DNA of 64,000 bases from Streptomyces sp. YIM 121038 (GTDB lineage Bacteria > Actinomycetota > Actinomycetes > Streptomycetales > Streptomycetaceae), in the NCBI RefSeq assembly GCF_006088715.1, contig NZ_CP030771.1, forward strand, positions 7,686,001 to 7,750,000. Reading direction: 5' to 3'. This document shows, piece after piece, positions 1-64,000 of the stretch. A program made the translations under genes and the position numbers. The notes below the pieces were generated by a model. That model saw nothing but the letters and a program-made list of their open reading frames with translations, had not been told where the DNA came from and searched no databases. Each line of letters starts with the position of its first letter. The first letter of the stretch is position 1.

Positions 1-86
1 CGACCAGGAGGATCCTGGTACACGCCAAGCCTGACATCAATTCCCCCGGTTGCTTGGAGCGTTCGGCCCGTCCCGCCCCCCCGGCG

Positions 87-112
87 ACTGTTCCCCGGCG
101 GCGCGGAACAGT
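87..112. promoter_or_regulatory. Inverted repeat upstream of SDR/dgoD-like operon
   Basis: A perfect inverted repeat ACTGTTCC-N10-GGAACAGT lies about 160 bp upstream of the first gene. Its size and symmetry suit a dimeric repressor site or a small hairpin. No coding sequence is credible in the first 275 bases, so this stretch probably holds the promoter of the sugar-acid genes. The regulator is not in the window. Confidence 0.4.
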
Positions 113-275
113 ACTCCAGGATAGGACGGGCCGCGCCCTTCACACCGTCGCCCCACACCCGTGCGCGGCGCCGCACGGCCGTTCGCGCGCCCGCGCGGGG
201 TACCGTGCCTGCGAACGACGTGGCCCGCTGCCGCCGGAGGGGAGACAGCCCTCCGCAGAAGGGGACGACCTCGCC

Positions 276-1034
276 ATGCACGCAAGCGCTCGCTTCACCG
301 GCCGGGTGGCCGTCGTCACCGGCGCCGCCTCCGGCATCGGCGCCGCCACCGCCGTGCGCCTCGCCGCGGAGGGCGCCGCCGTGGTCGTCGCCGACGTGGC
401 CGCCGAGCGCGGCACGGCCGTCGCCGAGGGCATCCGGACCGAGGGCGGACGGGCGGCCTTCGTCCGCGCCGACGTCGCCGACGCCGCCGACTGGGAGCGC
501 GTCCTCGCCGCCGCCCACGGCTTCGGCCCGGTCGGCGTCCTCGTCAGCAACGCCTACGCCTCCGAGATCGCCCCCGCGCACGCGATGACCCGGGCGTCCT
601 TCGAGCACCAGCTCGCCGTGAACGTGACCGGCGCCTTCCTCGGCGTCAAGGCGGCCCTGGCCGATCTGCGCGCGCACCGCGGCGCGGTCGTCGTCACCTC
701 CTCCGTGCACGCCACCCACGGCATCCCCGGCCACCCCGGGTACGCGGCCAGCAAGGGCGCCCTGGTGTCCCTGTGCGGGCAGCTCGCCGTCGAGTACGGG
801 CCCGAGGTGCGGGTCAACGCGGTGCTGCCGGGGCCGATCCTGACGCCCGCCTGGGACCGGATGACCGAGGCGGACCGGGAGCGGAGCGTCGTGGGCACCG
901 CCGCGCGCCGGTTCGGCTCGCCCGCGGAGGTGGCGGCGGCCATCGCGTTCCTCGCCGCGGACGAGGCCTCGTACGTCACCGGCACGAGCCTGGTCGTGGA
1001 CGGCGGCTGGAGCGTGGTCAAGGACTCGGCCTGA
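276..1034 (+). CDS. SDR family NAD(P)-dependent oxidoreductase
   Basis: A classical short-chain dehydrogenase of 252 residues. It shows the cofactor-binding TGAASGIG near residue 15, a catalytic TSS and a YAASK active-site motif, and the usual C-terminal VTGTSLVVDGG. The NNAG motif is altered to SNAY, which is tolerated in some SDRs. The start chosen is the ATG at 276, behind a GAAGGGG ribosome site; the reading frame is open further upstream but that part has no SDR character. A galactonate dehydratase-like gene follows after 70 bp, so a sugar or aldonate dehydrogenase role is plausible but not shown. Substrate unknown. Confidence 0.85.
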   Translation: MHASARFTGRVAVVTGAASGIGAATAVRLAAEGAAVVVADVAAERGTAVAEGIRTEGGRAAFVRADVADAADWERVLAAAHGFGPVGVLVSNAYASEIAPAHAMTRASFEHQLAVNVTGAFLGVKAALADLRAHRGAVVVTSSVHATHGIPGHPGYAASKGALVSLCGQLAVEYGPEVRVNAVLPGPILTPAWDRMTEADRERSVVGTAARRFGSPAEVAAAIAFLAADEASYVTGTSLVVDGGWSVVKDSA

Positions 1035-1048
1035 CCCCGCGAGGGCGG

Positions 1049-1078
1049 CCCGCCCGAGAACCCGCCCGAGAACCCGCC
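1049..1078. repeat. 12-bp tandem repeat between SDR and dgoD-like genes
   Basis: The unit CCCGCCCGAGAA occurs twice in a row and then half a third time, just after the SDR stop codon. It is a short noncoding direct repeat. No function can be read from it. Confidence 0.7.
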
Positions 1079-1104
1079 AGGAAGAGGCGTCGAAGGAGCG
1101 GCAG

Positions 1105-2253
1105 TTGAAGATCACCCGGGTGGAAACCTTCCTCGTCCCGCCGCGCTGGCTGTTCTGCCGCGTGGAGACCGACGACGGCGTCGTCGGCTGGGGCGAACCC
1201 GTCGTCGAGGGCCGCGCCGAGGTCGTGCGCGCCGCCGTCGACGTCCTCGCCGAGTATCTGCTCGGCAAGGACCCCGCCCGCATCCAGGACCACTGGCAGG
1301 TGCTCAGCAAGGGCGGCTTCTACCGCGGCGGCCCGGTGCTCTCCAGCGCCGTCGCGGGCCTGGACCAGGCGCTGTGGGACATCGCGGGCAAGGCCTACGG
1401 GGCGCCCGTGCACGCGCTGCTCGGCGGGCCCGTGCGGGAGCGGGCGCGCGTGTACGCCTGGGTGGGCGGCGACGAGCCGAGCGCGCTCGCCGACCAGGTC
1501 GCCGCGCAGGTCGACGCGGGCTTCACGGCGGTCAAGATGAACGCGGCGGGGGTGACGTCGCCCCTCACCACCCCCGCTGAGACGGCGGCCGTCGTCGAGA
1601 GGGTCGCCGTCGCCCGCGAGGTGCTCGGCGCGCACCGCGACGTCGCCGTCGACTTCCACGGCCGCCTCACCCCCGCGAGCGCCCGCCGCGTCCTGCCCGC
1701 ACTCGCCCCGCTGCACCCGCTGTTCGCCGAGGAGCCGCTCCTTCCCGACCAGGCGCACCTCCTTCCGGGCCTGGTCGCCGCCAGCCCCGTGCCCCTCGCC
1801 ACCGGCGAACGGCTCTACTCCCGCGCCGACTTCCTGCCCGCGCTCACCGCGGGCATCGCCGTCGCCCAGCCCGACCTCAGCCACGCGGGCGGCATCACGG
1901 AGGTGCTGCGCATCGCCGCGCTCGCCGAGACCTACGGCGCGCTGCTCGCCCCACACTGCCCGCTCGGCCCGATCGCCCTGGCCGCGAGCCTCCAGGTCGC
2001 CTGGGTCACGCCCCACTTCCTCATCCAGGAGCAGAGCCGGGGCATCCACTACAACAGGGAGGACGCCGACCTGCTGTCGTACGTGGTGGACACCGAGCCG
2101 TTCCGCTTCACCGAAGGGCACGCGCACCGCACGGACCTGCCGGGCCTCGGCGTCGAGATCGACGAGGCCGCGGTGCGGGCCGCGGACCGGCGCGGGCACG
2201 CCTGGCGCAACCCGGTGTGGCGGCAGCCGGACGGCTCGTTCGCGGAGTGGTGA
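1105..2253 (+). CDS. dgoD: Enolase-superfamily sugar-acid dehydratase, D-galactonate dehydratase-like
   Basis: A 382-residue member of the mandelate racemase/muconate lactonizing (enolase) superfamily that best fits D-galactonate dehydratase, which converts galactonate to 2-keto-3-deoxygalactonate. It has the N-terminal capping domain, then a barrel with DFHGR and EEPLLPDQ carrying metal ligands and, near the end, the HCPLGP segment with the catalytic histidine. The start is a TTG at 1105 preceded by AAGGAG, matching the usual MKIT start of the family. With the SDR upstream it could form the first steps of a De Ley-Doudoroff-type route. KDGal kinase and aldolase genes are not seen. Substrate specificity within the family is uncertain. 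Confidence 0.75.
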   Translation: MKITRVETFLVPPRWLFCRVETDDGVVGWGEPVVEGRAEVVRAAVDVLAEYLLGKDPARIQDHWQVLSKGGFYRGGPVLSSAVAGLDQALWDIAGKAYGAPVHALLGGPVRERARVYAWVGGDEPSALADQVAAQVDAGFTAVKMNAAGVTSPLTTPAETAAVVERVAVAREVLGAHRDVAVDFHGRLTPASARRVLPALAPLHPLFAEEPLLPDQAHLLPGLVAASPVPLATGERLYSRADFLPALTAGIAVAQPDLSHAGGITEVLRIAALAETYGALLAPHCPLGPIALAASLQVAWVTPHFLIQEQSRGIHYNREDADLLSYVVDTEPFRFTEGHAHRTDLPGLGVEIDEAAVRAADRRGHAWRNPVWRQPDGSFAEW

Positions 2254-2344
2254 CCACCGGCCGCCTCGACGCACGGGCGGGTACGCACTGTTGGCCCCGC
2301 CCGGACGCGCGCCTACGCTGGTAGCCGCCCGAGGGGGGAGCCGC

Positions 2345-3988
2345 ATGAGCGAACGCACCCAGGACCACGGTCAGGACGGACGCCCCACCCCGCCCGCCAA
2401 GGGCGAGCGCCTCGCCGACTGGGCCGACGGCCGCCTCGGCATCCACACCCTCGGCAAGTCACAGCTGCGCAAGGTCTTCCCGGACCACTGGTCGTTCATG
2501 TTCGGCGAGATCTGCCTCTACAGCTTCCTGATCCTCATCCTCACCGGCGTCTGGCTGACCCTGTTCTTCGAGCCGAGCGGCCTGGAGGTCGAGTACAACG
2601 GCCCGTACGAACCGCTCAAGGGCGTCCTCGTGACCCGCGCCTACGAGTCGACCGTCGACATCAGCATGGAGGTGCGCGGCGGCCTGCTCATCCGGCAGAT
2701 CCACCACTGGGCGGCGCTCGTGTTCGTCGCGGGCATGCTGGTGCACATGATGCGGGTGTTCTTCACCGGCGCCTTCCGCAAGCCGCGCGAGCTCAACTGG
2801 CTGTTCGGCTGGACCCTGCTGATGCTCGGCCTGATCACCGGCCTGACCGGCTACTCGCTCCCCGACGACCTGCTGTCCGGCACCGGCGTGCGCTTCGCGC
2901 AGGGCGCCATCCTGTCGATCCCCGTCGTGGGGACCTACCTCTCCTTCTTCCTCTTCGGCGGGGAGTTCCCGGGGCACGACATCATTCCGCGCCTGTTCGC
3001 GGTGCACGTGCTGCTGCTGCCGGGGATCATGCTGGGCCTGGTCGTGGCCCATCTGATCCTGGTCTTCTACCACAAGCACACCCAGTTCGCGGGGCCCGGC
3101 CGCAGCGAGCGGAACGTCATCGGGGCACCCTTCTTCCCCGTCTACGTCGCCAAAGCGGGCGGCTTCTTCTTCCTCGTCTTCGGCGTCCTCGCCCTCATGG
3201 GCGCGGTCGCCACCATCAACCCCGTGTGGGCGCTCGGCCCCTACCGGCCCGACATGGTCGGCACCGGAGCCCAGCCCGACTGGTACCTCGGGTTCTCCGA
3301 AGGGCTGATCCGGGTGATGCCGAGCTGGGAGATCAACGCCTGGGGGCACACGCTCGAACTGGGCGTCTTCATCCCGTTCGCGCTGTTCCCGCTGATCATG
3401 ATGGCGATCGCGGTGTATCCCTTCGCGGAGGCCTGGGTCACCAAGGACCGGCGCGAGCACCACATCGCGGACCGGCCGCGCAACGCGCCCGCGCGCACCT
3501 CGTTCGGCGTCGCCTGGCTGTCGCTGTACGGGGTGCTCATGGTCGGCGGCGGCAACGACATCTGGGCGACGCACTTCCACCTGTCCATCAACGCCATCAC
3601 GTGGTTCGTGCGGATCGCGTTCTTCGTCGTGCCGCCGCTCGCCTACGCCGTCACCTACCGGGTCTGTCTCGGCCTCCAGCGGCGCGACCGCGCCAAGGTG
3701 CTGCACGGCCGCGAGAGCGGCATCATCAAGCGCCTCCCGCACGGCGAGTACGTGGAGGTCCACCAGCCGCTCAGCCAGGCGGAGCGGTACACGCTCACCG
3801 CCCACGAGCAGCCCGTGCCGTTCGAGGTCGGGCCGCTCGTCGACGCGAACGGCGTGGCCCGCAAGGTCCCCCGCGCCGACCGCCTGCGGGCCCGGCTCTC
3901 CCGCGCCATGTACGGCCCCGGCACCCAGGTGCCCAAGCCGACGGCGCAGGAGTACCGCCAGGTCCACAGCGGCGACGGCCACCCCTGA
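2345..3988 (+). CDS. qcrB: Cytochrome b subunit of bc1 complex (orphan QcrB paralogue)
   Basis: A 547-residue integral membrane protein of the actinobacterial cytochrome b type, which oxidises menaquinol and passes electrons through two b hemes. Visible features are the heme-ligand pairs in the helices with QIHHWAAL and FAVHVLLL/VVAHLILV, a PDWY quinol-site motif (PEWY variant), and a C-terminal extension of about 150 residues typical of actinobacteria. The start is the ATG at 2345 behind a GAGGGGGGAG site. qcrA and qcrC normally precede qcrB in Streptomyces; here neither is present, so this looks like a second, stand-alone copy. Confidence 0.9.
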   Translation: MSERTQDHGQDGRPTPPAKGERLADWADGRLGIHTLGKSQLRKVFPDHWSFMFGEICLYSFLILILTGVWLTLFFEPSGLEVEYNGPYEPLKGVLVTRAYESTVDISMEVRGGLLIRQIHHWAALVFVAGMLVHMMRVFFTGAFRKPRELNWLFGWTLLMLGLITGLTGYSLPDDLLSGTGVRFAQGAILSIPVVGTYLSFFLFGGEFPGHDIIPRLFAVHVLLLPGIMLGLVVAHLILVFYHKHTQFAGPGRSERNVIGAPFFPVYVAKAGGFFFLVFGVLALMGAVATINPVWALGPYRPDMVGTGAQPDWYLGFSEGLIRVMPSWEINAWGHTLELGVFIPFALFPLIMMAIAVYPFAEAWVTKDRREHHIADRPRNAPARTSFGVAWLSLYGVLMVGGGNDIWATHFHLSINAITWFVRIAFFVVPPLAYAVTYRVCLGLQRRDRAKVLHGRESGIIKRLPHGEYVEVHQPLSQAERYTLTAHEQPVPFEVGPLVDANGVARKVPRADRLRARLSRAMYGPGTQVPKPTAQEYRQVHSGDGHP

Positions 3989-3999
3989 GGGCGGTGCCC

Positions 4000-6246
<2,247 letters not shown>

Positions 6247-6411
6247 TCAGACAGGGGGCGTACGGCAGCCAGGCACTACCCCCGGCGCGCCGCTCGAAGC
6301 GGCGCGGGGCTCGCGGTCACACCATCGCGTGATACGCCGATGCGAAAGTGTGGTGCGCCCCAAACGCCCGTGCGAGCTGCCGTGCGCCGGAGCGAACCGT
6401 GAGGAGAGCGC

Positions 6412-6909
6412 ATGACCAGGGAAGTCCGGCACGACCTGCCGCTGTACCGCCGGGTCGTGCCGCCCGAGTGGATCGACCGCGACGGGCATCTGAGCGAGGC
6501 CCACTACTCCGTGGCGTTCGCCTCCGCCACGGACAGCCTGATGGAGGCGACGGGACTGCACGCCGACTACCGCGCCGCCACGGGCGCCACCCTGTGGACC
6601 GTCGAGACCCATGTGCGGCTCCTGCGCCAGGTCGCCGAGGGCGCCCACCTGGTGATCCGCAGCCGCGTCCTCGGCTCCTTCGCACGCCGGCTGCACTTCG
6701 CCCACGAGATGTACGTCGTCGAGGGGCCCGGGGCCGCACCCGCGCCGGGCGCCGAGCCCGTCGCGACCTCCGAGCTGCTCGCGGTGCACGTCGACCGGGA
6801 GCGGGGCCGTTCGGTGCCGTTCCCCGCGCCCGTGCGGGAGCGGCACGAGGGCCTCGTCGAGCGGCCGCCGCCGTGGGCGGGCAGGGCGGTCGGCGCGCCG
6901 CCCCGCTGA
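6412..6909 (+). CDS. Hot-dog fold acyl-CoA thioesterase
   Basis: A 165-residue protein resembling 4-hydroxybenzoyl-CoA/carnitine-associated thioesterases. It begins with an EWIDRDGHLSEAHY segment, where Asp, Gly and His occupy the usual active-site region, and continues with a compact alternating helix/strand pattern ending in a basic, Pro-rich tail. The start ATG has GAGGAG upstream. It precedes a GH4 glycosidase by 66 bp, without an obvious functional link. The acyl substrate is unknown. Confidence 0.7.
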   Translation: MTREVRHDLPLYRRVVPPEWIDRDGHLSEAHYSVAFASATDSLMEATGLHADYRAATGATLWTVETHVRLLRQVAEGAHLVIRSRVLGSFARRLHFAHEMYVVEGPGAAPAPGAEPVATSELLAVHVDRERGRSVPFPAPVRERHEGLVERPPPWAGRAVGAPPR

Positions 6910-6975
6910 AGTGGTAGGAGTTCAGGGGAGCGCCCTGTGCGGCGCAGGGCGACTGGAGGGCAAGGTGGCGCAGAC

Positions 6976-8316
6976 GTGAGGCTGACGATTCTCGGCGGCG
7001 GCGGGTTCCGCGTACCGCTGGTGTACCGGGCGCTGCTCGACGACCACGAGGAGGGCCGCGTCACCGACGTCGTCCTGTACGACGTGGACGCCGCGCGGCT
7101 CGGCGCGATCGCGCGGGTGCTCGCCGAGCAGGCCGAGGGCGTGCCGGACGCCCCGCCGGTGCGGGTCACCACCGACCTCGACGAGGCGCTGCGCGGCACC
7201 GACTTCGTGTTCTCCGCGATCCGCGTCGGCGGCCTGGAGGGCCGCGCCGCCGACGAGCGGGTCGCCCTCGCCGAAGGCGTGCTCGGGCAGGAGACCGTGG
7301 GCGCGGGCGGCATCGCGTACGGCCTGCGGACCGTGCCCGTCGCCCTCGACATCGCCCGGCGCGTGGCGCGGCTCGCGCCCGACGCCTGGGTCATCAACTT
7401 CACCAACCCCGCCGGGCTCGTCACCGAGGCCATGTCCCGGCACCTCGGCGACCGGGTCATCGGCATCTGCGACTCGCCGGTGGGCCTGGCCCGCCGCGTC
7501 GCGCGCCTCCTCGGGATCGCGCCGGGCCGCGCCTGGGCCGACTACGTGGGCCTCAACCACCTGGGCTGGCTGCGCGGCCTGTGGGTCGACGGCCACGACG
7601 AGCTGCCGCGCCTGCTCGCCGACCGGGATCTCCTGGAGTCCTTCGAGGAGGGCAAGCTCTTCGGCGCCGACTGGCTCCAGTCACTGGGCGCGATCCCCAA
7701 CGAGTACCTGCACTACTACTACTTCACCCGTGAGGCCGTCGCCGCCTACCAGCGGGCCGAGCGGACGCGCGGGGCCTTCCTGCGCGACCAGCAGGCGCGG
7801 TTCTACGACGCCCTGGGCGGACCCGCGGTGCCCGCCCTGGAGACCTGGGACGCCACCCGCGCCGAACGCGAGGCGACGTACATGGCGGCGAGCCGGGAGG
7901 CGGCGGGGGCCGGGGAGCGGGCCGCGGAGGACCTGGAGTCCGGCGGCTACGAGCACGTCGCCCTGGCCCTGATGCGGGCCGTCGCCCGCGACGAGCGGAC
8001 CACGCTGATCCTCAACGTCCGCAACCGCACGACCCTGCCGGTGCTCGACGCGGACGCCGTGGTGGAGGCGCCCTGCTTCGTCGACGCGAGCGGGGCGCAC
8101 CCGGTGTCCGTGGATCCGCTGCCGGGGCACGCGGTGGGGCTCGTCTGCGCGGTGAAGGCCGTGGAGCGCGAGGTGCTCACCGCGGTGGAGAGCCGCTCCC
8201 GCGCGGCGGCGGTCAAGGCGTTCGCCCTGCACCCCCTGGTCGACTCGGTCACGGTGGCGCACCGCCTGACCGCCGCCTACCAGCAGGCCCACCCCGCCCT
8301 GGCGTACCTGACGTAA
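6976..8316 (+). CDS. GH4 family 6-phospho-beta-glucosidase
   Basis: A 446-residue member of glycoside hydrolase family 4, enzymes that use NAD+ and a divalent metal for redox-assisted hydrolysis of 6-phospho-glycosides. The N-terminal Rossmann loop LGGGGFR, NFTNPAG, the metal-ligand GICDSP cysteine and GLNHLGW histidine are all present. Start choice: GTG at 6976 matches the family's usual first residues; a GTG at 6937 with a GGGGAG site 6 bases upstream would add 13 residues and cannot be excluded. No phosphotransferase genes are nearby to supply the phosphorylated substrate. Confidence 0.85.
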   Translation: MRLTILGGGGFRVPLVYRALLDDHEEGRVTDVVLYDVDAARLGAIARVLAEQAEGVPDAPPVRVTTDLDEALRGTDFVFSAIRVGGLEGRAADERVALAEGVLGQETVGAGGIAYGLRTVPVALDIARRVARLAPDAWVINFTNPAGLVTEAMSRHLGDRVIGICDSPVGLARRVARLLGIAPGRAWADYVGLNHLGWLRGLWVDGHDELPRLLADRDLLESFEEGKLFGADWLQSLGAIPNEYLHYYYFTREAVAAYQRAERTRGAFLRDQQARFYDALGGPAVPALETWDATRAEREATYMAASREAAGAGERAAEDLESGGYEHVALALMRAVARDERTTLILNVRNRTTLPVLDADAVVEAPCFVDASGAHPVSVDPLPGHAVGLVCAVKAVEREVLTAVESRSRAAAVKAFALHPLVDSVTVAHRLTAAYQQAHPALAYLT

Positions 8317-8330
8317 CTGGGCGGTCGCGA

Positions 8331-8843
8331 CTAGGCGGTCGCGCGGACCTGGTCCAGGAAGCCGTGGAGGTTGCGGAGCGTCCGCTCGTTCTGCTCCTCC
8401 GGGCTCAGGCTCTCCTCGAACCGCCGGGCCAGGGCCGACGTCTTCTTGCCCCGTACGTACAGCGAGCAGGCGAGGTCGGCGCAGATGTAGAGCCCCACCG
8501 AATTCCCCTGGCGCCCCGCCTCGCCCGCGCGGGGCGCCACGAACAGCGTGATCCCCGACCCGGCCTGCGGGGTCACGCACACCGAACAGATGCTGGACTT
8601 GAGCAGGCTCCGGCGCGCCCCGGCGGACGCCCGCAGCGCCACCCCGACGGGCTCGCCCGCCCCGCTCCGCCGCCGCGCGACCACATAGCCGCGCTCGGGC
8701 GCCTTGGGGTCGCGCCAGCCGAGGAAGTCCAGGTCGTCCCAGGGGGTCTCGGCGAACCCCGGGGGCAGCGCGAGGCGCCGCGCCTCGCCCTTGGAGCAGT
8801 TCACGAAGGACGCGCGGATCTCTTTCTCGCCGAGTGGTTCCAT
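8331..8843 (-). CDS. FBP domain-containing protein (treble-clef zinc finger)
   Basis: A 170-residue protein of the actinobacterial FBP family, whose C-terminal domain resembles the zinc-binding end of EF-G-binding protein. The sequence shows SSICSVC followed later by ICADLAC, four cysteines spaced like a treble-clef zinc site. The start ATG at 8843 gives MEPLGEKEIR, the usual family start. Family members are thought to contact ribosome or elongation factor. The single-gene context says little more. Confidence 0.8.
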   Translation of the reverse strand: MEPLGEKEIRASFVNCSKGEARRLALPPGFAETPWDDLDFLGWRDPKAPERGYVVARRRSGAGEPVGVALRASAGARRSLLKSSICSVCVTPQAGSGITLFVAPRAGEAGRQGNSVGLYICADLACSLYVRGKKTSALARRFEESLSPEEQNERTLRNLHGFLDQVRATA

Positions 8844-8856
8844 GATCCGGAAGTTA

Positions 8857-9750
8857 TCAACCGGAACGGACGGTCGTCCTCCCATTTTCCGCCGCCGCCC
8901 CCGTCCCGGGGTCCGGCGCCCTGCCCGCCGCCACCGCCACCAGCGGCGGCCGCGCCGCCCGGAACGCGAGGGTGCGCCGCAGCTCGAAGCCGAGGGCCTC
9001 GTACAGGCGGATCGCCCCGGTGTTCCGCGCCGAGGTGTGCAGGAAGGGCGTGTCACCGCGCTCCCGGATGCCGTGGGCGACGGCGCGCACGAGCCGCGCC
9101 GCGAGCCCGCGTCCCCGGTACGCCGGGTCGGTGCACACCGCGCTGATCTCCGTGAACCCCGGCGGCCGCAGCCGCTCCCCGGCCATCGCGACGAGCGCGC
9201 CGCCCTCCCGCAGGCCCAGATACGTGCCGAGTTCGACGGTGCGGGGCAGGAAGGGGCCCGGCCGGGTGCGCGCGACGAGGTCGAGCATCTCGGGCACGTC
9301 GGCGGGCCCGAGCCGCACCGCCTCGGCGTCGGGCACGGCCGCCACGCCCCCGCCGACGAGCTGCACGCCCGGCACGTCGAAGGTGAGCTCCCAGCCCGTG
9401 GGCACCCGGGCGCCGACGCCGGGCAGCGGCACCGACCCGTCGGCCCCGGCGAAGGCGGCCAGGTCCGCCCAGTCCGCCGCGTCCGGCTCGGCGGGAAGCC
9501 CGAGCCAGGGCGAGACGTCCACGGGGTAGCGCAGCACGCGCCCGCGCCGCTCGGCGAAGCGGGCGTGCGGGCCGGTGAGGGAGGCGAGGCCGGGGTTGTC
9601 CAGGGGGTGCGCTGCGTTGTCCAGGGAGCGCGCGCGATTGTCCGGGGGGTGCGCGCCGTTGTCCCGGGGGCGCGCGCCGATGTCCAGGGGCTGCGCGCCG
9701 TCGTCCAAGGGGTGCGTGCCGTCGTCCAGGGGGTGCGCGCCGCCCGTCAC
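8857..9750 (-). CDS. GNAT family N-acetyltransferase with expanded N-terminal heptad repeat
   Basis: A 297-residue GNAT acetyltransferase of the FR47-like type. The C-terminal half has the acetyl-CoA loop RGRGLAARL and the motif B segment NTGAIRLYEALGF. The N-terminal half begins, after the repeats, with LDNPGLASLTGPHARFAE, a start common to such Streptomyces proteins. The GTG at 9750 overlaps the upstream reductase stop as GTGA, so translation is probably coupled. Residues of about 5 to 55 are seven copies of a seven-residue unit (HPLDDGA-like) that looks like amplification of the protein's own HPLDN start. A start inside or after the repeats is possible. Substrate unknown. Confidence 0.75.
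   Translation of the reverse strand: MTGGAHPLDDGTHPLDDGAQPLDIGARPRDNGAHPPDNRARSLDNAAHPLDNPGLASLTGPHARFAERRGRVLRYPVDVSPWLGLPAEPDAADWADLAAFAGADGSVPLPGVGARVPTGWELTFDVPGVQLVGGGVAAVPDAEAVRLGPADVPEMLDLVARTRPGPFLPRTVELGTYLGLREGGALVAMAGERLRPPGFTEISAVCTDPAYRGRGLAARLVRAVAHGIRERGDTPFLHTSARNTGAIRLYEALGFELRRTLAFRAARPPLVAVAAGRAPDPGTGAAAENGRTTVRSG
9596..9742. repeat. 21-bp tandem repeat, seven units, inside GNAT gene start
   Basis: Seven degenerate units, each 21 bp and starting TTGTCC, TCGTCC or a close variant on the + strand, run without a gap. On the coding (-) strand they keep frame and give units such as HPLDDGT, HPLDDGA, QPLDIGA, RPRDNGA, HPPDNRA, RSLDNAA and HPLDNPG. Units differ at several positions, so the array is not recent in full. 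Confidence 0.9.
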
Positions 9751-10667
9751 CGCCCGACCTCGATCACGACCTTGCCGCGCGCGTGCCCCGACTCGACGGA
9801 CCGCAGGGCCTCGCCCGCCCGCGGAAGCGGATACACGGCCGTGATGTGCGGGCGCAGCACGTCCGCCGCGGCGAGCGCGGCCACCGCGTCCAGGACCTCG
9901 GCGGTGCGGGCCCGGGCGACGGGGGAGCCGCCCAGTTCGCCGACGATCCCCTTGCCGCCCGCGGTGATCAACTTCGTGCGGTCCGCCACGAGCTCGGCGA
10001 CGGTCCGCAGGTGCTCGCCGCCGACCAGGTCGAAGACACCGTCGACGCCGTCCGGAGCCAGGGCCCGGATCCGCTCCACGAGGTCGGGTCCCGGCGCGAC
10101 GTGGGTGACGCCGAGCGACTCGACGTACTCCTTCTTGCCGTCGCTCGCGGTGCCGATGACGCGCAGCCCCTCGTGGACGGCGAGCCGCGCCACGAAGCCG
10201 CCGACCCCGCCGCCGACGCCCGTGACCAGGAGCGTGGCCCCGGCGGGCAGGGCGAGCTGGCGGACGCCGTCGTACGCGGTCGCGGCGGCGACGGGCAGGG
10301 CCGCCGCCTCGGCGAACGAGAGCCCCTGCGGCTTGTGCGCGGCGACCGCCACCGGAAGCAGCGTGTACTCGGCGTACCCGCCGGTCAGCGTGGACCCGAA
10401 CACCGGGTCCCCGACGGCGAACCCGGTGACGCCCGGGCCCACCTCCGCCACGACGCCCGCCGCCTCGCTGCCCAGGACCTCCGGCAGTTCGGCGGGAGCC
10501 TGGCCCGGCCTGCGGTAGCCGCCGCGCAGCTTGTGGTCGACGGGGTTGACACCCGCGGCCCGTACGGCCACGAGCAGCTGTCCCGGGCCCGGCCGCGGCG
10601 GCTCCCGGTCGATGAGGGCCTCCACCTCGGGTCCGCCGTGCCGGGTGTACACATACGCCTTGGCCAT
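9747..10667 (-). CDS. Zinc-independent NADP-dependent quinone oxidoreductase (MDR family)
   Basis: A 306-residue medium-chain reductase of the quinone oxidoreductase type. It has the N-terminal GroES-like fold with AAGVNPVDHKLRGG, the nucleotide loop GVGGGVGGFVARLA, and lacks the structural-zinc cysteine cluster. It likely reduces quinones or enones using NADPH. The start ATG at 10667 has GAGGAG upstream. It is the first gene of a two-gene unit; the acetyltransferase follows with a 4-base overlap. Confidence 0.85.
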   Translation of the reverse strand: MAKAYVYTRHGGPEVEALIDREPPRPGPGQLLVAVRAAGVNPVDHKLRGGYRRPGQAPAELPEVLGSEAAGVVAEVGPGVTGFAVGDPVFGSTLTGGYAEYTLLPVAVAAHKPQGLSFAEAAALPVAAATAYDGVRQLALPAGATLLVTGVGGGVGGFVARLAVHEGLRVIGTASDGKKEYVESLGVTHVAPGPDLVERIRALAPDGVDGVFDLVGGEHLRTVAELVADRTKLITAGGKGIVGELGGSPVARARTAEVLDAVAALAAADVLRPHITAVYPLPRAGEALRSVESGHARGKVVIEVGR

Positions 10668-10909
10668 GCGCTCCTCGCTTCCTCCTCGGACGGGTCGGGC
10701 GGCGCCGGGCACCGCCGGGCCACCGCACCAACGATCACAAGGCCGGGCCGCCGTGCGGGCATTCCCCGGCCGCGGAGTGTTCACGGGGCCGCAACGTTGG
10801 CCTTCCGGTCACACGGCGGTCATCGCACCGCCCACCTCTTCCGTCAGCCTGACTCCCTTGGCACACTGCATCCGCCCACGCCCCCCACTTCACGTGAGGT
10901 CCCTTTCCC

Positions 10910-12967
10910 ATGCCCGAACTCAACCGGCGCAGGTTCCTGCAGCTCGCCGGCGGCACCGCAGCGTTCTCCGCCCTCTCCGAGAGCATCGGCCGCGCCGCGT
11001 CCCTGCCCGCCCGGCGCCGCTCCGGCTCCATCGAGGACGTGGAGCACATCGTCGTCCTGATGCAGGAGAACCGTTCCTTCGACCACTACTTCGGCACCCT
11101 CAAGGGCGTGCGCGGCTTCGGCGACCCCCGGCCGGTGACGCTGCCCGGCGGCAAGCCGGTGTGGCACCAGAAGAGCGGCGCCAAGGAGGTCCTTCCGTTC
11201 CACCCGGACGCGGACGACCTGGGCATGCAGTTCATCGCCGGGCTGGACCACGACTGGGCGGGCGGCCACCGGGCGTTCAACAACGGCGCGTACGACCAGT
11301 GGATCCCCGCCAAGTCCGAGCGGACCATGGCGTACCTCACGCGCGGGGACATCCCCTTCCACTACGCGCTCGCCGACGCCTTCACCATCTGCGACGCCTA
11401 CCACTGCTCGTTCATGGGGGCCACCGACCCCAACCGCTACTACATGCTCACCGGACACGTGGGCAACGACGGCACCGGCGGCGGCCCCGTCCTCGGCAAC
11501 CAGGAGGCGGGCTACGGCTGGACCACGTACGCCGAGCGCCTGGAGAAGGCCGGGATCTCCTGGAAGGTCTACCAGGACATCGGCGACGGCCTGGACGCGG
11601 CGGGCACATGGGGCTGGATTCCCGACGCCTACCGCGGCAACTACGGCGACAACTCCCTGCTCTACTTCAACGCCTTCCGCGGCGCCAAGCCCGGCGACCC
11701 CCTCTACGACAAGGCCCGCACCGGAACCAATGTCAAGGCGGGCGACGGCTACTTCGACATCCTGAAGGCCGACGTCGAGGCGGACCGGCTGCCGCAGGTC
11801 TCCTGGATCGCCGCCCCGGAGGCGTTCAGCGAGCACCCCAACTGGCCCGTGAACTACGGCGCCTGGTACATCGCGCAGATCCTGGACGCGCTCACCGCCA
11901 ACCCCGAGGTGTGGGCGAAGACCGCCCTGTTCCTCACGTACGACGAGAACGACGGGTACTTCGACCACGTCGTGCCGCCCTACGTCCCCTCCTCGGCGAA
12001 CCAGGGCCTGTCCACCGTCGCCACCGCGCTCGACCACTTCCCCGGCAACGCCCAGTACGCCGCCGGGCACTACGGCCTCGGCCAGCGCGTGCCGATGGTC
12101 GTCGTCTCGCCGTGGAGCACCGGCGGGTTCGTCTGCTCACAGGTGCTCGACCACACGTCGATCATCCGCTTCATGGAGCGCCGCTTCGGCGTGCGCGAGC
12201 CGAACATCTCGCCGTGGCGCCGGGCCGTCTGCGGCGACCTGACCGCCGCCTTCGACTTCACGGGCAGGGACACCGCCCCGGCCGCGCTGCCCGACACCTC
12301 CGGCTACCGGCCGCCGGACCACGCGCGCCACCCCGACTACTTCCCGAAGGCGCCCGCGAGCCCGGCCCTGCCGAAACAGGAGCGCGGCTCCCGGCGCACC
12401 CGCCCGCTGCCGTACGCGCCGCTGGTCGACGCCGCGGCCACGCCCGCCGACGGCAAGCTCCGGCTCACCTTCGGCGGCGGGGACGCGGCGGGCGTCTGCT
12501 TCCACGTCCGCTCCGGCAACCGCGGCGACGGGCCCTGGACATACACGACCGAGGCCGGGAAGACGATCTCCGACGCCTGGAACTCGGCGTACTCGGGCGG
12601 CAGCCACGACCTGTCCGTGCACGGCCCCAACGGGTTCCTGCGCACCTTCAAGGGCCCCGGCAAGAAGGCGGGGCCCGAGGTCACCGCCCGCCACGACCGC
12701 GCCACCGGCAACCTCCAGCTGACGTTCACCAACGCGGGGGCCGTGACCTGCGCCCTCACGGTGACGAACGCCTACGGAGGCCGCAAGGACACCGTCCGGG
12801 TCGCGCCCGGGGCGACCGTCCGCCACACGGTCGACCTGCGCGCCGGCAAGCGCTGGTACGACCTGACCGTCCTGGCCGACACCGACCCCGGCTTCCTGCG
12901 CCGCCTCGCAGGCCACGTGGAAACCGGCACCCCCGGCGTCAGCGACCCGGGCCTCACCACGGCCTGA
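10910..12967 (+). CDS. plcC: Tat-exported phosphocholine-specific phospholipase C
   Basis: A 685-residue secreted phospholipase of the acid-phosphatase/phosphoesterase (PLC-N) family that hydrolyses phosphatidylcholine or sphingomyelin headgroups. The start has a Tat signal, NRRRFLQLAGG, then the catalytic-region motif MQENRSFDHYFG at about residue 50. The middle contains TYDENDGYFDH, another family signature. The last ~200 residues match the two small beta domains found at the C-terminus of this family. It is monocistronic, divergent from the reductase gene across 242 bp. Phosphate control would be expected from other members, but no clear paired PHO box was found. Confidence 0.93.
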   Translation: MPELNRRRFLQLAGGTAAFSALSESIGRAASLPARRRSGSIEDVEHIVVLMQENRSFDHYFGTLKGVRGFGDPRPVTLPGGKPVWHQKSGAKEVLPFHPDADDLGMQFIAGLDHDWAGGHRAFNNGAYDQWIPAKSERTMAYLTRGDIPFHYALADAFTICDAYHCSFMGATDPNRYYMLTGHVGNDGTGGGPVLGNQEAGYGWTTYAERLEKAGISWKVYQDIGDGLDAAGTWGWIPDAYRGNYGDNSLLYFNAFRGAKPGDPLYDKARTGTNVKAGDGYFDILKADVEADRLPQVSWIAAPEAFSEHPNWPVNYGAWYIAQILDALTANPEVWAKTALFLTYDENDGYFDHVVPPYVPSSANQGLSTVATALDHFPGNAQYAAGHYGLGQRVPMVVVSPWSTGGFVCSQVLDHTSIIRFMERRFGVREPNISPWRRAVCGDLTAAFDFTGRDTAPAALPDTSGYRPPDHARHPDYFPKAPASPALPKQERGSRRTRPLPYAPLVDAAATPADGKLRLTFGGGDAAGVCFHVRSGNRGDGPWTYTTEAGKTISDAWNSAYSGGSHDLSVHGPNGFLRTFKGPGKKAGPEVTARHDRATGNLQLTFTNAGAVTCALTVTNAYGGRKDTVRVAPGATVRHTVDLRAGKRWYDLTVLADTDPGFLRRLAGHVETGTPGVSDPGLTTA

Positions 12968-13008
12968 TCCCCGACCGCTCCACCGCCGCCGCGCCGGTCG
13001 TTCTCCCC

Positions 13009-13037
13009 CTCGCCCGCCCCGCCCGGGGGCGGGTGAG
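13009..13037 (+). terminator. Hairpin terminator after plcC
   Basis: CTCGCCCGCCCC and GGGGCGGGTGAG form a 12-bp stem with one G-T pair around a 5-base loop, 41 bp after the phospholipase stop. It is followed by G-rich sequence, without a U tract, as is usual in Streptomyces. Confidence 0.6.
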
Positions 13038-13155
13038 GACGGTGGTGGTGCGTGAGGCCGATGGGGAGGTGCGTGTGGAGGTGGGGCTCGTGTCGTTCCA
13101 CTGAGCGGAACGCGGGGCTGGCGGAGCCCACAGGGGGGCGGGGTAGTGTGCCCGG

Positions 13156-14052
13156 GTGACAACGCAATCGAACACTCCTGCAGGCTGGTACCCGGATCCC
13201 CAGGGCGCCTCCCAGCTGCTCCGCTGGTGGGACGGCGCGCAGTGGACCGACCACACCACGGCGGCCCAGCAGGGCACGCCCGGCCAGCAGGTCCCCTCCC
13301 AGGCGGGCCCGGCGGCGCCCGCCCCCGCCCGGGCCGTCGCCGAGCAGGCGCCCTTCGCCGCGCCGCAGCAGGCGGCCCCGGCGGCCGACCCGGCGAAGGT
13401 CCAGCGCCAGGTCCAGCAGCAGGCGGGCATCACGCCGACCGCGCAGGGCGGCGGCACCCTGTTCACCGAGCCGGTCCTGGTGGTGAACCAGAAGGCCAAG
13501 CTCATCGAGCTGACCAACGAGTACAAGGTCATGGACCAGGGGGGCAACCAGCTCGGCTCGGTCACCCAGGTCGACCAGAGCGCGCTCAAGAAGGTCGCCC
13601 GCTTCGTCTCCAGCCTCGATCAGTTCATGACGCACACGCTGGAGATCCGCGACGTCCACGGCCAGCCGCAGCTGCGCCTGACCCGCCCCCGCAAGTTCAT
13701 GAAGTCGCGGGTCATCGTGGAGCGCCCGGACGGCCAGCAGGTCGGCGAGATCGTCCAGCAGAACGTCTTCGGGAAGATCAACTTCGCGATGATGGCCAAC
13801 GGCCAGCAGGTCGGCGCCATCAAGGCGGAGAACTGGCGCGCCTGGAACTTCTCGATCGTCGACCACACCGACAACGAGGTGGCCCGGATCACCAAGACCT
13901 GGGAAGGCCTCGCCAAGACGATGTTCACGACGGCGGACAACTACGTCCTCCAGATCCACTTCCAGCTCCCGGAGCCCCTCCTGAGCCTGGTGGTGGCGAC
14001 GGCGCTGACCGTCGACACGGCCCTCAAGCAGGACTCGCGCGGCCTCGGCTGA
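13156..14052 (+). CDS. DUF2510 / phospholipid scramblase-related protein
   Basis: A 298-residue protein with an N-terminal DUF2510 module (GWYPDP ... LLRWWDGAQWTDH), a Gln/Ala/Pro-rich linker to about residue 95, and a C-terminal scramblase-related (LURP-one-like) beta-barrel domain beginning LFTEPVLVVNQKAK and ending near LSLVVATALTVD, which may be a lipid-buried helix. Its start is a GTG at 13156. Biochemical function is unknown in bacteria; the domain suggests membrane lipid contact. It lies next to other lipid-acting genes (plcC, PAP2), which may be chance. Confidence 0.8.
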   Translation: MTTQSNTPAGWYPDPQGASQLLRWWDGAQWTDHTTAAQQGTPGQQVPSQAGPAAPAPARAVAEQAPFAAPQQAAPAADPAKVQRQVQQQAGITPTAQGGGTLFTEPVLVVNQKAKLIELTNEYKVMDQGGNQLGSVTQVDQSALKKVARFVSSLDQFMTHTLEIRDVHGQPQLRLTRPRKFMKSRVIVERPDGQQVGEIVQQNVFGKINFAMMANGQQVGAIKAENWRAWNFSIVDHTDNEVARITKTWEGLAKTMFTTADNYVLQIHFQLPEPLLSLVVATALTVDTALKQDSRGLG

Positions 14053-14064
14053 CGAGCGCCCGTC

Positions 14065-14112
14065 CACGTACGCACGGAACCACGTACGCACGGAACCACG
14101 TACGCACGGAAG
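14065..14112. repeat. Three 16-bp tandem repeats
   Basis: The unit CACGTACGCACGGAAC is present twice exactly and a third time with a final G. The third copy forms the left edge of the terminator stem that follows. Noncoding, after the scramblase-related gene. Confidence 0.85.
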
Positions 14113-14150
14113 CGGCCGCACTCCCCTGGAGGGAGCGCGGCCGCTTCCGT
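14106..14150. terminator. Bidirectional hairpin between convergent genes
   Basis: A perfect 14-bp stem ACGGAAGCGGCCGC / GCGGCCGCTTCCGT encloses a 17-base loop that can itself pair (CTCCC/GGGAG). It lies between the ends of the scramblase-related gene and the transporter gene, so it can stop transcription from both sides. Confidence 0.85.
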
Positions 14151-14164
14151 ATGTACTGGGGGCG

Positions 14165-15085
14165 TTAGCCGCGCCGTACGGACAGTGCCTTCGCGGGCGG
14201 TGCCTCCGCGGGCTCCGGCTGGCCCGGGATCGACGGCAGCGATCCGGCGACGGGCGCGGGGGACCGCGGCGACCGGGTCAGGAGCACCACCCCGTACGCG
14301 GCGAGCGCCGCACCCGCCACCGCGAGGAGGACCCCGCCCGCGCCGCCCCGCAGCCGCTCGCCGAGCAGCGCGACGCCGATCGCGGACGCGGCCACCGGAT
14401 TGGCGAGCGTGACCACGGCCAGCGGGGCGCCCAGGCCGCCGCGGTACGCCGTCTGCGACAGGAAGAGACCGCCCACGGCGAACGCCGCGACGAGCAGCGC
14501 CACGACCACGACCCGCGCGCTGAACAGCGGCCCGGAGGTGTCGGTCGCCGCGACCGTCACGGTCTGCGTGAGCGCGGAGGCGACCCCCGAGGCGAAGCCG
14601 GACGCCGTCGCGTGCCGCAGCCCCGGGCGGGCGCCGCGCCGGGAGAGCATCCCGATGACGGCAGCCGTCACCGCGGCGACCGTGACGGCCTCCGGCAGGG
14701 TCAGGGTGTCGTCGGGCGCCGGGCCCGAAGCGGTGAGCAGCAGCGCGCCCAGGCCGATCAGGGTGAGCCCCGTGCCGCGCCACTCCAGGCGGGTGACGCG
14801 CCGCCCGGCCAGGCGCGCGCCCAGCGGCACGGCGGCGACCAGGGTGAGCGCGCCGAGCGGCTGCACCAGCGTGAGGGGCCCGTACTTGAGGGCCGCGACG
14901 TGCAGCAGCGCGGCGGAGGCGTTGAGCCCGACGGACGACCACCAGGCCCCGCTGCCGAGCAGTCGGAGAACCCGGGGCCCGCTGTCCGTGAGGCGCGCGG
15001 CCAGGCGCTCCTGGGCCACGGCCGCGGTGGCGTACGCGACGGCCGACACCAGGGAGAGCGCGACGGCCAGCAGGGTGGCGCTCAC
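14165..15085 (-). CDS. DMT/EamA-type membrane transporter
   Basis: A 306-residue very hydrophobic protein with about ten transmembrane stretches, arranged as two similar halves in the manner of the drug/metabolite transporter superfamily. Features include an N-terminal helix with QERLAARL and the second-half segment NPVAASAIGVALLGERL, a common EamA signature. The start GTG at 15085 overlaps the PAP2 stop as GTGA, so the two are translated together. Substrate is unknown. Confidence 0.75.
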   Translation of the reverse strand: MSATLLAVALSLVSAVAYATAAVAQERLAARLTDSGPRVLRLLGSGAWWSSVGLNASAALLHVAALKYGPLTLVQPLGALTLVAAVPLGARLAGRRVTRLEWRGTGLTLIGLGALLLTASGPAPDDTLTLPEAVTVAAVTAAVIGMLSRRGARPGLRHATASGFASGVASALTQTVTVAATDTSGPLFSARVVVVALLVAAFAVGGLFLSQTAYRGGLGAPLAVVTLANPVAASAIGVALLGERLRGGAGGVLLAVAGAALAAYGVVLLTRSPRSPAPVAGSLPSIPGQPEPAEAPPAKALSVRRG

Positions 15086-15996
15086 CGCCCGGCTCCGGAG
15101 CCGACGGGTTCGGGGACGACGGGTTCGACAGGTTTGGAGCCGACGGGGACGGGGCCCGGAGCGGGGGCCGGTGCGGGCACGGAGCGGCGTACCACCCGCG
15201 AACGCGCCGGGCGCGGCGGCCGGACGACGGCCAGCGCGATCCCCAGGAGCGCGGCGGCCGCGAGCGCGTCGAGCCAGTAGTGGTTGGCGGTTCCGACGAT
15301 CACCAGGAGCGTGACCAGCGGGTGCAGCAGCCACAGCCAGCGCCAGCGGGAGCCGGTCGCCACGATCAGGCCGATCGCCAGCATCAGGGCCCAGCCGAAG
15401 TGCAGCGACGGCATGGCCGCGAACTGGTTGGCCATGGTGTCGGCCGCGGGCTTCGCCGCGTACACGGAAGGCCCGTACACCTGCGCGGTGTCCACGAGGT
15501 GGGCCGCGGGCAGCAGCCGGGGCGGCGCGAGCGGGAAGCCGAGGTGCAGCGCGAGCGCGGCGGCGGTGAGCACGGCGAGGACGCGCCGCGCCCACACGTA
15601 GTGCCGGGGCCGGCGCAGATACAGCCACAGCAGGAAGAGCAGCGTCGCCGGGAAGTGCACGGCCGCGTAGTAGGTGTTCGCCACCTGGACGAGGCCGTCG
15701 CCGTGCAGCAGCGCGTTCTGGACGAGGCCCTCGCCGGGCAGCCGCAGGGTCCGCTCGGCGTCCCAGACGCGGTGCGCGTTGCGGAGCGCCTCGCCGGTGT
15801 GGCCGTTCGCGAGCTGCCTGCCGAACTTGTAGACGAGGAAGAGCCCCACGACGAGGAGGAGCTCGCGGACGAGGGGCGGCCGGGCGGCGGCGCGCTCGGC
15901 CGCCCCGACCGGCGGTGCGGCGGCTGCCCCCGGCGGCCCCGGGGGTATCCCGGGCTCCCCTGCGGCGGCCTCGGTGCGGGATTCGCGGGCTTCCAT
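15082..15996 (-). CDS. PAP2-superfamily membrane phosphatase/transferase
   Basis: A 304-residue membrane protein of the PAP2 superfamily, AUR1-like subgroup. It has about six membrane helices, an N-terminal Ala/Pro-rich cytoplasmic segment, and the conserved MPSLHFGWA and NHYWLDAL motifs supplying the two catalytic histidines and aspartate. Likely acts on lipid phosphates or inositol lipids at the membrane. It is the first gene of an operon with the EamA transporter and is divergent from a TetR gene whose operator array lies between them. Confidence 0.85.
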   Translation of the reverse strand: MEARESRTEAAAGEPGIPPGPPGAAAAPPVGAAERAAARPPLVRELLLVVGLFLVYKFGRQLANGHTGEALRNAHRVWDAERTLRLPGEGLVQNALLHGDGLVQVANTYYAAVHFPATLLFLLWLYLRRPRHYVWARRVLAVLTAAALALHLGFPLAPPRLLPAAHLVDTAQVYGPSVYAAKPAADTMANQFAAMPSLHFGWALMLAIGLIVATGSRWRWLWLLHPLVTLLVIVGTANHYWLDALAAAALLGIALAVVRPPRPARSRVVRRSVPAPAPAPGPVPVGSKPVEPVVPEPVGSGAGR

Positions 15997-16060
15997 GCCC
16001 CGGCCCCTTTACGTGACGACTGGGTGGTGCGGTGATGTGGGCACCCCTGAACGCGCACAT

Positions 16061-16126
16061 CGATACGCAAGTGTACCGATACGTCAGTGTACCGATACGG
16101 AAGCGTACCGGTACACTGGCGTATCG
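16061..16126. promoter_or_regulatory. Four-copy 16-bp operator array between PAP2 and TetR genes
   Basis: Three 16-bp direct repeats run head to tail: CGATACGCAAGTGTAC (16061), CGATACGTCAGTGTAC (16077) and CGATACGGAAGCGTAC (16093). After CG comes a fourth copy in reverse (GTACACTGGCGTATCG, 16111-16126). Each unit is itself partly symmetric. The third and fourth copies form a 34-bp inverted repeat. The site ends 44 bp before the TetR start and covers the divergent promoter region, so autoregulation plus control of the PAP2-transporter operon is likely. Confidence 0.8.
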
Positions 16127-16170
16127 ATAAGGTGGCCACGGCGGGCCGCCCCACCGAGGAGTGAAGAGCC

Positions 16171-16812
16171 ATGACGTCGCGGGAACCGGTACGTGAGCAC
16201 GGGTGCGGCCAGGCGTCCGCCTCGCGCCGCTCCAAGCTCACGCCCGAGCGCGAGCAGGAGTTCTACGACGCCGTCCTGGAGCAGCTCCGCGAGTGCGGCT
16301 ACGAGGCCGTGACCATGGAGGGCGTCGCCGCCGCCACCCGGTGCAGCAAGTCCACGCTCTACCGCCAGTGGAAGACGAAGCCCCAGTTCGTGGCCGCCGC
16401 GCTGCGCGCCAACCGCTGTGTGCGGTTCGCGGGCATCGACACCGGCTCGGTCGCCGGTGACCTGCGGGAGGCGGCGCGCTCGGCCGCGGCCTGGAGCGAG
16501 CGCGACACGATGCTGGTGCAGGCGCTGAGCCACGCCGTCCAGCAGGACGAGGACCTCCAGCGGGCGCTGCGCGAGGCGCTCGTGGAGCCGGAGGTGCAGG
16601 CGATCGACGCCATCGTCCGGCGGGGCGTCGACCGCGGCGAGCTGCCCGCGGACCATCCGGCGACGGAGTTCGTGGCCGCGCAGCTCTTCGGCGTGCTGCG
16701 GGTGCGGCCGATGCTGGAGGGCAAGAACGCGGACGCGGAGTATCTGACGCGGTTCGTGGACGCGGTGCTGCTGCCCGTCCTCGGTCTCGCGGGCGGCGCC
16801 GCCGCCGACTGA
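16171..16812 (+). CDS. TetR family transcriptional repressor
   Basis: A 213-residue TetR regulator. The HTH is at about residues 28-72, with TMEGVAAATRCSKSTLYRQWKTK. The C-terminal part is an all-helical ligand domain without a recognisable ligand signature. The start ATG at 16171 follows GAGGAG. It is divergent from the PAP2-EamA operon, and four operator copies lie between, so it most likely represses both directions. The effector may be a lipid or a substrate of the EamA protein; this is inference. Confidence 0.88.
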   Translation: MTSREPVREHGCGQASASRRSKLTPEREQEFYDAVLEQLRECGYEAVTMEGVAAATRCSKSTLYRQWKTKPQFVAAALRANRCVRFAGIDTGSVAGDLREAARSAAAWSERDTMLVQALSHAVQQDEDLQRALREALVEPEVQAIDAIVRRGVDRGELPADHPATEFVAAQLFGVLRVRPMLEGKNADAEYLTRFVDAVLLPVLGLAGGAAAD

Positions 16813-16888
16813 AGCGTGGGCCCGGGGCCGGGGGATGACCGGACCGGGGCCCGCCCGCGCCGCACCGTGGGGACGGGGGCGGCGCGCC

Positions 16889-16934
16889 ACCACCGCCGGG
16901 CGGGCCGAGCGTGCTCGGCCCGCCCGGCGGTGGT
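16889..16934. terminator. Very strong bidirectional hairpin (21-bp perfect stem)
   Basis: Bases 16889-16909 pair perfectly with 16914-16934 around the tetraloop CGTG. It sits between the convergent ends of the TetR gene and the DUF2510 gene. One of the most stable hairpins in the window, so almost certainly an intrinsic terminator for both. Confidence 0.9.
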
Positions 16935-16991
16935 TCCGGCCACCGGCGCGCCCGCGAGGGCCGTCGCCGTCGGTCCCCCGGCGGGGCGGTC

Positions 16992-17990
16992 CTACCGCTC
17001 CCGGCCGTTCGCGGGGGCCTGGACCTGCTGTCCGTCGCCGCCCCCGCCGCCGCGGGCCTTCTTGATGCCCTTGGTGATCTCGTCCATGGACGACAGGGGC
17101 GGTGCGTCGTCGTGGATGTCGATGCCGAAGCGGACGAGGACCATCGTCATCTCGTCGGCCGGGGACTTGAACGCGAGCGACTGGACGTAGCCGTCGGGGC
17201 CCTTGCGCGCGTCGACCTTCCAGCGGACCAGATAGCCCTTCTGCCCGGCCACCGTGACCGCCTTCGAGGCGAGCTGGTCGTGCGACTTGGGGGCGCCGCC
17301 GTAGATCGCGCCGCCGTAGGACTCTGCGGCGTTCTTCTTGATGTCGGCCTTGGCCGCGGCCTCCGGCGTCGACGCGGTGATCTTCATGCGGACCGCGGGC
17401 GTGGAGAAGGCGCCGCCGCGCACGCACTGTTTGGCGGAGTCGCCGGGGCAGGGGTACTTGCCGGTCGTCACGCCCGCGCCGGAGCCGCTCGACTGGCCCT
17501 CCCAGCCGTCGGGGACGGGCATGCTGATGCCGCTCGCGCCGTCGGTGGCGTACCCCTTCTCGGTCCGGGGTCCGTCGGACGGTCCGGACGGCCCTGGCGA
17601 CGGCGAGTCCTCGGGCCGCTCGCCCTTGCCGTCGTCCTCCGGGCCGGGCTTCGAGGACGCGGACGGGGCCGGGGCCTTGGCGCCGTCCTTGTCGTCGTCG
17701 CCGTCGGCGGTCAGCGCGTAGACCCCGCCGCCGATGCCCGCGAGCACCGCGAGGGCGATGACCACGCCTATCGCCGTACGTATGCGGCGGCGCGGCGGGC
17801 CCGGCGGCTGCTGGGGGTAGCCGGGGGCCGGGGGGCCGGGGACGGAGTAGCCGGGGGTGGGGAAGCCGCCCCCGCCCGGCGCACGGACGTGATCCGTCCA
17901 CGTGTTCCCGTCCCACCACCGCTCGGACGGCGGGGCGCCAGGGGTCTGCCCGGGGTCCGGATACCAGCCGGGAGGAGTCGCGTGCGTCAT
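16992..17990 (-). CDS. DUF2510 membrane-anchored protein of unknown function
   Basis: A 332-residue protein with an N-terminal DUF2510 module (PPGWYPDPG ... RWWDGNTWTDH), a Pro/Gly-rich stretch, one transmembrane segment near residues 80-100 (IGVVIALAVLAGIGGGVYAL), a Ser/Pro-rich extracytoplasmic linker to about 175, and a globular C-terminal domain with two cysteines (KYPCPGDSAKQC). It is probably displayed outside the membrane. The start ATG at 17990 has no strong ribosome site. The function is unknown; its C-terminal domain recurs in Streptomyces proteins without an assigned role. Confidence 0.75.
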   Translation of the reverse strand: MTHATPPGWYPDPGQTPGAPPSERWWDGNTWTDHVRAPGGGGFPTPGYSVPGPPAPGYPQQPPGPPRRRIRTAIGVVIALAVLAGIGGGVYALTADGDDDKDGAKAPAPSASSKPGPEDDGKGERPEDSPSPGPSGPSDGPRTEKGYATDGASGISMPVPDGWEGQSSGSGAGVTTGKYPCPGDSAKQCVRGGAFSTPAVRMKITASTPEAAAKADIKKNAAESYGGAIYGGAPKSHDQLASKAVTVAGQKGYLVRWKVDARKGPDGYVQSLAFKSPADEMTMVLVRFGIDIHDDAPPLSSMDEITKGIKKARGGGGGDGQQVQAPANGRER

Positions 17991-18465
17991 GGGCGTCAGC
18001 GTATGGGCCCCGCCTGAAAGCCCGATGAGAGGGGGGCCGCCGGATCGGGCCAACTCCGGCCGGGCGAAGGGGATTCGCCCCTGTCGCACGCATATGCCCG
18101 GGGTGGGCGGGAGGCGGTGGCCGGAGTGCTTCCCTTTGGCGGTGCGGTGCTTGGCCGTGCCGTGCCGTGCGGTGGCCGGGGCTACCGGGCCGGTGCGCGA
18201 GCGGCTGCCGCCGGTCTCTGGCCGCCGCGGGGCCGCTGCCCGCTGCCGGTCCCTGCCACGGGCCGCTGCCCGCTGCGGTCTCCGTCGCGGTGTGGTGCGA
18301 GCGCCCGTTGCGGGTTTCAGGCCGTCACGGGGCTCTGTCCGTCGCCGGCTTCCGCCCGTCCCCGGGCCCGGCCGCGGTGTGGTGGCCGGGGCTCAGGGGG
18401 GCGTACGAGAGGCCGCCGCGGGTCTCTGTCCGTCGCCCGGCCCCGCCCCGCGTGCGCCTGGCCGT
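17991..18465. other. Gene-poor stretch with degenerate internal repeats
   Basis: No credible gene in 475 bp between two minus-strand genes. The sequence repeats itself loosely: GGCCGCTGCCCGCTGC occurs in two versions, GCGGTGTGGTG twice, and GGGCTCTGTCCGTCGCC / GGGTCTCTGTCCGTCGCC twice. It probably holds the 3' end of the anmK transcript and the upstream region of the DUF2510 gene. No single hairpin stands out. Confidence 0.6.
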
Positions 18466-19650
18466 TCAGCGCGTGTGGCCGTTCACCACGAGGCGTGTCG
18501 GTGCGCCCGCCTCCGTGGGGGCCGGCAGACGGAAGCCCGCGCGGCCCGGGGTGAGGGAGCCGAGCACGCTCGGGTGCCGGGCTCCGGTGCTCGTCGCCAC
18601 CGTGCCGGGCAGGCCGTGGGCCGTCAGGAAGCCCAGGACGGCGAAGGCGTACGCCTCCTTGGCCGCCGAGGGGAGGCCGAGGTCGTCGGAGCCGCGGACC
18701 GGCACGGCCGTGCCCAGCTCGGAGCGGAGCATCGCCATGAGCGTGGGGTTGCGGACCCCGCCGCCGGAGGCGATGACCTCCGTGGCACCGGTCGTGCGCA
18801 CCGCGTCGGCGACCGTCACGGCCGTGAGCCGCGTCAGCGTCGCCACCACGTCCTCGGCGCCCAGCGGTCCGAGGCCCGCCAGGGCCTCGCGCAGATACGC
18901 CGGATGGAACAGCTCCTTGCCCGTCGTCTTGGGCGCGGGCAGCGCGTAGTACGGCTCGGCGAGCAGCCGGGCGAGGAGGCCCTCGTGCACGGTGCCGCGC
19001 GCGGCGAGCTCCCCGTCCCTGTCGAAGGGCAGATGGGCCGCGCGGCCCTGCGGCGTGAGCTCCCGCACCGCCGCGTCGATCAGCGCGTTGGCCGGGCCCG
19101 TGTCGAAGGCGGTGCCGTCGGGGGCGGTGATGTTGGCGATGCCGCCCAGGTTCAGCGCCACGGGGGTGCCCGGCCTGCCGCGCAGCCACATCTGGTCGAC
19201 CAGGCTCACCAGGGGCGCGCCCTGGCCGCCCGCGGCCACGTCGCGCGGGCGGAAGTCCGCGACCACGCAGAGCCCCGTGGCCTCCGCGATCCACGCGGGC
19301 TGCCCGATCTGCAGGGTGCCGCGCACCCGGCCGTCCGCCACCCAGTGGTAGACGGTCTGGCCGTGCGAGGCCACCAACTCGGCGCGGCCGTCGCACAGCT
19401 CCCGGTCCGCCTCCACGGCCGCCGCGGCGAAGGCCTGCCCGATGAGCGTGTCGAGGCGGCAGACGTCGGCCAGGCTGGTGGTCGCCGGGGGCAGGGCGGT
19501 GGCCAGGGCCGAGCGGAGCGCGTCGTCGTAGCCGCGGCTGATGAGGCCCAGGGGGGTCATGACGAGGCGGTCGCCGTCGAGGGCGAGGTCGACGGCGCCG
19601 GCGTCGATGGCGTCGTAGGAGGTGCCGGACATCAGGCCGATCACACGCAC
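18466..19650 (-). CDS. anmK: Anhydro-N-acetylmuramic acid kinase
   Basis: A 394-residue kinase that phosphorylates and opens 1,6-anhydro-MurNAc during cell wall recycling, giving MurNAc-6-phosphate. The N-terminal phosphate-binding motif GLMSGTSYDAID, then SHGQTVYH, LNLGGIANIT and FDTGPANALID, are all as in the family, and length is normal. The start is a GTG at 19650 with AGAGGAG 8 bases upstream. It is transcribed alone. No murQ gene is adjacent. Confidence 0.95.
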   Translation of the reverse strand: MRVIGLMSGTSYDAIDAGAVDLALDGDRLVMTPLGLISRGYDDALRSALATALPPATTSLADVCRLDTLIGQAFAAAAVEADRELCDGRAELVASHGQTVYHWVADGRVRGTLQIGQPAWIAEATGLCVVADFRPRDVAAGGQGAPLVSLVDQMWLRGRPGTPVALNLGGIANITAPDGTAFDTGPANALIDAAVRELTPQGRAAHLPFDRDGELAARGTVHEGLLARLLAEPYYALPAPKTTGKELFHPAYLREALAGLGPLGAEDVVATLTRLTAVTVADAVRTTGATEVIASGGGVRNPTLMAMLRSELGTAVPVRGSDDLGLPSAAKEAYAFAVLGFLTAHGLPGTVATSTGARHPSVLGSLTPGRAGFRLPAPTEAGAPTRLVVNGHTR

Positions 19651-20003
19651 GCGAAGTCTCCTCTTTCCGGTTCGGCCAGCCCGTGCGCCGGGCCCGGGTC
19701 CCTCCCACTATGCCCGCACCTCACGGGGCCCCATCGAGCCGCCCTGGCCCGCCAGGCTCAATTCCCCCCACTCACCCGCCCTTTCCGCCCGCCTCCGTGC
19801 CCGCGCACAACCTCAGGGCAGCCATGCCTTCCCTGACCGCCCGCCCGTTTCGCGGCGCCGCCGCGCCCGCCCCGCCGCGGCGCCGACGCACGCGTCCCGC
19901 GCCGCCGGACCGGCTTGAATTCCCCCGCGCGTCCGGGACCGCCCCGCGCCGCCGCGTGCCCCCTTTCGCCGCGCCGGTGCGCCTGTCGGAGGCCGTGAGG
20001 GAG
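19651..20003. other. Intergenic stretch upstream of anmK
   Basis: No supported gene in 353 bp. It should carry the anmK promoter on its left side and the 3' end of the fadE operon on its right. Apart from a short CCTGG/CCAGG hairpin I see no structure. Confidence 0.5.
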
Positions 20004-21002
20004 TCAGGGCGGCGGGGGCACGACCCGGGCGCGCCACTGGCCGGGACCTCCCCAAGCGCCGCGCAGGGCACGGGCCTTGAGGAGCCAGAGGGATATGTCG
20101 TACTCGGCGGTGTACCCGATGGCGCCGTGCAGTTGGAGCGCGGCCCGCGCCGAGCGGTACGCGGACTCGGCCGCGCAGACCTTGGCGGCGGCCACGTCCC
20201 CCCAGGCCTCCTCCGCGCCGAGCGACACCGCGGCTCCGAACACCAGGGGCCGCGCGAACTCGAGCCCCACGAGCACCTCGGCGAGGCGGTGCTTGACGGC
20301 CTGGAAGGACCCGACCGGCACCCCGAACTGCGTCCGCTGCCGCACATGGGCCACCGTGCGGTCGAGCAGCGCGCACCCCACGCCGAGGCACTGCGCCGCG
20401 GTGGTGAGCGCCGCCCAGCGCAGGGCCCATCGCGCCGCCTCCTCCACCGCGGGCCCGGACGCGAGCACCTCCCCGCCGGGCAGCGGCCGCGCGAGCCGCC
20501 GCGCCGGGTCGAGGGAGGCCCGCACGCGCGCGTGCCCGGGGGCGAGCCGCAGCCGCCCGGCGTCGACGGCCAGGAGGAGACCGGCGGCGTCCGCGTCGAG
20601 GACGTACGGCCCGGTGCCGGCGAGGGCGAGGGTCGCCCGCGCCTCGCCCGTCACCAGGGACGGAAGGAGCCGCTTCGCGGGCCCCGGCACGCCGAGTTCG
20701 GCGAGGCGGGAGAGGAGCGCGGCCGCGGCCACGGTCTCGACCAGCGGCCCGGGGACGGCGTGCCGCCCCAGCTCCACGAAGGCGACGGCGGTGTCGACGG
20801 GCAACTGCCCCACGCCCTCGAACTCCTCGGCCGCCGCGAGGGCGAACACCCCCGCGTCCGCGAGGCGTCGCCACACCGCGGCCCCCGGCGCGTGGTCCCC
20901 GGCGGCCCAGGCCCGCGCCACCGCGGGGGTGTCCGCGGCCTTCAGCGCGCCGTCGAGACTCCGGGCGAACGCCCGCTGCTCGTCGTCCAGAAGGAACCTC
21001 AT
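20004..21002 (-). CDS. fadE32: Acyl-CoA dehydrogenase, short (beta) subunit, FadE32-like
   Basis: A 332-residue acyl-CoA dehydrogenase of the short class found as partner subunits in steroid-degrading actinobacteria. It has RTQFGVPVGSFQAVKH for FAD contact and ALQLHGAIGYTAEYD near the end, but no catalytic glutamate at the standard site. In the characterised alpha2-beta2 enzymes the short chain completes the FAD site while the long one is catalytic. The ATG overlaps the upstream long-subunit stop by one base (TGATG), so equal synthesis is likely. By gene context and pairing it matches FadE32, late in HIP catabolism; FadE33 is an alternative. Confidence 0.8.
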   Translation of the reverse strand: MRFLLDDEQRAFARSLDGALKAADTPAVARAWAAGDHAPGAAVWRRLADAGVFALAAAEEFEGVGQLPVDTAVAFVELGRHAVPGPLVETVAAAALLSRLAELGVPGPAKRLLPSLVTGEARATLALAGTGPYVLDADAAGLLLAVDAGRLRLAPGHARVRASLDPARRLARPLPGGEVLASGPAVEEAARWALRWAALTTAAQCLGVGCALLDRTVAHVRQRTQFGVPVGSFQAVKHRLAEVLVGLEFARPLVFGAAVSLGAEEAWGDVAAAKVCAAESAYRSARAALQLHGAIGYTAEYDISLWLLKARALRGAWGGPGQWRARVVPPPP

Positions 21003-22189
21003 CAGCGCCGCCCCTTGGGGAGGCCGAGCAGGCGCTCGGCGATGATGTCGCGCTGGATCTCGTTCGTCCCCGCGTAGATGGGGCCTGCGAGGGAGAAGAC
21101 GTACCCCTCCGTCCAGGGCGCGGGGTCGGGGGCGTCCGGGGCGGGGCCGGGGCGCTCACCGGTGTCCGTCAACTCCCCGTCCGCGCCCAGGAGGTCGAGG
21201 GCCGCCTCGTGCACCGCGATGTCGTACTCCGACCAGAAGACCTTGTTCAGGCTGGAGTGCGCGCCGAGCTTCTCGCCCGCTTCCGCCCGCGAGGCGTGGG
21301 CCCAGGTGAAGAGCTGGTAAGCGCGGGCGCCGATCACCGCGTCCGCCACCCGGTCGCGCAGCGCCGTGTCGGCGGGGTCGCCGTGGGCGTGCCAGAGCCG
21401 GACGAGGCGGTCGGCGGTGGCGAGGAAGCGGCCGGGGGAGCGCAGGGCCAGACCGCGCTCGTCGCCGGTGGCCGCCATGGCGATGCGCCAGCCGTCGCCG
21501 GGGGCGCCGATCACGTCCTCCTCGGGGATGAACACGTCGTCCAGGAAGACCTCGGCGAAGGCGGGCTTGCCGTCGAGGCGGCCGATGGGGCGGATGGTGA
21601 CGCCGGGCGCGTCGAGCGGGAACATGACGTACGTGAGCCCCTGGTGCGGCCGCTCCGCGCGCGGGTCGCTGCGGAACAGGCCGAAGGCGCGGTCGGCGAA
21701 GGCGGCCCGCGACGACCACGTCTTCTGCCCGCTCAGGCGCCAGCCGCCGGGCGCGGTCCTGGCCGTGGAGCGCAGCGCCGCGAGGTCGGACCCGGCCTCC
21801 GGCTCCGACCAGGCCTGGGCCCAGACGACCTCGCCGCGCGCCATCGGCGGGAGGACCCGGGCGCGCTGCTGAGGGGTGCCGTGGTCGAAGAGGGTGGGGG
21901 CCAGGAGGCTGATGCCGTTCTGCGAGACGCGGCCAGGGGCGCCCGCCGCGTAGTACTCCTCCTCGAAGAGGAGCCACTTGACGAGGTCGGCGCCCTGTCC
22001 GCCGAACTCCTCGGGCCAGGACACCACCGACCAGCGGTCCGCCGCCAGCGTGCCCTCCCAGGCGCGATGGGCGGCGAAGCCCTCCGCGGTCTCCAGGGAC
22101 GGCAGCGGAGCGCGGGGGACGTGCGCGGCGAGCCAGGCCCGGGCCCGCAGTCTGAACTCCTCTTCCTCCGGGGTGAAGTCGAGGTCCAT
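21002..22189 (-). CDS. fadE31: Acyl-CoA dehydrogenase, long (alpha) subunit, FadE31-like
   Basis: A 395-residue acyl-CoA dehydrogenase. It has the FAD motifs WSEPEAGSDLA and WSSRAAF, and a C-terminal YAGTNEIQRDIIAERLLG. The medium-chain-type catalytic Glu before GTNEIQ is Ala, but Glu244 in GDERGLALR sits where isovaleryl-type and steroid enzymes keep theirs. Segments such as AEGFAAHR, APGRVSQNG, GLFRSD and LDLLGADGEL resemble mycobacterial FadE31, which acts on ring-opened HIP intermediates. First gene of a two-gene operon, divergent from ipdF with a KstR2-like site between. The exact step is inferred. Confidence 0.82.
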   Translation of the reverse strand: MDLDFTPEEEEFRLRARAWLAAHVPRAPLPSLETAEGFAAHRAWEGTLAADRWSVVSWPEEFGGQGADLVKWLLFEEEYYAAGAPGRVSQNGISLLAPTLFDHGTPQQRARVLPPMARGEVVWAQAWSEPEAGSDLAALRSTARTAPGGWRLSGQKTWSSRAAFADRAFGLFRSDPRAERPHQGLTYVMFPLDAPGVTIRPIGRLDGKPAFAEVFLDDVFIPEEDVIGAPGDGWRIAMAATGDERGLALRSPGRFLATADRLVRLWHAHGDPADTALRDRVADAVIGARAYQLFTWAHASRAEAGEKLGAHSSLNKVFWSEYDIAVHEAALDLLGADGELTDTGERPGPAPDAPDPAPWTEGYVFSLAGPIYAGTNEIQRDIIAERLLGLPKGRR

Positions 22190-22228
22190 CGCCCTGCTCC
22201 CGTCTCTGGCCCGCCCGTCCGCTCTTCC

Positions 22229-22246
22229 CTAACAAGTGTTTGGTAG
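22229..22246. promoter_or_regulatory. KstR2-like operator in fadE31/ipdF divergent promoter
   Basis: CTAACAAGTGTTTGGTAG fits the published KstR2 consensus AnCAAGnnCTTGnT at 9 of 10 fixed positions (one C is T). It lies 40 bp from the fadE31 start and 51 bp from the ipdF start, so it can control both transcripts. Confidence 0.75.
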
Positions 22247-22296
22247 ATTATCGTGGGAGCGGTCAGCCGTCGAGCACTCGATCGGGGGAATCGCCC

Positions 22297-23079
22297 ATGG
22301 CAGCGCCGCCGTACGAGCCGGGGCACGGTCTGCTCACCGGCCGCTCCGCCGTCGTCACCGCCGCGGCCGGCGCGGGCATCGGCGCGGCCACCGCCCGCCG
22401 CTTCCTGGAAGAGGGGGCCCGCGTCGTCATCGGCGACGCGCACGCCCGCCGCACCAAGGAGGCGGCGGCCGCGCTCGCGGACGAGTTCGGCCCCGACCGT
22501 GTCGACGGCCTCCGCTGCGACGTCACCGACGAGTCCGACGTGACCGCCCTCCTCGACCTCGCCGAGCGGCGCCACGGAACCCTGGACATCGTGGTGAACA
22601 ACGCGGGCCTGGGGGGCACCGCCGTCCTCACGGACATGACCGACGACATGTGGCACAAGGTCGTCGACACCACCCTGACCGGCACGTTCCGCTGCACCCG
22701 CGCCGCCCTGCGCCGCCTGCGCGCCACCGGCACCGGCGGCGTCGTGGTGAACAACGCCTCGGTGCTCGGCTGGCGCGCCCAGGAGGGCCAGGCGCACTAC
22801 GCCGCGGCCAAGGCGGGCGTCATGGCCCTCACCCGCTGCGCCGCCCTGGAGGCCGCCCCGCACGGCATCCGGGTCAACGCGGTCGCGCCGAGCCTCGCCC
22901 TGCACCCCCACCTCGCCAAGGTCACCACCGCCGACGTGCTCGACGAGCTCACCGCGCGCGAGGCCTTCGGGCGGCCCGCCGAGCCCTGGGAGATAGCCAA
23001 CGTCATCGTCTTCCTCGCCAGCGGCTACTCCTCGTACATGACGGGCGAGACGGTCTCCGTCAGCAGCCAGCACCCCTAG
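22297..23079 (+). CDS. ipdF: SDR dehydrogenase IpdF (5-OH-HIP-CoA type)
   Basis: A 260-residue short-chain dehydrogenase. Motifs are TAAAGAGIGAATAR (cofactor loop), NNAG, the catalytic serine in NNASVLGWRAQ, and YAAAK. The pattern GWRAQxxQxHYAAAKAGVMALTRC and the unusual ending with TGETVSVSSQHP match IpdF (Rv3559c), which acts on the HIP-CoA hydroxyl in steroid C/D ring catabolism. The ATG at 22297 is chosen; upstream codons to 22240 are in frame but overlap the promoter. It heads ipdF-kstR2-fadA6 and lies behind the KstR2-like operator. Confidence 0.85.
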   Translation: MAAPPYEPGHGLLTGRSAVVTAAAGAGIGAATARRFLEEGARVVIGDAHARRTKEAAAALADEFGPDRVDGLRCDVTDESDVTALLDLAERRHGTLDIVVNNAGLGGTAVLTDMTDDMWHKVVDTTLTGTFRCTRAALRRLRATGTGGVVVNNASVLGWRAQEGQAHYAAAKAGVMALTRCAALEAAPHGIRVNAVAPSLALHPHLAKVTTADVLDELTAREAFGRPAEPWEIANVIVFLASGYSSYMTGETVSVSSQHP

Positions 23080-23094
23080 GCGGAGAATGAGCCC

Positions 23095-23754
23095 GTGCCG
23101 ACCCAGAAACAGCCGACCCAGAGCCCCGTCGCGTCCCCCGTGGCCCGGAAGCAGAAGAAGCCCCCGGTGCCGCCCTCGCCCGAGCGCCGCGCCGAACTCC
23201 TCGGCATCGCCGCGGAGGTCTTCGCCGAGCAGGGGTACAACGCCACGACCGTCCGCAAGATCGCGGACGCCGCGGGCATGCTCGCGGGCAGCCTCTACTA
23301 CCACTTCGACTCCAAGGAGTCGATGCTCGAAGAGATCCTGCGGACGTTCCTGACGGAGCTGTGGGACGGGTACGACGCGGTCCTGGCCGCGCCGCTCGGC
23401 CCCCGCGAGACCCTGGAGGCCCTCGTCACCGAGTCCTTCCGGGAGATCGACCGGCACCGCGCGGCCGTCGCGATCTACCAGAAGGAGTCCCGCCACCTGG
23501 TCACCCAGACCCGCTTCGAGTACCTCCTGGAGTCCCAGCGGCGCTTCGAGAAGACCTGGCTCACCACGCTCGAACGGGGTGTCGCCGACGGCGCCTTCCG
23601 CGCCGACCTGGACGTCCGCCTCACCTACCGGTTCGTGCGCGACACCGTCTGGGTCGCCGCGTCCTGGTACCGGCCGGGCGGCGGCCACAGCCCCGAGGAG
23701 ATCGCCCGCCAGTACCTGTCGATGGTCCTGGACGGCATCGCCGTCCGCGCCTAG
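23095..23754 (+). CDS. kstR2: TetR-family repressor KstR2
   Basis: A 219-residue TetR repressor. The first ~28 residues are a basic tail; the HTH follows with ATTVRKIADAAGMLAGSLYYHFDSKESM. The ligand domain has EIDRHRAAVAIYQKESRHL and RFVRDTVWVAASWYRPGG, close to mycobacterial KstR2, which responds to HIP-CoA. The start is a GTG 15 bp after ipdF. Two matching palindromes lie in the divergent promoters on either side of the locus, supporting its role as the local regulator. It is probably autoregulated through the ipdF promoter. Confidence 0.9.
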   Translation: MPTQKQPTQSPVASPVARKQKKPPVPPSPERRAELLGIAAEVFAEQGYNATTVRKIADAAGMLAGSLYYHFDSKESMLEEILRTFLTELWDGYDAVLAAPLGPRETLEALVTESFREIDRHRAAVAIYQKESRHLVTQTRFEYLLESQRRFEKTWLTTLERGVADGAFRADLDVRLTYRFVRDTVWVAASWYRPGGGHSPEEIARQYLSMVLDGIAVRA

Positions 23755-23799
23755 CCCCGCGCCGCCGCGCGGCGCCCGTCACGCGAGGAGTACGCAGCC

Positions 23800-24957
23800 A
23801 TGGCCGAGGCCTTCATCGTCGAGGCGGTCCGCACGCCCGTCGGCAAGCGCGGCGGCGGCCTCGCCGCCGCGCACCCCGCCGACCTCGGTGCCCATGTGCT
23901 CACCGCGCTCATGGAGCGCAGCGGCGTCGACCCCGCCGCCGTCGACGACGTCGTCTTCGGCTGTCTCGACGCGGTCGGGCCGCAGGCCGGGGACATCGCC
24001 CGCACCAGCTGGCTCGCGGCCGGGCTCCCCGAGGAGGTGCCCGGAGTGACCGTCGACCGGCAGTGCGGATCGTCCCAGCAGGCCCTGCACTTCGCCGCAC
24101 AGGCGGTCCTCTCCGGCACCCAGGACCTCGTCGTCGCGGGCGGCACGCAGAACATGTCGATGGTCCCCATCGCCTTCGCGTCCCGGCAGGCGGCAGAGCC
24201 CCTCGGGCTCACCGAGGGCCCCTTCGCGGGCAGCGAGGGCTGGCGCGCCCGCTACGGGAACCGGCCCGTCAACCAGTTCCACGGCGCCCAGCTCATCGCC
24301 GACAAGTGGGGCATATCCCGCCAGGACATGGAGGAGTTCGCGCTCCGCTCCCACCGGCGCGCCCTGCGCGCCCTCGACGAGGGCCGCTTCGGCCGCGAGA
24401 CCGTGGCCTATGGAGACGTCGTCGCCGACGAGGGCCCGCGCCGCGACACGACCCCGGAGAAGATGGCGTCCCTCGCCCCCGTCATGGAGGGCGGCAGCAT
24501 CACCGCCGCCTGCTCCTCCCAGGTCTCCGACGGCGCCGCCGCCCTGCTCATCGCCGGTGAACGGGCGGTGCGGGACCACGGGTTGACCCCCCGCGCCCGC
24601 GTCCACCACCTCTCCGCGCGGGGCGAGGACCCGATCCGCATGCTCTCCGCCCCCATACCGGCCACCGCGCACGCCCTGAAGAAGACCGGCATGACGCTCG
24701 ACGCCATCGATCTCGTCGAGATCAACGAGGCGTTCGCGCCCGTCGTGCTCGCCTGGCTGCGGGAGACCGGCGCCGACCCGGAGAGGGTCAACGTCAACGG
24801 CGGCGCCATCGCCCTGGGTCACCCCCTCGGCGCCACCGGTGCCCGCCTGATGACGACGCTCCTGCACGAACTGGAGCGCACCGGCGGCCGGTTCGGCCTC
24901 CAGACGATGTGCGAAGGAGGTGGCCAGGCCAACGTCACCGTCATCGAACGGCTGTGA
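23800..24957 (+). CDS. fadA6: Thiolase FadA6 (HIP pathway)
   Basis: A 385-residue degradative thiolase that cleaves a beta-ketoacyl-CoA made during steroid C/D ring breakdown. The nucleophile is Cys89 in VDRQCGSSQQA; the other active-site elements GHPLGATGA and QTMCEGGGQANV are intact. Long stretches such as LPEEVPGVTVDRQCGSSQQA match mycobacterial FadA6. It follows kstR2 by 45 bp and is likely in the same transcript. It is less like PcaF, so it should not be read as the missing beta-ketoadipyl-CoA thiolase of the neighbouring pca genes. Confidence 0.92.
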   Translation: MAEAFIVEAVRTPVGKRGGGLAAAHPADLGAHVLTALMERSGVDPAAVDDVVFGCLDAVGPQAGDIARTSWLAAGLPEEVPGVTVDRQCGSSQQALHFAAQAVLSGTQDLVVAGGTQNMSMVPIAFASRQAAEPLGLTEGPFAGSEGWRARYGNRPVNQFHGAQLIADKWGISRQDMEEFALRSHRRALRALDEGRFGRETVAYGDVVADEGPRRDTTPEKMASLAPVMEGGSITAACSSQVSDGAAALLIAGERAVRDHGLTPRARVHHLSARGEDPIRMLSAPIPATAHALKKTGMTLDAIDLVEINEAFAPVVLAWLRETGADPERVNVNGGAIALGHPLGATGARLMTTLLHELERTGGRFGLQTMCEGGGQANVTVIERL

Positions 24958-25149
24958 CCGCGCCGCCCGCCGACGCGCGCCGTCCCGGGCGCCGCCCCGG
25001 CGCGCCGCACCCGTACCCCGCAGGTGGCCTGGCATATGACCGTGTGTCACCCGTGCGGGAGGAGCTGGCCGGACCACGCTCCGCGGCGGCCCCGGCCCGG
25101 CTAGTCTCAAGTTCTGTACGTCGATTGAGCGACCCCGGGAGGTAGCGCG

Positions 25150-27795
25150 ATGACGCAGGGACGGCCCGGAGGTGGCACCTGGGCCCCGCTGTGGGAGCGC
25201 GACGAGGAAATCGGCGCGGCCGAGCGGGCCGTGTCCGGACTGTGCTCGGACATGACGACCGAGGGCGGCCTGCTCGTCTTCAGCGGTGAGGCCGGACTCG
25301 GCAAGACCGCGCTCATGGCCGAAGTGCGTCGCATCGCCCACGGCCGGGCCACCGTATGGGCGGCACGCGGCGGCCCCACCCTCAAAACCGTGCCCTTCAA
25401 CGTCGTACGACAGCTCCTCCAGCCCGCCCTCGTGGCCCTCACCCCCGACGAGGCCCGTGAGTACCTCGGCGACTGGTACGAGATCGCGGGGCCCGCCCTC
25501 GGCATAGCCGAGCCCGGTGGCGGCAGGCCCGAGCCGCAGGCCGTGTGCGACGGCCTGAGCGCGGTGGTCTCCCGCCTCGCCCACCTCCACTGGCCGCTGG
25601 TGCTGCTCGTCGACGACGCGCACTGGGCGGACCAGGAGACGCTGCACTGGCTCGCCGCGTTCGCCGAGCGCCTGGACGACCTGCCGGTGCTCGTCGTGGT
25701 CGCCTACCGCCCCGGCGAGGCCGAGGGCGACAGCGTCCGCCACCTCGCGCGCATCGGCGCCGCCGCCCGCCCGGCGACCCAGCTGCGCAAGCTCACGCCG
25801 GACGCCACGGCCGGGCTCACCCGCGCCACGCTCGGCGAGCACGCGGACGGCCCGTTCTGCCGCGAGGTCTGGGCCGTCACCGACGGCAATCCGTACGAGT
25901 CCGTGGAGCTCCTCGCCAAGGTGCAGGACTGCGAGCTCGAACCGGTGGAGGGCTCGGCCGCCGAACTGCGCGCCCTGAACCGCTCCGCCCGCGGCCGCGG
26001 CCTCGTCGCCCGCCTCGAAGAGCTCGGCACCGACGTCACCCGCTTCGCCTGGGCCGCCGCGATCCTCGGCTCCGCGATCTCCGTCGACCTCGCCGCGTCC
26101 CTCGCCGGACTGCGCAGGGACGCGGCCGAGCGGTGCGCCGAGCGGCTGCGCACCGCCCGGATCGTGACCGGCGGCGAAGAGGGCCTGGAGTTCGTGCACC
26201 CGCTGATCGCCCACGCCGTCTACCACTCCATCCCGCCCGCCACCCGCACCGCGATGCACGGCCAGGCCGCCTGGGCGGTCACCCGCTCCGGGCGCGGCGC
26301 CGCCGCGGCCTCCCGGCACCTGCTCGAAGTCATCCCGGACGACGATCCCGAACTCGTCGAGCAGCTGCGCGAGGCCGCCACCGAGCACCTCGCGGTCGGC
26401 GCGCCCGACGCCGCCCGGCGCTGTCTGGAGCGGGCCCTGCGCGAGCCGCCCCGGCCCGACGTACACGCCCGCGTGCTCTACGAACTCGGCTGCGCCACCC
26501 TGCTCACCTCGCCCGTCACCACCATCGGGCACCTGCGCGAGGCCCTGTCGACGAGCGGCCTGAGCCAGGAGCTGCGCGTCGACGCCGTGTGCCGCCTCTC
26601 GCAGGCCCTCGTGCACAACGACCAGCTCGGCGACGGCCTGCGCGCCATCACCGAGGAGGCCGCCCGGCTGCCCGCGGGCACCGACCGGCTCCGCCTCCAG
26701 GCCGTGCACTTCATGTGGGAGGGCATCCACGCGGGCGAGGAGGACGCACCGGGGCGCTCGCGCAGGCTCGCCGCCCTCGCCGGACCCCTCGCCGGGCGCG
26801 ACAACGCCGAGCGCGCCCTGCTCATCCTGCGCGCCTTCGACGCGATGACACGCGGTGAGAACGCCGAAGAGGTCGTCGAGCTCTGCGACCGCGCCCTCGT
26901 CAACGGCCGCCTCGCGCCCGGGCTCGGCTGGACCGACGCCGAGTGGAGCTTCGAACTGCGCCTGATGCTCGGCGGTTCGTACGCCTTCGCCGACCGGCTC
27001 GACCGCGCCGAGAGCCTGTTCACCGAGGCCGTCAAGGCGTACGAGACGGCGGGCTGGAGCGGCGGCCACCTCGCGCTCGCGCACGCCTTCCTCGGCTATG
27101 TGTACCGCAGGCGCGGGCGGCTCAGGGACGCCGAGAAGTCGCTGCGCGAGAGCCTGCGGCTCGCCGACCGCGTGGGCCAGGGCGGGCTCCCGATGCACTG
27201 GGAGGCGGCCAGCATGCTCATCGACACGCTGCTCGCCCGCGGCCACGCCGAACAGGCCAGCGCCGTCGCCGACCGCTACGGCTTCGCGCCGCCCAACGCC
27301 TCCACGATCTACGTCCCCGACGCGATGTCCGTCCGCGGCAGGCTCCTGCTCGCCCTCGGCCGCCGGGAGGAGGGCCTCAACGAACTGGAGGCCACCGCCA
27401 AGGCGCTGACCGCGCGCGGCCAGTACAACACGGTGCTCGCGCCGTGGGCGTACGACCTGGCGCGGGCGCTCGCCGACGAGGATCCGCGGCGCGCCGCCGA
27501 CGTGGTCGCCGACGCGCGCGTGCAGGCCGAGCGGTTCGGCACGGACACGGCGATCGGCGAGGCGCTCCGGTGTGAGGCCGCGCTGGCCTCGGGACCGCGC
27601 TCCGTGACGCTCTACGCGAAGGCCGTGGCGTATCTGGAGGCCTCGCCCTGCGCGTACGAACACGCGGTCGCGCGCGTGGAGTACGGGGTCGCCTCGGGCA
27701 GCGTGGCGGAGCTGGAGCGCGGGCTCGCGCTGGCGCGCAGCTGCGGGGCCGATGGGCTGGCCGACCGGGCCGAGCGGTTCCTCGCGGCGGTCTAG
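25150..27795 (+). CDS. Large LAL-type AAA ATPase with TPR-like repeats, no LuxR domain
   Basis: An 881-residue protein built like the large LuxR-type (LAL) regulators. A STAND/AAA ATPase module comes first, with Walker A SGEAGLGKTALM at about residue 46 and Walker B LVLLVDDAHWAD near 155. A long helical TPR-like region follows from about 350. It ends at ADRAERFLAAV without the C-terminal LuxR helix-turn-helix, and the next 137 bases do not encode one. It probably acts through a partner protein. It stands in its own transcript inside the steroid locus, between fadA6 and convergent ipdC. Whether it senses steroids is unknown. Confidence 0.8.
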   Translation: MTQGRPGGGTWAPLWERDEEIGAAERAVSGLCSDMTTEGGLLVFSGEAGLGKTALMAEVRRIAHGRATVWAARGGPTLKTVPFNVVRQLLQPALVALTPDEAREYLGDWYEIAGPALGIAEPGGGRPEPQAVCDGLSAVVSRLAHLHWPLVLLVDDAHWADQETLHWLAAFAERLDDLPVLVVVAYRPGEAEGDSVRHLARIGAAARPATQLRKLTPDATAGLTRATLGEHADGPFCREVWAVTDGNPYESVELLAKVQDCELEPVEGSAAELRALNRSARGRGLVARLEELGTDVTRFAWAAAILGSAISVDLAASLAGLRRDAAERCAERLRTARIVTGGEEGLEFVHPLIAHAVYHSIPPATRTAMHGQAAWAVTRSGRGAAAASRHLLEVIPDDDPELVEQLREAATEHLAVGAPDAARRCLERALREPPRPDVHARVLYELGCATLLTSPVTTIGHLREALSTSGLSQELRVDAVCRLSQALVHNDQLGDGLRAITEEAARLPAGTDRLRLQAVHFMWEGIHAGEEDAPGRSRRLAALAGPLAGRDNAERALLILRAFDAMTRGENAEEVVELCDRALVNGRLAPGLGWTDAEWSFELRLMLGGSYAFADRLDRAESLFTEAVKAYETAGWSGGHLALAHAFLGYVYRRRGRLRDAEKSLRESLRLADRVGQGGLPMHWEAASMLIDTLLARGHAEQASAVADRYGFAPPNASTIYVPDAMSVRGRLLLALGRREEGLNELEATAKALTARGQYNTVLAPWAYDLARALADEDPRRAADVVADARVQAERFGTDTAIGEALRCEAALASGPRSVTLYAKAVAYLEASPCAYEHAVARVEYGVASGSVAELERGLALARSCGADGLADRAERFLAAV

Positions 27796-27835
27796 CGCTT
27801 CACGGGGCCGCGGCCGGCACACGGGTCGGGGCCGG

Positions 27836-27860
27836 GGCCGGAGTTGATCGGCCTCCGGCC
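27836..27860. terminator. Hairpin between ATPase gene and ipdC
   Basis: GGCCGGAG pairs with CTCCGGCC across a 9-base loop, with further outer pairing, between convergent genes. Downstream, CGAACGCCGGACGGGCTCGAC followed by repeats of GGGCTCGAC resembles a short element often scattered in Streptomyces intergenic regions (from memory). Confidence 0.6.
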
Positions 27861-27932
27861 TCGACCTCGAACGCCGGACGGGCTCGACGGGCTCGACGGG
27901 CTGGAACCCGTCCCTGTCGGTCGGCACAGCGG

Positions 27933-28997
27933 CTAAGGCCCTTCCAGGCGCTTCAGCGTCTCCTCGGCCTCCCCCATGATCCTCCCGATCAGCTCCTCGC
28001 AGGTCGGGACGTCGTCCAGGACGCCTGCCACCTGGCCCGCGGCCATGATGCCGCGGTCCGGGTCGCCGTCCACCATGGCCGACTTGAGGAGCATGGGGGT
28101 GTTCGCGGCGAGCAGGGCCTGGGACCAGGTCAGCCGCTTGGCGCGCTGCAGGGCCCGGCCGTCGCGGGCCAGATCGGGCCAGCTCAGGCCCGACATCCGG
28201 CGGAACGCCGCCGCGTGGCGCAGCGCGCGCAGCAGCGTCGCGGCGCGGCCGGAGCGCTCCAGGGACGTCACCAGGTCCGTGCGGAGCATCCGGTGCGGGA
28301 GGCCGTCCACGCGCGAGGTCAGCGTGACGTCCTTGACCGTGGCCGCGAGATAGCGGGCCTTCACGGCGTCCGGGACGGGGGACTCCGCGGTGAGGAGGAA
28401 GCGGGTGCCCATGGCCACGCCCGCCGCGCCGAAGGCCAGGGCGGCGACCAGGCCCCGGCCGTCGTGGAAGCCGCCCGCCGCCACGACGGGGATGTCGACG
28501 GCGTCCACGACCTGCGGCAGGAGCACGGTCGTGGCCACGTCACCGGTGTGGCCGCCGCCCTCGCCGCCCTGGACGACGACCGCGTCCGCGCCCCACGCCG
28601 CCACCTTCTCGGCGTGTCTGCGGGCGCCCACGGACGGCATCACGACGACTCCGGCCGCCTTGAGCTCCCCGATGAGGGCCTCGGACGGGGCCAGGGCGAA
28701 GGACGCGACCCGTACGCCCTCGGCGATGAGGAGCCGGACGCGGTCGCGCGCGTCGGCCGCGTCCGCGCGGAGGTTCACCCCGAACGGGGCGGACGTGCGG
28801 GACCTCACCTCCCGTATCGCCGAGCGCAGTCGCTCCAGGGACATCGTGGCGGAGGCCAGGACGCCGAGCGCGCCCGCGTCCGCCGCCGCCGAGACCAGAC
28901 GCGGGCCCGCGACCCAGCCCATGCCGGTCTGCACGATCGGGTACCGGACGCCGACGAGCCGCGTCAGCGGTGTCTCCAGGAGCGGCGCCGCCGTCAT
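27933..28997 (-). CDS. ipdC: Flavin-dependent oxidoreductase IpdC (nitronate monooxygenase-like)
   Basis: A 354-residue FMN-dependent TIM-barrel protein of the nitronate monooxygenase group. Visible are YPIVQTGMGWVAGPRLVSA at the start, VVQGGEGGGHTG with the active-site histidine, and VVAAGGFHDGRG/GAAGVAMGTRFLL for phosphate binding. In steroid degraders IpdC oxidises a ring-bearing CoA thioester before EchA20 opens ring D. Its ATG overlaps the ipdB stop (ATGA). It is the last gene of echA20-ipdA-ipdB-ipdC, the same order as in mycobacteria. Confidence 0.88.
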   Translation of the reverse strand: MTAAPLLETPLTRLVGVRYPIVQTGMGWVAGPRLVSAAADAGALGVLASATMSLERLRSAIREVRSRTSAPFGVNLRADAADARDRVRLLIAEGVRVASFALAPSEALIGELKAAGVVVMPSVGARRHAEKVAAWGADAVVVQGGEGGGHTGDVATTVLLPQVVDAVDIPVVAAGGFHDGRGLVAALAFGAAGVAMGTRFLLTAESPVPDAVKARYLAATVKDVTLTSRVDGLPHRMLRTDLVTSLERSGRAATLLRALRHAAAFRRMSGLSWPDLARDGRALQRAKRLTWSQALLAANTPMLLKSAMVDGDPDRGIMAAGQVAGVLDDVPTCEELIGRIMGEAEETLKRLEGP

Positions 28998-29761
28998 GGG
29001 CGGACCTCGCGCTCGCGCAGCCGCGCGGGGTCCAGGACGTCGCGGATCAGCCGCAGTTCGGCCGGTGCGGGCTCGCGGGTGCGGGGCGGCTCGTCGGGGA
29101 CGGGAAGTGCGAAGGACGTCGCCTCGCGGACCTGCGCCGCCGGCACGCCCGGGTGGACGGACACCAGGCGCATCGAGCGGTCGGGCGTGGCGAAGTCGAA
29201 GACGCCCAGGTCCGACACGACGCGGCGCAGGTCGTGGTAGCGGGTCGCGGAAGGGCCCGCCGCGGCGGCGCTGTCGTGGCCGACGCCGCTGACCATGTCG
29301 ACCTTCTCGACGAACACGCGCCGCGCGTGCTTCGGTATCCAGTAACTGACCGGGTTGTTCAGCGTGTTCACCGGGGCCCCGCGGACTCCGAGGAGCTGCC
29401 GGGTGGGGCGGTGCCAGTCGCCTACACAGGAGATGTTCTGGTTGCCGAAGCGGTCGATCTGGCTCGCGCCCATCATCACGTGCCGCCGCCCGCCCATCAC
29501 CATCGTCAGATGGCGGCGGAACGGCAGCCAGCCCTCCGTCACCGCCGAGGGCTCCCCGAGCGCGGGCACGTCCCCGATGAGCAGGGCCTCGCCGTCCGTG
29601 AGCAGCAGGTCCGGGGCGAACGTCAGCTTCGCGAGCCGGGCCGCGAGGGTGGGGACGGTGCCCATGGGGGCGGCCAGGACCTCGCCGTCGCCGCGCCACG
29701 CCTCGGCGCAGGCGATCACGCAGTACTCGGCGCGGGTGACGGCGGTCGTGGTGCGCGTCAT
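28994..29761 (-). CDS. ipdB: Ring-opening hydrolase subunit IpdB (CoA-transferase fold)
   Basis: A 255-residue class I CoA-transferase-fold protein. With IpdA it forms an enzyme that opens the last carbocycle of the steroid (COCHEA-CoA hydrolase) rather than moving CoA. It has EYCVIACAEAWRGDGEV at the start and the conserved MMGASQIDRFGNQNIS. The SENG motif of true CoA transferases, which pcaJ in this window does have, is absent. The start ATG at 29761 overlaps the ipdA stop by four bases. Confidence 0.88.
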   Translation of the reverse strand: MTRTTTAVTRAEYCVIACAEAWRGDGEVLAAPMGTVPTLAARLAKLTFAPDLLLTDGEALLIGDVPALGEPSAVTEGWLPFRRHLTMVMGGRRHVMMGASQIDRFGNQNISCVGDWHRPTRQLLGVRGAPVNTLNNPVSYWIPKHARRVFVEKVDMVSGVGHDSAAAAGPSATRYHDLRRVVSDLGVFDFATPDRSMRLVSVHPGVPAAQVREATSFALPVPDEPPRTREPAPAELRLIRDVLDPARLREREVRP

Positions 29762-30750
29762 CGCTGCTCCTTGTGCCAGGTGCGGACGGCCTGTCGGTAG
29801 TCCTCCTCGTCGCCGGACAGGAAGCGGTCGTGGAACTCCGCCCAGGCGTCGGGGGCGGCCGCCGCCGTGGCGTAGGCCTTCTGGAAGGGCTCGTCGCGGC
29901 CGTAGTCCGGCACGCACGAGGTGAAGTGCGCGCCCCCCGGGGTCTCGGTCACGCCCGTCACGCTGTGCCGCGAGACGAGCAGGGTCTGGGGTGCCGCCTG
30001 TGACGTCGGCGCGGGGGAGGCGGCTGTCGGCCCGGGGGAGGCAGGGGAAGCGGTGGGGGCTGGGGAGGCGGTGGACGTGGCCGGAGCGGCGCCGTCCGCA
30101 GGGGCGCCGAAGTCGACCAGGCGCTCGCACGACACGTACGCCGCGTCGGCCGCCTCGCAGAACAGGTCGTCGACGTACGGGTCGGGGCCCAGATACTGGC
30201 CGTTGCCCCGGCGGTCCGCGCGGTTCAGGTGCACCAGGGCGGCGTCCAGGCGCAGGGCCGGGACGGCGACGAGCTCCTCCCCGTCCCCGTACGGCGACGT
30301 GACCGTGCGCAGCTGGGGGTTGACCCGCAGGACGTCCGAGCCGAGACCGGCGCGCACGGGCAGGAACGGCAGGCGCTGGGCGGCGGCGGTGAGACCTTGC
30401 AGGAACATCGCCTCGTCCAGCTCGACGAGGTCGAGGCCGCCCCGCTCGCGGGCCGCCCGGAAGTGCGGCTCCAGGGGGATCGAGTCGAGCGTCACGAAGG
30501 CCGTGACCAGCTTGCGGATCCTCCCGGCGGCGAGGAGCAGGCCGACGTCCGGGCCGCCGTACGCCACGACGGTCAGGTCGGTGACGTCCGAGCGCAGCAG
30601 GGCCCGGACCAGGGCCATCGGCTTGCGGCGCGAGCCCCAGCCGCCGATGCCGAGCGTCATCCCGCTCTCCAGGCGCCCCACGACGTCCTCGGGAGCCATG
30701 GTCTTGTCCCGGCCGCCCCGGGCCCGAGGGGTGTCTGCCGGATCGCTCAT
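29758..30750 (-). CDS. ipdA: Ring-opening hydrolase subunit IpdA with low-complexity insertion
   Basis: A 330-residue class I CoA-transferase-fold protein, partner of IpdB. GIGGWGSRRKPMALVRAL and VVAYGGPDVGLLL begin the fold; VELDEAMF near residue 110 holds the acidic residues expected at the active site. Family members are about 290 residues; the excess is explained by a block at about residues 214-256 made almost only of Ala, Pro, Ser, Thr and Gly (ASPAPTASPASPG-like), placed after CERLVDFG and before LLVSRHSVTGV. The fold is otherwise intact, so the insertion is probably a surface loop. Start overlaps the echA20 stop (ATGA). Confidence 0.88.
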   Translation of the reverse strand: MSDPADTPRARGGRDKTMAPEDVVGRLESGMTLGIGGWGSRRKPMALVRALLRSDVTDLTVVAYGGPDVGLLLAAGRIRKLVTAFVTLDSIPLEPHFRAARERGGLDLVELDEAMFLQGLTAAAQRLPFLPVRAGLGSDVLRVNPQLRTVTSPYGDGEELVAVPALRLDAALVHLNRADRRGNGQYLGPDPYVDDLFCEAADAAYVSCERLVDFGAPADGAAPATSTASPAPTASPASPGPTAASPAPTSQAAPQTLLVSRHSVTGVTETPGGAHFTSCVPDYGRDEPFQKAYATAAAAPDAWAEFHDRFLSGDEEDYRQAVRTWHKEQR

Positions 30751-31532
30751 GCCGTGTCCTCCCCGGCCGGTACGGAGCTGTCGGGCGGCACGGAGGGCGC
30801 GCCGAAGCCTTCGCGGACGCGGGCGGCCACGCCGCTCAGGCTCGCCTCGAAGGTGAAGCCCTGCTCGAAGCGGTAGCTGCGGCGCACGTCCACCGGGTCG
30901 ATGCCGTTGATCGCGGCCTTGGCCAGGCGCAGCAGCGTGCCGTCCTTGCGGGCGATCTCGCGCGCGAGGGCGAGGGCCGCCGCGCGCAGGTCGGCGCGCG
31001 GCACGACCCGCCACACCGAGCCGTGCGCGTGCAGCTCGGCCGCGGTGGCCGTGCGCGACGTGTAGAACAGCGCGCGCATCAGGTGCTGGGGGACCAGACG
31101 GGCCAGGTGCGTGGCGGCGCCGAGCGCGCCGCGGTCCAGCTCCGGGAGGCCGAACGTGGCGTCGTCGCTCGCCACGATCGCGTCCGCGTTGCCCACCAGG
31201 CCGATGCCGCCGCCCAGGCAGAAGCCCTGGACGGCCGCGACGACCGGGACCGCGCAGTCGTACACCGCCGCGAAGGCCTCCGCGCAGCCGCGGTTGACGC
31301 CGAGCAGCGCGCCGTGGCCGGGGTCGCGGCGCAGCTCCTTGATGTCCACGCCCGCGTTGAACCCCCGGCCCTCGGCGGCGAGCAGTACGCAGCGCACGCC
31401 GGGGTCGCGGCCCGCGGCGCGCACCGCGTCCGCCAGGGCGAACCACCCGTGCACCGGAAGGGCGTTGACCGGTGCGTAGTCGACGGTGACGACGGCCACG
31501 CCCTCCTCGGGGGGCGAAGTGGAGACAGGCAT
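30747..31532 (-). CDS. echA20: Crotonase-fold ring-cleaving hydrolase EchA20
   Basis: A 261-residue crotonase-superfamily enzyme that hydrolyses ring D of the CoA-bound steroid remnant in the HIP pathway. It has GRGFNAGVDIKEL and GFCLGGGIGLVGNADAIVA, the two oxyanion-hole segments, then FGLPELDRGALGAATHLARLVPQHLMR, which is close to mycobacterial EchA20. It starts the minus-strand operon with ipdA, ipdB and ipdC, 71 bp from the divergent SDR gene, with a KstR2-like site between. Confidence 0.92.
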   Translation of the reverse strand: MPVSTSPPEEGVAVVTVDYAPVNALPVHGWFALADAVRAAGRDPGVRCVLLAAEGRGFNAGVDIKELRRDPGHGALLGVNRGCAEAFAAVYDCAVPVVAAVQGFCLGGGIGLVGNADAIVASDDATFGLPELDRGALGAATHLARLVPQHLMRALFYTSRTATAAELHAHGSVWRVVPRADLRAAALALAREIARKDGTLLRLAKAAINGIDPVDVRRSYRFEQGFTFEASLSGVAARVREGFGAPSVPPDSSVPAGEDTA

Positions 31533-31565
31533 CAGAGGATCCGCTACCTTTCAACCAGCGCCTTC

Positions 31566-31584
31566 AACCAAACATTTGTTAGTT
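31566..31584. promoter_or_regulatory. KstR2-like operator in echA20/SDR divergent promoter
   Basis: AACCAAACATTTGTTAGTT is a near-palindrome sharing its core with the site at 22229 (read on the other strand) and matching AnCAAGnnCTTGnT at 8 of 10 fixed positions. It lies 34 bp upstream of echA20 and 20 bp upstream of the SDR start. Confidence 0.7.
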
Positions 31585-31603
31585 GCTCAGGAAGGTAGCA
31601 GCG

Positions 31604-32368
31604 ATGACTGACAATCGACAGGTGGTCGTGGTCACCGGCGGCACCCGCGGCGTCGGGGCCGGGATCGCCCGCGGCTTCCTGGCCACCGGCGCGCACGTCG
31701 TCATCTGCGCCCGCAAGCCGCCCGAGCGGGCCGTCGAAGTGCCGGGCGCCACCGCGGAGTTCCGCCCGGCGGACCTGCGGGACGCCGCGGCGGCGCACGC
31801 CCTGATCGCCGGGGTCGCCGCCGACCACGGACGGCTCGACGTCCTGGTGAACAACGCGGGCGGCACGCCCTTCGGCCTCCTCGCCGGGACCACCGCCGCC
31901 CGTCAGACGAAGATCGTCCAGCTCAATCTGCTCGCCCCGCTGTACGCCTCCCTCGCCGCCCACGAGGTGATGAGCCGTCAGGAGACGGGCGGCGCCGTCA
32001 TCATGATCGGCAGCGTCAGCGGCACCCGCCCCTCGCCGGGCTCGGGAGCCTACGGCGCCGCCAAGGCGGGTTTGGCGAACCTGGCCCGCACCATGGCCGT
32101 CGAATGGGCCCCGCACGTGCGCGTGAACACCGTGGTGCTCGGCCTGGTCCGCACCGAGAGCACCCATCTGCACTACGGCGACGAGGAGGGGGTCGCCGCG
32201 GTGGCCCGGACGATCCCGCTCGGCCGCCTCGCCGACCCCGCGGACGCCGCCGACGCCTGCGTGTTCCTCGCCTCCGCCGCCGCGCGGTACATCAGCGGCG
32301 CGGCCCTCCAGGTGGACGGCGGCGGCGAACGGCCCGCGTTCCTGGACGCCGCGACCGTGAACCACTGA
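31604..32368 (+). CDS. SDR dehydrogenase of the HIP locus (Rv3549c-like)
   Basis: A 254-residue short-chain dehydrogenase. Cofactor loop VTGGTRGVGAGIAR, NNAGG, serine in IGSVSGTRPSPG, and YGAAK are present. It is placed exactly where mycobacteria have Rv3549c: divergent from echA20 and next to an Rv3548c-like gene. The start ATG at 31604 follows GGAAGG. The reaction has not been fixed; reduction or oxidation of a hydroxyl on a ring fragment is likely. Regulated by the adjacent KstR2-like site. Confidence 0.8.
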   Translation: MTDNRQVVVVTGGTRGVGAGIARGFLATGAHVVICARKPPERAVEVPGATAEFRPADLRDAAAAHALIAGVAADHGRLDVLVNNAGGTPFGLLAGTTAARQTKIVQLNLLAPLYASLAAHEVMSRQETGGAVIMIGSVSGTRPSPGSGAYGAAKAGLANLARTMAVEWAPHVRVNTVVLGLVRTESTHLHYGDEEGVAAVARTIPLGRLADPADAADACVFLASAAARYISGAALQVDGGGERPAFLDAATVNH

Positions 32369-32453
32369 GCCCGTACGCCTGACCCTCGTACCACTCACCC
32401 CCGCGCCGCCCGCCCGGCGCGCCGGACACCCCGCCCGTACGAAGGAGATCCGT

Positions 32454-33380
32454 ATGACCGCAGCCGTCGATTCCGGGATCTGCGCGGGCCGCGTCGTGAT
32501 CGTCACGGGTGCGGGCCGGGGCCTCGGCCGGGCGCACGCGCGCGCGTACGCGGCCGAGGGCGCGCGGGTCGTCGTCAACGACCTCGGGGCGGCCCGCGAC
32601 GGCTCCGGCGTCTCCGGAGGCCCCGCGCAGGACGTCGTCGAGGAGATCCGCGCGGCGGGCGGCGACGCCGTCGCGCACTGCGGCGACGTCGCGACCCCCG
32701 AGGGCGCCGCATCGCTCGTCCAGGCCGCCCTGGAGACCTACGGCCGCCTGGACACCCTCGTGAACAACGCGGGCTTCCTGCGCGACCGCATGCTGGTCAA
32801 CCTCGACGAGGACGACTGGGACGCGGTGCTCCACGTGCACCTCAAGGGCCACTTCCTGCCCCTGAAGCACGCGGGCGCGCACTGGCGGGCCGCGGCCAAG
32901 GCCGGGCGCGCCCCGCACGCGTGCGTGGTCAACACCAGCTCCGGAGCGGGCCTCCTCGGCAGTGTGGGGCAGGGCAACTACAGCGCGGCCAAGGCGGGCG
33001 TCCTCGGCCTCACGCTGGTCGCCGCCGCCGAACTCGCCGCCTACGGAGTGCGCGTGAACGCCCTCGCGCCCGCCGCCCGCACCCGCATGACCGAGCAGAC
33101 CTTCGCCGAGGCCATGGCCGCCCCCCAGGAGGGCGCCTTCGACGCCATGGCCCCGGAGAACGTGTCCCCGCTGGTCGTCTGGCTCGGCTCCACCGCGTCG
33201 GCCGGGGTCACGGGCCGCGTCTTCGAGGCCGAGGGCGGCCGCATCACCGTCATGGAGGGCTGGCGCCCCGGCCCCAGCGCCGACAAGGGCGCCCGCTGGA
33301 GCCCGGCCGAGGCGGGCGAGGCGGCCCTGAAGCTGCTCTCCCGCGCCGAGCCGCCGCAGCCGGTGTACGGGGCGCGCTGA
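32454..33380 (+). CDS. SDR dehydrogenase of the HIP locus (Rv3548c-like)
   Basis: A 308-residue SDR of the longer type related to the dehydrogenase domain of peroxisomal multifunctional enzyme. It has VTGAGRGLGRAHARAYAAEG, NDLGAARDGSG, NNAGFLRDRML, the serine in NTSSGAGLLGSVGQGNY, and YSAAK. C-terminal residues from about 240 extend past the fold with EGGRITVMEGWRPG. GAAGGAG precedes the ATG. It is probably co-transcribed with the SDR before it (85 bp gap) and is convergent with pcaG. Confidence 0.8.
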   Translation: MTAAVDSGICAGRVVIVTGAGRGLGRAHARAYAAEGARVVVNDLGAARDGSGVSGGPAQDVVEEIRAAGGDAVAHCGDVATPEGAASLVQAALETYGRLDTLVNNAGFLRDRMLVNLDEDDWDAVLHVHLKGHFLPLKHAGAHWRAAAKAGRAPHACVVNTSSGAGLLGSVGQGNYSAAKAGVLGLTLVAAAELAAYGVRVNALAPAARTRMTEQTFAEAMAAPQEGAFDAMAPENVSPLVVWLGSTASAGVTGRVFEAEGGRITVMEGWRPGPSADKGARWSPAEAGEAALKLLSRAEPPQPVYGAR

Positions 33381-33404
33381 CCGCCCGCCGCACGGACGAG
33401 AGGG

Positions 33405-33971
33405 TCACCCGAAGGCCAGGAACACCGTCTCGTCGTCTCCCTGGAGGTGGATGTCGAACCGGTACGTGCCGTGCGGACCCGGGCGCGCGAGCAGTGTCGC
33501 GCGCCGGTCGGGGGCCAGCGAGCGGAGCAGGGCGTCGTCCGGGTCGTCCGTCAGGTACGCGCGCGTGTACAGATGGTCCAGGAGCCCGCGCGCGAACACC
33601 GCGAGGCAGACGTACGGGGCGCCGCCCGGCCTGAGGGTGCGTACCGCCCAGTGCCCGTCCGGGTCCGTCGGCACCCGGCCGAAGCCCGTGAACGTGACGC
33701 CGTCGCGCCCCCGCGGCACCCCGCTGACCGCGTCCTGGCGCAGCGATCCGGGCGCGCCCGCGCGCGAGCCGTCCGGGGCGGCCTGCCACGTCTCCACGAG
33801 GCCGTCGTCCACGGGCACGCCCTTGCCGTCGTACACGTATCCGTGAAGGGTGACGGCGTCCGGATGGCCCGTGGGCGCGATCTCGCCACCGCGCGGGAAC
33901 GGCAGCGCGTAGCCGTGGTAGGGACCGATGGTCTGCGAGGGCGTCGGCGCGTGCGGCGGCGTGGCGCTCAT
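33405..33971 (-). CDS. pcaG: Protocatechuate 3,4-dioxygenase alpha subunit
   Basis: A 188-residue alpha subunit of intradiol protocatechuate dioxygenase. It starts with SQTIGPYHGYALPFPRGG, has LHGYVYDGKGVPVDDGLVETWQA and ends with RFDIHLQGDDETVFLAF, all typical. The alpha chain is structural and substrate-binding; the iron sits in beta. The ATG at 33971 overlaps pcaH stop (ATGA). In Streptomyces coelicolor pcaB and pcaL follow; here the next gene, 24 bp away, is convergent and unrelated. Confidence 0.95.
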   Translation of the reverse strand: MSATPPHAPTPSQTIGPYHGYALPFPRGGEIAPTGHPDAVTLHGYVYDGKGVPVDDGLVETWQAAPDGSRAGAPGSLRQDAVSGVPRGRDGVTFTGFGRVPTDPDGHWAVRTLRPGGAPYVCLAVFARGLLDHLYTRAYLTDDPDDALLRSLAPDRRATLLARPGPHGTYRFDIHLQGDDETVFLAFG

Positions 33972-34744
33972 GCGGCACCGTCCTCGAAGCGGGTGGCGGA
34001 CGGGCCGTCCAGGACGATGTCCCAGCGGTAGCCGAGCGCCCACTCCGGCACCGTCAGACCGTGGTCGTACGCGGCCACCAGACGGGCCCGCGCCGCCTCG
34101 TCGGGGATCGACAGGAAGACGGGGTCGTAGGCGAGCAGCGGATCGGCCGGGAAGTACATCTGGGTCACCAGGCGCTGCGCGAACGCCCGGCCGAACAGCG
34201 AGAAGTGCAGATGGGCGGGGCGCCAGGCGTTGTCGTGGTTGCGCCAGGGGTAGGCGCCGGGCCGGATCGTGGTGAAGGAGTACGCGCCGTCGTCGTCGGT
34301 CAGACAGCGGCCGAAGCCGGTGAAGTTCGGGTCGAGCGGCGCCGCGTGCCCATCGCGCCGGTGCACGTATCTGCCGGACGCGTTGGCCTGCCACATCTCG
34401 ACCAACTGGCCGCGCAACGGGCGCCCGTGATGGTCTGTCAGGCGCCCCGAGACGGTGATGCGCTCGCCGAGGGGCTCGCCCGTGTGCTGGCGGGTCAGAT
34501 CGCGCTCGAAGTCGGTGACGTCCGCGACGCCGAAGACCGGCCCGGTCAGCTCCACGGCCTCCGGGTCGCGGACGGGCACGGCGGAGTGGTGCGGATGGCG
34601 CAGCAGGGCCCCGCGGTAGGGCGGGACGCCGTGGGGCGTGCCGGGTCGCGAGGGCGCGGCGGCGCCCGGTGCGGCCCGGCCGCCGCCCGGCACGGCGCCC
34701 CTCCGGCGCGCGCTCAGGTCCTCGTACGGGGGATGGGGGGTCAT
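33968..34744 (-). CDS. pcaH: Protocatechuate 3,4-dioxygenase beta subunit
   Basis: A 258-residue beta subunit carrying the catalytic Fe(III). The ligands are visible: tyrosines in ASGRYVHRRD and PGAYPWRN and histidines in RPAHLHFS. The core starts at about PPYRGALLRHP; the ~40 residues before it are a Gly/Ala/Pro-rich extension. With PcaG it cleaves protocatechuate to 3-carboxy-cis,cis-muconate. It lies 39 bp after pcaJ; pcaF, which sits between them in S. coelicolor, is missing. Confidence 0.95.
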   Translation of the reverse strand: MTPHPPYEDLSARRRGAVPGGGRAAPGAAAPSRPGTPHGVPPYRGALLRHPHHSAVPVRDPEAVELTGPVFGVADVTDFERDLTRQHTGEPLGERITVSGRLTDHHGRPLRGQLVEMWQANASGRYVHRRDGHAAPLDPNFTGFGRCLTDDDGAYSFTTIRPGAYPWRNHDNAWRPAHLHFSLFGRAFAQRLVTQMYFPADPLLAYDPVFLSIPDEAARARLVAAYDHGLTVPEWALGYRWDIVLDGPSATRFEDGAA

Positions 34745-34783
34745 GGTGGCTGCCGCTCCCTTCCGGACCGGTCGGGCCGGTCC

Positions 34784-35422
34784 TCACGCGTCGGGGACGC
34801 GCACCTTCGCCGCCGTCCGCGCGACGATCTCGGTGACGCCGACTCCCGGCGCGCGCTCGGTCAACTGAAGTCCGTCCTCGGTGACGTCGAAGACGCCGAG
34901 GTCCGTGATGACGCGGTGCACACACCGCCTGCCGGTGAGCGGCAGGTCGCACTCCTGCACGAGCTTGGGCGAGCCGTCCTTGGCGGTGTGGGCCATCGTC
35001 ACGATCACCCGGCGGGCGCCGTGCACCAGGTCCATCGCCCCGCCGATCCCCGTCACGAGCCGCCCGGGGACCGCCCAGTTGGCGAGGTCCCCGCGCGCGG
35101 AGACCTGCATCGCGCCCAGGACCGCCACGTCGAGGTGGCCGCCGCGGATCATCCCGAACGACAGCGCCGAGTCGAAGTACGCCGCCCCGGGCAGCGCCGT
35201 CACCGTCTCCTTGCCCGCGTTGATCAGGTCCGGGTCGACCGCGTCCGCCGTGGGGTAGGGGCCGACGCCCAGGACGCCGTTCTCGGACTGGACGACCACC
35301 TCCACGCCCGGCGGCAGGAAACCCGGGATCAGCGTCGGCAGGCCGATGCCCAGATTGACGTACTGGCCGTCCCGCAGTTCGCCCGCCGCCCGGGCCGCCA
35401 CCTGCTCGCGGGTCCACGCCAT
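34784..35422 (-). CDS. pcaJ: 3-oxoadipate CoA-transferase beta subunit
   Basis: A 212-residue class I CoA-transferase beta subunit. The catalytic glutamate is in the [12 protein letters not shown] motif and [17 protein letters not shown] follows. Its ATG overlaps the pcaI stop by one base (TGATG). With PcaI it transfers CoA from succinyl-CoA to 3-oxoadipate. Sequence alone does not separate it from succinyl-CoA:acetoacetate transferases (ScoB); the adjacent pcaH, pcaG and pcaV genes decide it. Confidence 0.88.
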
Positions 35423-36177
35423 CAGCCGCTCACCGTCCGCTTCTCGACGCGCTTGGCGGCGGCCTCGCGCGGGCCGAGGGCGACGACGCGGTGCACGAAG
35501 ACGCCCGGCAGGTGCACCGCGTCCGGGTCGATGGCGCCGGGCTCCACCAGCTCCTCCACCTCCGCGACGGTGACCCGCCCGGCCATCGCGGCCAGCGGGT
35601 TGAAGTTGCGGCTCGCCTTGGCGAACACCAGGTTGCCGTGCCGGTCGCCGCGGGCCGCCCGTACCAGGGCGAAGTCGGTGCGGATGCCGTGCTCCAGGAC
35701 GTGCGGCACGCCGTCGAACTCCCGCGTCTCCTTGGGCGGCGAGGCCACCGCGACCCCGCCCGCCGCGTCGTACCGCCAGGGAATCCCGCCGTCGGCGACC
35801 TGCGTGCCCACTCCGGCCGGGGTGTAGAAGGCGGGGATGCCGCAGCCTCCGGCGCGCAGGCGCTCCGCGAGGGTGCCCTGCGGGATCAGCTCCACCTCCA
35901 GCTCGCCCGCCAGGTACTGGCGCGCGAACTCTTCGTTGCCGCCGATGTACGAGGCCGTCACGCGCGCGACGCGGTGCGCCGCGAGCAGCGCGGCCAGGCC
36001 CGTGCCGAGCGCGCCGCAGTTGTTCGACACCACGCGCAGGTCCGTGGTGCCGCGCCGGTGCAGCGCCTCGATCAGGACGTTCGGCACGCCGCTGAGCCCG
36101 AAGCCGCCGACCGCGAGGGACGCGCCGTCCCCCACGTCGGCCACCGCCGCTGCGGCCGTGGCGACCACCTTGTCCAT
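35422..36177 (-). CDS. pcaI: 3-oxoadipate CoA-transferase alpha subunit
   Basis: A 251-residue class I CoA-transferase alpha subunit, with [16 protein letters not shown] near the start, [25 protein letters not shown] and [15 protein letters not shown]. First gene of the pca operon and divergent from pcaV, with small inverted repeats in between. Partner of PcaJ. The same caveat on acetoacetate-type enzymes applies. Confidence 0.88.
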
Positions 36178-36203
36178 CCGGGCAGCCTCGTCTCCCTGCG
36201 ATC

Positions 36204-36217
36204 GTCAGCACACTGAC
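36204..36217. promoter_or_regulatory. Inverted repeat near pcaI start (candidate PcaV site)
   Basis: GTCAG-CACA-CTGAC is a perfect 5-bp inverted repeat 27 bp upstream of pcaI. Given the divergent MarR gene, it is a candidate operator. Confidence 0.45.
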
Positions 36218-36303
36218 TACTGGCATCTGCCGTACCGCGAACTCAAGTTCACGCTGCCACCGACCCGTAGGGCCGTCAAGGCTGCCTCAGGTCGGCTATC
36301 GTT

Positions 36304-36317
36304 CAGTGCACAAACTG
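36304..36317. promoter_or_regulatory. Inverted repeat near pcaV start (candidate PcaV site)
   Basis: CAGTGCACAAACTG contains CAGT/ACTG arms around six bases, 23 bp upstream of pcaV. It shares CAG(Y)GCACA-like bases with the site near pcaI. It could let PcaV control itself. Confidence 0.4.
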
Positions 36318-36339
36318 TCGTGTCAGGGAGGGGGCCGCC

Positions 36340-36795
36340 ATGGCCGCGGTGGATCTGACCAGCCATCCGGGGCACCTCGCCCGCCGCCTCCAGCAGGCCC
36401 ACCACCTCCTGTGGACCACGATGGTCTCGGAGGAGACCACGTCCCCCCAGTTCGCGGTCCTCAACAGCCTGGTGGCCGAGCCCGGCCTCGATCAGCGCGG
36501 CGTCGGCGAGCGCGTGGGCCTGGACCGGTCGACCGTCGCCGAGGTCATCAGCAGGCTCAGCCGCCGCGGCCTCGTCGACAAGGTCCGCGACCCGCAGGAC
36601 GGCCGCCGCGCCCTGCTGCGGCTCACCGCCGAAGGGCGGCGCGTCCACCGCAAGCTGACGGTGCGCACGGCCCGGATGAACCAGATCTTCCTCGCCCCGC
36701 TGAACGACGAGGAGCGCCGGCTGTTCCTCGGCCTGGCCCAGCGGGTCGCGGACGCCGCCGAGCACCTGCGGTCGGCGCCCCTGACGCCCTCCTGA
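36340..36795 (+). CDS. pcaV: MarR family repressor of the pca genes (PcaV)
   Basis: A 151-residue MarR regulator with a winged HTH: LDQRGVGERVGLDRSTVAEVISRLSRRGLVDKVRDPQDGRR spans about residues 47-90 (recognition helix and wing). Its start MAAVDLTSHPGHLARRLQQAH and divergent place beside pcaI match PcaV of Streptomyces coelicolor, which binds protocatechuate and lifts repression of pca genes. The start ATG follows AGGGAGGGGG. Strongly supported by sequence and synteny. Confidence 0.9.
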   Translation: MAAVDLTSHPGHLARRLQQAHHLLWTTMVSEETTSPQFAVLNSLVAEPGLDQRGVGERVGLDRSTVAEVISRLSRRGLVDKVRDPQDGRRALLRLTAEGRRVHRKLTVRTARMNQIFLAPLNDEERRLFLGLAQRVADAAEHLRSAPLTPS

Positions 36796-36800
36796 GCACC

Positions 36801-36844
36801 ACCGCGCTCACGCCTTGGCGCGCGCCACCGCGCTCACGCCTTGG
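36801..36844. repeat. 26-bp duplication at the end of the DUF3048 gene
   Basis: ACCGCGCTCACGCCTTGG occurs at 36801 and again at 36827, 26 bases apart. The second copy contains the stop codon of the DUF3048 gene (minus strand) and the first lies just past it, so the C-terminal end of the gene has been duplicated into the intergenic region. Confidence 0.8.
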
Positions 36845-37799
36845 TGAACACCACCCACACCGGCCCCTTCGCGAACGCGAGCGGCTTGCCGTCGCGGGTC
36901 GTGAACGTGGTGCCGTCCTGTGCGGTGTCCCGGCGCCACCGCGCCTCGTACGCGCGCCCGTCCCGCAGCACCCACGCGCTGCCCGAGCCCACCGTGCGGC
37001 TGAACGGCGACGCGCTGCCCGAGCGGTCGTGGAAGCGCGAGTCGCGGATGTCGACGCGCTGCTCGACCACCGTGGCGGCGCCGAGCGCGGCCCCCGACGC
37101 GGTACGGGCGGGCGTGCCGTCCATCGCGATGTGCCAGCGCCCCTCGTACTCGACCCAGGTGAAGGTGAAGCGCGCGGAGGGGAAGCGCAGCGCGAGCCGG
37201 GTCGTGGGCGTGCCGCCCGCCGGGCGCGGCCCGAACCGGAAGCCCGTGCTCTCCAGGCCCTCGGCCGACACCCGGGCGCCCAGCGCGTCCGGGCGGACGT
37301 AGAGGTTGTGCGGCGCGGGCTTGGCGCCGCCCCGGTAGTAGGCCCTGCCGGGCGCCCCGTCCGGGGGCAGGGCGCGCAGCGGGGCCGCGTCGATCAGCGG
37401 GAGCAGCTTCGACTGCGCCCCGGAGAACGCGAGCGCCGGGTCGTCGAACTGGCGAAGGAGCTCCAGGTCCGTCTCCCGGGCGCTGCGCACCGGCCCCACC
37501 ACGGGCGGCAGCCGGCGCGCGTAGACGGCCATCAGGCGGCTCAGCCCGGCCTCCACCCGCTCCACGTACACGACGTCCGCCGCCTCCAGGCCGGTCTGCG
37601 GGCGCGCGGGGCCCACGTTGTCGACCTTCACGGCGAGCACCCGGCCGCCCGCGTCCCGGCCGCTCGGCCGCCCGTCCGTGCCCGCCCTGTCGAGGGTGCA
37701 GGCGGGCGCGAGCGCGGCGAGTGCCAGCGCCGCGACCGCCGCACGCCACCCCCGCGCGCCTCGCGCCGTCGTGTGCCCCACGCGTGTTCGCCGTTCCAT
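36834..37799 (-). CDS. DUF3048 domain-containing (lipo)protein
   Basis: A 321-residue exported protein. An N-terminal signal (RAAVAALALAALAPAC) ends in a cysteine, consistent with a lipoprotein although the lipobox is imperfect. The rest is DUF3048: AVKVDNVGPARPQTGLEAADVVYVE, GPVRSARETDLELLRQF, FSGAQ, then the C-terminal half from about residue 200. Proteins of this family occur at the surface of Gram-positive bacteria (YerB-like) without a settled role. Transcribed alone, convergent with pcaV. Confidence 0.85.
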   Translation of the reverse strand: MERRTRVGHTTARGARGWRAAVAALALAALAPACTLDRAGTDGRPSGRDAGGRVLAVKVDNVGPARPQTGLEAADVVYVERVEAGLSRLMAVYARRLPPVVGPVRSARETDLELLRQFDDPALAFSGAQSKLLPLIDAAPLRALPPDGAPGRAYYRGGAKPAPHNLYVRPDALGARVSAEGLESTGFRFGPRPAGGTPTTRLALRFPSARFTFTWVEYEGRWHIAMDGTPARTASGAALGAATVVEQRVDIRDSRFHDRSGSASPFSRTVGSGSAWVLRDGRAYEARWRRDTAQDGTTFTTRDGKPLAFAKGPVWVVFTKA

Positions 37800-37828
37800 G
37801 CCGGGGACGTACCCGCATCCGGCCGTGG

Positions 37829-39613
37829 TCAGCCGAGGTCGAAGGCGTTTCGCAGACCGAGGCGGTAGCGGGTGCGGTCGGCGCGCTTGAGCCCTTCGAG
37901 CTCCGGCGGGCGGTAGCGGGACGTCACCGTGCACCGCCGCGCGCTCGAACCCACCCGGTCCAGAAGGGCGTTGACGGCCTGGCGCGCGGCCGCGTTGGCG
38001 CCCTCCATGGTGGCCAGGTCGATGTCCACGGCCACGTAGTCGCCCGCCAGGAAGAAGTTGGGGATCTTCGTCGCGGCCGACGGGCGGTTGTGCAGCGTGC
38101 CCACCGGGTGGATCAGGAGCTCGTCGTCGTTGCGCGGGTTCGGGCCGCCGGTGCCGTCGACGCCCGGGTCCAGGTGCCAGGAGTGCAGCTTGCCGTCGCT
38201 CAGGACCTGCTTGCCGGTGTCGTTGAGATGGGCCTTCAACTGGGCCCACACCTCGCGCGCGATCTCCTCGCGCGTGCAGTTCTTCGCCGTCTTTCCGTAC
38301 AGGATCCCCGGCTTGTCCCATTCGGAGACGTCCACCGACAGACAGTCCACCGCGACGCCGTCGCCGTACTCGGCGGGGAAGTCGCGGCCCTTCCAGTGGG
38401 CGGCCTGGGCGATGCCCGTGAGCGACCAGGGCGAGTCGACGCAGTTGAAGTGCCCGTCGACGACTTTCGGCCGCTCGGTCAGATAGAACTGGATGCCCGT
38501 CATCCAGTCCGTGCGCAGCTTGTCGCAGCGCGCCAGCTGCGGATCCGCCGCGCGCAGCGCGGCGCCCCACGTCCTGCGGGCGTGCTCCACCGGCATGGCC
38601 TGCACGTAGTGGTCGGCGGTGACGTCCTGGCGGGCGCCCCGGGCGTCCTCGACCACCGCCTTGGTCACCCGGCCGTCGCCGTACGCGACCTCGCGCACGG
38701 TCCAGCCGACGCGGAACTCCACGCCGAGGGACTTCAGATGCGCCACCCACGGGTCGATCCACGCCTCGTTGGTCGGCGCGTTCAGGATGCGGTCGGGCGG
38801 GCCGTCCGCGCCCCGGCCCAGGGCGTTGAACACGAAGGCCTCGCCGAGCGTCCCGACGGTACGGGTGCTCGCGACCTCCGCCTTCGTCGCGACGATGTTG
38901 CGCGTCACGCCGATCGCGAGGATGCGCTGGTAGTCGTACGACATGTCCTTGGCGCGCACGAAGTCCCACCAGGGCTTGGCCTCCCACTGGTCGTCGCGGC
39001 GCTCGTCGCAGCTGGTGAGGAAGACCAGGGCGCGGTTCACGAAGTACGCGATCTCGTGCGCGGGGATGTGGAAGGCGGTGTCGAGGAACGCGGTGAGGGC
39101 GCGCGCGATGTCGTCGGGCGTCAGGTCGGCGGGGTCGCCGTCGCGTCCGGGGATGGGCAGGCGGATGTCCTCGCGGCCGCCCGCGCGGGTGAAGCTCATC
39201 TCCGGCGGCGCGATCAGGTTGTCCCAGACGCCGTTGCGGTTCCCGGGGAAGGGGATGCGGCGCAGCGTGTCCGGCAGGTTGTGGTAGATGCCCGGGATGA
39301 AGCGGAAGCCGTGCTCGCCCGGGAGCGGCTTTCGGGTGCCCTTCGCGCTGTCCGGCACGTCGAAGCTGCGGGCCTTGCCGCCCAGGGCGCGGCGCTCGTG
39401 GACGGTGACGGCGAAGCCGCGCTCGGCGAGTTCGTGGGCGGCGGTCAGCCCGGCGACGCCGCCGCCGAGCACGGCCACGGACGGTCTGGCGCGCCGGGCC
39501 GCGCTCGCGGAGCCGGGCGGCCCGGCGAGGCCGAGGGCGGCCGCGCCGCCCGCTGTCGCCGCGCCCTTGACGAAGGTCCGGCGTGTGCTTCCTGATGCGT
39601 GCGGGCGCCCCAT
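37829..39613 (-). CDS. Tat-exported FAD-dependent oxidoreductase (phytoene desaturase-like)
   Basis: A 594-residue amine oxidase/phytoene desaturase-superfamily flavoprotein. It starts with a Tat signal (STRRTFVKGAATAGG). The FAD loop VLGGGVAGLTAAHELAERG is followed by HERRALGGKARSF, and the C-terminal FAD segment is NFFLAGDYVAVDIDLATMEGANAAARQA. Similar proteins act on isoprenoids, for example hydroxysqualene or carotenes, but an exported one suggests another substrate. No isoprenoid genes are next to it; it is 29 bp after the DUF3048 gene start region on the same strand, possibly transcribed ahead of it. Substrate unknown. Confidence 0.78.
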   Translation of the reverse strand: MGRPHASGSTRRTFVKGAATAGGAAALGLAGPPGSASAARRARPSVAVLGGGVAGLTAAHELAERGFAVTVHERRALGGKARSFDVPDSAKGTRKPLPGEHGFRFIPGIYHNLPDTLRRIPFPGNRNGVWDNLIAPPEMSFTRAGGREDIRLPIPGRDGDPADLTPDDIARALTAFLDTAFHIPAHEIAYFVNRALVFLTSCDERRDDQWEAKPWWDFVRAKDMSYDYQRILAIGVTRNIVATKAEVASTRTVGTLGEAFVFNALGRGADGPPDRILNAPTNEAWIDPWVAHLKSLGVEFRVGWTVREVAYGDGRVTKAVVEDARGARQDVTADHYVQAMPVEHARRTWGAALRAADPQLARCDKLRTDWMTGIQFYLTERPKVVDGHFNCVDSPWSLTGIAQAAHWKGRDFPAEYGDGVAVDCLSVDVSEWDKPGILYGKTAKNCTREEIAREVWAQLKAHLNDTGKQVLSDGKLHSWHLDPGVDGTGGPNPRNDDELLIHPVGTLHNRPSAATKIPNFFLAGDYVAVDIDLATMEGANAAARQAVNALLDRVGSSARRCTVTSRYRPPELEGLKRADRTRYRLGLRNAFDLG

Positions 39614-39678
39614 CGAGCCCTCCCCTTACCGTTGGTAACGCCTGTGTCAGGCGCGGAGCCTACGGCCGTGCTCTGCGG

Positions 39679-39779
39679 GGTGGAAGCGGGCGGGTGGGCT
39701 TGGCCGGAATTCGTCTGCGGGCGGGTGGGGCGCCGCCGCTGCCGCGGCGGGTTCCTCCCACCCGCCCACCCGTTCCACC
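39679..39779. terminator. Long imperfect inverted repeat after ligase gene
   Basis: GGTGGAAGCGGGCGGGTGGG (39679-39698) is nearly complementary to 39757-39779, with a small bulge. It lies between the ligase stop and the start of the FAD oxidoreductase, both on the minus strand. Likely a terminator of the ligase transcript. Confidence 0.5.
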
Positions 39780-39791
39780 TCGCCCGTCCGT

Positions 39792-40865
39792 TCAGGCGGG
39801 CGCCGAGCCAAGGACCTCCGCCAGGTCGTACCCGGCCGGTTCCTCCAGTTGGGCGTACGTGCACGACTCCGGGTCCCGGTCGGGGCGCCAGGTGCGGAAC
39901 TGGGCCGTGTGACGGAAGCGGGCCCCGTTCTCCATGTGGTCGTAGGCCACCTCGCACACCCGCTCGGGCCGCAGCGGCACCCAGGTCAGGTCCTTCTTGC
40001 CCGACCACCGGTTCACCGCCCCGGGAAGGCGCGCGCTCTCGTGGGCCGCCTCGTCCGCCCAGGCCGCCCACGGATGCCCCGCGACGGAGTCCATCCGCAG
40101 CGGCTCCAGCTCCTCCATGAGCTGCTCGCGCCGCTTCATGGAGAAGGCGGCGCACACCCCGACGTGCTGCAGCGCGCCCGCGGCGTCGTACAGGCCGAGC
40201 AGGAGCGAGCCCACGACGGGCCCGCTCTTGTGCGGGCGCAGGCCCGCGACCACGCAGTCCGCCGTCCGCTCGTGCTTGATCTTGTACATGAGGCGTTCGT
40301 TCTGGCGGTACCTGAGGTCGAGGGGCTTGGCGATCACCCCGTCGAGCCCCGCCCCCTCGTACCGCTCGAACCACTCCCGCGCCACCTGTTCGTCGAGGGT
40401 CGCGGGCGCCAGGTGCACCGGCGCGGTGGCGTCTTCGAGCGCCTTGGCGAGCAGCCGGCGCCGGTCGCGCAGCGGGAGGTCCCCCAGGGGCTCGTCGAAC
40501 AGGGCGAGCACGTCGAAGGCGACGTACGACGCCGGGGTCCGTTCCGCGAGCAGCCGCACCCGCGAGTCCGCCGGGTGGATCCGCTCGGTGAGGGCGTCGA
40601 AGTCCAGGCGCCCGCCGCGCGCGAGCACGATCTCGCCGTCCAGGACGCAGCGCTGCGGCAGCCGTTCCCGCAGGGCCTCGACGAGCTCGGGGAAGTAGCG
40701 GGTCAGGGACTTCGTGCCCCGGCTGCCGATCTCCACCTCGGGGCCGTCCCGGAAGACGATCGCGCGGAAGCCGTCCCACTTGGCCTCGTACTGCATGCCC
40801 GGCGGGATCTTCGCGACGGACTTGGCGAGCATGGGCTTCACGGGGGGCATCACCGGCAGGTCCAT
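39792..40865 (-). CDS. ATP-dependent DNA ligase (LigC/LigD-ligase type)
   Basis: A 357-residue ATP-dependent DNA ligase. The adenylated lysine is Lys29 in EAKWDGFRA, followed by motif III (VLDGEIVL), motif IV (LDGVIAK) and motif V (MYKIKHER), then the OB-fold with KKDLTWVPLRPERVCEVAYDHM. It lacks attached polymerase or nuclease domains. It is divergent from a LigD-type polymerase gene 75 bp away, an arrangement also known in S. coelicolor (SCO6707/SCO6709 region, from memory). It probably seals breaks in Ku-dependent or backup end joining. Confidence 0.92.
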   Translation of the reverse strand: MDLPVMPPVKPMLAKSVAKIPPGMQYEAKWDGFRAIVFRDGPEVEIGSRGTKSLTRYFPELVEALRERLPQRCVLDGEIVLARGGRLDFDALTERIHPADSRVRLLAERTPASYVAFDVLALFDEPLGDLPLRDRRRLLAKALEDATAPVHLAPATLDEQVAREWFERYEGAGLDGVIAKPLDLRYRQNERLMYKIKHERTADCVVAGLRPHKSGPVVGSLLLGLYDAAGALQHVGVCAAFSMKRREQLMEELEPLRMDSVAGHPWAAWADEAAHESARLPGAVNRWSGKKDLTWVPLRPERVCEVAYDHMENGARFRHTAQFRTWRPDRDPESCTYAQLEEPAGYDLAEVLGSAPA

Positions 40866-40940
40866 GATCCCGATTCTGCTCCGGGACGGGGCGGATCGCC
40901 CGATATGCGGGGTCGTGCGCGGGCGTCTAGCGTGGCTCGC

Positions 40941-41963
40941 ATGGGTGGCGCGGGCGCGGCGGTGGAGCTGACGGCGGGAGAGCGGACGGTACGGCTCTCC
41001 AGCCCGGACCGGGTGCTGTTCCCCGAGCACGGCTTCACCAAGCGGGACCTCGCCACGTACTTCATCGCGGTCGGCGACGGGATCCTGCGGGCCCTGCGCG
41101 ACCGGCCCACCACCCTGGAGCGCTACCCGGAAGGCGTCGGCGGCGAGTCCTTCTACCAGAAGCGCGCGCCGAAGAACCTGCCCGACTGGATCCCGACCGC
41201 CACCATCACCTTCCCCAGCGGCCGCACCGCCGACGAGATCTGCCCGACCGAGGTCGCCGCCGTCGTCTGGGCCGCCCAGTACGGCACGCTCACCTTCCAC
41301 CCCTGGCCGGTGCGGAGCGCCGCGCCCGACCACCCCGACGAGCTGCGCCTGGACCTCGACCCGCAGCCCGGCACCGACTACGCCGACGCCGTCCGCGCGG
41401 CCCACCAACTGCGCGCGGTGCTCGACGGGTTCGGCCTGCGCGGCTGGCCCAAGACCTCCGGCGGGCGCGGCCTGCACGTCTTCGTGCCCATCGAGCCGCG
41501 CTGGACCTTCGTCCAGGTGCGGCGGGCCGCCATCGCCTGCGGGCGCGAGCTGGAGCGGCGCATGCCGGACGCCGTGACGACCGCCTGGTGGAAGGAGGAG
41601 CGCGGCGAGCGGATCTTCGTGGACTTCAATCAGACCGCCCGCGACCGCACCATCGCCTCCGCCTACTCGGTGCGCGCCCGCCCGCACGCGCCCGTCTCCG
41701 CGCCCCTGCGCTGGGAGGAGCTGGACGACGCGGTGCCCCGCGACTTCGACCTCGCCACCATGCCCGGCCGCTTCGCGGAGGTCGGTGACGTGCACCGGGA
41801 CATGGACGAGCACGCCTTCTCGCTCGAGGGCCTGCTCGAACAGGCGGACCGCGACGAGCGCGACCACGGCCTCGGCGACCTGCCGTATCCGCCCGAGTAC
41901 CCGAAGATGCCGGGCGAGCCGAAGCGGGTCCAGCCGAGCCGCGCGAAGCACGACGACGGCTGA
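40941..41963 (+). CDS. LigD-type primase-polymerase domain protein
   Basis: A 340-residue stand-alone archaeo-eukaryotic primase-like polymerase, as found at the N-terminus of LigD. It shows RVLFPEHGFTKRDLATYF, the catalytic aspartates in LRLDLDPQPG, SGGRGLHVFVPI and the later acidic IFVDFNQTARDRTIASAYSVRARP. Its start is the ATG at 40941. It can add ribonucleotides or fill gaps during end joining. With the divergent ligase it provides split LigD functions; the nuclease domain and Ku are not in the window. Confidence 0.92.
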   Translation: MGGAGAAVELTAGERTVRLSSPDRVLFPEHGFTKRDLATYFIAVGDGILRALRDRPTTLERYPEGVGGESFYQKRAPKNLPDWIPTATITFPSGRTADEICPTEVAAVVWAAQYGTLTFHPWPVRSAAPDHPDELRLDLDPQPGTDYADAVRAAHQLRAVLDGFGLRGWPKTSGGRGLHVFVPIEPRWTFVQVRRAAIACGRELERRMPDAVTTAWWKEERGERIFVDFNQTARDRTIASAYSVRARPHAPVSAPLRWEELDDAVPRDFDLATMPGRFAEVGDVHRDMDEHAFSLEGLLEQADRDERDHGLGDLPYPPEYPKMPGEPKRVQPSRAKHDDG

Positions 41964-41984
41964 ACCCGCCCCGGGGGAAGGCGC

Positions 41985-44213
41985 CTACAGCTCCTTGATC
42001 CGGATGTCCCGGTACGACACCACGTCGGTGACCCCGTGGACCTGGAGGCCCACGTAGCCGGACGCGAAGCGCCGCCCGTCCGTGCCCGGGTCGTCGCCGC
42101 GCGGCGGCTCGAAGACCTGGCCGCCGGTGTTGTCGAACTCGTTGATCAGGACGCCGTTGCGGTAGACCGCGTAGTGCTGGTCGACCACGCGGATCTCGTA
42201 GTCGTTCCAGGTGCCCTTGGGCGTCACGCCCGCGCCCGCGAGGCCGACCCGGTCGAAGCCGTACACCGACCCGGTCTTGTACATGTCGCCGTCGGGCCGG
42301 TCGAGGACCTGGACCTCATGGCCGTACTTGATGGCCACCCACTCCGGACGCGACTCCTCCGGGTGGTCGTACACCTGGGGGAAGCGCACGAAGACGCCGG
42401 AGTTGGCGTTGCCGGAGCCGGGCGCGTCGTCCCGCCACTGGAGCTTCAGCGAGAAGTCGCCGTACTTGCGCTCGGGGAACCACAGCATGCCGAGCCCGTT
42501 CCTCGTGGTGCCCGAGGTCATCGAGCCGTCGGCGTTCAGGCCGAACGAACCGCCGCCCACCTGGCTCCACCGGGCGAAGGACTTCTGCGTGCCGTCGAAG
42601 AGGGTGCGGTAGCCCTCGGTCTGGCCGGGCTCGCCGATGCCGGAGTCCCGCGCCGCTTTGTTGATCTTGTTGTACTCGCGCGGATCGATCTCGCCCGCCC
42701 GCTTCAGGCGGTCCGTGACCGTCTTGACGTGCTTGAGGAACAGCGCGTGCGACGACCAGTCCTTCTCGTCCTCGATCAGCTCGCCGATGCGGCAGCGGTT
42801 GTTGGTGACCCGGTTCGGGATGCCCGTGTCGACCGTGCCCACGAACACCGTCAACCGCTCGTCGTACTCGGGACAGTTGGGCCCGGGGACCCCGCCGCCC
42901 TCGTCGACGGTGAAGGACACCGACTTCGCGGGCGCGGTGTTGCCCGCCTTGTCGCTCGCCCGGTACGCCACCGTGTGCCGCCCGACGCGGTCGGCCACCA
43001 CCGGCCCCGTGTAGGTCACGTAGGGGCCGCCGTCGAGGGAGTACTCGACCTTGTCGACGCCCGAGCCCGCGTCCGTCGCGGTCACCGTGACCTTCGCCCG
43101 GCCGATGTAGGCGCCGTCGGAGTTCTTGTCGCCCTCGACCTTCGCCGAGGTCTCGGGCGGGGTCCTGTCCTCCTGCGGCGGCGCGACCACCGTGAACTCG
43201 ACGGCCTTCTCCGCCGCCACGTTCCCCGCCTTGTCGGCCGCGCGGTAGCGCACCTTGTGGGTGCCCACCGCGTGCACCATCACCGGTGCGGTGTAGGCCG
43301 TCCAGGCGCCGTCACCGAGCGCGTACTCGACCTTGTTCAGGCCCGAGCCCGCGTCGGACGCCGTCACCGTGACCGTCGCCATGCCCAGGTACTGGCCCTG
43401 GCCGTTCCGCTCGCCGCTGACCGTCGCCGAGGTCTCGGGCGGCGTCCTGTCGTCGGTCGGCGGCGCCACGACCCGGAAGTCGACCGCCTTCTCGGCCGCC
43501 ACGTTGCCCGCGCGGTCGCTCGCGCGATAGCGGATCGTGTGGGTGCCGACCGTGTTCACCACGACCGGCGCGGTGTACGGCTGCCAGGAGCCGCCGGCCC
43601 CGACGGCGTACTCGACCTTGTCGACGCCCGAACCCTCGTCCGTCGCGGACACCGTCACGGTCGCCGAACCGACGTACGCGCCCTCGGAGTCGGTGACCCC
43701 GTCGACCTTCGCCCTCGTCTCGGGCGCCGTCGTGTCCGCGCCCCCGCCGTCGGTCACGACGAGGACGCCCTGCATCGCCCCGTGCCCCGGGATCGTGCAG
43801 TAGTAGCGGTAGCGGCCGGGCTTGAGCGTCACCTCGGCGGTCCACTTGCCGCCCTTCTCGTCGTTCGGATTGGCGAGGAGGTTCAACGGGACGTCGTTGT
43901 TGTACTCCGGGTCCGAGACGTCGAACGTCAGCGTGTGCGGCATGCCGGTGGTGTTGCCGGTCGCCACGCTGTTCTCGAAGACGATCGTGGCCTTGCCCGC
44001 GACCGCCGTCGTCGGCGCCGACGTGTACTTGCTGATGTCGTTGTCCGCGGTCCAGGTCAGGGTCTGCTGCTGCGCGCGCGGCCCGTCCGGGCGCGCCGCC
44101 GCCACCGAGGTCAGGCCGAGCACCAGGGCGAACGCGGCGAGCACCGCCGCCCAGGCGCTCACGGGCCGAGCCCGCCCGCGCGCGGGCCTCCTCGTCCCGC
44201 CGTGCGCTCTCAT
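41985..44213 (-). CDS. Secreted cupredoxin - triple beta-repeat - DUF1080 protein
   Basis: A 742-residue exported protein. After a signal peptide (to about residue 40) comes a plastocyanin-like cupredoxin at 50-155 with His93, Cys139, His144 and Met147 as type 1 copper ligands. Three ~93-residue beta-sandwich repeats follow (161-436; TPPETSA ... YRASDKAGN units), then a Cys-containing linker, and a DUF1080 domain (about 533-742), the fold of 3-keto-disaccharide hydrolases and family 16-like lectins. Its ATG overlaps the upstream dehydrogenase stop. It likely works with that enzyme outside the cell, accepting electrons through copper or processing the oxidised sugar. Confidence 0.85.
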   Translation of the reverse strand: MRAHGGTRRPARGRARPVSAWAAVLAAFALVLGLTSVAAARPDGPRAQQQTLTWTADNDISKYTSAPTTAVAGKATIVFENSVATGNTTGMPHTLTFDVSDPEYNNDVPLNLLANPNDEKGGKWTAEVTLKPGRYRYYCTIPGHGAMQGVLVVTDGGGADTTAPETRAKVDGVTDSEGAYVGSATVTVSATDEGSGVDKVEYAVGAGGSWQPYTAPVVVNTVGTHTIRYRASDRAGNVAAEKAVDFRVVAPPTDDRTPPETSATVSGERNGQGQYLGMATVTVTASDAGSGLNKVEYALGDGAWTAYTAPVMVHAVGTHKVRYRAADKAGNVAAEKAVEFTVVAPPQEDRTPPETSAKVEGDKNSDGAYIGRAKVTVTATDAGSGVDKVEYSLDGGPYVTYTGPVVADRVGRHTVAYRASDKAGNTAPAKSVSFTVDEGGGVPGPNCPEYDERLTVFVGTVDTGIPNRVTNNRCRIGELIEDEKDWSSHALFLKHVKTVTDRLKRAGEIDPREYNKINKAARDSGIGEPGQTEGYRTLFDGTQKSFARWSQVGGGSFGLNADGSMTSGTTRNGLGMLWFPERKYGDFSLKLQWRDDAPGSGNANSGVFVRFPQVYDHPEESRPEWVAIKYGHEVQVLDRPDGDMYKTGSVYGFDRVGLAGAGVTPKGTWNDYEIRVVDQHYAVYRNGVLINEFDNTGGQVFEPPRGDDPGTDGRRFASGYVGLQVHGVTDVVSYRDIRIKEL
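42906..43733 (-). repeat. Three tandem ~280-bp repeats encoding beta-sandwich domains
   Basis: The region codes three homologous units (residues about 161-251, 254-345 and 347-436), each with DRTPPETSA, VTVTATDAGSGVDKVEY and YRASDKAGNVAAEKAV-like segments. The second and third are the most similar, suggesting duplication from one unit. They resemble OmpL47-type repeats that extend bacterial surface or secreted proteins. Confidence 0.85.
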
Positions 44214-46756
44214 CGTCCCGCCTTCCGTGCCAGGTCACCCGCGGCCGGGGTCGCCCCGCCGCCGGTGTAGGTCACGCGCCACAGCGCGGACCTGGCGTCC
44301 GAGGTGAAGAAGCCGCGCCCGTAGTCGAGGACGTACAGCGAGCCGTCGGGGGCGAACTTCCAGTCCATGAGGTTCTTGATGCGGTCGTTGCCCACCGGAA
44401 TGATCTTTCGGAGGGACTCGGCGTGCACCGGCAGGCCGCCCGTGCCGACCGTCCTCGGGTCGGTGAGCACCGCGTGCCGGGGCTGGTCGCCGTCGTAGAA
44501 GTCGCCGACGAACCACTTGCCGTCCCAGTACGCGGGCCATTTGTCCGCGCTGGTGCTCGCCGGGTCGTAGCGGTAGACCGGGCCGTTCATCGTCGCCTGG
44601 CCGCCGCCCTTGAGCCACGGCAGGAGCTGCTTCTGCTCCTCCGTCCGATAGCTCGGGACGCCGTTCGCGTCGCGCGGGTAGTCGATGCCGCCGCCCTGCG
44701 GGGAGTACCAGATGGTGTTGGGCTCGGCGGGCGGGATCTTCACCAGGCCGTCGTTGTTCGGCGACTCGTTGCGCAGGTTCTTGCAGTCGTACCAGCCCAG
44801 CGGCTTGCCCGGGTCGGGCAGATTGCGGTCGCGGTAGGGCTGGTTGTTGCCCATGCAGTACGGCCAGCCCCGGTTGGAGGCGTGGGTGATCGCGGCGAAC
44901 GTGTCGTACTTCGCCGGGCCCCACGTCGTCGACGGCTGTCCCGCGTCGGGGCCGACCCAGCCCGCGTACAGGGTGTCGGTCTTCTTGTCGATGGAGATGC
45001 GGGCCGGGTTCCTGACGCCCATCACATAGATCTCGCCGCGGGTCTTGCCGCCGCCCTCGTCCGGCTCCTTGCCGGTGAAGAGGTTGCCCTCGGGGAGGGT
45101 GTACGTGCCGTCCGGCTCGGGGTGGATGCGCAGGATCTTGCCGTTGAGGTTGTGGGTGTTGCCCGCCGTGCGCCGGGCGTCGGCGAAGGAGACGCCCATG
45201 AAGTTCGGCTGCGGGTTGTTGCCGGAGTAGCCGTCGCTGGAGCCGGACGAGTTGTTGTCACCCGTGGCGATGTACAGGTTGCCCTTCGAGTCCCAGGCCA
45301 TCCCGCCGCCCGCGTGACAGCAGCTGTGCACCTGCACGGGCCACTTGAGGAGCACCTTCTCGCTGTCCATGGCGAGCTTGCCGGACGCCTTGTCGTAGGT
45401 GAAGCGGGAGACGTAGCGCTCGCCCATGTGCGTCTCGCGGTTGATCCGGGCGTGCGGGGTGTAGTGCAGGTACACCCATCCGTTGGACTCGAACCGCGGG
45501 TCCAGCTCGATGCCGAGCAGGCCTTCCTCGTTCTTGGTCAGCTCACCGCCGCCGCCCTTGTTGCCGAAGACGCTCACGGCGCCCGCGAGCGTCACCTGCT
45601 TCGTCCGCGGGTCGTAGACGTGGATCTCGCCGCGGCCCTTGCCGACGTCGGGATCGTTCCAGTCGGTGACCACCGGCCGGGAGGAGTCGGCGCCGCCGCG
45701 GCCGATGTAGAAGACCGTGCCGTCGGGGGCGGTCACCAAGCCGTGCGGCTCGCCGATCTGGTCGTTCTGGCCGGGCTTGTTGGGCTGCGTCAGGCGCTCG
45801 GCCCGGTAGTTGTCGGTGATGGCCGCCTTGCAGTCGGCGCGCACCAGACGGGTCGTCCACAGCAGGGCCCCGCGCAGATGCGCCCGGAAGTCCGTCTCGT
45901 CGTACGCGTCGGCCGTGCCGCCCATGCCGGTGTAGAAGGAGCGGCCGCCGTCGTAGTCGCGGCACCAGGAGACCGGGTGGTCCCAGCCGTTCGCGCCCGC
46001 GCCCGGCTTGTACGTCGTCTCGCGCACCCGCGCCACGGTGTGCACGGTGCCCGACGGGTTGGTCTCCCAGTTGAGCCACTGGTCGGGGCGCTTCCACTCC
46101 AGGGGCAGGTCCTTGGTGGCCGGGCTCTGCCGGTCGCCGACCTCGACGGTGGCGCGCTGCACGGCCGCGGGGCTCTCGTCCTTGGGGCGGGCCCCGACCA
46201 GGCCCGTGAACCAGCTGGAGTACGGCTCGGCGCGGGCCGCGTCGTGCAGGCCGAGGAAGCCGCCGCCCGCCTCCATATAGGCCTCCAGGCCCGCTTCCTG
46301 CTCGGGGTCGAGCACATCGCCCCCGCCGGTCACGAACGCGACCGCGTTGAACGTGCCGAGCCGCCTCGCGTCGGTGAACACCGCCGGGTCGTCGGTCGCC
46401 GTGACGGTGAACCGCTGGGCGGTGGGGCCCGACCGGCCGATCTTCTCGATCGCGGCGATGGCGGCGTCGACGACCGGTGACTCGTCCCCGGGGGCCGCTG
46501 ATCCGTAGAAGGCGAGGACCCGCACGTTCGCGCCACCGGGGGGCGCGGGCAAGGCCCGTGACATCGTTGTCTTCATCGCTTCGGCGTCGCCGGGCGGTTC
46601 GGGGAAGGGGCGCGCGGACGCGGCGGGCCCGGAGAGGACCCCGGCCGCGAGCACTCCCGCGGCCATGGCCGCGGCCCAGGAGCGACGGCTGGCTCTGTAC
46701 CTGGATCTGCCGAACTCTCGTGTGGTTAAGGGTTGTTGACGCGGTGTGAGCCGCAT
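44210..46756 (-). CDS. Secreted ThuA - PQQ-dependent sugar dehydrogenase fusion
   Basis: An 848-residue exported protein joining two domains. After a long signal region (to about residue 50) comes a ThuA-like fold (about 75-310; VRVLAFYGSAAPGDESPVVDAAI, FVTGGGDVLD, GGFLGLHDAARAEP), named for trehalose utilisation and related to glutamine amidotransferases. Then, from about 330, a soluble PQQ-dependent glucose/sorbosone-dehydrogenase propeller with EEGLLGIELDPRFESNGWVYLHYT, VHSCCHAGGGMAWD and DGSLYVLDYGRG. It likely oxidises a sugar outside the cell. It is the first gene of the operon with the cupredoxin-DUF1080 gene, and divergent from a laccase gene. Confidence 0.87.
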   Translation of the reverse strand: MRLTPRQQPLTTREFGRSRYRASRRSWAAAMAAGVLAAGVLSGPAASARPFPEPPGDAEAMKTTMSRALPAPPGGANVRVLAFYGSAAPGDESPVVDAAIAAIEKIGRSGPTAQRFTVTATDDPAVFTDARRLGTFNAVAFVTGGGDVLDPEQEAGLEAYMEAGGGFLGLHDAARAEPYSSWFTGLVGARPKDESPAAVQRATVEVGDRQSPATKDLPLEWKRPDQWLNWETNPSGTVHTVARVRETTYKPGAGANGWDHPVSWCRDYDGGRSFYTGMGGTADAYDETDFRAHLRGALLWTTRLVRADCKAAITDNYRAERLTQPNKPGQNDQIGEPHGLVTAPDGTVFYIGRGGADSSRPVVTDWNDPDVGKGRGEIHVYDPRTKQVTLAGAVSVFGNKGGGGELTKNEEGLLGIELDPRFESNGWVYLHYTPHARINRETHMGERYVSRFTYDKASGKLAMDSEKVLLKWPVQVHSCCHAGGGMAWDSKGNLYIATGDNNSSGSSDGYSGNNPQPNFMGVSFADARRTAGNTHNLNGKILRIHPEPDGTYTLPEGNLFTGKEPDEGGGKTRGEIYVMGVRNPARISIDKKTDTLYAGWVGPDAGQPSTTWGPAKYDTFAAITHASNRGWPYCMGNNQPYRDRNLPDPGKPLGWYDCKNLRNESPNNDGLVKIPPAEPNTIWYSPQGGGIDYPRDANGVPSYRTEEQKQLLPWLKGGGQATMNGPVYRYDPASTSADKWPAYWDGKWFVGDFYDGDQPRHAVLTDPRTVGTGGLPVHAESLRKIIPVGNDRIKNLMDWKFAPDGSLYVLDYGRGFFTSDARSALWRVTYTGGGATPAAGDLARKAGR

Positions 46757-46815
46757 GAGAACACCGACCCCTCGTTGGTCACGACTGCGGCGACTACAAC
46801 AACAGCGCGGTTGAA

Positions 46816-46839
46816 GCTAGCCCTCTTTCGACGGCTAGC
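46816..46839. promoter_or_regulatory. Inverted repeat between dehydrogenase and laccase genes
   Basis: GCTAGCC-N10-GGCTAGC lies in the 234-bp divergent region, 60 bp upstream of the dehydrogenase start. It is a good candidate for a shared regulator site. The region is lower in GC than its neighbours, as promoters in Streptomyces are. Confidence 0.45.
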
Positions 46840-46990
46840 CAAGAGCTATGACGTCACTTCACTCGAACTTTGTCCTGCCTGTGGAGAAACGGGTGGGCTG
46901 CCGCTAGCGTGTGGCCGAATCCGGTGCCTCGCGCGCCACGGCCGTGCCTGACGAAGTGTCAGTTTCCATTCCACAGTGGGGGAGTTCGGC

Positions 46991-48004
46991 ATGGACAGAC
47001 GGAGCTTCAACCGACGGATGCTGGTGGGCGGAGCGGTCGCGGCGACCGGGGTGACATCGATGTCGGCCATGGCGCCCGAGGCGGTACCGGCCGAGGAGCC
47101 GCCCAGGCGGGCCCCGGCGGGCGGCGAGGTGCGCCGCGTCACGATGTACGCGGAGAAGCTTCCCGACGGGCAGCTGGGCTACGGCCTGGAGCGCGGCAAG
47201 GCGTCCGTGCCCGGCCCGCTGATCGAGCTCAACGAGGGCGACACGCTGCACGTCGACTTCGAGAACACCACGGACGTCGCCGTCAGCCTGCACGTCCACG
47301 GCATGGACTACGAGATCTCCAGTGACGGCACCAAGCACACCAGGTCCGACGTGGCGCCGGGCAAGAGGCGCACGTACACCTGGCGCACGCACGTGCCCGG
47401 GCGCCGCAAGGACGGCACCTGGCGGCCCGGCACCGCCGGGTACTGGCACTACCACGACCACGTGGTCGGCACCGACCACGGCACCGGCGGCCTGCGCAAG
47501 GGCCTCTACGGGGCGGTGATCGTGCGCCGCGAGGGCGACGTCCTGCCCGACAAGACCTGCGTGATCGTCTTCAACGACATGATGATCAACAACAGGCCCG
47601 CGCACTCGGGCCCGGACTTCGAGGCCACCGTGGGCGACCGGGTCGAGTTCGTGTCGATCACGCACGGCGAGTACTACCACACCTTCCACATCCACGGTCA
47701 CCGCTGGGCGGACAACCGCACGGGCATGCTGACCGGGCCCGACGATCCCAGCCAGATCCTCGACGACAAGATCACCGGACCGGGGGACTCCTTCGGCTTC
47801 CAGGTGATCGCGGGAGAGGGGGTCGGGGCGGGGGCGTGGATGTACCACTGCCATGTGCAGAGCCACTCCGACATGGGGATGGTGGGGCTGTTCCTGGTGA
47901 AGAAGCCGGACGGCTCGATTCCGGAATACGAGCCGCATCATCCCCGGGCCGGGGCCGGGGCCGGGGCCGGGGCCGAGCCGGAGTCGGGCGGTGCCCATCA
48001 CTAG
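46991..48004 (+). CDS. Two-domain small laccase (multicopper oxidase)
   Basis: A 337-residue Tat-exported small laccase (SLAC/EpoA type), which is a trimer that oxidises phenols or other donors and reduces oxygen to water. The Tat signal is [14 protein letters not shown]. Copper ligands are seen in HVHG (His101, His103), WHYHDH (His153, His155), HTFHIHGH (His230-237) and [12 protein letters not shown] (His286, Cys287, His288, His292, Met297). The C-terminus has a GAGAGA run from a simple repeat near 47948 and a His-rich end. The start ATG follows GGGGGAG. It is divergent from the PQQ dehydrogenase operon. Confidence 0.95.
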
Positions 48005-48029
48005 GTGCCGCGCCCCGTGACGGCGGCCG

Positions 48030-48548
48030 TCAGCGCAGGAGACTCCACTTGTAGCGGGCGTCCTTGGGGTCCAGGTCGTGGCGGACCGTCACATAGGACG
48101 TGCCCTCGCGGTACGGCGTGCTCAGGAGCTTGCCGTCGTCGTGCGACACCCAGAACAGGTCACCCGCCTGGTTGCCGTTGAAGTGCCAGAACTGGTCGAC
48201 GTCGTTCGCGTCGCATGTGCCGAGCCAGGCGAGGCCCCAACCGGCCACGTCCGCCAGGCACTTGCCGGTGCTGACGGAGGAGATCTGCCACGCGGGCTGG
48301 TTCGCCAGGTTCAGGCGCCAGCGCTGCCGGGGGTCGCCGAGGTCGCAGGGCGCGAAGGTGGCGGTGCCCTGGAAGGCGTTGGCGGGGTCGTCGGCGGTGG
48401 ACATGCACAGGCCGTTGCCCGTGTTGCGGAACAGGCTCCCGGGGTCGGGCTCGGCGGCGCCCGCGGGCGCCGCCCCCGTGAGGAGGGCGCCGCTCGCGGC
48501 CGTGACCAGGGCCGCGGTCAGAGCGGTGAGCCGACGTGTGACCTTCAT
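48030..48548 (-). CDS. Secreted ricin-type beta-trefoil lectin-like protein
   Basis: A 172-residue exported protein. A signal peptide (to about residue 31, AAPAGAAEP) precedes a single beta-trefoil of RICIN type, with three repeats marked by NTGNGLCMS, STGKCLADV and DQFWHF. It may bind carbohydrate. The start ATG at 48548 has AAGGACTCCCC upstream. No enzyme domain is attached, unlike many Streptomyces ricin-type modules. Ligand unknown. Confidence 0.75.
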   Translation of the reverse strand: MKVTRRLTALTAALVTAASGALLTGAAPAGAAEPDPGSLFRNTGNGLCMSTADDPANAFQGTATFAPCDLGDPRQRWRLNLANQPAWQISSVSTGKCLADVAGWGLAWLGTCDANDVDQFWHFNGNQAGDLFWVSHDDGKLLSTPYREGTSYVTVRHDLDPKDARYKWSLLR

Positions 48549-48725
48549 GGGGAGTCCTTCCGGTGGCGGTGGTGATCCCGATGCTGAGGCACGGCGCCGC
48601 GCGGCACCATCGCCGAAACGGGGGACAACGGGGGGCGCGAACCAGCCTGTGGGCCTGTTCGGGCGCGCTCCGGGCGCCGCCGCCGTGGCTATTCTGATCG
48701 GCAACCGCCGATGAGGAGTTCCGAG

Positions 48726-49802
48726 GTGAGCGAGGCAGGGGCGCGTCCCACCCTGGAGGCAGTGGCCGCGCGGGCCGGCGTTTCGCGCGCGACGGTGTCC
48801 CGGGTCGTGAACGGCGAGGCAGGGGTACGGGAAGTCCTCGCCGTGAAGGTCAGACGGGCCGTGGACGAGCTCGGCTACGTGCCCAACCGCGCCGCCCGCA
48901 GCCTCGTCACCCGGCGCTACGACGCCGTCGCCGTGGTCATCGCCGAGCCGGAGACCCGGGTCTTCGCCGATCCGTTCTTCGCGCTCCAACTACGCGGCAT
49001 CAGCAAGGAACTGACGGCCCATGACGTCCAGCTCGTCCTGCTCCTCACCGAGGGGCGCGCCGACCACGCGCGCGTGGGCCGCTATCTGTCCGGCGGCCAC
49101 GTCGACGGGGCCCTCGTCTTCTCGCTGCACCTGGACGACCCGCTGCCGGTCATCATCAACGGCGCGGGCGTGCCCACGGTGTTCGGCGGGCGCCCCGGCT
49201 GGACGGGCGGCGAGGACAGCGTGCGCTACGTCGACTGCGACAACCGCGGCGGCGCGCGCACGGCCGTGCGCCACCTCGCCGGGCTCGGCCGCACCCGCAT
49301 CGCGCACATCACCGGGGCCCTCGACCAGACGTCGGCGGCCGACCGCCTCGACGGCTTCCGGGACGTGCTTCCCGCCGGGGACGCGCGGCTCGTCGCCGAG
49401 GGCGACTTCACGCCCGCGGGCGGCGAGCGCGCCATGCGGCACCTGCTCGACCGGTGCCCGGACGTCGACGCCGTGTTCGCCGCGAACGACCTGTCGGCCG
49501 CCGGTGCGCTGCGGGTCCTGCGCGCGGCCGGGCGGCGCGTACCGGACGACGTGGCGGTCGTCGGCTTCGACGACATGCTGCCCGTGGCCGAGCAGGCCGA
49601 CCCGCCGCTGACCACGGTGCGCCAGGACATCGAGGAGATGGGCCGCCTGATGGCGGCCATGCTGCTCCGCGGCCAGGACCGGTGCCCCGCCCCGGACGAC
49701 GGCCGCGTACGCCCGCGGGAACGGCCGCGGGGCGCCGACGACGTCGGGCACGCGGCGAGCGTCGTCCTGCCGACGGAACTGGTGCGACGGGAGTCGGCGT
49801 AG
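48726..49802 (+). CDS. LacI family transcriptional regulator
   Basis: A 358-residue LacI-type regulator. The HTH is at the start (PTLEAVAARAGVSRATVSRVVNGE), followed by the hinge helix YVPNRAARSLVTRR and a periplasmic-binding-protein fold ligand domain (DGALVFSLH, VFAANDLSAAGALR, VAVVGFDDM). GTG at 48726 is chosen because GAGGAG lies 7 bases before it, inside a possible longer frame from ATG 48711. It is not next to sugar transport genes. The palindrome at 53615 upstream of the GH64 gene is a possible target. Confidence 0.88.
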   Translation: MSEAGARPTLEAVAARAGVSRATVSRVVNGEAGVREVLAVKVRRAVDELGYVPNRAARSLVTRRYDAVAVVIAEPETRVFADPFFALQLRGISKELTAHDVQLVLLLTEGRADHARVGRYLSGGHVDGALVFSLHLDDPLPVIINGAGVPTVFGGRPGWTGGEDSVRYVDCDNRGGARTAVRHLAGLGRTRIAHITGALDQTSAADRLDGFRDVLPAGDARLVAEGDFTPAGGERAMRHLLDRCPDVDAVFAANDLSAAGALRVLRAAGRRVPDDVAVVGFDDMLPVAEQADPPLTTVRQDIEEMGRLMAAMLLRGQDRCPAPDDGRVRPRERPRGADDVGHAASVVLPTELVRRESA

Positions 49803-49922
49803 CCGAAGGTTTTCCGCGCACCCGGTCACACTTCTCTCCCGCCAGGGGTCATAGCGATAACTCCGCCGATACGGCGGCAGCGCCCGGGAGCCCCTCCCGG
49901 ACCCCACGAGCGAGGAGTAGTC

Positions 49923-50684
49923 ATGGCGGCATCGATCCTGGTCACGGGTGGTACGGGCACGCTCGGGCGGCTCGTCGTGCCGCTCCTGCGGACGGCCGGG
50001 CACGAGGTGCGGGTGCTCAGCAGGCACGCCCACGCGCCGGGCGACGGCATCACGTACGTCACCGGTGACCTGGTCAAGGGCGAGGGCGTGGCGGAGGCCG
50101 TGGCCGGGGTCGACACCGTGCTGCACCTGGCGGGCGGCCCCAAGGGCGACGCCGAGGCGGCCGGGCACCTGGTGCGGGCGGCCCGGGCGGCGGGGGTGCG
50201 CCACCTGGTGTACATCTCGGTCATCGGGGCGGACCGGGTGCCGCTCGGGTGGTTCCGCGCGAAGCTGCAGGCCGAGCGGGCCGTTGCGGAGTCGGGCATT
50301 CCGTGGACCACGCTGCGCGCCGCCCAGTTCCACGACCTCGTGCTCACCATGGCCGAGAAGATGGCGAAGCTGCCGGTGCTCCCGGTCCCCGGCGGACTGC
50401 GCTTCCAGCCGGTCGACGCCCGGGAGGTGGCCGCCAGGCTCGCCGAGTTGACGCTCGGCGAACCGGCGGGCCTGGTGGCCGACCTGGCCGGGCCGAAGGT
50501 GTACGGCATGGGCGAGCTGAACCGCGGCTATCTGAAGGCGCGCGGCAAGCACCGCCTCCTGATGCCGGTCCGCATGCCCGGCAAGGCGGGCCGCGCCTAC
50601 CGCGCGGGCGAGAACCTCACGCTCGACGGCGCGTCGGTCGGCCGGCGCACCTGGGAGGAATTCCTCGCCGAACGCGTGCGATAG
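49923..50684 (+). CDS. NmrA-like NAD(P)-binding protein (atypical SDR)
   Basis: A 253-residue atypical short-chain dehydrogenase of the NmrA/NAD(P)H-binding type. The nucleotide loop is VTGGTGTLGR and VRHLVYISVIGADR follows; there is no YxxxK pair in the expected place, which is typical of this group. Members act as redox sensors or reductases on quinones or isoflavonoid-like compounds. The start ATG follows GAGGAG. Single gene. Confidence 0.8.
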   Translation: MAASILVTGGTGTLGRLVVPLLRTAGHEVRVLSRHAHAPGDGITYVTGDLVKGEGVAEAVAGVDTVLHLAGGPKGDAEAAGHLVRAARAAGVRHLVYISVIGADRVPLGWFRAKLQAERAVAESGIPWTTLRAAQFHDLVLTMAEKMAKLPVLPVPGGLRFQPVDAREVAARLAELTLGEPAGLVADLAGPKVYGMGELNRGYLKARGKHRLLMPVRMPGKAGRAYRAGENLTLDGASVGRRTWEEFLAERVR

Positions 50685-50982
50685 CCGGTCCTGGCCGGCG
50701 TCCCGCTGTGCGGTGCGCCGGTGCACGGCATTCCGGATTCCTCGTCCGCCCCCTCCGTACTGTCGGCGGTACACGGGCCGGGAAATCGGTGTGCCCGGGA
50801 CAGCGAAAAGGCCGGGAAATCTTGCGGCCGGGATCTTCAACCGTCAGCCTCTATGGACGACTTGAGGATCTCGGGTGACCTGCTCGGCGGGGGCCGCTCG
50901 CGGTTCGGCACGCGCGGGCCCGGCGGGCCCGCCACGGGCACGCGGTGCCCGCGACGGGGCAGCAGCAACCGGAGGATTTCCC

Positions 50983-52140
50983 ATGGCCACAGACGCCGTA
51001 CGTCCAAAACTGTCCAGACTTCCGTCCCTGAGCGGGATGCGATTCATCGCGGCACTGCCGGTTTTCGCATTCCACGGGACCTCGGGGATGAATTTCCTGC
51101 GCGGTGACACCGGTGAGTTCTTCACCGACCTGTTCAAGGACGCGGGCACGCCGAGCGTGAGTTTCTTCTTCGTGCTGAGCGGCTTCATCCTGACCTGGTC
51201 GGCACGGCCGCGCGACACGGTGCCGGGCTTCTGGCGACGCCGGATGATCAAGGTCTATCCGAACCATCTGCTCGCCTTCGCGGCCACCGTCGTGATCATG
51301 CTGCTCGCGTCCGACCCGTTCGAGGCGAAGAAGTTCTTCACCAGCCTCTTCCTCGTCCAGTCCTGGGTGCCGGAGCTGCCGGTGCTCACGGGGATGAACC
51401 CGGTGGCCTGGTCGCTGTCCTGCGAGGTCCTCTTCTATCTGAGCTTCCCGCTGCTCCTTCCGCTGGTGCGGCGCCTCTCGGTGCGCGGCCTGTGGGTGGC
51501 GGCCGGGGTGCTCGTCGCCGTCCCCTGGCTCGCGGTGGTGTTCGCCCAGAACGTCATCGACGGCACCCCGCTGCTGCCGGGCCAGCCGCTCACCCACGAG
51601 CAGCTGTGGTTCGTGTACTTCTTCCCGGTGACCCGCATGGCCGAGTTCGTCCTCGGCATCGTGGTGGCGCGCCTGGTCCTCGGCGGGTCCGTGCCGCGCA
51701 TCGGCCTGGTCCCGGCCGCGCTGTTCGCGCTCGGCGGCTACCTCCTCAACGCCCAGGTGCCCTACCTCTACAGCGTCGGCGGCACGGCGGCCTTCTGGGT
51801 CGCGCCGCTGGTCGTCGCCGGTGCGACGGCCGATGTGCGCGGCACGCGTTCGGCGATGCGCGGGCGCGTGATGGTCAAGCTCGGCGAGCTGTCGTTCGCC
51901 TTCTACCTGGTGCACGTGATGTTCCTGGTGTCGGCCCAGCGCTGGCTGGTCCAGGACATGTCGGACGGCGCCGCCCTCGCGACGTTCATCGGCTGCTTCG
52001 CGGGGAGCCTCGCCGTGGCCTACGCCCTCTTCACCTGGGTGGAGTCCCCCCTGGTCCGCAAGTTCGGCAGCGCCCCACGCCCGAAGCCGACCCTGGCACC
52101 CGCCCCCACCGCGGAACCCCTCACCGCCGCGAAGGACTAG
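50983..52140 (+). CDS. Acyltransferase family 3 membrane protein
   Basis: A 385-residue integral membrane acyltransferase of the OafA/acyltransferase-3 type, with about ten membrane helices. It begins LSGMRFIAALPVFAFHGT, where the histidine is the expected catalytic residue, and has SFFFVLSGFILTWSARPRDTVPGFWRRR and MNPVAWSLSCEVLFYLSFPLL. Such proteins add acyl groups to cell-surface sugars or antibiotics. The start at 50983 has GGAGG 7 bases upstream. No glycosyltransferase genes are adjacent, so the acceptor is unknown. Confidence 0.88.
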   Translation: MATDAVRPKLSRLPSLSGMRFIAALPVFAFHGTSGMNFLRGDTGEFFTDLFKDAGTPSVSFFFVLSGFILTWSARPRDTVPGFWRRRMIKVYPNHLLAFAATVVIMLLASDPFEAKKFFTSLFLVQSWVPELPVLTGMNPVAWSLSCEVLFYLSFPLLLPLVRRLSVRGLWVAAGVLVAVPWLAVVFAQNVIDGTPLLPGQPLTHEQLWFVYFFPVTRMAEFVLGIVVARLVLGGSVPRIGLVPAALFALGGYLLNAQVPYLYSVGGTAAFWVAPLVVAGATADVRGTRSAMRGRVMVKLGELSFAFYLVHVMFLVSAQRWLVQDMSDGAALATFIGCFAGSLAVAYALFTWVESPLVRKFGSAPRPKPTLAPAPTAEPLTAAKD

Positions 52141-52207
52141 GCGGCCCACAGCACGCGTGCCCCGGCCCTCCCCCATGGGGCCGGGGCGCGCGTCGTGGGG
52201 GAGGGCG

Positions 52208-53431
52208 CTACGCCCCGACCGACACCGTGAAGCGGCGGGGGTTGTTGTCGTGGGCCGCGCCCGATACGTCCGGTTGGCCGTCCGGGCGTACGTCGTCGTA
52301 CGGGAAGGCGTAGCCGATGGGCGAGTTGGCGTGCACCACGCGGGCCCAGTGGTTGGTGACGGGGCCGCGGTAGTAGTCGGCGGCGGTCGTGCCGTTCGGC
52401 TGGGTGGGGTGGGTCAGCATGAGGCCGCGGTTGAAGCCGGCGGCCAGCCGGGCGAGCAGGGCCTTCTTGTCGTCGGGGTCGGCGGGGTTGTTGGCGAACG
52501 GGCCGTGGTTGCAGGTGAAGACGTCCTTCGAGGACGGCTTGGTGAAGGTGTGGCCGCCCGCGAAGGTGAGCGTGTTGCCCGAGACCCGGCCCACGCGGAC
52601 GCCCCGGCCGCCCTGGAGGTCGATCCGCAGGTCCGTAGAGCGGTACTTCTCCCAGACCTGGTCGGCGTAGGCCGTGAACAGGTCGCGGAACGGCATCTGG
52701 TCGGGGCGGTCGAAGTACGGCGCCATGACGTTCTGCGGCGAGACCACGCGCACGACGCGGCCGCCGCCGCGGACGACCAGCCTGTCCCACGGCTGTCCGT
52801 CCCGGCCCGCCTGCGCCACCAGGTCGGCGGCGATCCTGTCGACGGCCCCGCCGGGCAGGGGCGCCACGGTGTGCGTGGCGTCGCCCTCCAGGGTCAGGCC
52901 GATGGGCAGGGCGGTGACCAGGTCGACGTAGCTGATGTTCGCGTACAGCTGGGTGCTGTTGAAGGTGAACTCGCAGAACGACCAGGTGCGGCCGTAGTGG
53001 GGGTCGGCCGGGTTGGCGAAGGCGGGCTCGACGAGCGCGGGGCCCGGGTTGAGGAGGAAGTCCAGCCTGTCGTCGCGCACGAAGTAGACCCGGGCCCCGT
53101 ACATCTGAGGGAGCGTCAGGATCCGGGGCGCGGAACCGGCCGCGCCCAGCGGGATGGCGCAGTCCACGGCCAGCGGCGTGTGCGGCGCCGGGGGCGACTC
53201 CGGGCGGTGGACACCGCCGTCCGGCCTGAGGAGCAGCCAGCGGCCGGTGCCGGGCTCGTGGCCGGTGACGTAGGCGCGGACCTGGCCCGGCAGGGACTTG
53301 TTCCGCAGAACGAGTTCGCAGGTGGCCGGGGCCGCCTCGGCGCGCGGGCTGAGCGCGCCGCCCCGGACGGGGTAGGTGAGGGCGCCCGCGGTGGCGGCGG
53401 ATGACGTCAGGAACACTCTGCGCGAGATCAC
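52208..53431 (-). CDS. Tat-exported GH64 beta-1,3-glucanase
   Basis: A 407-residue secreted glycoside hydrolase of family 64, which cleaves beta-1,3-glucans such as fungal wall laminarin, giving laminaripentaose in known cases. A Tat signal is present (ISRRVFLTSSAATAG). Catalytic acids are expected at Glu in SFCEFTFN and Asp in ISYVDLVTALPIGL. TCNHGPFANNPAD and GYAFPYDDVRP near the end are family hallmarks. The start is a GTG at 53431 with AGGAGAG upstream. No glucan-binding module is attached. A LacI-type palindrome lies 184 bp upstream. Confidence 0.92.
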   Translation of the reverse strand: MISRRVFLTSSAATAGALTYPVRGGALSPRAEAAPATCELVLRNKSLPGQVRAYVTGHEPGTGRWLLLRPDGGVHRPESPPAPHTPLAVDCAIPLGAAGSAPRILTLPQMYGARVYFVRDDRLDFLLNPGPALVEPAFANPADPHYGRTWSFCEFTFNSTQLYANISYVDLVTALPIGLTLEGDATHTVAPLPGGAVDRIAADLVAQAGRDGQPWDRLVVRGGGRVVRVVSPQNVMAPYFDRPDQMPFRDLFTAYADQVWEKYRSTDLRIDLQGGRGVRVGRVSGNTLTFAGGHTFTKPSSKDVFTCNHGPFANNPADPDDKKALLARLAAGFNRGLMLTHPTQPNGTTAADYYRGPVTNHWARVVHANSPIGYAFPYDDVRPDGQPDVSGAAHDNNPRRFTVSVGA

Positions 53432-53614
53432 GGCATCTCTCTCCTGGCTGAAACGTGGGGGGGGGGAGTGGTGCAGGAGCGCGGCCCGGGTGCGCGGTGG
53501 TGCGTGGACGTGCCGGGGTGCCTCAAGGCCCCGAGGCACCGAAGCCCCGAGGCGCAAAACGTCAAGGTGCCCCTCACTGTCCCGGCCCCGAAATCGCGGC
53601 GTCAAGAGATGTGA

Positions 53615-53630
53615 CTGAGAGCGCTCTCAG
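53615..53630. promoter_or_regulatory. LacI/CebR-type operator palindrome
   Basis: CTGAGAGCGCTCTCAG is a perfect 16-bp palindrome centred on CG. It resembles the TGGGAGCGCTCCCA boxes bound by CebR-type LacI regulators of polysaccharide degradation in Streptomyces. It lies 184 bp upstream of the glucanase start. Confidence 0.7.
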
Positions 53631-53845
53631 AATCTTCTCCGGCTTCACAAGGTGAGGGCGCGCTCGGCGGAGGGTGACGGGAGTCCGACCCCGCGCGGTC
53701 GTGGGCGGGTGGCCCTCAGGTTCTTGAAGCGACGCGGCGCGACGCGCCCGGGGCGCGCAAAGGTGCGACGGGGCCTTGCGCGGGCCCGTACGGTGGGTCA
53801 TGCCGAACGGTCGGTCGCCCCCTGCCCCGGGGGCCCCGTGCGCCG

Positions 53846-53865
53846 CGTTGATCGAACGTTGATCG
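53846..53865. repeat. Direct repeat upstream of whiB-like gene
   Basis: CGTTGATCG occurs at 53846 and 53857, 11 bases apart, about one DNA turn, 32-51 bp before the start codon. It may be a regulator or sigma factor contact. Confidence 0.45.
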
Positions 53866-53896
53866 GTTGTTTCGCGCTTTCGTCCACGATCGTTGC

Positions 53897-54157
53897 ATGC
53901 ACATTGACACCACGGTGACCGAAGCCGAACTGGCCTGGCAGGAGCAGGCGCTGTGCGCGCAGACCGGACCCGACTTCTTCTTCCCCGACCCCGGCAGCTC
54001 GGTGCGTGAGGCGAAGCGCATCTGCCGCCTGTGCGACATGCGCTCCGCCTGCCTCGCGTACGCGCTGGACAACGACGAGCGGTTCGGCGTCTGGGGCGGG
54101 CTCTCCGAGAAGGAACGGCAGAGCCTGCGGCGCGAGAGGGTCTCGCGCACCGCTTGA
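53897..54157 (+). CDS. WhiB-family iron-sulfur transcription regulator
   Basis: An 86-residue Wbl protein. Four cysteines (20, 43, 46, 52) in a C-X22-C-X2-C-X5-C pattern bind a [4Fe-4S] cluster; the GVWGG turn is at 64-68, followed by a basic tail EKERQSLRRERV for DNA contact. AWQEQALCAQT and NDERFGVWGGLSE are closest to WhiB itself rather than WblC or WblE. The ATG at 53897 is used; an ATG at 53867 would add 10 residues including another Cys. It would act with a sigma factor. Divergent from the glucanase gene. Confidence 0.9.
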   Translation: MHIDTTVTEAELAWQEQALCAQTGPDFFFPDPGSSVREAKRICRLCDMRSACLAYALDNDERFGVWGGLSEKERQSLRRERVSRTA

Positions 54158-54196
54158 GCGCCCGGCCGCGGCCCGCCCCGCCGCGGCCGCGGCTCG

Positions 54197-56668
54197 TCAG
54201 CCGTACGTGACCGTGAACCGCGCCGTCCCCGCGGGCACGTGCACGTCGTCGCCCGCGACCGGCAGGGCGCGCCCGTCCGCCGTGGCCGCCCGCACCGGGC
54301 CGAACCGGCACGGATAGACGTACCGCACGCCCTGCGGCGCGTCGGTGACGTCCACGGTCACCGTGCGCTCGCCCGCGTCGTGCGCGAGCCGGTAGCCGAA
54401 GGGGGCGCCGAACAGCGTCGGCGCCGCCCCGACCGCCACCGCCGCGCCGTCCGGCACCCAGTGCGGGCGCACGCCCGGCGCCACGTACACATGCGGGTCG
54501 CGGTCCTCGTCCGCCTCGAAGAAGAGGATGTCGCGGACGAGCAGCAGATACTCCGCCGCCGCCCAGCCGTGCGGAATGTCGCCCATGTACCAGTGGCGGT
54601 ACGGCACCTCGCCGTAGTCGGAGGCGATGGGGAAGGCGTGCTGCTCGTTCCAGGCGCCGAGCGCCACCGCCCGGCCCTCGGCGCGCGGCGAGGCGGCGGC
54701 CACGGTCCAGCCGAGCAGCGCGTCCATCCGCGCCGGATCCCCGGCGAGCAGATAGGCGTGCGCCAGCTGCATCGTCAGATACGGCCCGTACGCGTTCCAC
54801 GCCGCCTCGTGCCGGAAGCCGCCGGTGACGAAGCGCGCGTACATCGTGTCGAGGGTCCAGCGCGCCGCCCGGTCGACGTCGCCGCCCAGCTTGTCGCCCA
54901 TGTGCAGCCGCAGCGGATGGAAGTACGCCGCCGCGCCGATCATCGTCGAGTCGAGCCGCCCCACGTCACCCGGCCCGGTCGGGATGTACGTCTCCCAGTC
55001 GCCGCGCCGCCGCTGCTCGGCCAGGACCCAGCGGATCGAGGCCGCCGTGGCCCGCTTCAGGTCGTCGAAAGCGGCCCACAGCTCGGCCGCCTCGGGAGTG
55101 CCGAGGCGCTCGGCGAGCCGGGCCGCCTCGTAGAGGCCCGCCAGACCCCACAGGTCGTCCCAGTAGTGCGGTTTGTCCCGCTCGCCGAGGTGCTCCGCGC
55201 TCCAGCCGCTGTGCAGCAGGCCGTACGCGTCCCGGTTGTCGCGCAGCCAGCGCGCGGCGTCGACGACGTAGGGCGCGTACAGCTTCGCCCCGAACGCGGC
55301 GTCGCGGCCGCGCGTGCGGTCGAAGCGGCCGATCGCCCACAGCGCCTGGCCGTTGCTGTCCCACTCGCGGTCGTCCTTCTCGTGCGGGCCGCCGTAGAAG
55401 CCGTACTCGGCGCACGGCCCGATCCGGCCCGTGCCGCGGTTGAACCGCAGCGGATAGTGCGTGCCCAGCTGGCGCTCCGCGAGAGCCGTGTCGCCCACCA
55501 GCGAGCACGCCGTGGCCTCCACCGACGAGTCGCGGATCCAGAACGAGTCGTACACCGTCGGGCCGGGATGGATCTCCCCGTGGTCGGAGAGCACGAGCAG
55601 CTGCGCCCGGCACTGCCGGAACCGGTCCGCCAGATGCGCCACGGGCTCCGGCAGCTCGGGTCGCACGCCCTGGCCGAGGAGCTTCGCCGCCCAGAACGCC
55701 CGGTTCGCCTGCTCCAGCTCCGCGGCGGGCGTCGCGCGCAGCTCCGCCAGGTCGTCAGCGCCGCTGTACAGATCGACCGGAAGCCGCACGTCAAGGGCGA
55801 ACACCTCGTCGTCCGCGACCCGGAACGGCCACGCGAACGCCGCGCTGCACAACCCCGCCACCTGGTCCTGCGCCTGGAGCGCCGCGTTGAGCTTGCCGCC
55901 GGTGACCAGGTCGTGGAAGGGGCTGCGGACCAGATACGCCCCGGGGTCGGTCGTGAAGTCCGGGTTGCCGTACACGCCGTAGTGCTCCGGCGGGGCGTCG
56001 AACACCGGGCCCCAGCCGCTGTTGGTCTCCACCCGCGCCTCGTCCGGCAGGTACCGCAGGAACGTCAGGCGCCGGTCGGTGAGCTGCTCGCCGCGCCGGT
56101 CGTGCCGCTGGAACCCGCTCGGGCCCGCGGGCAGCACGGCCGCGCACAGCCAGCCCTCGCGGGGGCGCCCGTCCTGGCTGCGCACCGCGAGCCGGGTCAC
56201 CGCCAGGTCCCGCCGGCGCGCGCCGACCGCGGTGGCGAACGTCCGCTGCGCGTACGCGACGCCGTCCGCCGAGCGGAACTCCGTCACCACCACGGGCAGG
56301 TGCGGCGCCTCGACGCGCTGCTCCACCGTGCCGCCCCCGGCCAGCTGCGGCAGCCGCACGGCGCCCGCCGCCGGGTCGTACAGGAAGAAGGCCAGACAGT
56401 ACTTGTCGTAGACCGGCTCGATCTCGCCCGCCTGGCCGACCAGGGACTCCTGGCGGTGGTCCTTCACCCCCACCATGTGCCAGTAGCGGTACAGGGCGTT
56501 GGAGGCGAAGGCGGCCTCCTTCGACGCGTACGTGCCCTGGTCGAAGTCGTCGCTCCAGCGCCGGAACGCGGCCTGTGCCCACCACGGCACGGGGTGGGGC
56601 ACCCGGGCCCGGTCCGCCCAGCCGCGCCACATGACCTCGTAGAACATCCACTCGTGTGTCTGTGCCAC
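54197..56668 (-). CDS. Six-hairpin glycosidase-like protein
   Basis: An 823-residue cytoplasmic protein (no signal seen). The N-terminal third is likely a beta-sandwich; from about residue 330 comes an alpha/alpha-toroid with VYDSFWIRDSSVEAT, CAEYGFYGGPHEKDDREWDSNGQALWAIGRF and SDYGEVPYRHWYMGDIPHGWAAAEYLL, typical of GH15/GH94-like six-hairpin glycosidases. DREWDSNGQ and the aromatic-rich segments look like a sugar-binding cleft. The start is GTG at 56668. No transporter or regulator adjoins. The precise family and substrate are not clear from reading alone. Confidence 0.65.
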   Translation of the reverse strand: MAQTHEWMFYEVMWRGWADRARVPHPVPWWAQAAFRRWSDDFDQGTYASKEAAFASNALYRYWHMVGVKDHRQESLVGQAGEIEPVYDKYCLAFFLYDPAAGAVRLPQLAGGGTVEQRVEAPHLPVVVTEFRSADGVAYAQRTFATAVGARRRDLAVTRLAVRSQDGRPREGWLCAAVLPAGPSGFQRHDRRGEQLTDRRLTFLRYLPDEARVETNSGWGPVFDAPPEHYGVYGNPDFTTDPGAYLVRSPFHDLVTGGKLNAALQAQDQVAGLCSAAFAWPFRVADDEVFALDVRLPVDLYSGADDLAELRATPAAELEQANRAFWAAKLLGQGVRPELPEPVAHLADRFRQCRAQLLVLSDHGEIHPGPTVYDSFWIRDSSVEATACSLVGDTALAERQLGTHYPLRFNRGTGRIGPCAEYGFYGGPHEKDDREWDSNGQALWAIGRFDRTRGRDAAFGAKLYAPYVVDAARWLRDNRDAYGLLHSGWSAEHLGERDKPHYWDDLWGLAGLYEAARLAERLGTPEAAELWAAFDDLKRATAASIRWVLAEQRRRGDWETYIPTGPGDVGRLDSTMIGAAAYFHPLRLHMGDKLGGDVDRAARWTLDTMYARFVTGGFRHEAAWNAYGPYLTMQLAHAYLLAGDPARMDALLGWTVAAASPRAEGRAVALGAWNEQHAFPIASDYGEVPYRHWYMGDIPHGWAAAEYLLLVRDILFFEADEDRDPHVYVAPGVRPHWVPDGAAVAVGAAPTLFGAPFGYRLAHDAGERTVTVDVTDAPQGVRYVYPCRFGPVRAATADGRALPVAGDDVHVPAGTARFTVTYG

Positions 56669-56889
56669 GCCTTTCCACCCCCAGGGGCCGACGATGTGCC
56701 CGAGCGCTCCGCCGGAGTCACCGCGACGGGCCCGGGCCGTCTTGCGCCCGCGGATCCGTCGTGGCCGGTCGCGCAGCTCCCCGCGGCTGCCTCCAAGGGT
56801 CCGCTCAGGGTCTGTCCGCCCACCATGGCACCGCTTCCGTGGGCCGTAAATCGCTACGTCCGGCCGGGCCCGGCGGGCAGAATCGGCGC

Positions 56890-59800
56890 ATGGCTCGCCC
56901 TGATCCGGCCGCTGCGGCCGCCCGTCTGCTCGCCGACCTCGACCCGCTGCCGTACCCGGAACGGATGCGGCGGCTCGCCCGCGTCGGGCAGGCGCGCCGC
57001 GGCGAGGTCCGGGAGTGGCTCCCGGCCCTGGAGGGCGGCGCGGCCGCGCCCGGGCCCGGCCGCCGCTGGGGCCGCGCCCGGCGGGAGCGCGACGGCACGG
57101 ACCGGTTCGTGCCCGGCCGCGCCCACGAACGCGGCGTCGCGGTGCTGCTCGCCTCGGTCACCGGGGACACCGCGTGGATCGCGGCCCGCCTCGCCGACCC
57201 CGACGCGTTCGTCCGCGGCCACGCCCTGCGCGCCGCCGACGCCGTGGGCGTGCCCGACGCCGCCTTCGAGGCCGCGCTCACCGACGCCCCCCGGGCCGTG
57301 CGCCGCGCCCTGCTGCGCGCGCTCGCCGCCGGGCGCCGCACCGCCCTCGCCGACCGGCTCGTCGACGGCGTCCGGCGGGACTGGGGCGACGCCGAGGCGG
57401 CCCGGTTGCTGCCCGGCTGCTCCGACGACGTGGTGGCCCGCCTGCTGCCCGAAGTCCTGTACGCCGTACGCGCCTTGACCGCCCTTGCCAAGCGGCACCA
57501 CGGCGTCCTGCTCGACGTCGTCACGCGCGAGCTCGCCGCCGCGCCCGACGTCCTGCGCGACGCCTGCTGGGAGCGGTGCGGGGCGGCCCTCGCGGCGGGC
57601 GCGGAGCACGATCCGCTGCGCGCCCTCGACCTTCTGGAGCGGTACGCGCCGAGCAGCTTCCCCAGCCAACTCCTGCCCCGCGTCGGGGTGTTCGCCGCCG
57701 TCGCGCCCGACCGGGTGCTGCGTCTCCTCGCCGGCGAGTGGGGTGCGGTGCTCCGCCGCAGCGGCCGCCTCACCCGGTCCGTGCTGCGCCGCCTCGCCCG
57801 GCACGGCGGCCCCGGCCTCACCGCCTACGCCCGTTCCGTCGCCGACGACTCCGCCGCCCTCACCCAGCTGCTCGCCGCGCACCCGCCCGCCGCCCGGCCT
57901 GCGCTGTACGCGGCCGCCGTCGAGGGCCGCGGGCCCGGGGCCGCCACCGTCGACAGCGGCCTGTGGGACGTCCTGCCGCGCCGTGCCGCCGCCGACGAGG
58001 CCCGCCGCGTCGCCGCCCGCGCCCGCGCGGAGGGCGCGTACTGGACCACCGTGCTCGCCGCCGAGTCCCATCTGCCGTGCGCGGAGGTCCGCGAGCGCCT
58101 CGTCGCCGCAACCCGCCGCCCCGTCGCCGACGACCGCGCCGAGGCCTGGCCGTTCCTCGTCCGCAACGCGGCCCGCTCCCGCGACGCGGCCGAAGTCTCC
58201 CTCGTCGTACGGGACATGGCCGAGCGCCTCGCCAACGAGCAGGACCCGGTGCGCGCCGAGGCGCTGTACGCGCTCTCCACCGTGCGGCCCGCGCTGTTCG
58301 ATCCCGGCGCCGTGGAGCGTCTGGACCGGATCGCCGCCGACGCCGTGGCCGCGCGCGACTGCTCGTACGACACCAGGGACGCGCTCGGCTCCCTCGCGCT
58401 CGCCGTGCTCCGCGAGCACGCGGGCAACCCCCGCACCGAGTTGGTGGGGTGGGGGCTGCGCACCCTCACCCTCCTCACCGGCAGCACCGGACGCGCCGAC
58501 TTCGGGCGGCTCGACCGGGCGCTGCGGCGCGGCCAGGAACACGCGGTGTACGAGGCGCTGCGACCCTGGATCGAGGCGGGCGCGGAGAAGGCCGACTACG
58601 GCCTGGCGTTCGCGCTCGCCCGTGCCGTGGGGCGCCGCGCGCGGGGCATGGCCGCGCTCCAGGACCTGCTGTGGCGGGCGATCCTGCGCGGTGACAACCC
58701 CACGGCGGCCACGGCGATCGGCCTGTGGCTCGATGCGGCGCCGACCCCGGCCGAGCGCGACGACCGCGTGGCGCGCGTCCTCGCCCGGGAGCCCTCGGCG
58801 GCCGCCCTCGACCCCGTGCGCACCGTCCTCACCCACCGCCGCACCGACCTGCTCGACCCGCTGCTCGGTGCGCGGCCGCCGTACGGCCGCTTCCTCACCC
58901 CGGGGTCCGCCTGGACGCTGCCCGCCGCGCCCGGGGTCGTGCGGCGCTGGACGGCCCGGCAACAGGAGGCGTGGGCACGGCAGTTGGGGGCCGCCGTGGC
59001 CGACGAGAAGCTGCCGCTCGCGGAGCGCGCCGCCGCGCTCGCCCGCGGCGCGGCCGTGCCCGGCGCCGGGGCCGACCTCGCCCGGCAGTGGAGCGCTGCC
59101 GCCGACGTCCGCCTCGGTGAGGCGGGCCTCGCCGCGCTCGCCCACACGGACCGGCCCGGCGACGCCGTGCCCGCGCTGCTCGCGCACGCGGGCGACGAGC
59201 GGGCACGGGTCGCGGTGTACGCGGCGGGCCGGGCCTCCCGGTACGCGGCGCCTTCGCTCCTCGCCGGGCCGCTGCGCGAGGTCCTCACCGGGCCCGGAGT
59301 CAAGGTCACCAGCCGTAAGGAGGCCGCCCGGCTCGTGGCCGCCCGCCTTCCCGCGGCGACGGCGGCGAGCCTGCTGCGCGAGGCGTACCGGGCGCCGGGC
59401 GCCCACCCGGACGTGCGGGCCGCGTGCGTGGCGTCCTGCGGCGGGCTGCTCGGCGAGGCGCCCGCGGGGGAGCTGCTCGCCGACGCCGCGCGGGGCGAGC
59501 CCGCGTCGCGGTTCGCCGTCCTGCGGATGTCGCCCCTGGACGTCGCGCCCGCGCACCGGGAGCGGTACGCGAACCTCGTGTGCGACGTGGGTGCGGCCGA
59601 CGACGCCGAGGCGGCGGTCCTGGCCTTCGGCGTCCTGCCCCGGTGGGCGCCGTGGTCGGCCGGGGCCGCGGAGGTGCTCGGCGCGGCCTGCGCGGATCTG
59701 GCGCGGGGCCGGGCCGTGTGGCAGGCGGCCGCGGACGGCCTGGTCACGGCGGCGGTCACGGCCCTCCGCGGCGACGAGGCGCTGTGCGGGGCGCTCGCCT

Positions 59801-60312
59801 CGCTGGCCGCCGTGCCCGGGGAGGCGGGGCTCGGGGCCCGGCGGCGGGTCGAGCACGTGGTCGCGCGGCTCGTGGTGCGGCAGGGGGCGGCGGGGCGGTC
59901 GGTGGCCCGGCGCGCGGGTGAACTCCTCACTTCCTACGAGGACTTCAGGCCGCAGGCCGTGCGGCTGCTGGTGGCCGCGGTGGAGGTCGGTGGGGCGCGG
60001 GTGGGGCCGGACCTGGAGCGGGTCGCGGAGCTGCACGAGGGGAGGCCCGTCCTAGCCGGGGCGACCGCGCGGGCTCTGGCGGAGCGCCTGGCCGGAGTGG
60101 ACGCCTCCCTCGCCGGGGCGGCCCTGCTGCCCGTGGCCCGGGCCCTCGCCGCGGGACCCGGCACCGCCCGGCCCCTCTTCGCCGTCTCCCTCGCCCAGAC
60201 CCTGGGCTCCCGCACGGGCTGGCCCGCACCGTGGCGCGACCTCCTCACGGACCTGCGCCACCACGCCCTCCCCGACACCAGGGACGCGGCGCTGGCGGTG
60301 ACCTTGCCATAG
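56890..60312 (+). CDS. Large HEAT-repeat-like protein of unknown function
   Basis: A 1140-residue, very Ala/Arg/Leu-rich helical protein, probably cytoplasmic. It is built from irregular helix pairs such as DPDAFVRGHALRAADAVGV and DPVRAEALYALSTVRP, consistent with HEAT or Armadillo-like solenoids along the whole length. There is no recognisable enzyme motif or membrane segment. The ATG at 56890 gives MARPDPAAAAARLLADL. It stands alone, divergent from the glycosidase-like gene. Similar proteins occur in many Streptomyces; role unknown, perhaps a scaffold. Confidence 0.75.
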   Translation: MARPDPAAAAARLLADLDPLPYPERMRRLARVGQARRGEVREWLPALEGGAAAPGPGRRWGRARRERDGTDRFVPGRAHERGVAVLLASVTGDTAWIAARLADPDAFVRGHALRAADAVGVPDAAFEAALTDAPRAVRRALLRALAAGRRTALADRLVDGVRRDWGDAEAARLLPGCSDDVVARLLPEVLYAVRALTALAKRHHGVLLDVVTRELAAAPDVLRDACWERCGAALAAGAEHDPLRALDLLERYAPSSFPSQLLPRVGVFAAVAPDRVLRLLAGEWGAVLRRSGRLTRSVLRRLARHGGPGLTAYARSVADDSAALTQLLAAHPPAARPALYAAAVEGRGPGAATVDSGLWDVLPRRAAADEARRVAARARAEGAYWTTVLAAESHLPCAEVRERLVAATRRPVADDRAEAWPFLVRNAARSRDAAEVSLVVRDMAERLANEQDPVRAEALYALSTVRPALFDPGAVERLDRIAADAVAARDCSYDTRDALGSLALAVLREHAGNPRTELVGWGLRTLTLLTGSTGRADFGRLDRALRRGQEHAVYEALRPWIEAGAEKADYGLAFALARAVGRRARGMAALQDLLWRAILRGDNPTAATAIGLWLDAAPTPAERDDRVARVLAREPSAAALDPVRTVLTHRRTDLLDPLLGARPPYGRFLTPGSAWTLPAAPGVVRRWTARQQEAWARQLGAAVADEKLPLAERAAALARGAAVPGAGADLARQWSAAADVRLGEAGLAALAHTDRPGDAVPALLAHAGDERARVAVYAAGRASRYAAPSLLAGPLREVLTGPGVKVTSRKEAARLVAARLPAATAASLLREAYRAPGAHPDVRAACVASCGGLLGEAPAGELLADAARGEPASRFAVLRMSPLDVAPAHRERYANLVCDVGAADDAEAAVLAFGVLPRWAPWSAGAAEVLGAACADLARGRAVWQAAADGLVTAAVTALRGDEALCGALASLAAVPGEAGLGARRRVEHVVARLVVRQGAAGRSVARRAGELLTSYEDFRPQAVRLLVAAVEVGGARVGPDLERVAELHEGRPVLAGATARALAERLAGVDASLAGAALLPVARALAAGPGTARPLFAVSLAQTLGSRTGWPAPWRDLLTDLRHHALPDTRDAALAVTLP

Positions 60313-60860
60313 CCGCGCCGGGGGCCCGGCGGACCCGGGGGCGCGCCGTGGCTGCCCACCGCGGGCCCGGCGGACCTGGGGCCCACGCCTTGGCCTCCCA
60401 CTGCGGGCCTGGGGCTGCGCCGTGGCTGCCCACTGCGGGACGGCACCTGGGGCTGCGCCCCTGCCCTCCAGGTGGGGGGCGGCACCGGAGGCCGCCCCTG
60501 ACGCTTGGCCCCTGCTTCAACGGTTGCTCGGCACCTGGGGCTGTGCCCACCCGTCCCGCCCCGCGGGACGATTGCCCACAGCGGGGGCACACGGTCCGGC
60601 CCACCCGCCCCGGGCCGACGCCGGGGCCGCTTCCCGCAGCCGGGGCGGCCCCACCCACCGGCCCCCCGGCCCAGCGCCGGGGACGGCTCCTGCGCCGCGG
60701 CAGGGGTGGTCCCGCCCACCCACCACCACCGGGGCACGGGGACGGTGTCACCCGCAGCGCGGAGCGTCGGGGCCGGGCCCGCGGGGCTGGGGCGGTACGG
60801 GTGGGCGGGTGGGGAAGAGGGCCCGGCGCGGTAGCGGTAGGGCTGGTGGCCGGGCCGGTC
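60313..60860. other. Gene-free GC-rich region with degenerate repeats
   Basis: In 548 bp between convergent genes no reading frame has protein-like character. The text repeats variants of GCCGTGGCTGCCCACTGCGG (60345-60440), GCACCTGGGGCTGCGCC (60445-60460 and 60530-60545) and GCCCACCCGCCC. It resembles clusters of small dispersed Streptomyces intergenic elements and contains the hairpin at 60540. Confidence 0.6.
60540..60582. terminator. Nested hairpin element between convergent genes
   Basis: GTCCCGC-CCC-GCGGGAC forms a 7-bp inner stem (60553-60569), flanked by GCTGTG (60540) and CACAGC (60577) that can pair as an outer stem. It may end transcription from either side. The whole unit resembles a dispersed Streptomyces intergenic element (from memory). 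Confidence 0.55.
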
Positions 60861-61847
60861 TCAGGCCTGGGCCTTGGCTCCGGCCCTGGCGTCGATGCGT
60901 GCCTGGCGGGCCGCGAGGCGCTCGTCGAAGCGCCGCGCCTCCCCGTCGAGCCCGTCGAGGAAGAGCCCGAGCTCCTCCTGGGCCCGCGCCCCCTCCGGGC
61001 CGAGTCCGGGGATGCTCATGATCTTGAGGAAGCGGAGGACGGGCTGCAGCACGTCGTCGTGGTGGATGCGGAGGTTGTACACCCCGCCGATGGCCATCTT
61101 CGCGGCGGCCCGCTCGAAGCCGGGAATGCCGTGCCCGGGCATGCGGAAGCCGACGACCACGTCCCGTACGGCCATCATCGTGGCGTCCGGCGCGAGGTCG
61201 AAGGCGGCCCTGAGGAGGTTGCGGTAGAAGACCATGTGCAGGTTCTCGTCGGTGGCGATGCGCGCCAGCATCCGGTCGCAGACCGGGTCGCCCGACTGGT
61301 GCCCGGTGTTGCGGTGGGAGATGCGGGTGGCCAGCTCCTGGAAGGCCACGTACGCGACCGAGTGAAGCATCGAGTGCCGGTTGTCGGACTCGAACCCCTC
61401 GCTCATGTGTGCCATACGGAAACGTTCCAGCTCGTCCGGGTCCACCGCGCGGGAGGCGAGGAGGTAGTCCCGCATCACGATGCCGTGGCGGCCCTCCTCG
61501 GCTGTCCAGCGGTGCACCCAGGTGCCCCAGGCCCCGTCCCGCCCGAAGAGCGTGGCGATCTCGTGGTGGTAGCTCGGAAGGTTGTCCTCGGTGAGGAGGT
61601 TGACGACGAGGGCGATGCGCCCGACGTCGGTGACGGGCGACTGTCCGAGCGCCCAGGCCTCGCCGTCCTCGAACTGGCCGGGGAAGTTCCGCGCGTCGGA
61701 GAACGGCACGTACTCGTGCGGCATCCAGTCCTTGGCGACCTTCAGATGGCGGTTGAGCTCCTGCTCGACCACTTCCTCCAGCGCGTACAGCAACCGGGCG
61801 TCGGTCCAGGTGTCCGGGCTGCCGAGGTGGGGAGAAGTGAGCGTCAC
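60861..61847 (-). CDS. Acyl-ACP desaturase (diiron)
   Basis: A 328-residue soluble diiron desaturase of the acyl-[acyl-carrier-protein] type (DesA1/DesA2-like), which adds a double bond to fatty acids. Diiron ligands are visible in EEVVEQE, LTEDNLPSYHHE (Glu87, His94 region), TAEEGRHG (Glu117/118, His121) and ATDENLHMVFYRNL. The start GTG at 61847 follows CTGGAG. It is preceded by a PucR-type regulator gene on the same strand and by a CGTAGGTTA palindrome, so expression is probably tuned to lipid state. Confidence 0.93.
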   Translation of the reverse strand: MTLTSPHLGSPDTWTDARLLYALEEVVEQELNRHLKVAKDWMPHEYVPFSDARNFPGQFEDGEAWALGQSPVTDVGRIALVVNLLTEDNLPSYHHEIATLFGRDGAWGTWVHRWTAEEGRHGIVMRDYLLASRAVDPDELERFRMAHMSEGFESDNRHSMLHSVAYVAFQELATRISHRNTGHQSGDPVCDRMLARIATDENLHMVFYRNLLRAAFDLAPDATMMAVRDVVVGFRMPGHGIPGFERAAAKMAIGGVYNLRIHHDDVLQPVLRFLKIMSIPGLGPEGARAQEELGLFLDGLDGEARRFDERLAARQARIDARAGAKAQA

Positions 61848-61910
61848 GAGTGCTCCAGGGGGAGGGGGAGGGGGACGGAAGGGGGGGGCGGCACGGGGTG
61901 CCGCGAGGGG

Positions 61911-61948
61911 GTTACCTACGGCATCGTAGGTTACGTTCCCGTAGGTTA
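61911..61948. promoter_or_regulatory. CGTAGGTTA palindrome plus third half-site, upstream of desaturase
   Basis: GTTACCTACG-GCAT-CGTAGGTTAC (61911-61934) is a palindrome with one mismatch; a third half-site CGTAGGTTA follows at 61940. It lies 64-101 bp upstream of the desaturase start in the 128-bp gap. It is the clearest operator in this part; the binding protein is likely a lipid-responsive regulator, not necessarily the adjacent PucR-type one. Confidence 0.8.
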
Positions 61949-61975
61949 AACCCGCAGTAAAGAGTGACGGTGGTC

Positions 61976-63256
61976 TCAGCGCACCGCCAGGTGCCGGGTG
62001 ACGGCTGCGCTGAGGACCCGTACGCCCCGCGTCGAGCCCGGCGCGAGACCGGTGAGGTCCCGAACCCGGCGCAGCCGGTAGTCGAGGGTGCGGGGGTGCA
62101 CGTTGAGGGCGGCCGCCGTGGCCCCCCGGTCCATGTCGTGGTGGTAGTAGGCGTCGAGCGTGAGTACGAGGTCCGGTCCGGGTTCGAGGTGCCGGGCCAC
62201 TGTAGCGAGCCAGGAGTCGACGAACGGCACGTCCACGACGGCGAGTTCGACGAAGACGTCCGCCGCGGTGTGCGGTCGCAGCCGGGCGGGCGCCCGGCGC
62301 AGGGGCGTCGCCCGGCTGATCCGCCGGGCCCCTTCCAGGGCGTCGGCGAGCTCCGCGAGCGGCGCGGTGGCGGTGCCCGCGGCGCAGGGCCGGCCGACGG
62401 CTCCGGCGAAGTCCCGCACGAGGTCGAGGGCGAGGCCGGGCACGGAGTCGAACACGAGCCCGGGGAGGTGATCGGGTGCACGGCCGGTCACGGTGTGTGC
62501 TCGCGCCGGCGCATCGGCGTTGATGTCGGCCTCGGCGTCGGTGTCGGGGATCAGCGCGATCAGCTCGCCGCCCCCGTCGCCCGCCGGGCACCACACCATC
62601 GGCACCCGGTGGGTCTTCACCAGCGCCTCGACCTCGCGCTCCGGGCCGTGGTGGCCCCCGGCCCCGTGCGGCACCCGGATCACGGTCACCGCGAAGGATC
62701 CGGGCAGCTCCATGCCCACGGCCGAGGCGAGCTCCGCCGCCAGGGGATCGTGGGCGAGGAGCGTCCTGGCGAGCAGGGCGACCTGCTCGACGTACGGCAG
62801 GCGGCGGCTCAGGGCGGTCACGAAGCCCTGGCAGTAGGCGGCGATGCCGCGCTCGCCCTGCGGGGCGAACCAGCTCATCATCCGCAGGAGTTCCTCGGCG
62901 CCGCCGCCGCGCTGCGCTTCGACGGCCTCGTTGATCTCGCGCAGCATCAGCGCGGTGTGCAGGCGCAGGACCTCCTGTCGCGACTCCAGGGACATGCCCG
63001 AGCCGCCCCGCACCTCGCCCATCGAGGCGATGTCGGCCAGGTCGCTCGCCGTCAACGCGGTGTTGTCCGGGGACAGTTCGATCGTCCGGCGGCGCAGCCA
63101 CACCGCGTACTCCAGCGTCTCGGCCCGTGCGCGGGTGTCGGCGTCCAGGGAGGCGAACTCCGGGATCTCGCGCGTGTACGTCTCTACCTCCCGGCGCGCG
63201 CTGTTCGCCGCTTGCCGGGCCAGCTCGGCGAAGAGGCTCCCCATGGCCGCGAGCAT
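61976..63256 (-). CDS. PucR/CdaR-type helix-turn-helix regulator
   Basis: A 426-residue regulator. The C-terminal HTH of the PucR family is clear: LDAYYHHDMDRGATAAALNVHPRTLDYRLRRVRDLTGL, residues about 365-405. The middle is a GGDEF-related/CdaR-like sensor region, and the N-terminus is helical. ATG 63256 (MLAAMG) is used; ATG 63244 is an alternative, and upstream codons lack family character. It lies 128 bp ahead of the desaturase gene, same strand. It may regulate lipid genes. Confidence 0.82.
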   Translation of the reverse strand: MLAAMGSLFAELARQAANSARREVETYTREIPEFASLDADTRARAETLEYAVWLRRRTIELSPDNTALTASDLADIASMGEVRGGSGMSLESRQEVLRLHTALMLREINEAVEAQRGGGAEELLRMMSWFAPQGERGIAAYCQGFVTALSRRLPYVEQVALLARTLLAHDPLAAELASAVGMELPGSFAVTVIRVPHGAGGHHGPEREVEALVKTHRVPMVWCPAGDGGGELIALIPDTDAEADINADAPARAHTVTGRAPDHLPGLVFDSVPGLALDLVRDFAGAVGRPCAAGTATAPLAELADALEGARRISRATPLRRAPARLRPHTAADVFVELAVVDVPFVDSWLATVARHLEPGPDLVLTLDAYYHHDMDRGATAAALNVHPRTLDYRLRRVRDLTGLAPGSTRGVRVLSAAVTRHLAVR

Positions 63257-63388
63257 GCCACCGCGCGCGAGCGGCCCGACAGGGGGAATCCGGTCGGCGT
63301 TCACACCTCGCACACATTTCGGCCGGGGCGGCGGGCGGCCGTTTGTCACCGCGCGCAAAGTTCCGCGAACGGGGCCCCCTTGTCCCTG

Positions 63389-63398
63389 CAAGCGCTTG
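63389..63398. promoter_or_regulatory. CAAGCGCTTG palindrome upstream of DUF4394 gene
   Basis: A 10-bp perfect palindrome centred on CG, 126 bp before the DUF4394 start. It may be a LacI-type operator. It matches the inner CAAGnnCTTG of the KstR2 motif but not the flanking A and T. Confidence 0.3.
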
Positions 63399-63523
63399 TC
63401 GGACCCCGGTGACCTGGGCTTAATGGGAACCGCGCACCCGCCCGTGGGGGGAACACCGTGGCGATCGGGACACCTCGCATGTGCCCCGTGACGTATTCAA
63501 GGAACAACGGGAGGGAACCACCG

Positions 63524-64000
63524 ATGAAGATACGAAGCAGAACGCACGGCAGAAGGAGATTCGCGGCGGCGGTCGCACTCCTCACCGCCTCGACAGCGCT
63601 CGTGATGGGCGCGCCCGGCACCGGTTCGGCGGCGCCCGCCGCCACCCCGAGCCTCCAGGCGTTCGGGATCAGCGGCGACGGCCTCCTGATGGCCGCGTTC
63701 AAGACCGACAATCCGCGGCAGCTGGACTGGGTGCGGGAGATCACCGGCCTCAAGGGCGACCAGAAGGTGGTCGGCATCGACTTCCGGGTCCAGGACGGCC
63801 AGTTGTACGGGGTCGGTGACAAGGGCGGGATCTACACGTTCAAGTGGCCGCCCGAGGTCCCGGAGCCGACCGCCACCAAGGTCTCCCAGCTCCAGTTCGA
63901 CCTGCTCGGCACCAACTTCGGCGTCGACTTCAACCCGGCGGCCGACCGGCTCCGGGTGATCAGCGACGGCGCGCAGAACCTGCGGCACAACCTGAACACC
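63524..64000 (+). CDS. Secreted DUF4394 protein (partial, runs off window)
   Basis: The first 159 residues of a secreted protein that continues past the end. A signal peptide (RRFAAAVALLTASTALVMGAPGTGSAAPA) precedes the first DUF4394 repeats: LQAFGISGDGLLMAAFKTDN, VGIDFRVQDGQLYGVGDKGGIYTF and FGVDFNPAADRLRVISDGAQNLR. The repeat looks like a beta-propeller or NHL-like blade set. The start ATG follows GGGAGGG. The role is unknown; no stop is seen. Confidence 0.85.
   Translation, partial: MKIRSRTHGRRRFAAAVALLTASTALVMGAPGTGSAAPAATPSLQAFGISGDGLLMAAFKTDNPRQLDWVREITGLKGDQKVVGIDFRVQDGQLYGVGDKGGIYTFKWPPEVPEPTATKVSQLQFDLLGTNFGVDFNPAADRLRVISDGAQNLRHNLNT

Follow-up and report, generated by a model that had tools for sequence, protein, structure and literature searches.

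A cluster of C/D-ring genes in mycobacterial order

The window, i.e. the whole 64,000-nucleotide stretch of DNA analysed here, contains between positions 20004 and 33380 eleven genes that are orthologues of the mycobacterial KstR2 cluster (HIP, rings C/D). These are listed below together with an ATPase gene and two predicted operators; G003 denotes a mycobacterium-like genome used for comparison.

20004..21002, minus strand: fadE32, MOODA-CoA dehydrogenase subunit; best match mycobacterial FadE32 (45% identity)
21002..22189, minus strand: fadE31, acyl-CoA dehydrogenase; 60% identical to mycobacterial FadE31, with which it groups in the tree (SH-aLRT 100)
22229..22246, no strand: predicted KstR2-like operator CTAACAAGTGTTTGGTAG, between fadE31 and ipdF
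22297..23079, plus strand: ipdF, SDR; 61% identical to mycobacterial IpdF; PRK07831 over cut-off; YxxxK at 168
23095..23754, plus strand: kstR2, TetR repressor; 49% identical to G003 KstR2; 233 bits to structure 2ibd
23800..24957, plus strand: fadA6, thiolase; 63% identical to mycobacterial FadA6; PRK07801 687 bits (cut-off 591)
25150..27795, plus strand: AAA_16 ATPase with TPR region (Pfam), inside the cluster
27933..28997, minus strand: ipdC; 61% identical to mycobacterial IpdC
28994..29761, minus strand: ipdB; 51% identical to G003 IpdB; 313 bits to 6co6 chain B (next family 60)
29758..30750, minus strand: ipdA; 50% identical to G003 IpdA; 320 bits to 6co6 chain A (next family 72)
30747..31532, minus strand: echA20; 63% identical to mycobacterial EchA20 (next match 30%)
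31565..31582, no strand: predicted KstR2-like operator CAACCAAACATTTGTTAG, between echA20 and the SDR gene
31604..32368, plus strand: SDR, Rv3548c-like; 56% identical to its mycobacterial counterpart
32454..33380, plus strand: SDR, Rv3549c-like; 63% identical to its mycobacterial counterpart

The gene order is the mycobacterial order reversed, and the genes missing from it are exactly fadD3, fadE30 and fadE33. Both divergent promoters (echA20/SDR and fadE31/ipdF) are there, and all of the named C/D-ring genes are uninterrupted reading frames. In tblastn searches against the steroid cluster of G003, the gene names of which we assigned by gene order, the positional orthologue was the best match for 11 of the 12 window proteins; the twelfth, the AAA/TPR protein, had no match in that cluster. 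These results bear out the first-pass annotation, which had described the named genes, including the divergent SDR/echA20 pair, as lying in mycobacterial order, with fadD3, fadE30 and fadE33 outside the window.

Matches to NCBIfam profiles were judged against each model's own cut-off. This was exceeded by IpdF (PRK07831, 434 bits) and by the two SDRs (PRK07856, 368 bits; PRK07791, 482 bits); we take these three models, and PRK07801, to correspond to mycobacterial Rv genes. FadE32 scored 124.6 bits against the IpdE2 model, under its cut-off of 450. Among solved structures, 2ibd was followed by the KstR2-named chains 4w97 and 4w1u (194 bits) as matches to KstR2, with the next family at 81 bits. 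Glu113 of IpdA aligns with the residue altered in the 6coj variant, i.e. this Glu, which we presume to be catalytic, is kept. Among the same structures EchA20 matched generic crotonases alone (best 82 bits), and its name therefore rests on orthology to G003 and on position. The earlier assignment of these families to a KstR2/HIP C/D-ring locus agrees with orthology, gene order, operators and trees alike. No gene was seen to fall outside the steroid clades, the placement of ipdA, ipdB, echA20 and kstR2 being based on best-hit scores and a concatenated tree.

The AAA/TPR gene was absent from the first-pass annotation, as were the two operators. Of 80 named relatives, 14 have a homologue of it in the interval from ipdC to fadA6. 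A Pfam scan of its protein found no helix-turn-helix.

KstR2-like operators

The published KstR2 operator is AnCAAGnnCTTGnT, as given in Kendall 2010. Both predicted window operators are of the variant CTAnCAAnnnnTTGnTAG, with one mismatch from the published core at 22229 and two at 31565; exact ANCAAGNNCTTGNT is found at both homologous G003 promoters. At the ipdF promoter the 22229 site is kept with at most one mismatch in 55 of the 69 relatives examined, and 14 have no good KstR2-like site there (5-7 mismatches). Of 79 relatives examined, 77 have the 31565 site with one mismatch, and the other two have it with 2 and 3. As a control, 400 random 260-base stretches were taken from the same loci, and five of these, which may overlap known sites, contained a site with at most one mismatch. 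Across the whole genome the operator pattern at 2 mismatches was no commoner than its reversed control (14 sites versus 35). Two extra KstR2-like sites, at C1:5021974 (1 mismatch) and 2236802 (2 mismatches), were set aside, as no gene of recognisable catabolic function is found within 3.5 kb of either.

Judged by its sequence, the cluster is probably a self-contained module for the C/D-ring (HIP) half of aerobic steroid degradation.

Entry and ring A/B genes outside the window

Homologues of FadD3 and FadE30 and a FadE33-like gene are located at C1:4379-4408 kb (locus 2), 3.3 Mb from the window in a genome of 11.1 Mb. The FadD3 homologue (C1:4379577-4381187) scored 775 bits against an NCBI cut-off of 657, and the FadE30 homologue (58% identity) forms one tree group with mycobacterial FadE30 (SH-aLRT 94); the FadE33-like gene is weakly matched (171 bits, cut-off 450). 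The core of locus 2 is common to all seven Streptomyces compared. Locus 2 has a TetR gene at C1:4392114 and its own predicted TetR-type operator, CTGACN5GTCAG, and no KstR2-like site within 2 mismatches, so the window and locus 2 are not one regulon. It also contains two Ltp-type thiolases, each paired with a ChsH2/DUF35 protein, more acyl-CoA dehydrogenases, a second CoA ligase, an F420-dependent LLM oxidoreductase, an FMO-like protein and an HsaB-like flavin reductase, with an aldehyde dehydrogenase nearby.

In a survey of 121 Streptomyces genomes, ipdB, the locus-2 type of fadD3 and fadE30 were present together in 80 and all absent from 32. IpdB is also listed for S. venezuelae. Taken pairwise, ipdB and fadD3 were both present in 83 genomes, each alone in 3 and neither in 32, and ipdB and fadE30 were both present in 83, alone in 3 and 2 respectively and neither in 33, the statistics of co-occurrence being inflated by related genomes among the 121. 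In 9 genomes that do not have the locus-2 type, a FadE30 of a second type is encoded about 10 kb or less from ipdB. The Ltp/DUF35 pairs, the second ligase, the LLM oxidoreductase, the FMO-like protein and other such genes, and the separate TetR-type operator, would suit a pathway at both loci for some other polycyclic or terpenoid acid, e.g. a hydrindane with a D-ring side chain, in which the HIP enzymes would carry out the last steps only. We consider this unlikely, as the HIP entry enzymes FadD3 and FadE30 are at the core of locus 2 and co-occur with ipdB.

An acyl-CoA dehydrogenase pair at C1:8612554-8614847, the genome's best match to the IpdE2 model (193 bits), was considered as IpdE1/IpdE2. 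Its small subunit is encoded in 81 of the 86 ipdB-bearing genomes, yet also in 23 of the 35 without ipdB, and its large subunit is outside both the FadE30 and the FadE31 tree groups; the pair was set aside on these grounds. Searching with the ACOX Pfam model gave zero matches, in the controls as well, and so carries no weight.

The first-pass annotation had supposed that the organism either has the entry and ring A/B genes elsewhere or feeds another hydrindane or terpenoid into the late steps. Each alternative proves partly right: locus 2 supports the first for the entry genes; the search of the genome for ring A/B genes came out negative. HsaC had no match at E 1e-3, KstD was not found (best match 27 bits), and the KshA_C family was represented by two distant Rieske proteins on contig 2 (62 and 61 bits, Pfam cut-off 23.3), compared with three at 300-306 bits in G003. 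The Rieske pair could be taken to indicate an ordinary whole-steroid degrader with ring A/B enzymes too diverged to see. This is improbable given the KstD score and given that, in 9 other Streptomyces, the same HsaC query matched proteins of 45-50% identity. Moreover, KshA (56-57% identical to the mycobacterial protein), KstD and HsaC are all easily recognised in the complete steroid clusters of four Streptomyces (G279, G267, G276 and G269). Such clusters occur in a minority of the genus; their proteins are 61-86% identical to those of the window, and they also contain kshA, kshB, hsaA, hsaC, kstD, fadE30, a FadE33-like gene and FadD3.

By the criteria of Bergstrand 2016, an aerobic 9,10-seco steroid degrader has six or more of eight key enzymes, with KshA and HsaC among them; our searches, which covered KshA, HsaC and KstD, found no HsaC and, for KshA, the two distant family members alone. 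A published genome survey that required KshA and HsaC counted 55 of 57 Streptomyces as without the pathway. Because KshA and HsaC are required, such criteria cannot see genomes of the present kind.

HsaC served as the stand-in for ring A/B in the 121-genome survey. It reached at least 254 bits in 9 of the 86 ipdB-bearing genomes. Another 11 genomes, including 9 that carry ipdB, encode HsaC-like proteins scoring 172-231 bits, and there may be more steroid degraders among them, so that 68 to 77 of the 86 are without a plausible HsaC. Where HsaC is of the steroid type (9 genomes), a second FadD3-like copy near ipdB accompanies the locus-2 type; with both kinds present, the ligase of locus 2 may act on a different acid. 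In the cluster tree, clusters with ring A/B genes (one of them probably counted twice, as L044 and G279) are scattered among those without, which makes loss plausible. The window cluster could on this view be what is left of a once complete steroid cluster, now in decay and without function, but such a remnant is very improbable given that all 11 genes are uninterrupted with dN/dS of 0.08-0.42 (33 comparisons), the operators are conserved and the remote partner genes are co-retained.

A possible two-locus pathway

The cluster is best read, from its genes and their relatives, as part of a split HIP-type pathway that appears to be common among Streptomyces and uncoupled from the degradation of rings A and B. 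HIP or a similar hydrindane acid would be activated by the locus-2 FadD3, and its propionate side chain would be shortened at the same locus by FadE30, the FadE33-like protein, EchA and a thiolase or Ltp/DUF35 aldolase. IpdF and IpdC would then oxidise the side-chain-shortened product, EchA20 would open one ring and IpdAB hydrolyse the other, and FadA6 would release acetyl-CoA to leave MOODA-CoA, from which FadE31/FadE32 would continue. The order IpdF/IpdC, EchA20, IpdAB, FadA6, FadE31/FadE32 is as outlined in published accounts for mycobacteria. The KstR2-like repressor would act at the two window operators. The published effector of KstR2 in actinobacteria is HIP-CoA; if it is so here, the window genes would open only after the remote FadD3 had acted.

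Because the entry homologues are elsewhere and ring A/B genes were not found, an outside C/D-ring acid is a likelier substrate than a whole steroid. The cell would use C/D-ring acids set free by other organisms, and this Streptomyces may thus feed on a piece of the steroid that other microbes leave over. More tentatively, and with somewhat less than even confidence, we suggest a hitherto unrecognised two-locus, two-regulon hydrindane-acid pathway, in which a ∼45-kb CTGACN5GTCAG locus (FadD3, FadE30, Ltp/DUF35 pairs, flavin-dependent enzymes) would bring acids, possibly side-chain-bearing, to the KstR2 ring-opening module, and much of the genus would be consumers of others' steroid leftovers. 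If the reading as a split HIP-type pathway is true, many Streptomyces would have the later half of steroid degradation as a trait in its own right, which would point to steroid turnover in soil being shared out, one organism opening rings A/B and another finishing.

The likeness to the KstR2 regulon of Mycobacterium and Rhodococcus extends to the eleven genes, their order, the divergent promoters and the presence of KstR2-like operators at two corresponding positions; the present genome differs in having fadD3, fadE30 and fadE33 outside the cluster, with homologues 3.3 Mb off that have no KstR2-like site, and in that ring A/B genes were not found. Split loci have been described before: fadD3 of Saccharopolyspora hirsuta is outside the steroid clusters, and the C/D genes of Amycolatopsis mediterranei and Thermomonospora curvata are apart from the rest of the steroid genes. 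Unlike the present genome, these are described with ring A/B or the remaining pathway elsewhere in the genome. Our search of openly licensed papers found no HIP-only Streptomyces. Streptomyces rubescens converted HIP to MOODA, in 1977 work as cited in Crowe 2017.

The C/D-ring gene cluster and its operators

The first-pass annotation had placed a C/D-ring (HIP) degradation locus at 20004-33380 of the window (C1:7686001-7750000), in a genome of 11,098,444 bases in two contigs (completeness 100%, contamination 1.1%).

Genes of the cluster (window positions, strand, product)
20004-21002, minus, fadE32
21002-22189, minus, fadE31
22297-23079, plus, ipdF
23095-23754, plus, kstR2
23800-24957, plus, fadA6
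25150-27795, plus, AAA/TPR protein, between fadA6 and ipdC
27933-28997, minus, ipdC
28994-29761, minus, ipdB
29758-30750, minus, ipdA
30747-31532, minus, echA20
31604-32368, plus, SDR
32454-33380, plus, SDR

This identity is borne out: the best match of 11 of the 12 proteins was the positional orthologue in the steroid cluster of G003, a mycobacterium-like genome (45-63% identity), where the AAA/TPR protein had no match. Scored against solved structures, three of the proteins stand clear of their own superfamilies: KstR2 with 233 bits (81 for the next family), IpdA with 320 (72) and IpdB with 313 (60). EchA20 reached 82 bits at best and was not told apart in this way. The genome is that of a Streptomyces: all 80 IpdB loci kept from named genomes were from this genus (at least 527 relatives confirmed), the closest among the matches listed being that of Streptomyces sp. 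NPDC047071 (98% identical). The AAA/TPR gene has a homologue at the same place in 14/80 relatives. IpdA carries an Ala/Pro/Ser/Thr-rich insert (residues ~214 to 254) that is absent from the RHA1 protein, and a beta-ketoadipate-type group of genes lies immediately next to the cluster at 33405-36795, with a pair of the intradiol-dioxygenase type, a pair for CoA-transferase subunits and one MarR gene.

Each divergent promoter contains one of two near-identical KstR2-like sites, CTAACAAGTGTTTGGTAG (22229) and CAACCAAACATTTGTTAG (31565), which are two of the three sites in the whole genome within one mismatch of CTANCAANNNNTTGNTAG; at two mismatches this pattern was no commoner than its reversed control (14 sites versus 35). 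Among the named relatives examined, the echA20/SDR site was found within one mismatch in 77/79 and the ipdF site in 55/69, the remaining 14 being without it. In 100 kb of G003, exact AnCAAGnnCTTGnT, the motif of Kendall 2010, occurs only at the echA20/SDR and fadE30/fadD3 promoters.

Probable entry genes at a second locus

HIP breakdown in mycobacteria begins with FadD3 and FadE30/FadE33, according to published work. The first-pass annotation inferred that these entry genes lie elsewhere or that another hydrindane or terpenoid is fed into the late steps; homologues of the entry genes are indeed present elsewhere in the genome. The best FadD3 match in the genome (C1:4379577-4381187, contig 1) scored 518 bits (runner-up 289), and 775 bits against the NCBI FadD3 family, where 657 are needed, G003 FadD3 scores 834 and one Streptomyces steroid-cluster copy 691. 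FadE30 lies ~26 kb away (C1:4407063-4408268; 58% identical to mycobacterial FadE30), and between the two is a FadE33-like gene (C1:4393370-4394704; 171 bits with the IpdE2 model, below its cut-off of 450). Quick trees grouped the FadD3s of this locus with the mycobacterial and steroid-cluster FadD3 (SH-aLRT 85, with long branches and a broken outgroup flagged), and its FadE30s with their mycobacterial and cluster counterparts (94), apart from FadE31 (100).

All seven Streptomyces compared share fadD3, an Ltp2-like thiolase, ChsH2/DUF35, EchA, TetR, the FadE33-like gene, a second Ltp/DUF35 set, an FMO-like gene, an ADP-forming CoA ligase, an HsaB-like flavin reductase, another EchA, ADH, FadE30, an SDR and a cyclase; a FadE pair and second FadD are present in six, and absent from G233. 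Gene order is the same except for a four-gene block (4401967-4405937), inverted here relative to the others.

This locus has its own operator, CTGACN5GTCAG, with 16 sites in 60 kb at up to one mismatch, all 16 outside called genes and one spanning the probable TetR start. Seven other such loci each had 9-14 sites outside genes (83/90 sites overall), against 13 sites, 6 outside genes, in 194 kb of control sequence made up of ten stretches. No such site lies in the promoters of the C/D-ring cluster, and the window as a whole has no excess (matched by 22/100 shuffles); one exact match, 46948-46962, lies 13 bases ahead of the multicopper oxidase gene at 46976-48004. G000:C1:4366000-4415532 in this genome (loci L146, L111, L147, L148) forms a coherent operon set with the motif and is probably one TetR regulon, and its predicted gene set resembles those for steroid side-chain and terpenoid acid breakdown.

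Co-occurrence in the genus

The entry genes, in this separately controlled locus, travel with the cluster through the genus. Over one set of 121 Streptomyces genomes, counting ipdB at 283 bits or more (next lower score 104), ipdB was found in 86, fadD3 in 86 and fadE30 in 85, all three together in 80 and none in 32 (Fisher p 2e-22 and 8e-24, overstated because the genomes are related). Two of the exceptional genomes, with fadD3 and fadE30 and without ipdB, are 78-79% complete, and one fadD3 (genome G295) is only 56% identical. Fifteen genomes carry another type of FadE30 (62-64% identical to the query), which in nine is the sole FadE30 and lies within ~10 kb of ipdB, so that the two fadE30 positions appear to replace one another. 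Distant IpdB-like paralogues (~31-40% identity, 54-104 bits; for example G039:C2:156106-156867, in another Streptomyces) occur whether true ipdB is present or absent.

Ring A/B genes and the C/D module

Searches of the genome did not turn up the earlier half of the steroid pathway: HsaC had no match at E 1e-3, KstD's best match was 27 bits, and the KshA family gave 62 and 61 bits, versus three at 300-306 in G003. The two KshA_C-family matches are Rieske oxygenase genes that lie in tandem on contig 2 (G000:C2:917317-918992; L014, L016). The same HsaC query scored 254-297 bits in nine Streptomyces, all with ipdB and six within 20 kb of it, and KshA lies beside the cluster in 7/80 named loci (flanks up to 10 kb, shorter in some).

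In Bergstrand 2016 the pathway is scored by six of eight enzymes, with KshA and HsaC obligatory, and 55/57 Streptomyces are scored without it. Crowe 2017 gives the enzymes of the pathway, with FadE32 as MOODA-CoA dehydrogenase and HIP-CoA as the KstR2 effector, and cites Hashimoto and Hayakawa 1977 for formation of MOODA from HIP by Streptomyces rubescens; Feller 2021 discusses extracellular intermediates and cross-feeding. No paper found in searches of the openly licensed literature describes a HIP-only Streptomyces, and the substrate of the pathway is one that we infer.

On a 76-row concatenated tree the 10 ring-A/B-bearing clusters (one probably counted twice) were scattered, requiring at least 6 changes, 4 of them forced by well-supported branches, which argues that the C/D module comes and goes independently of A/B. 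The dN/dS values of the C/D module (0.08-0.42) show that it nevertheless stays under purifying selection.
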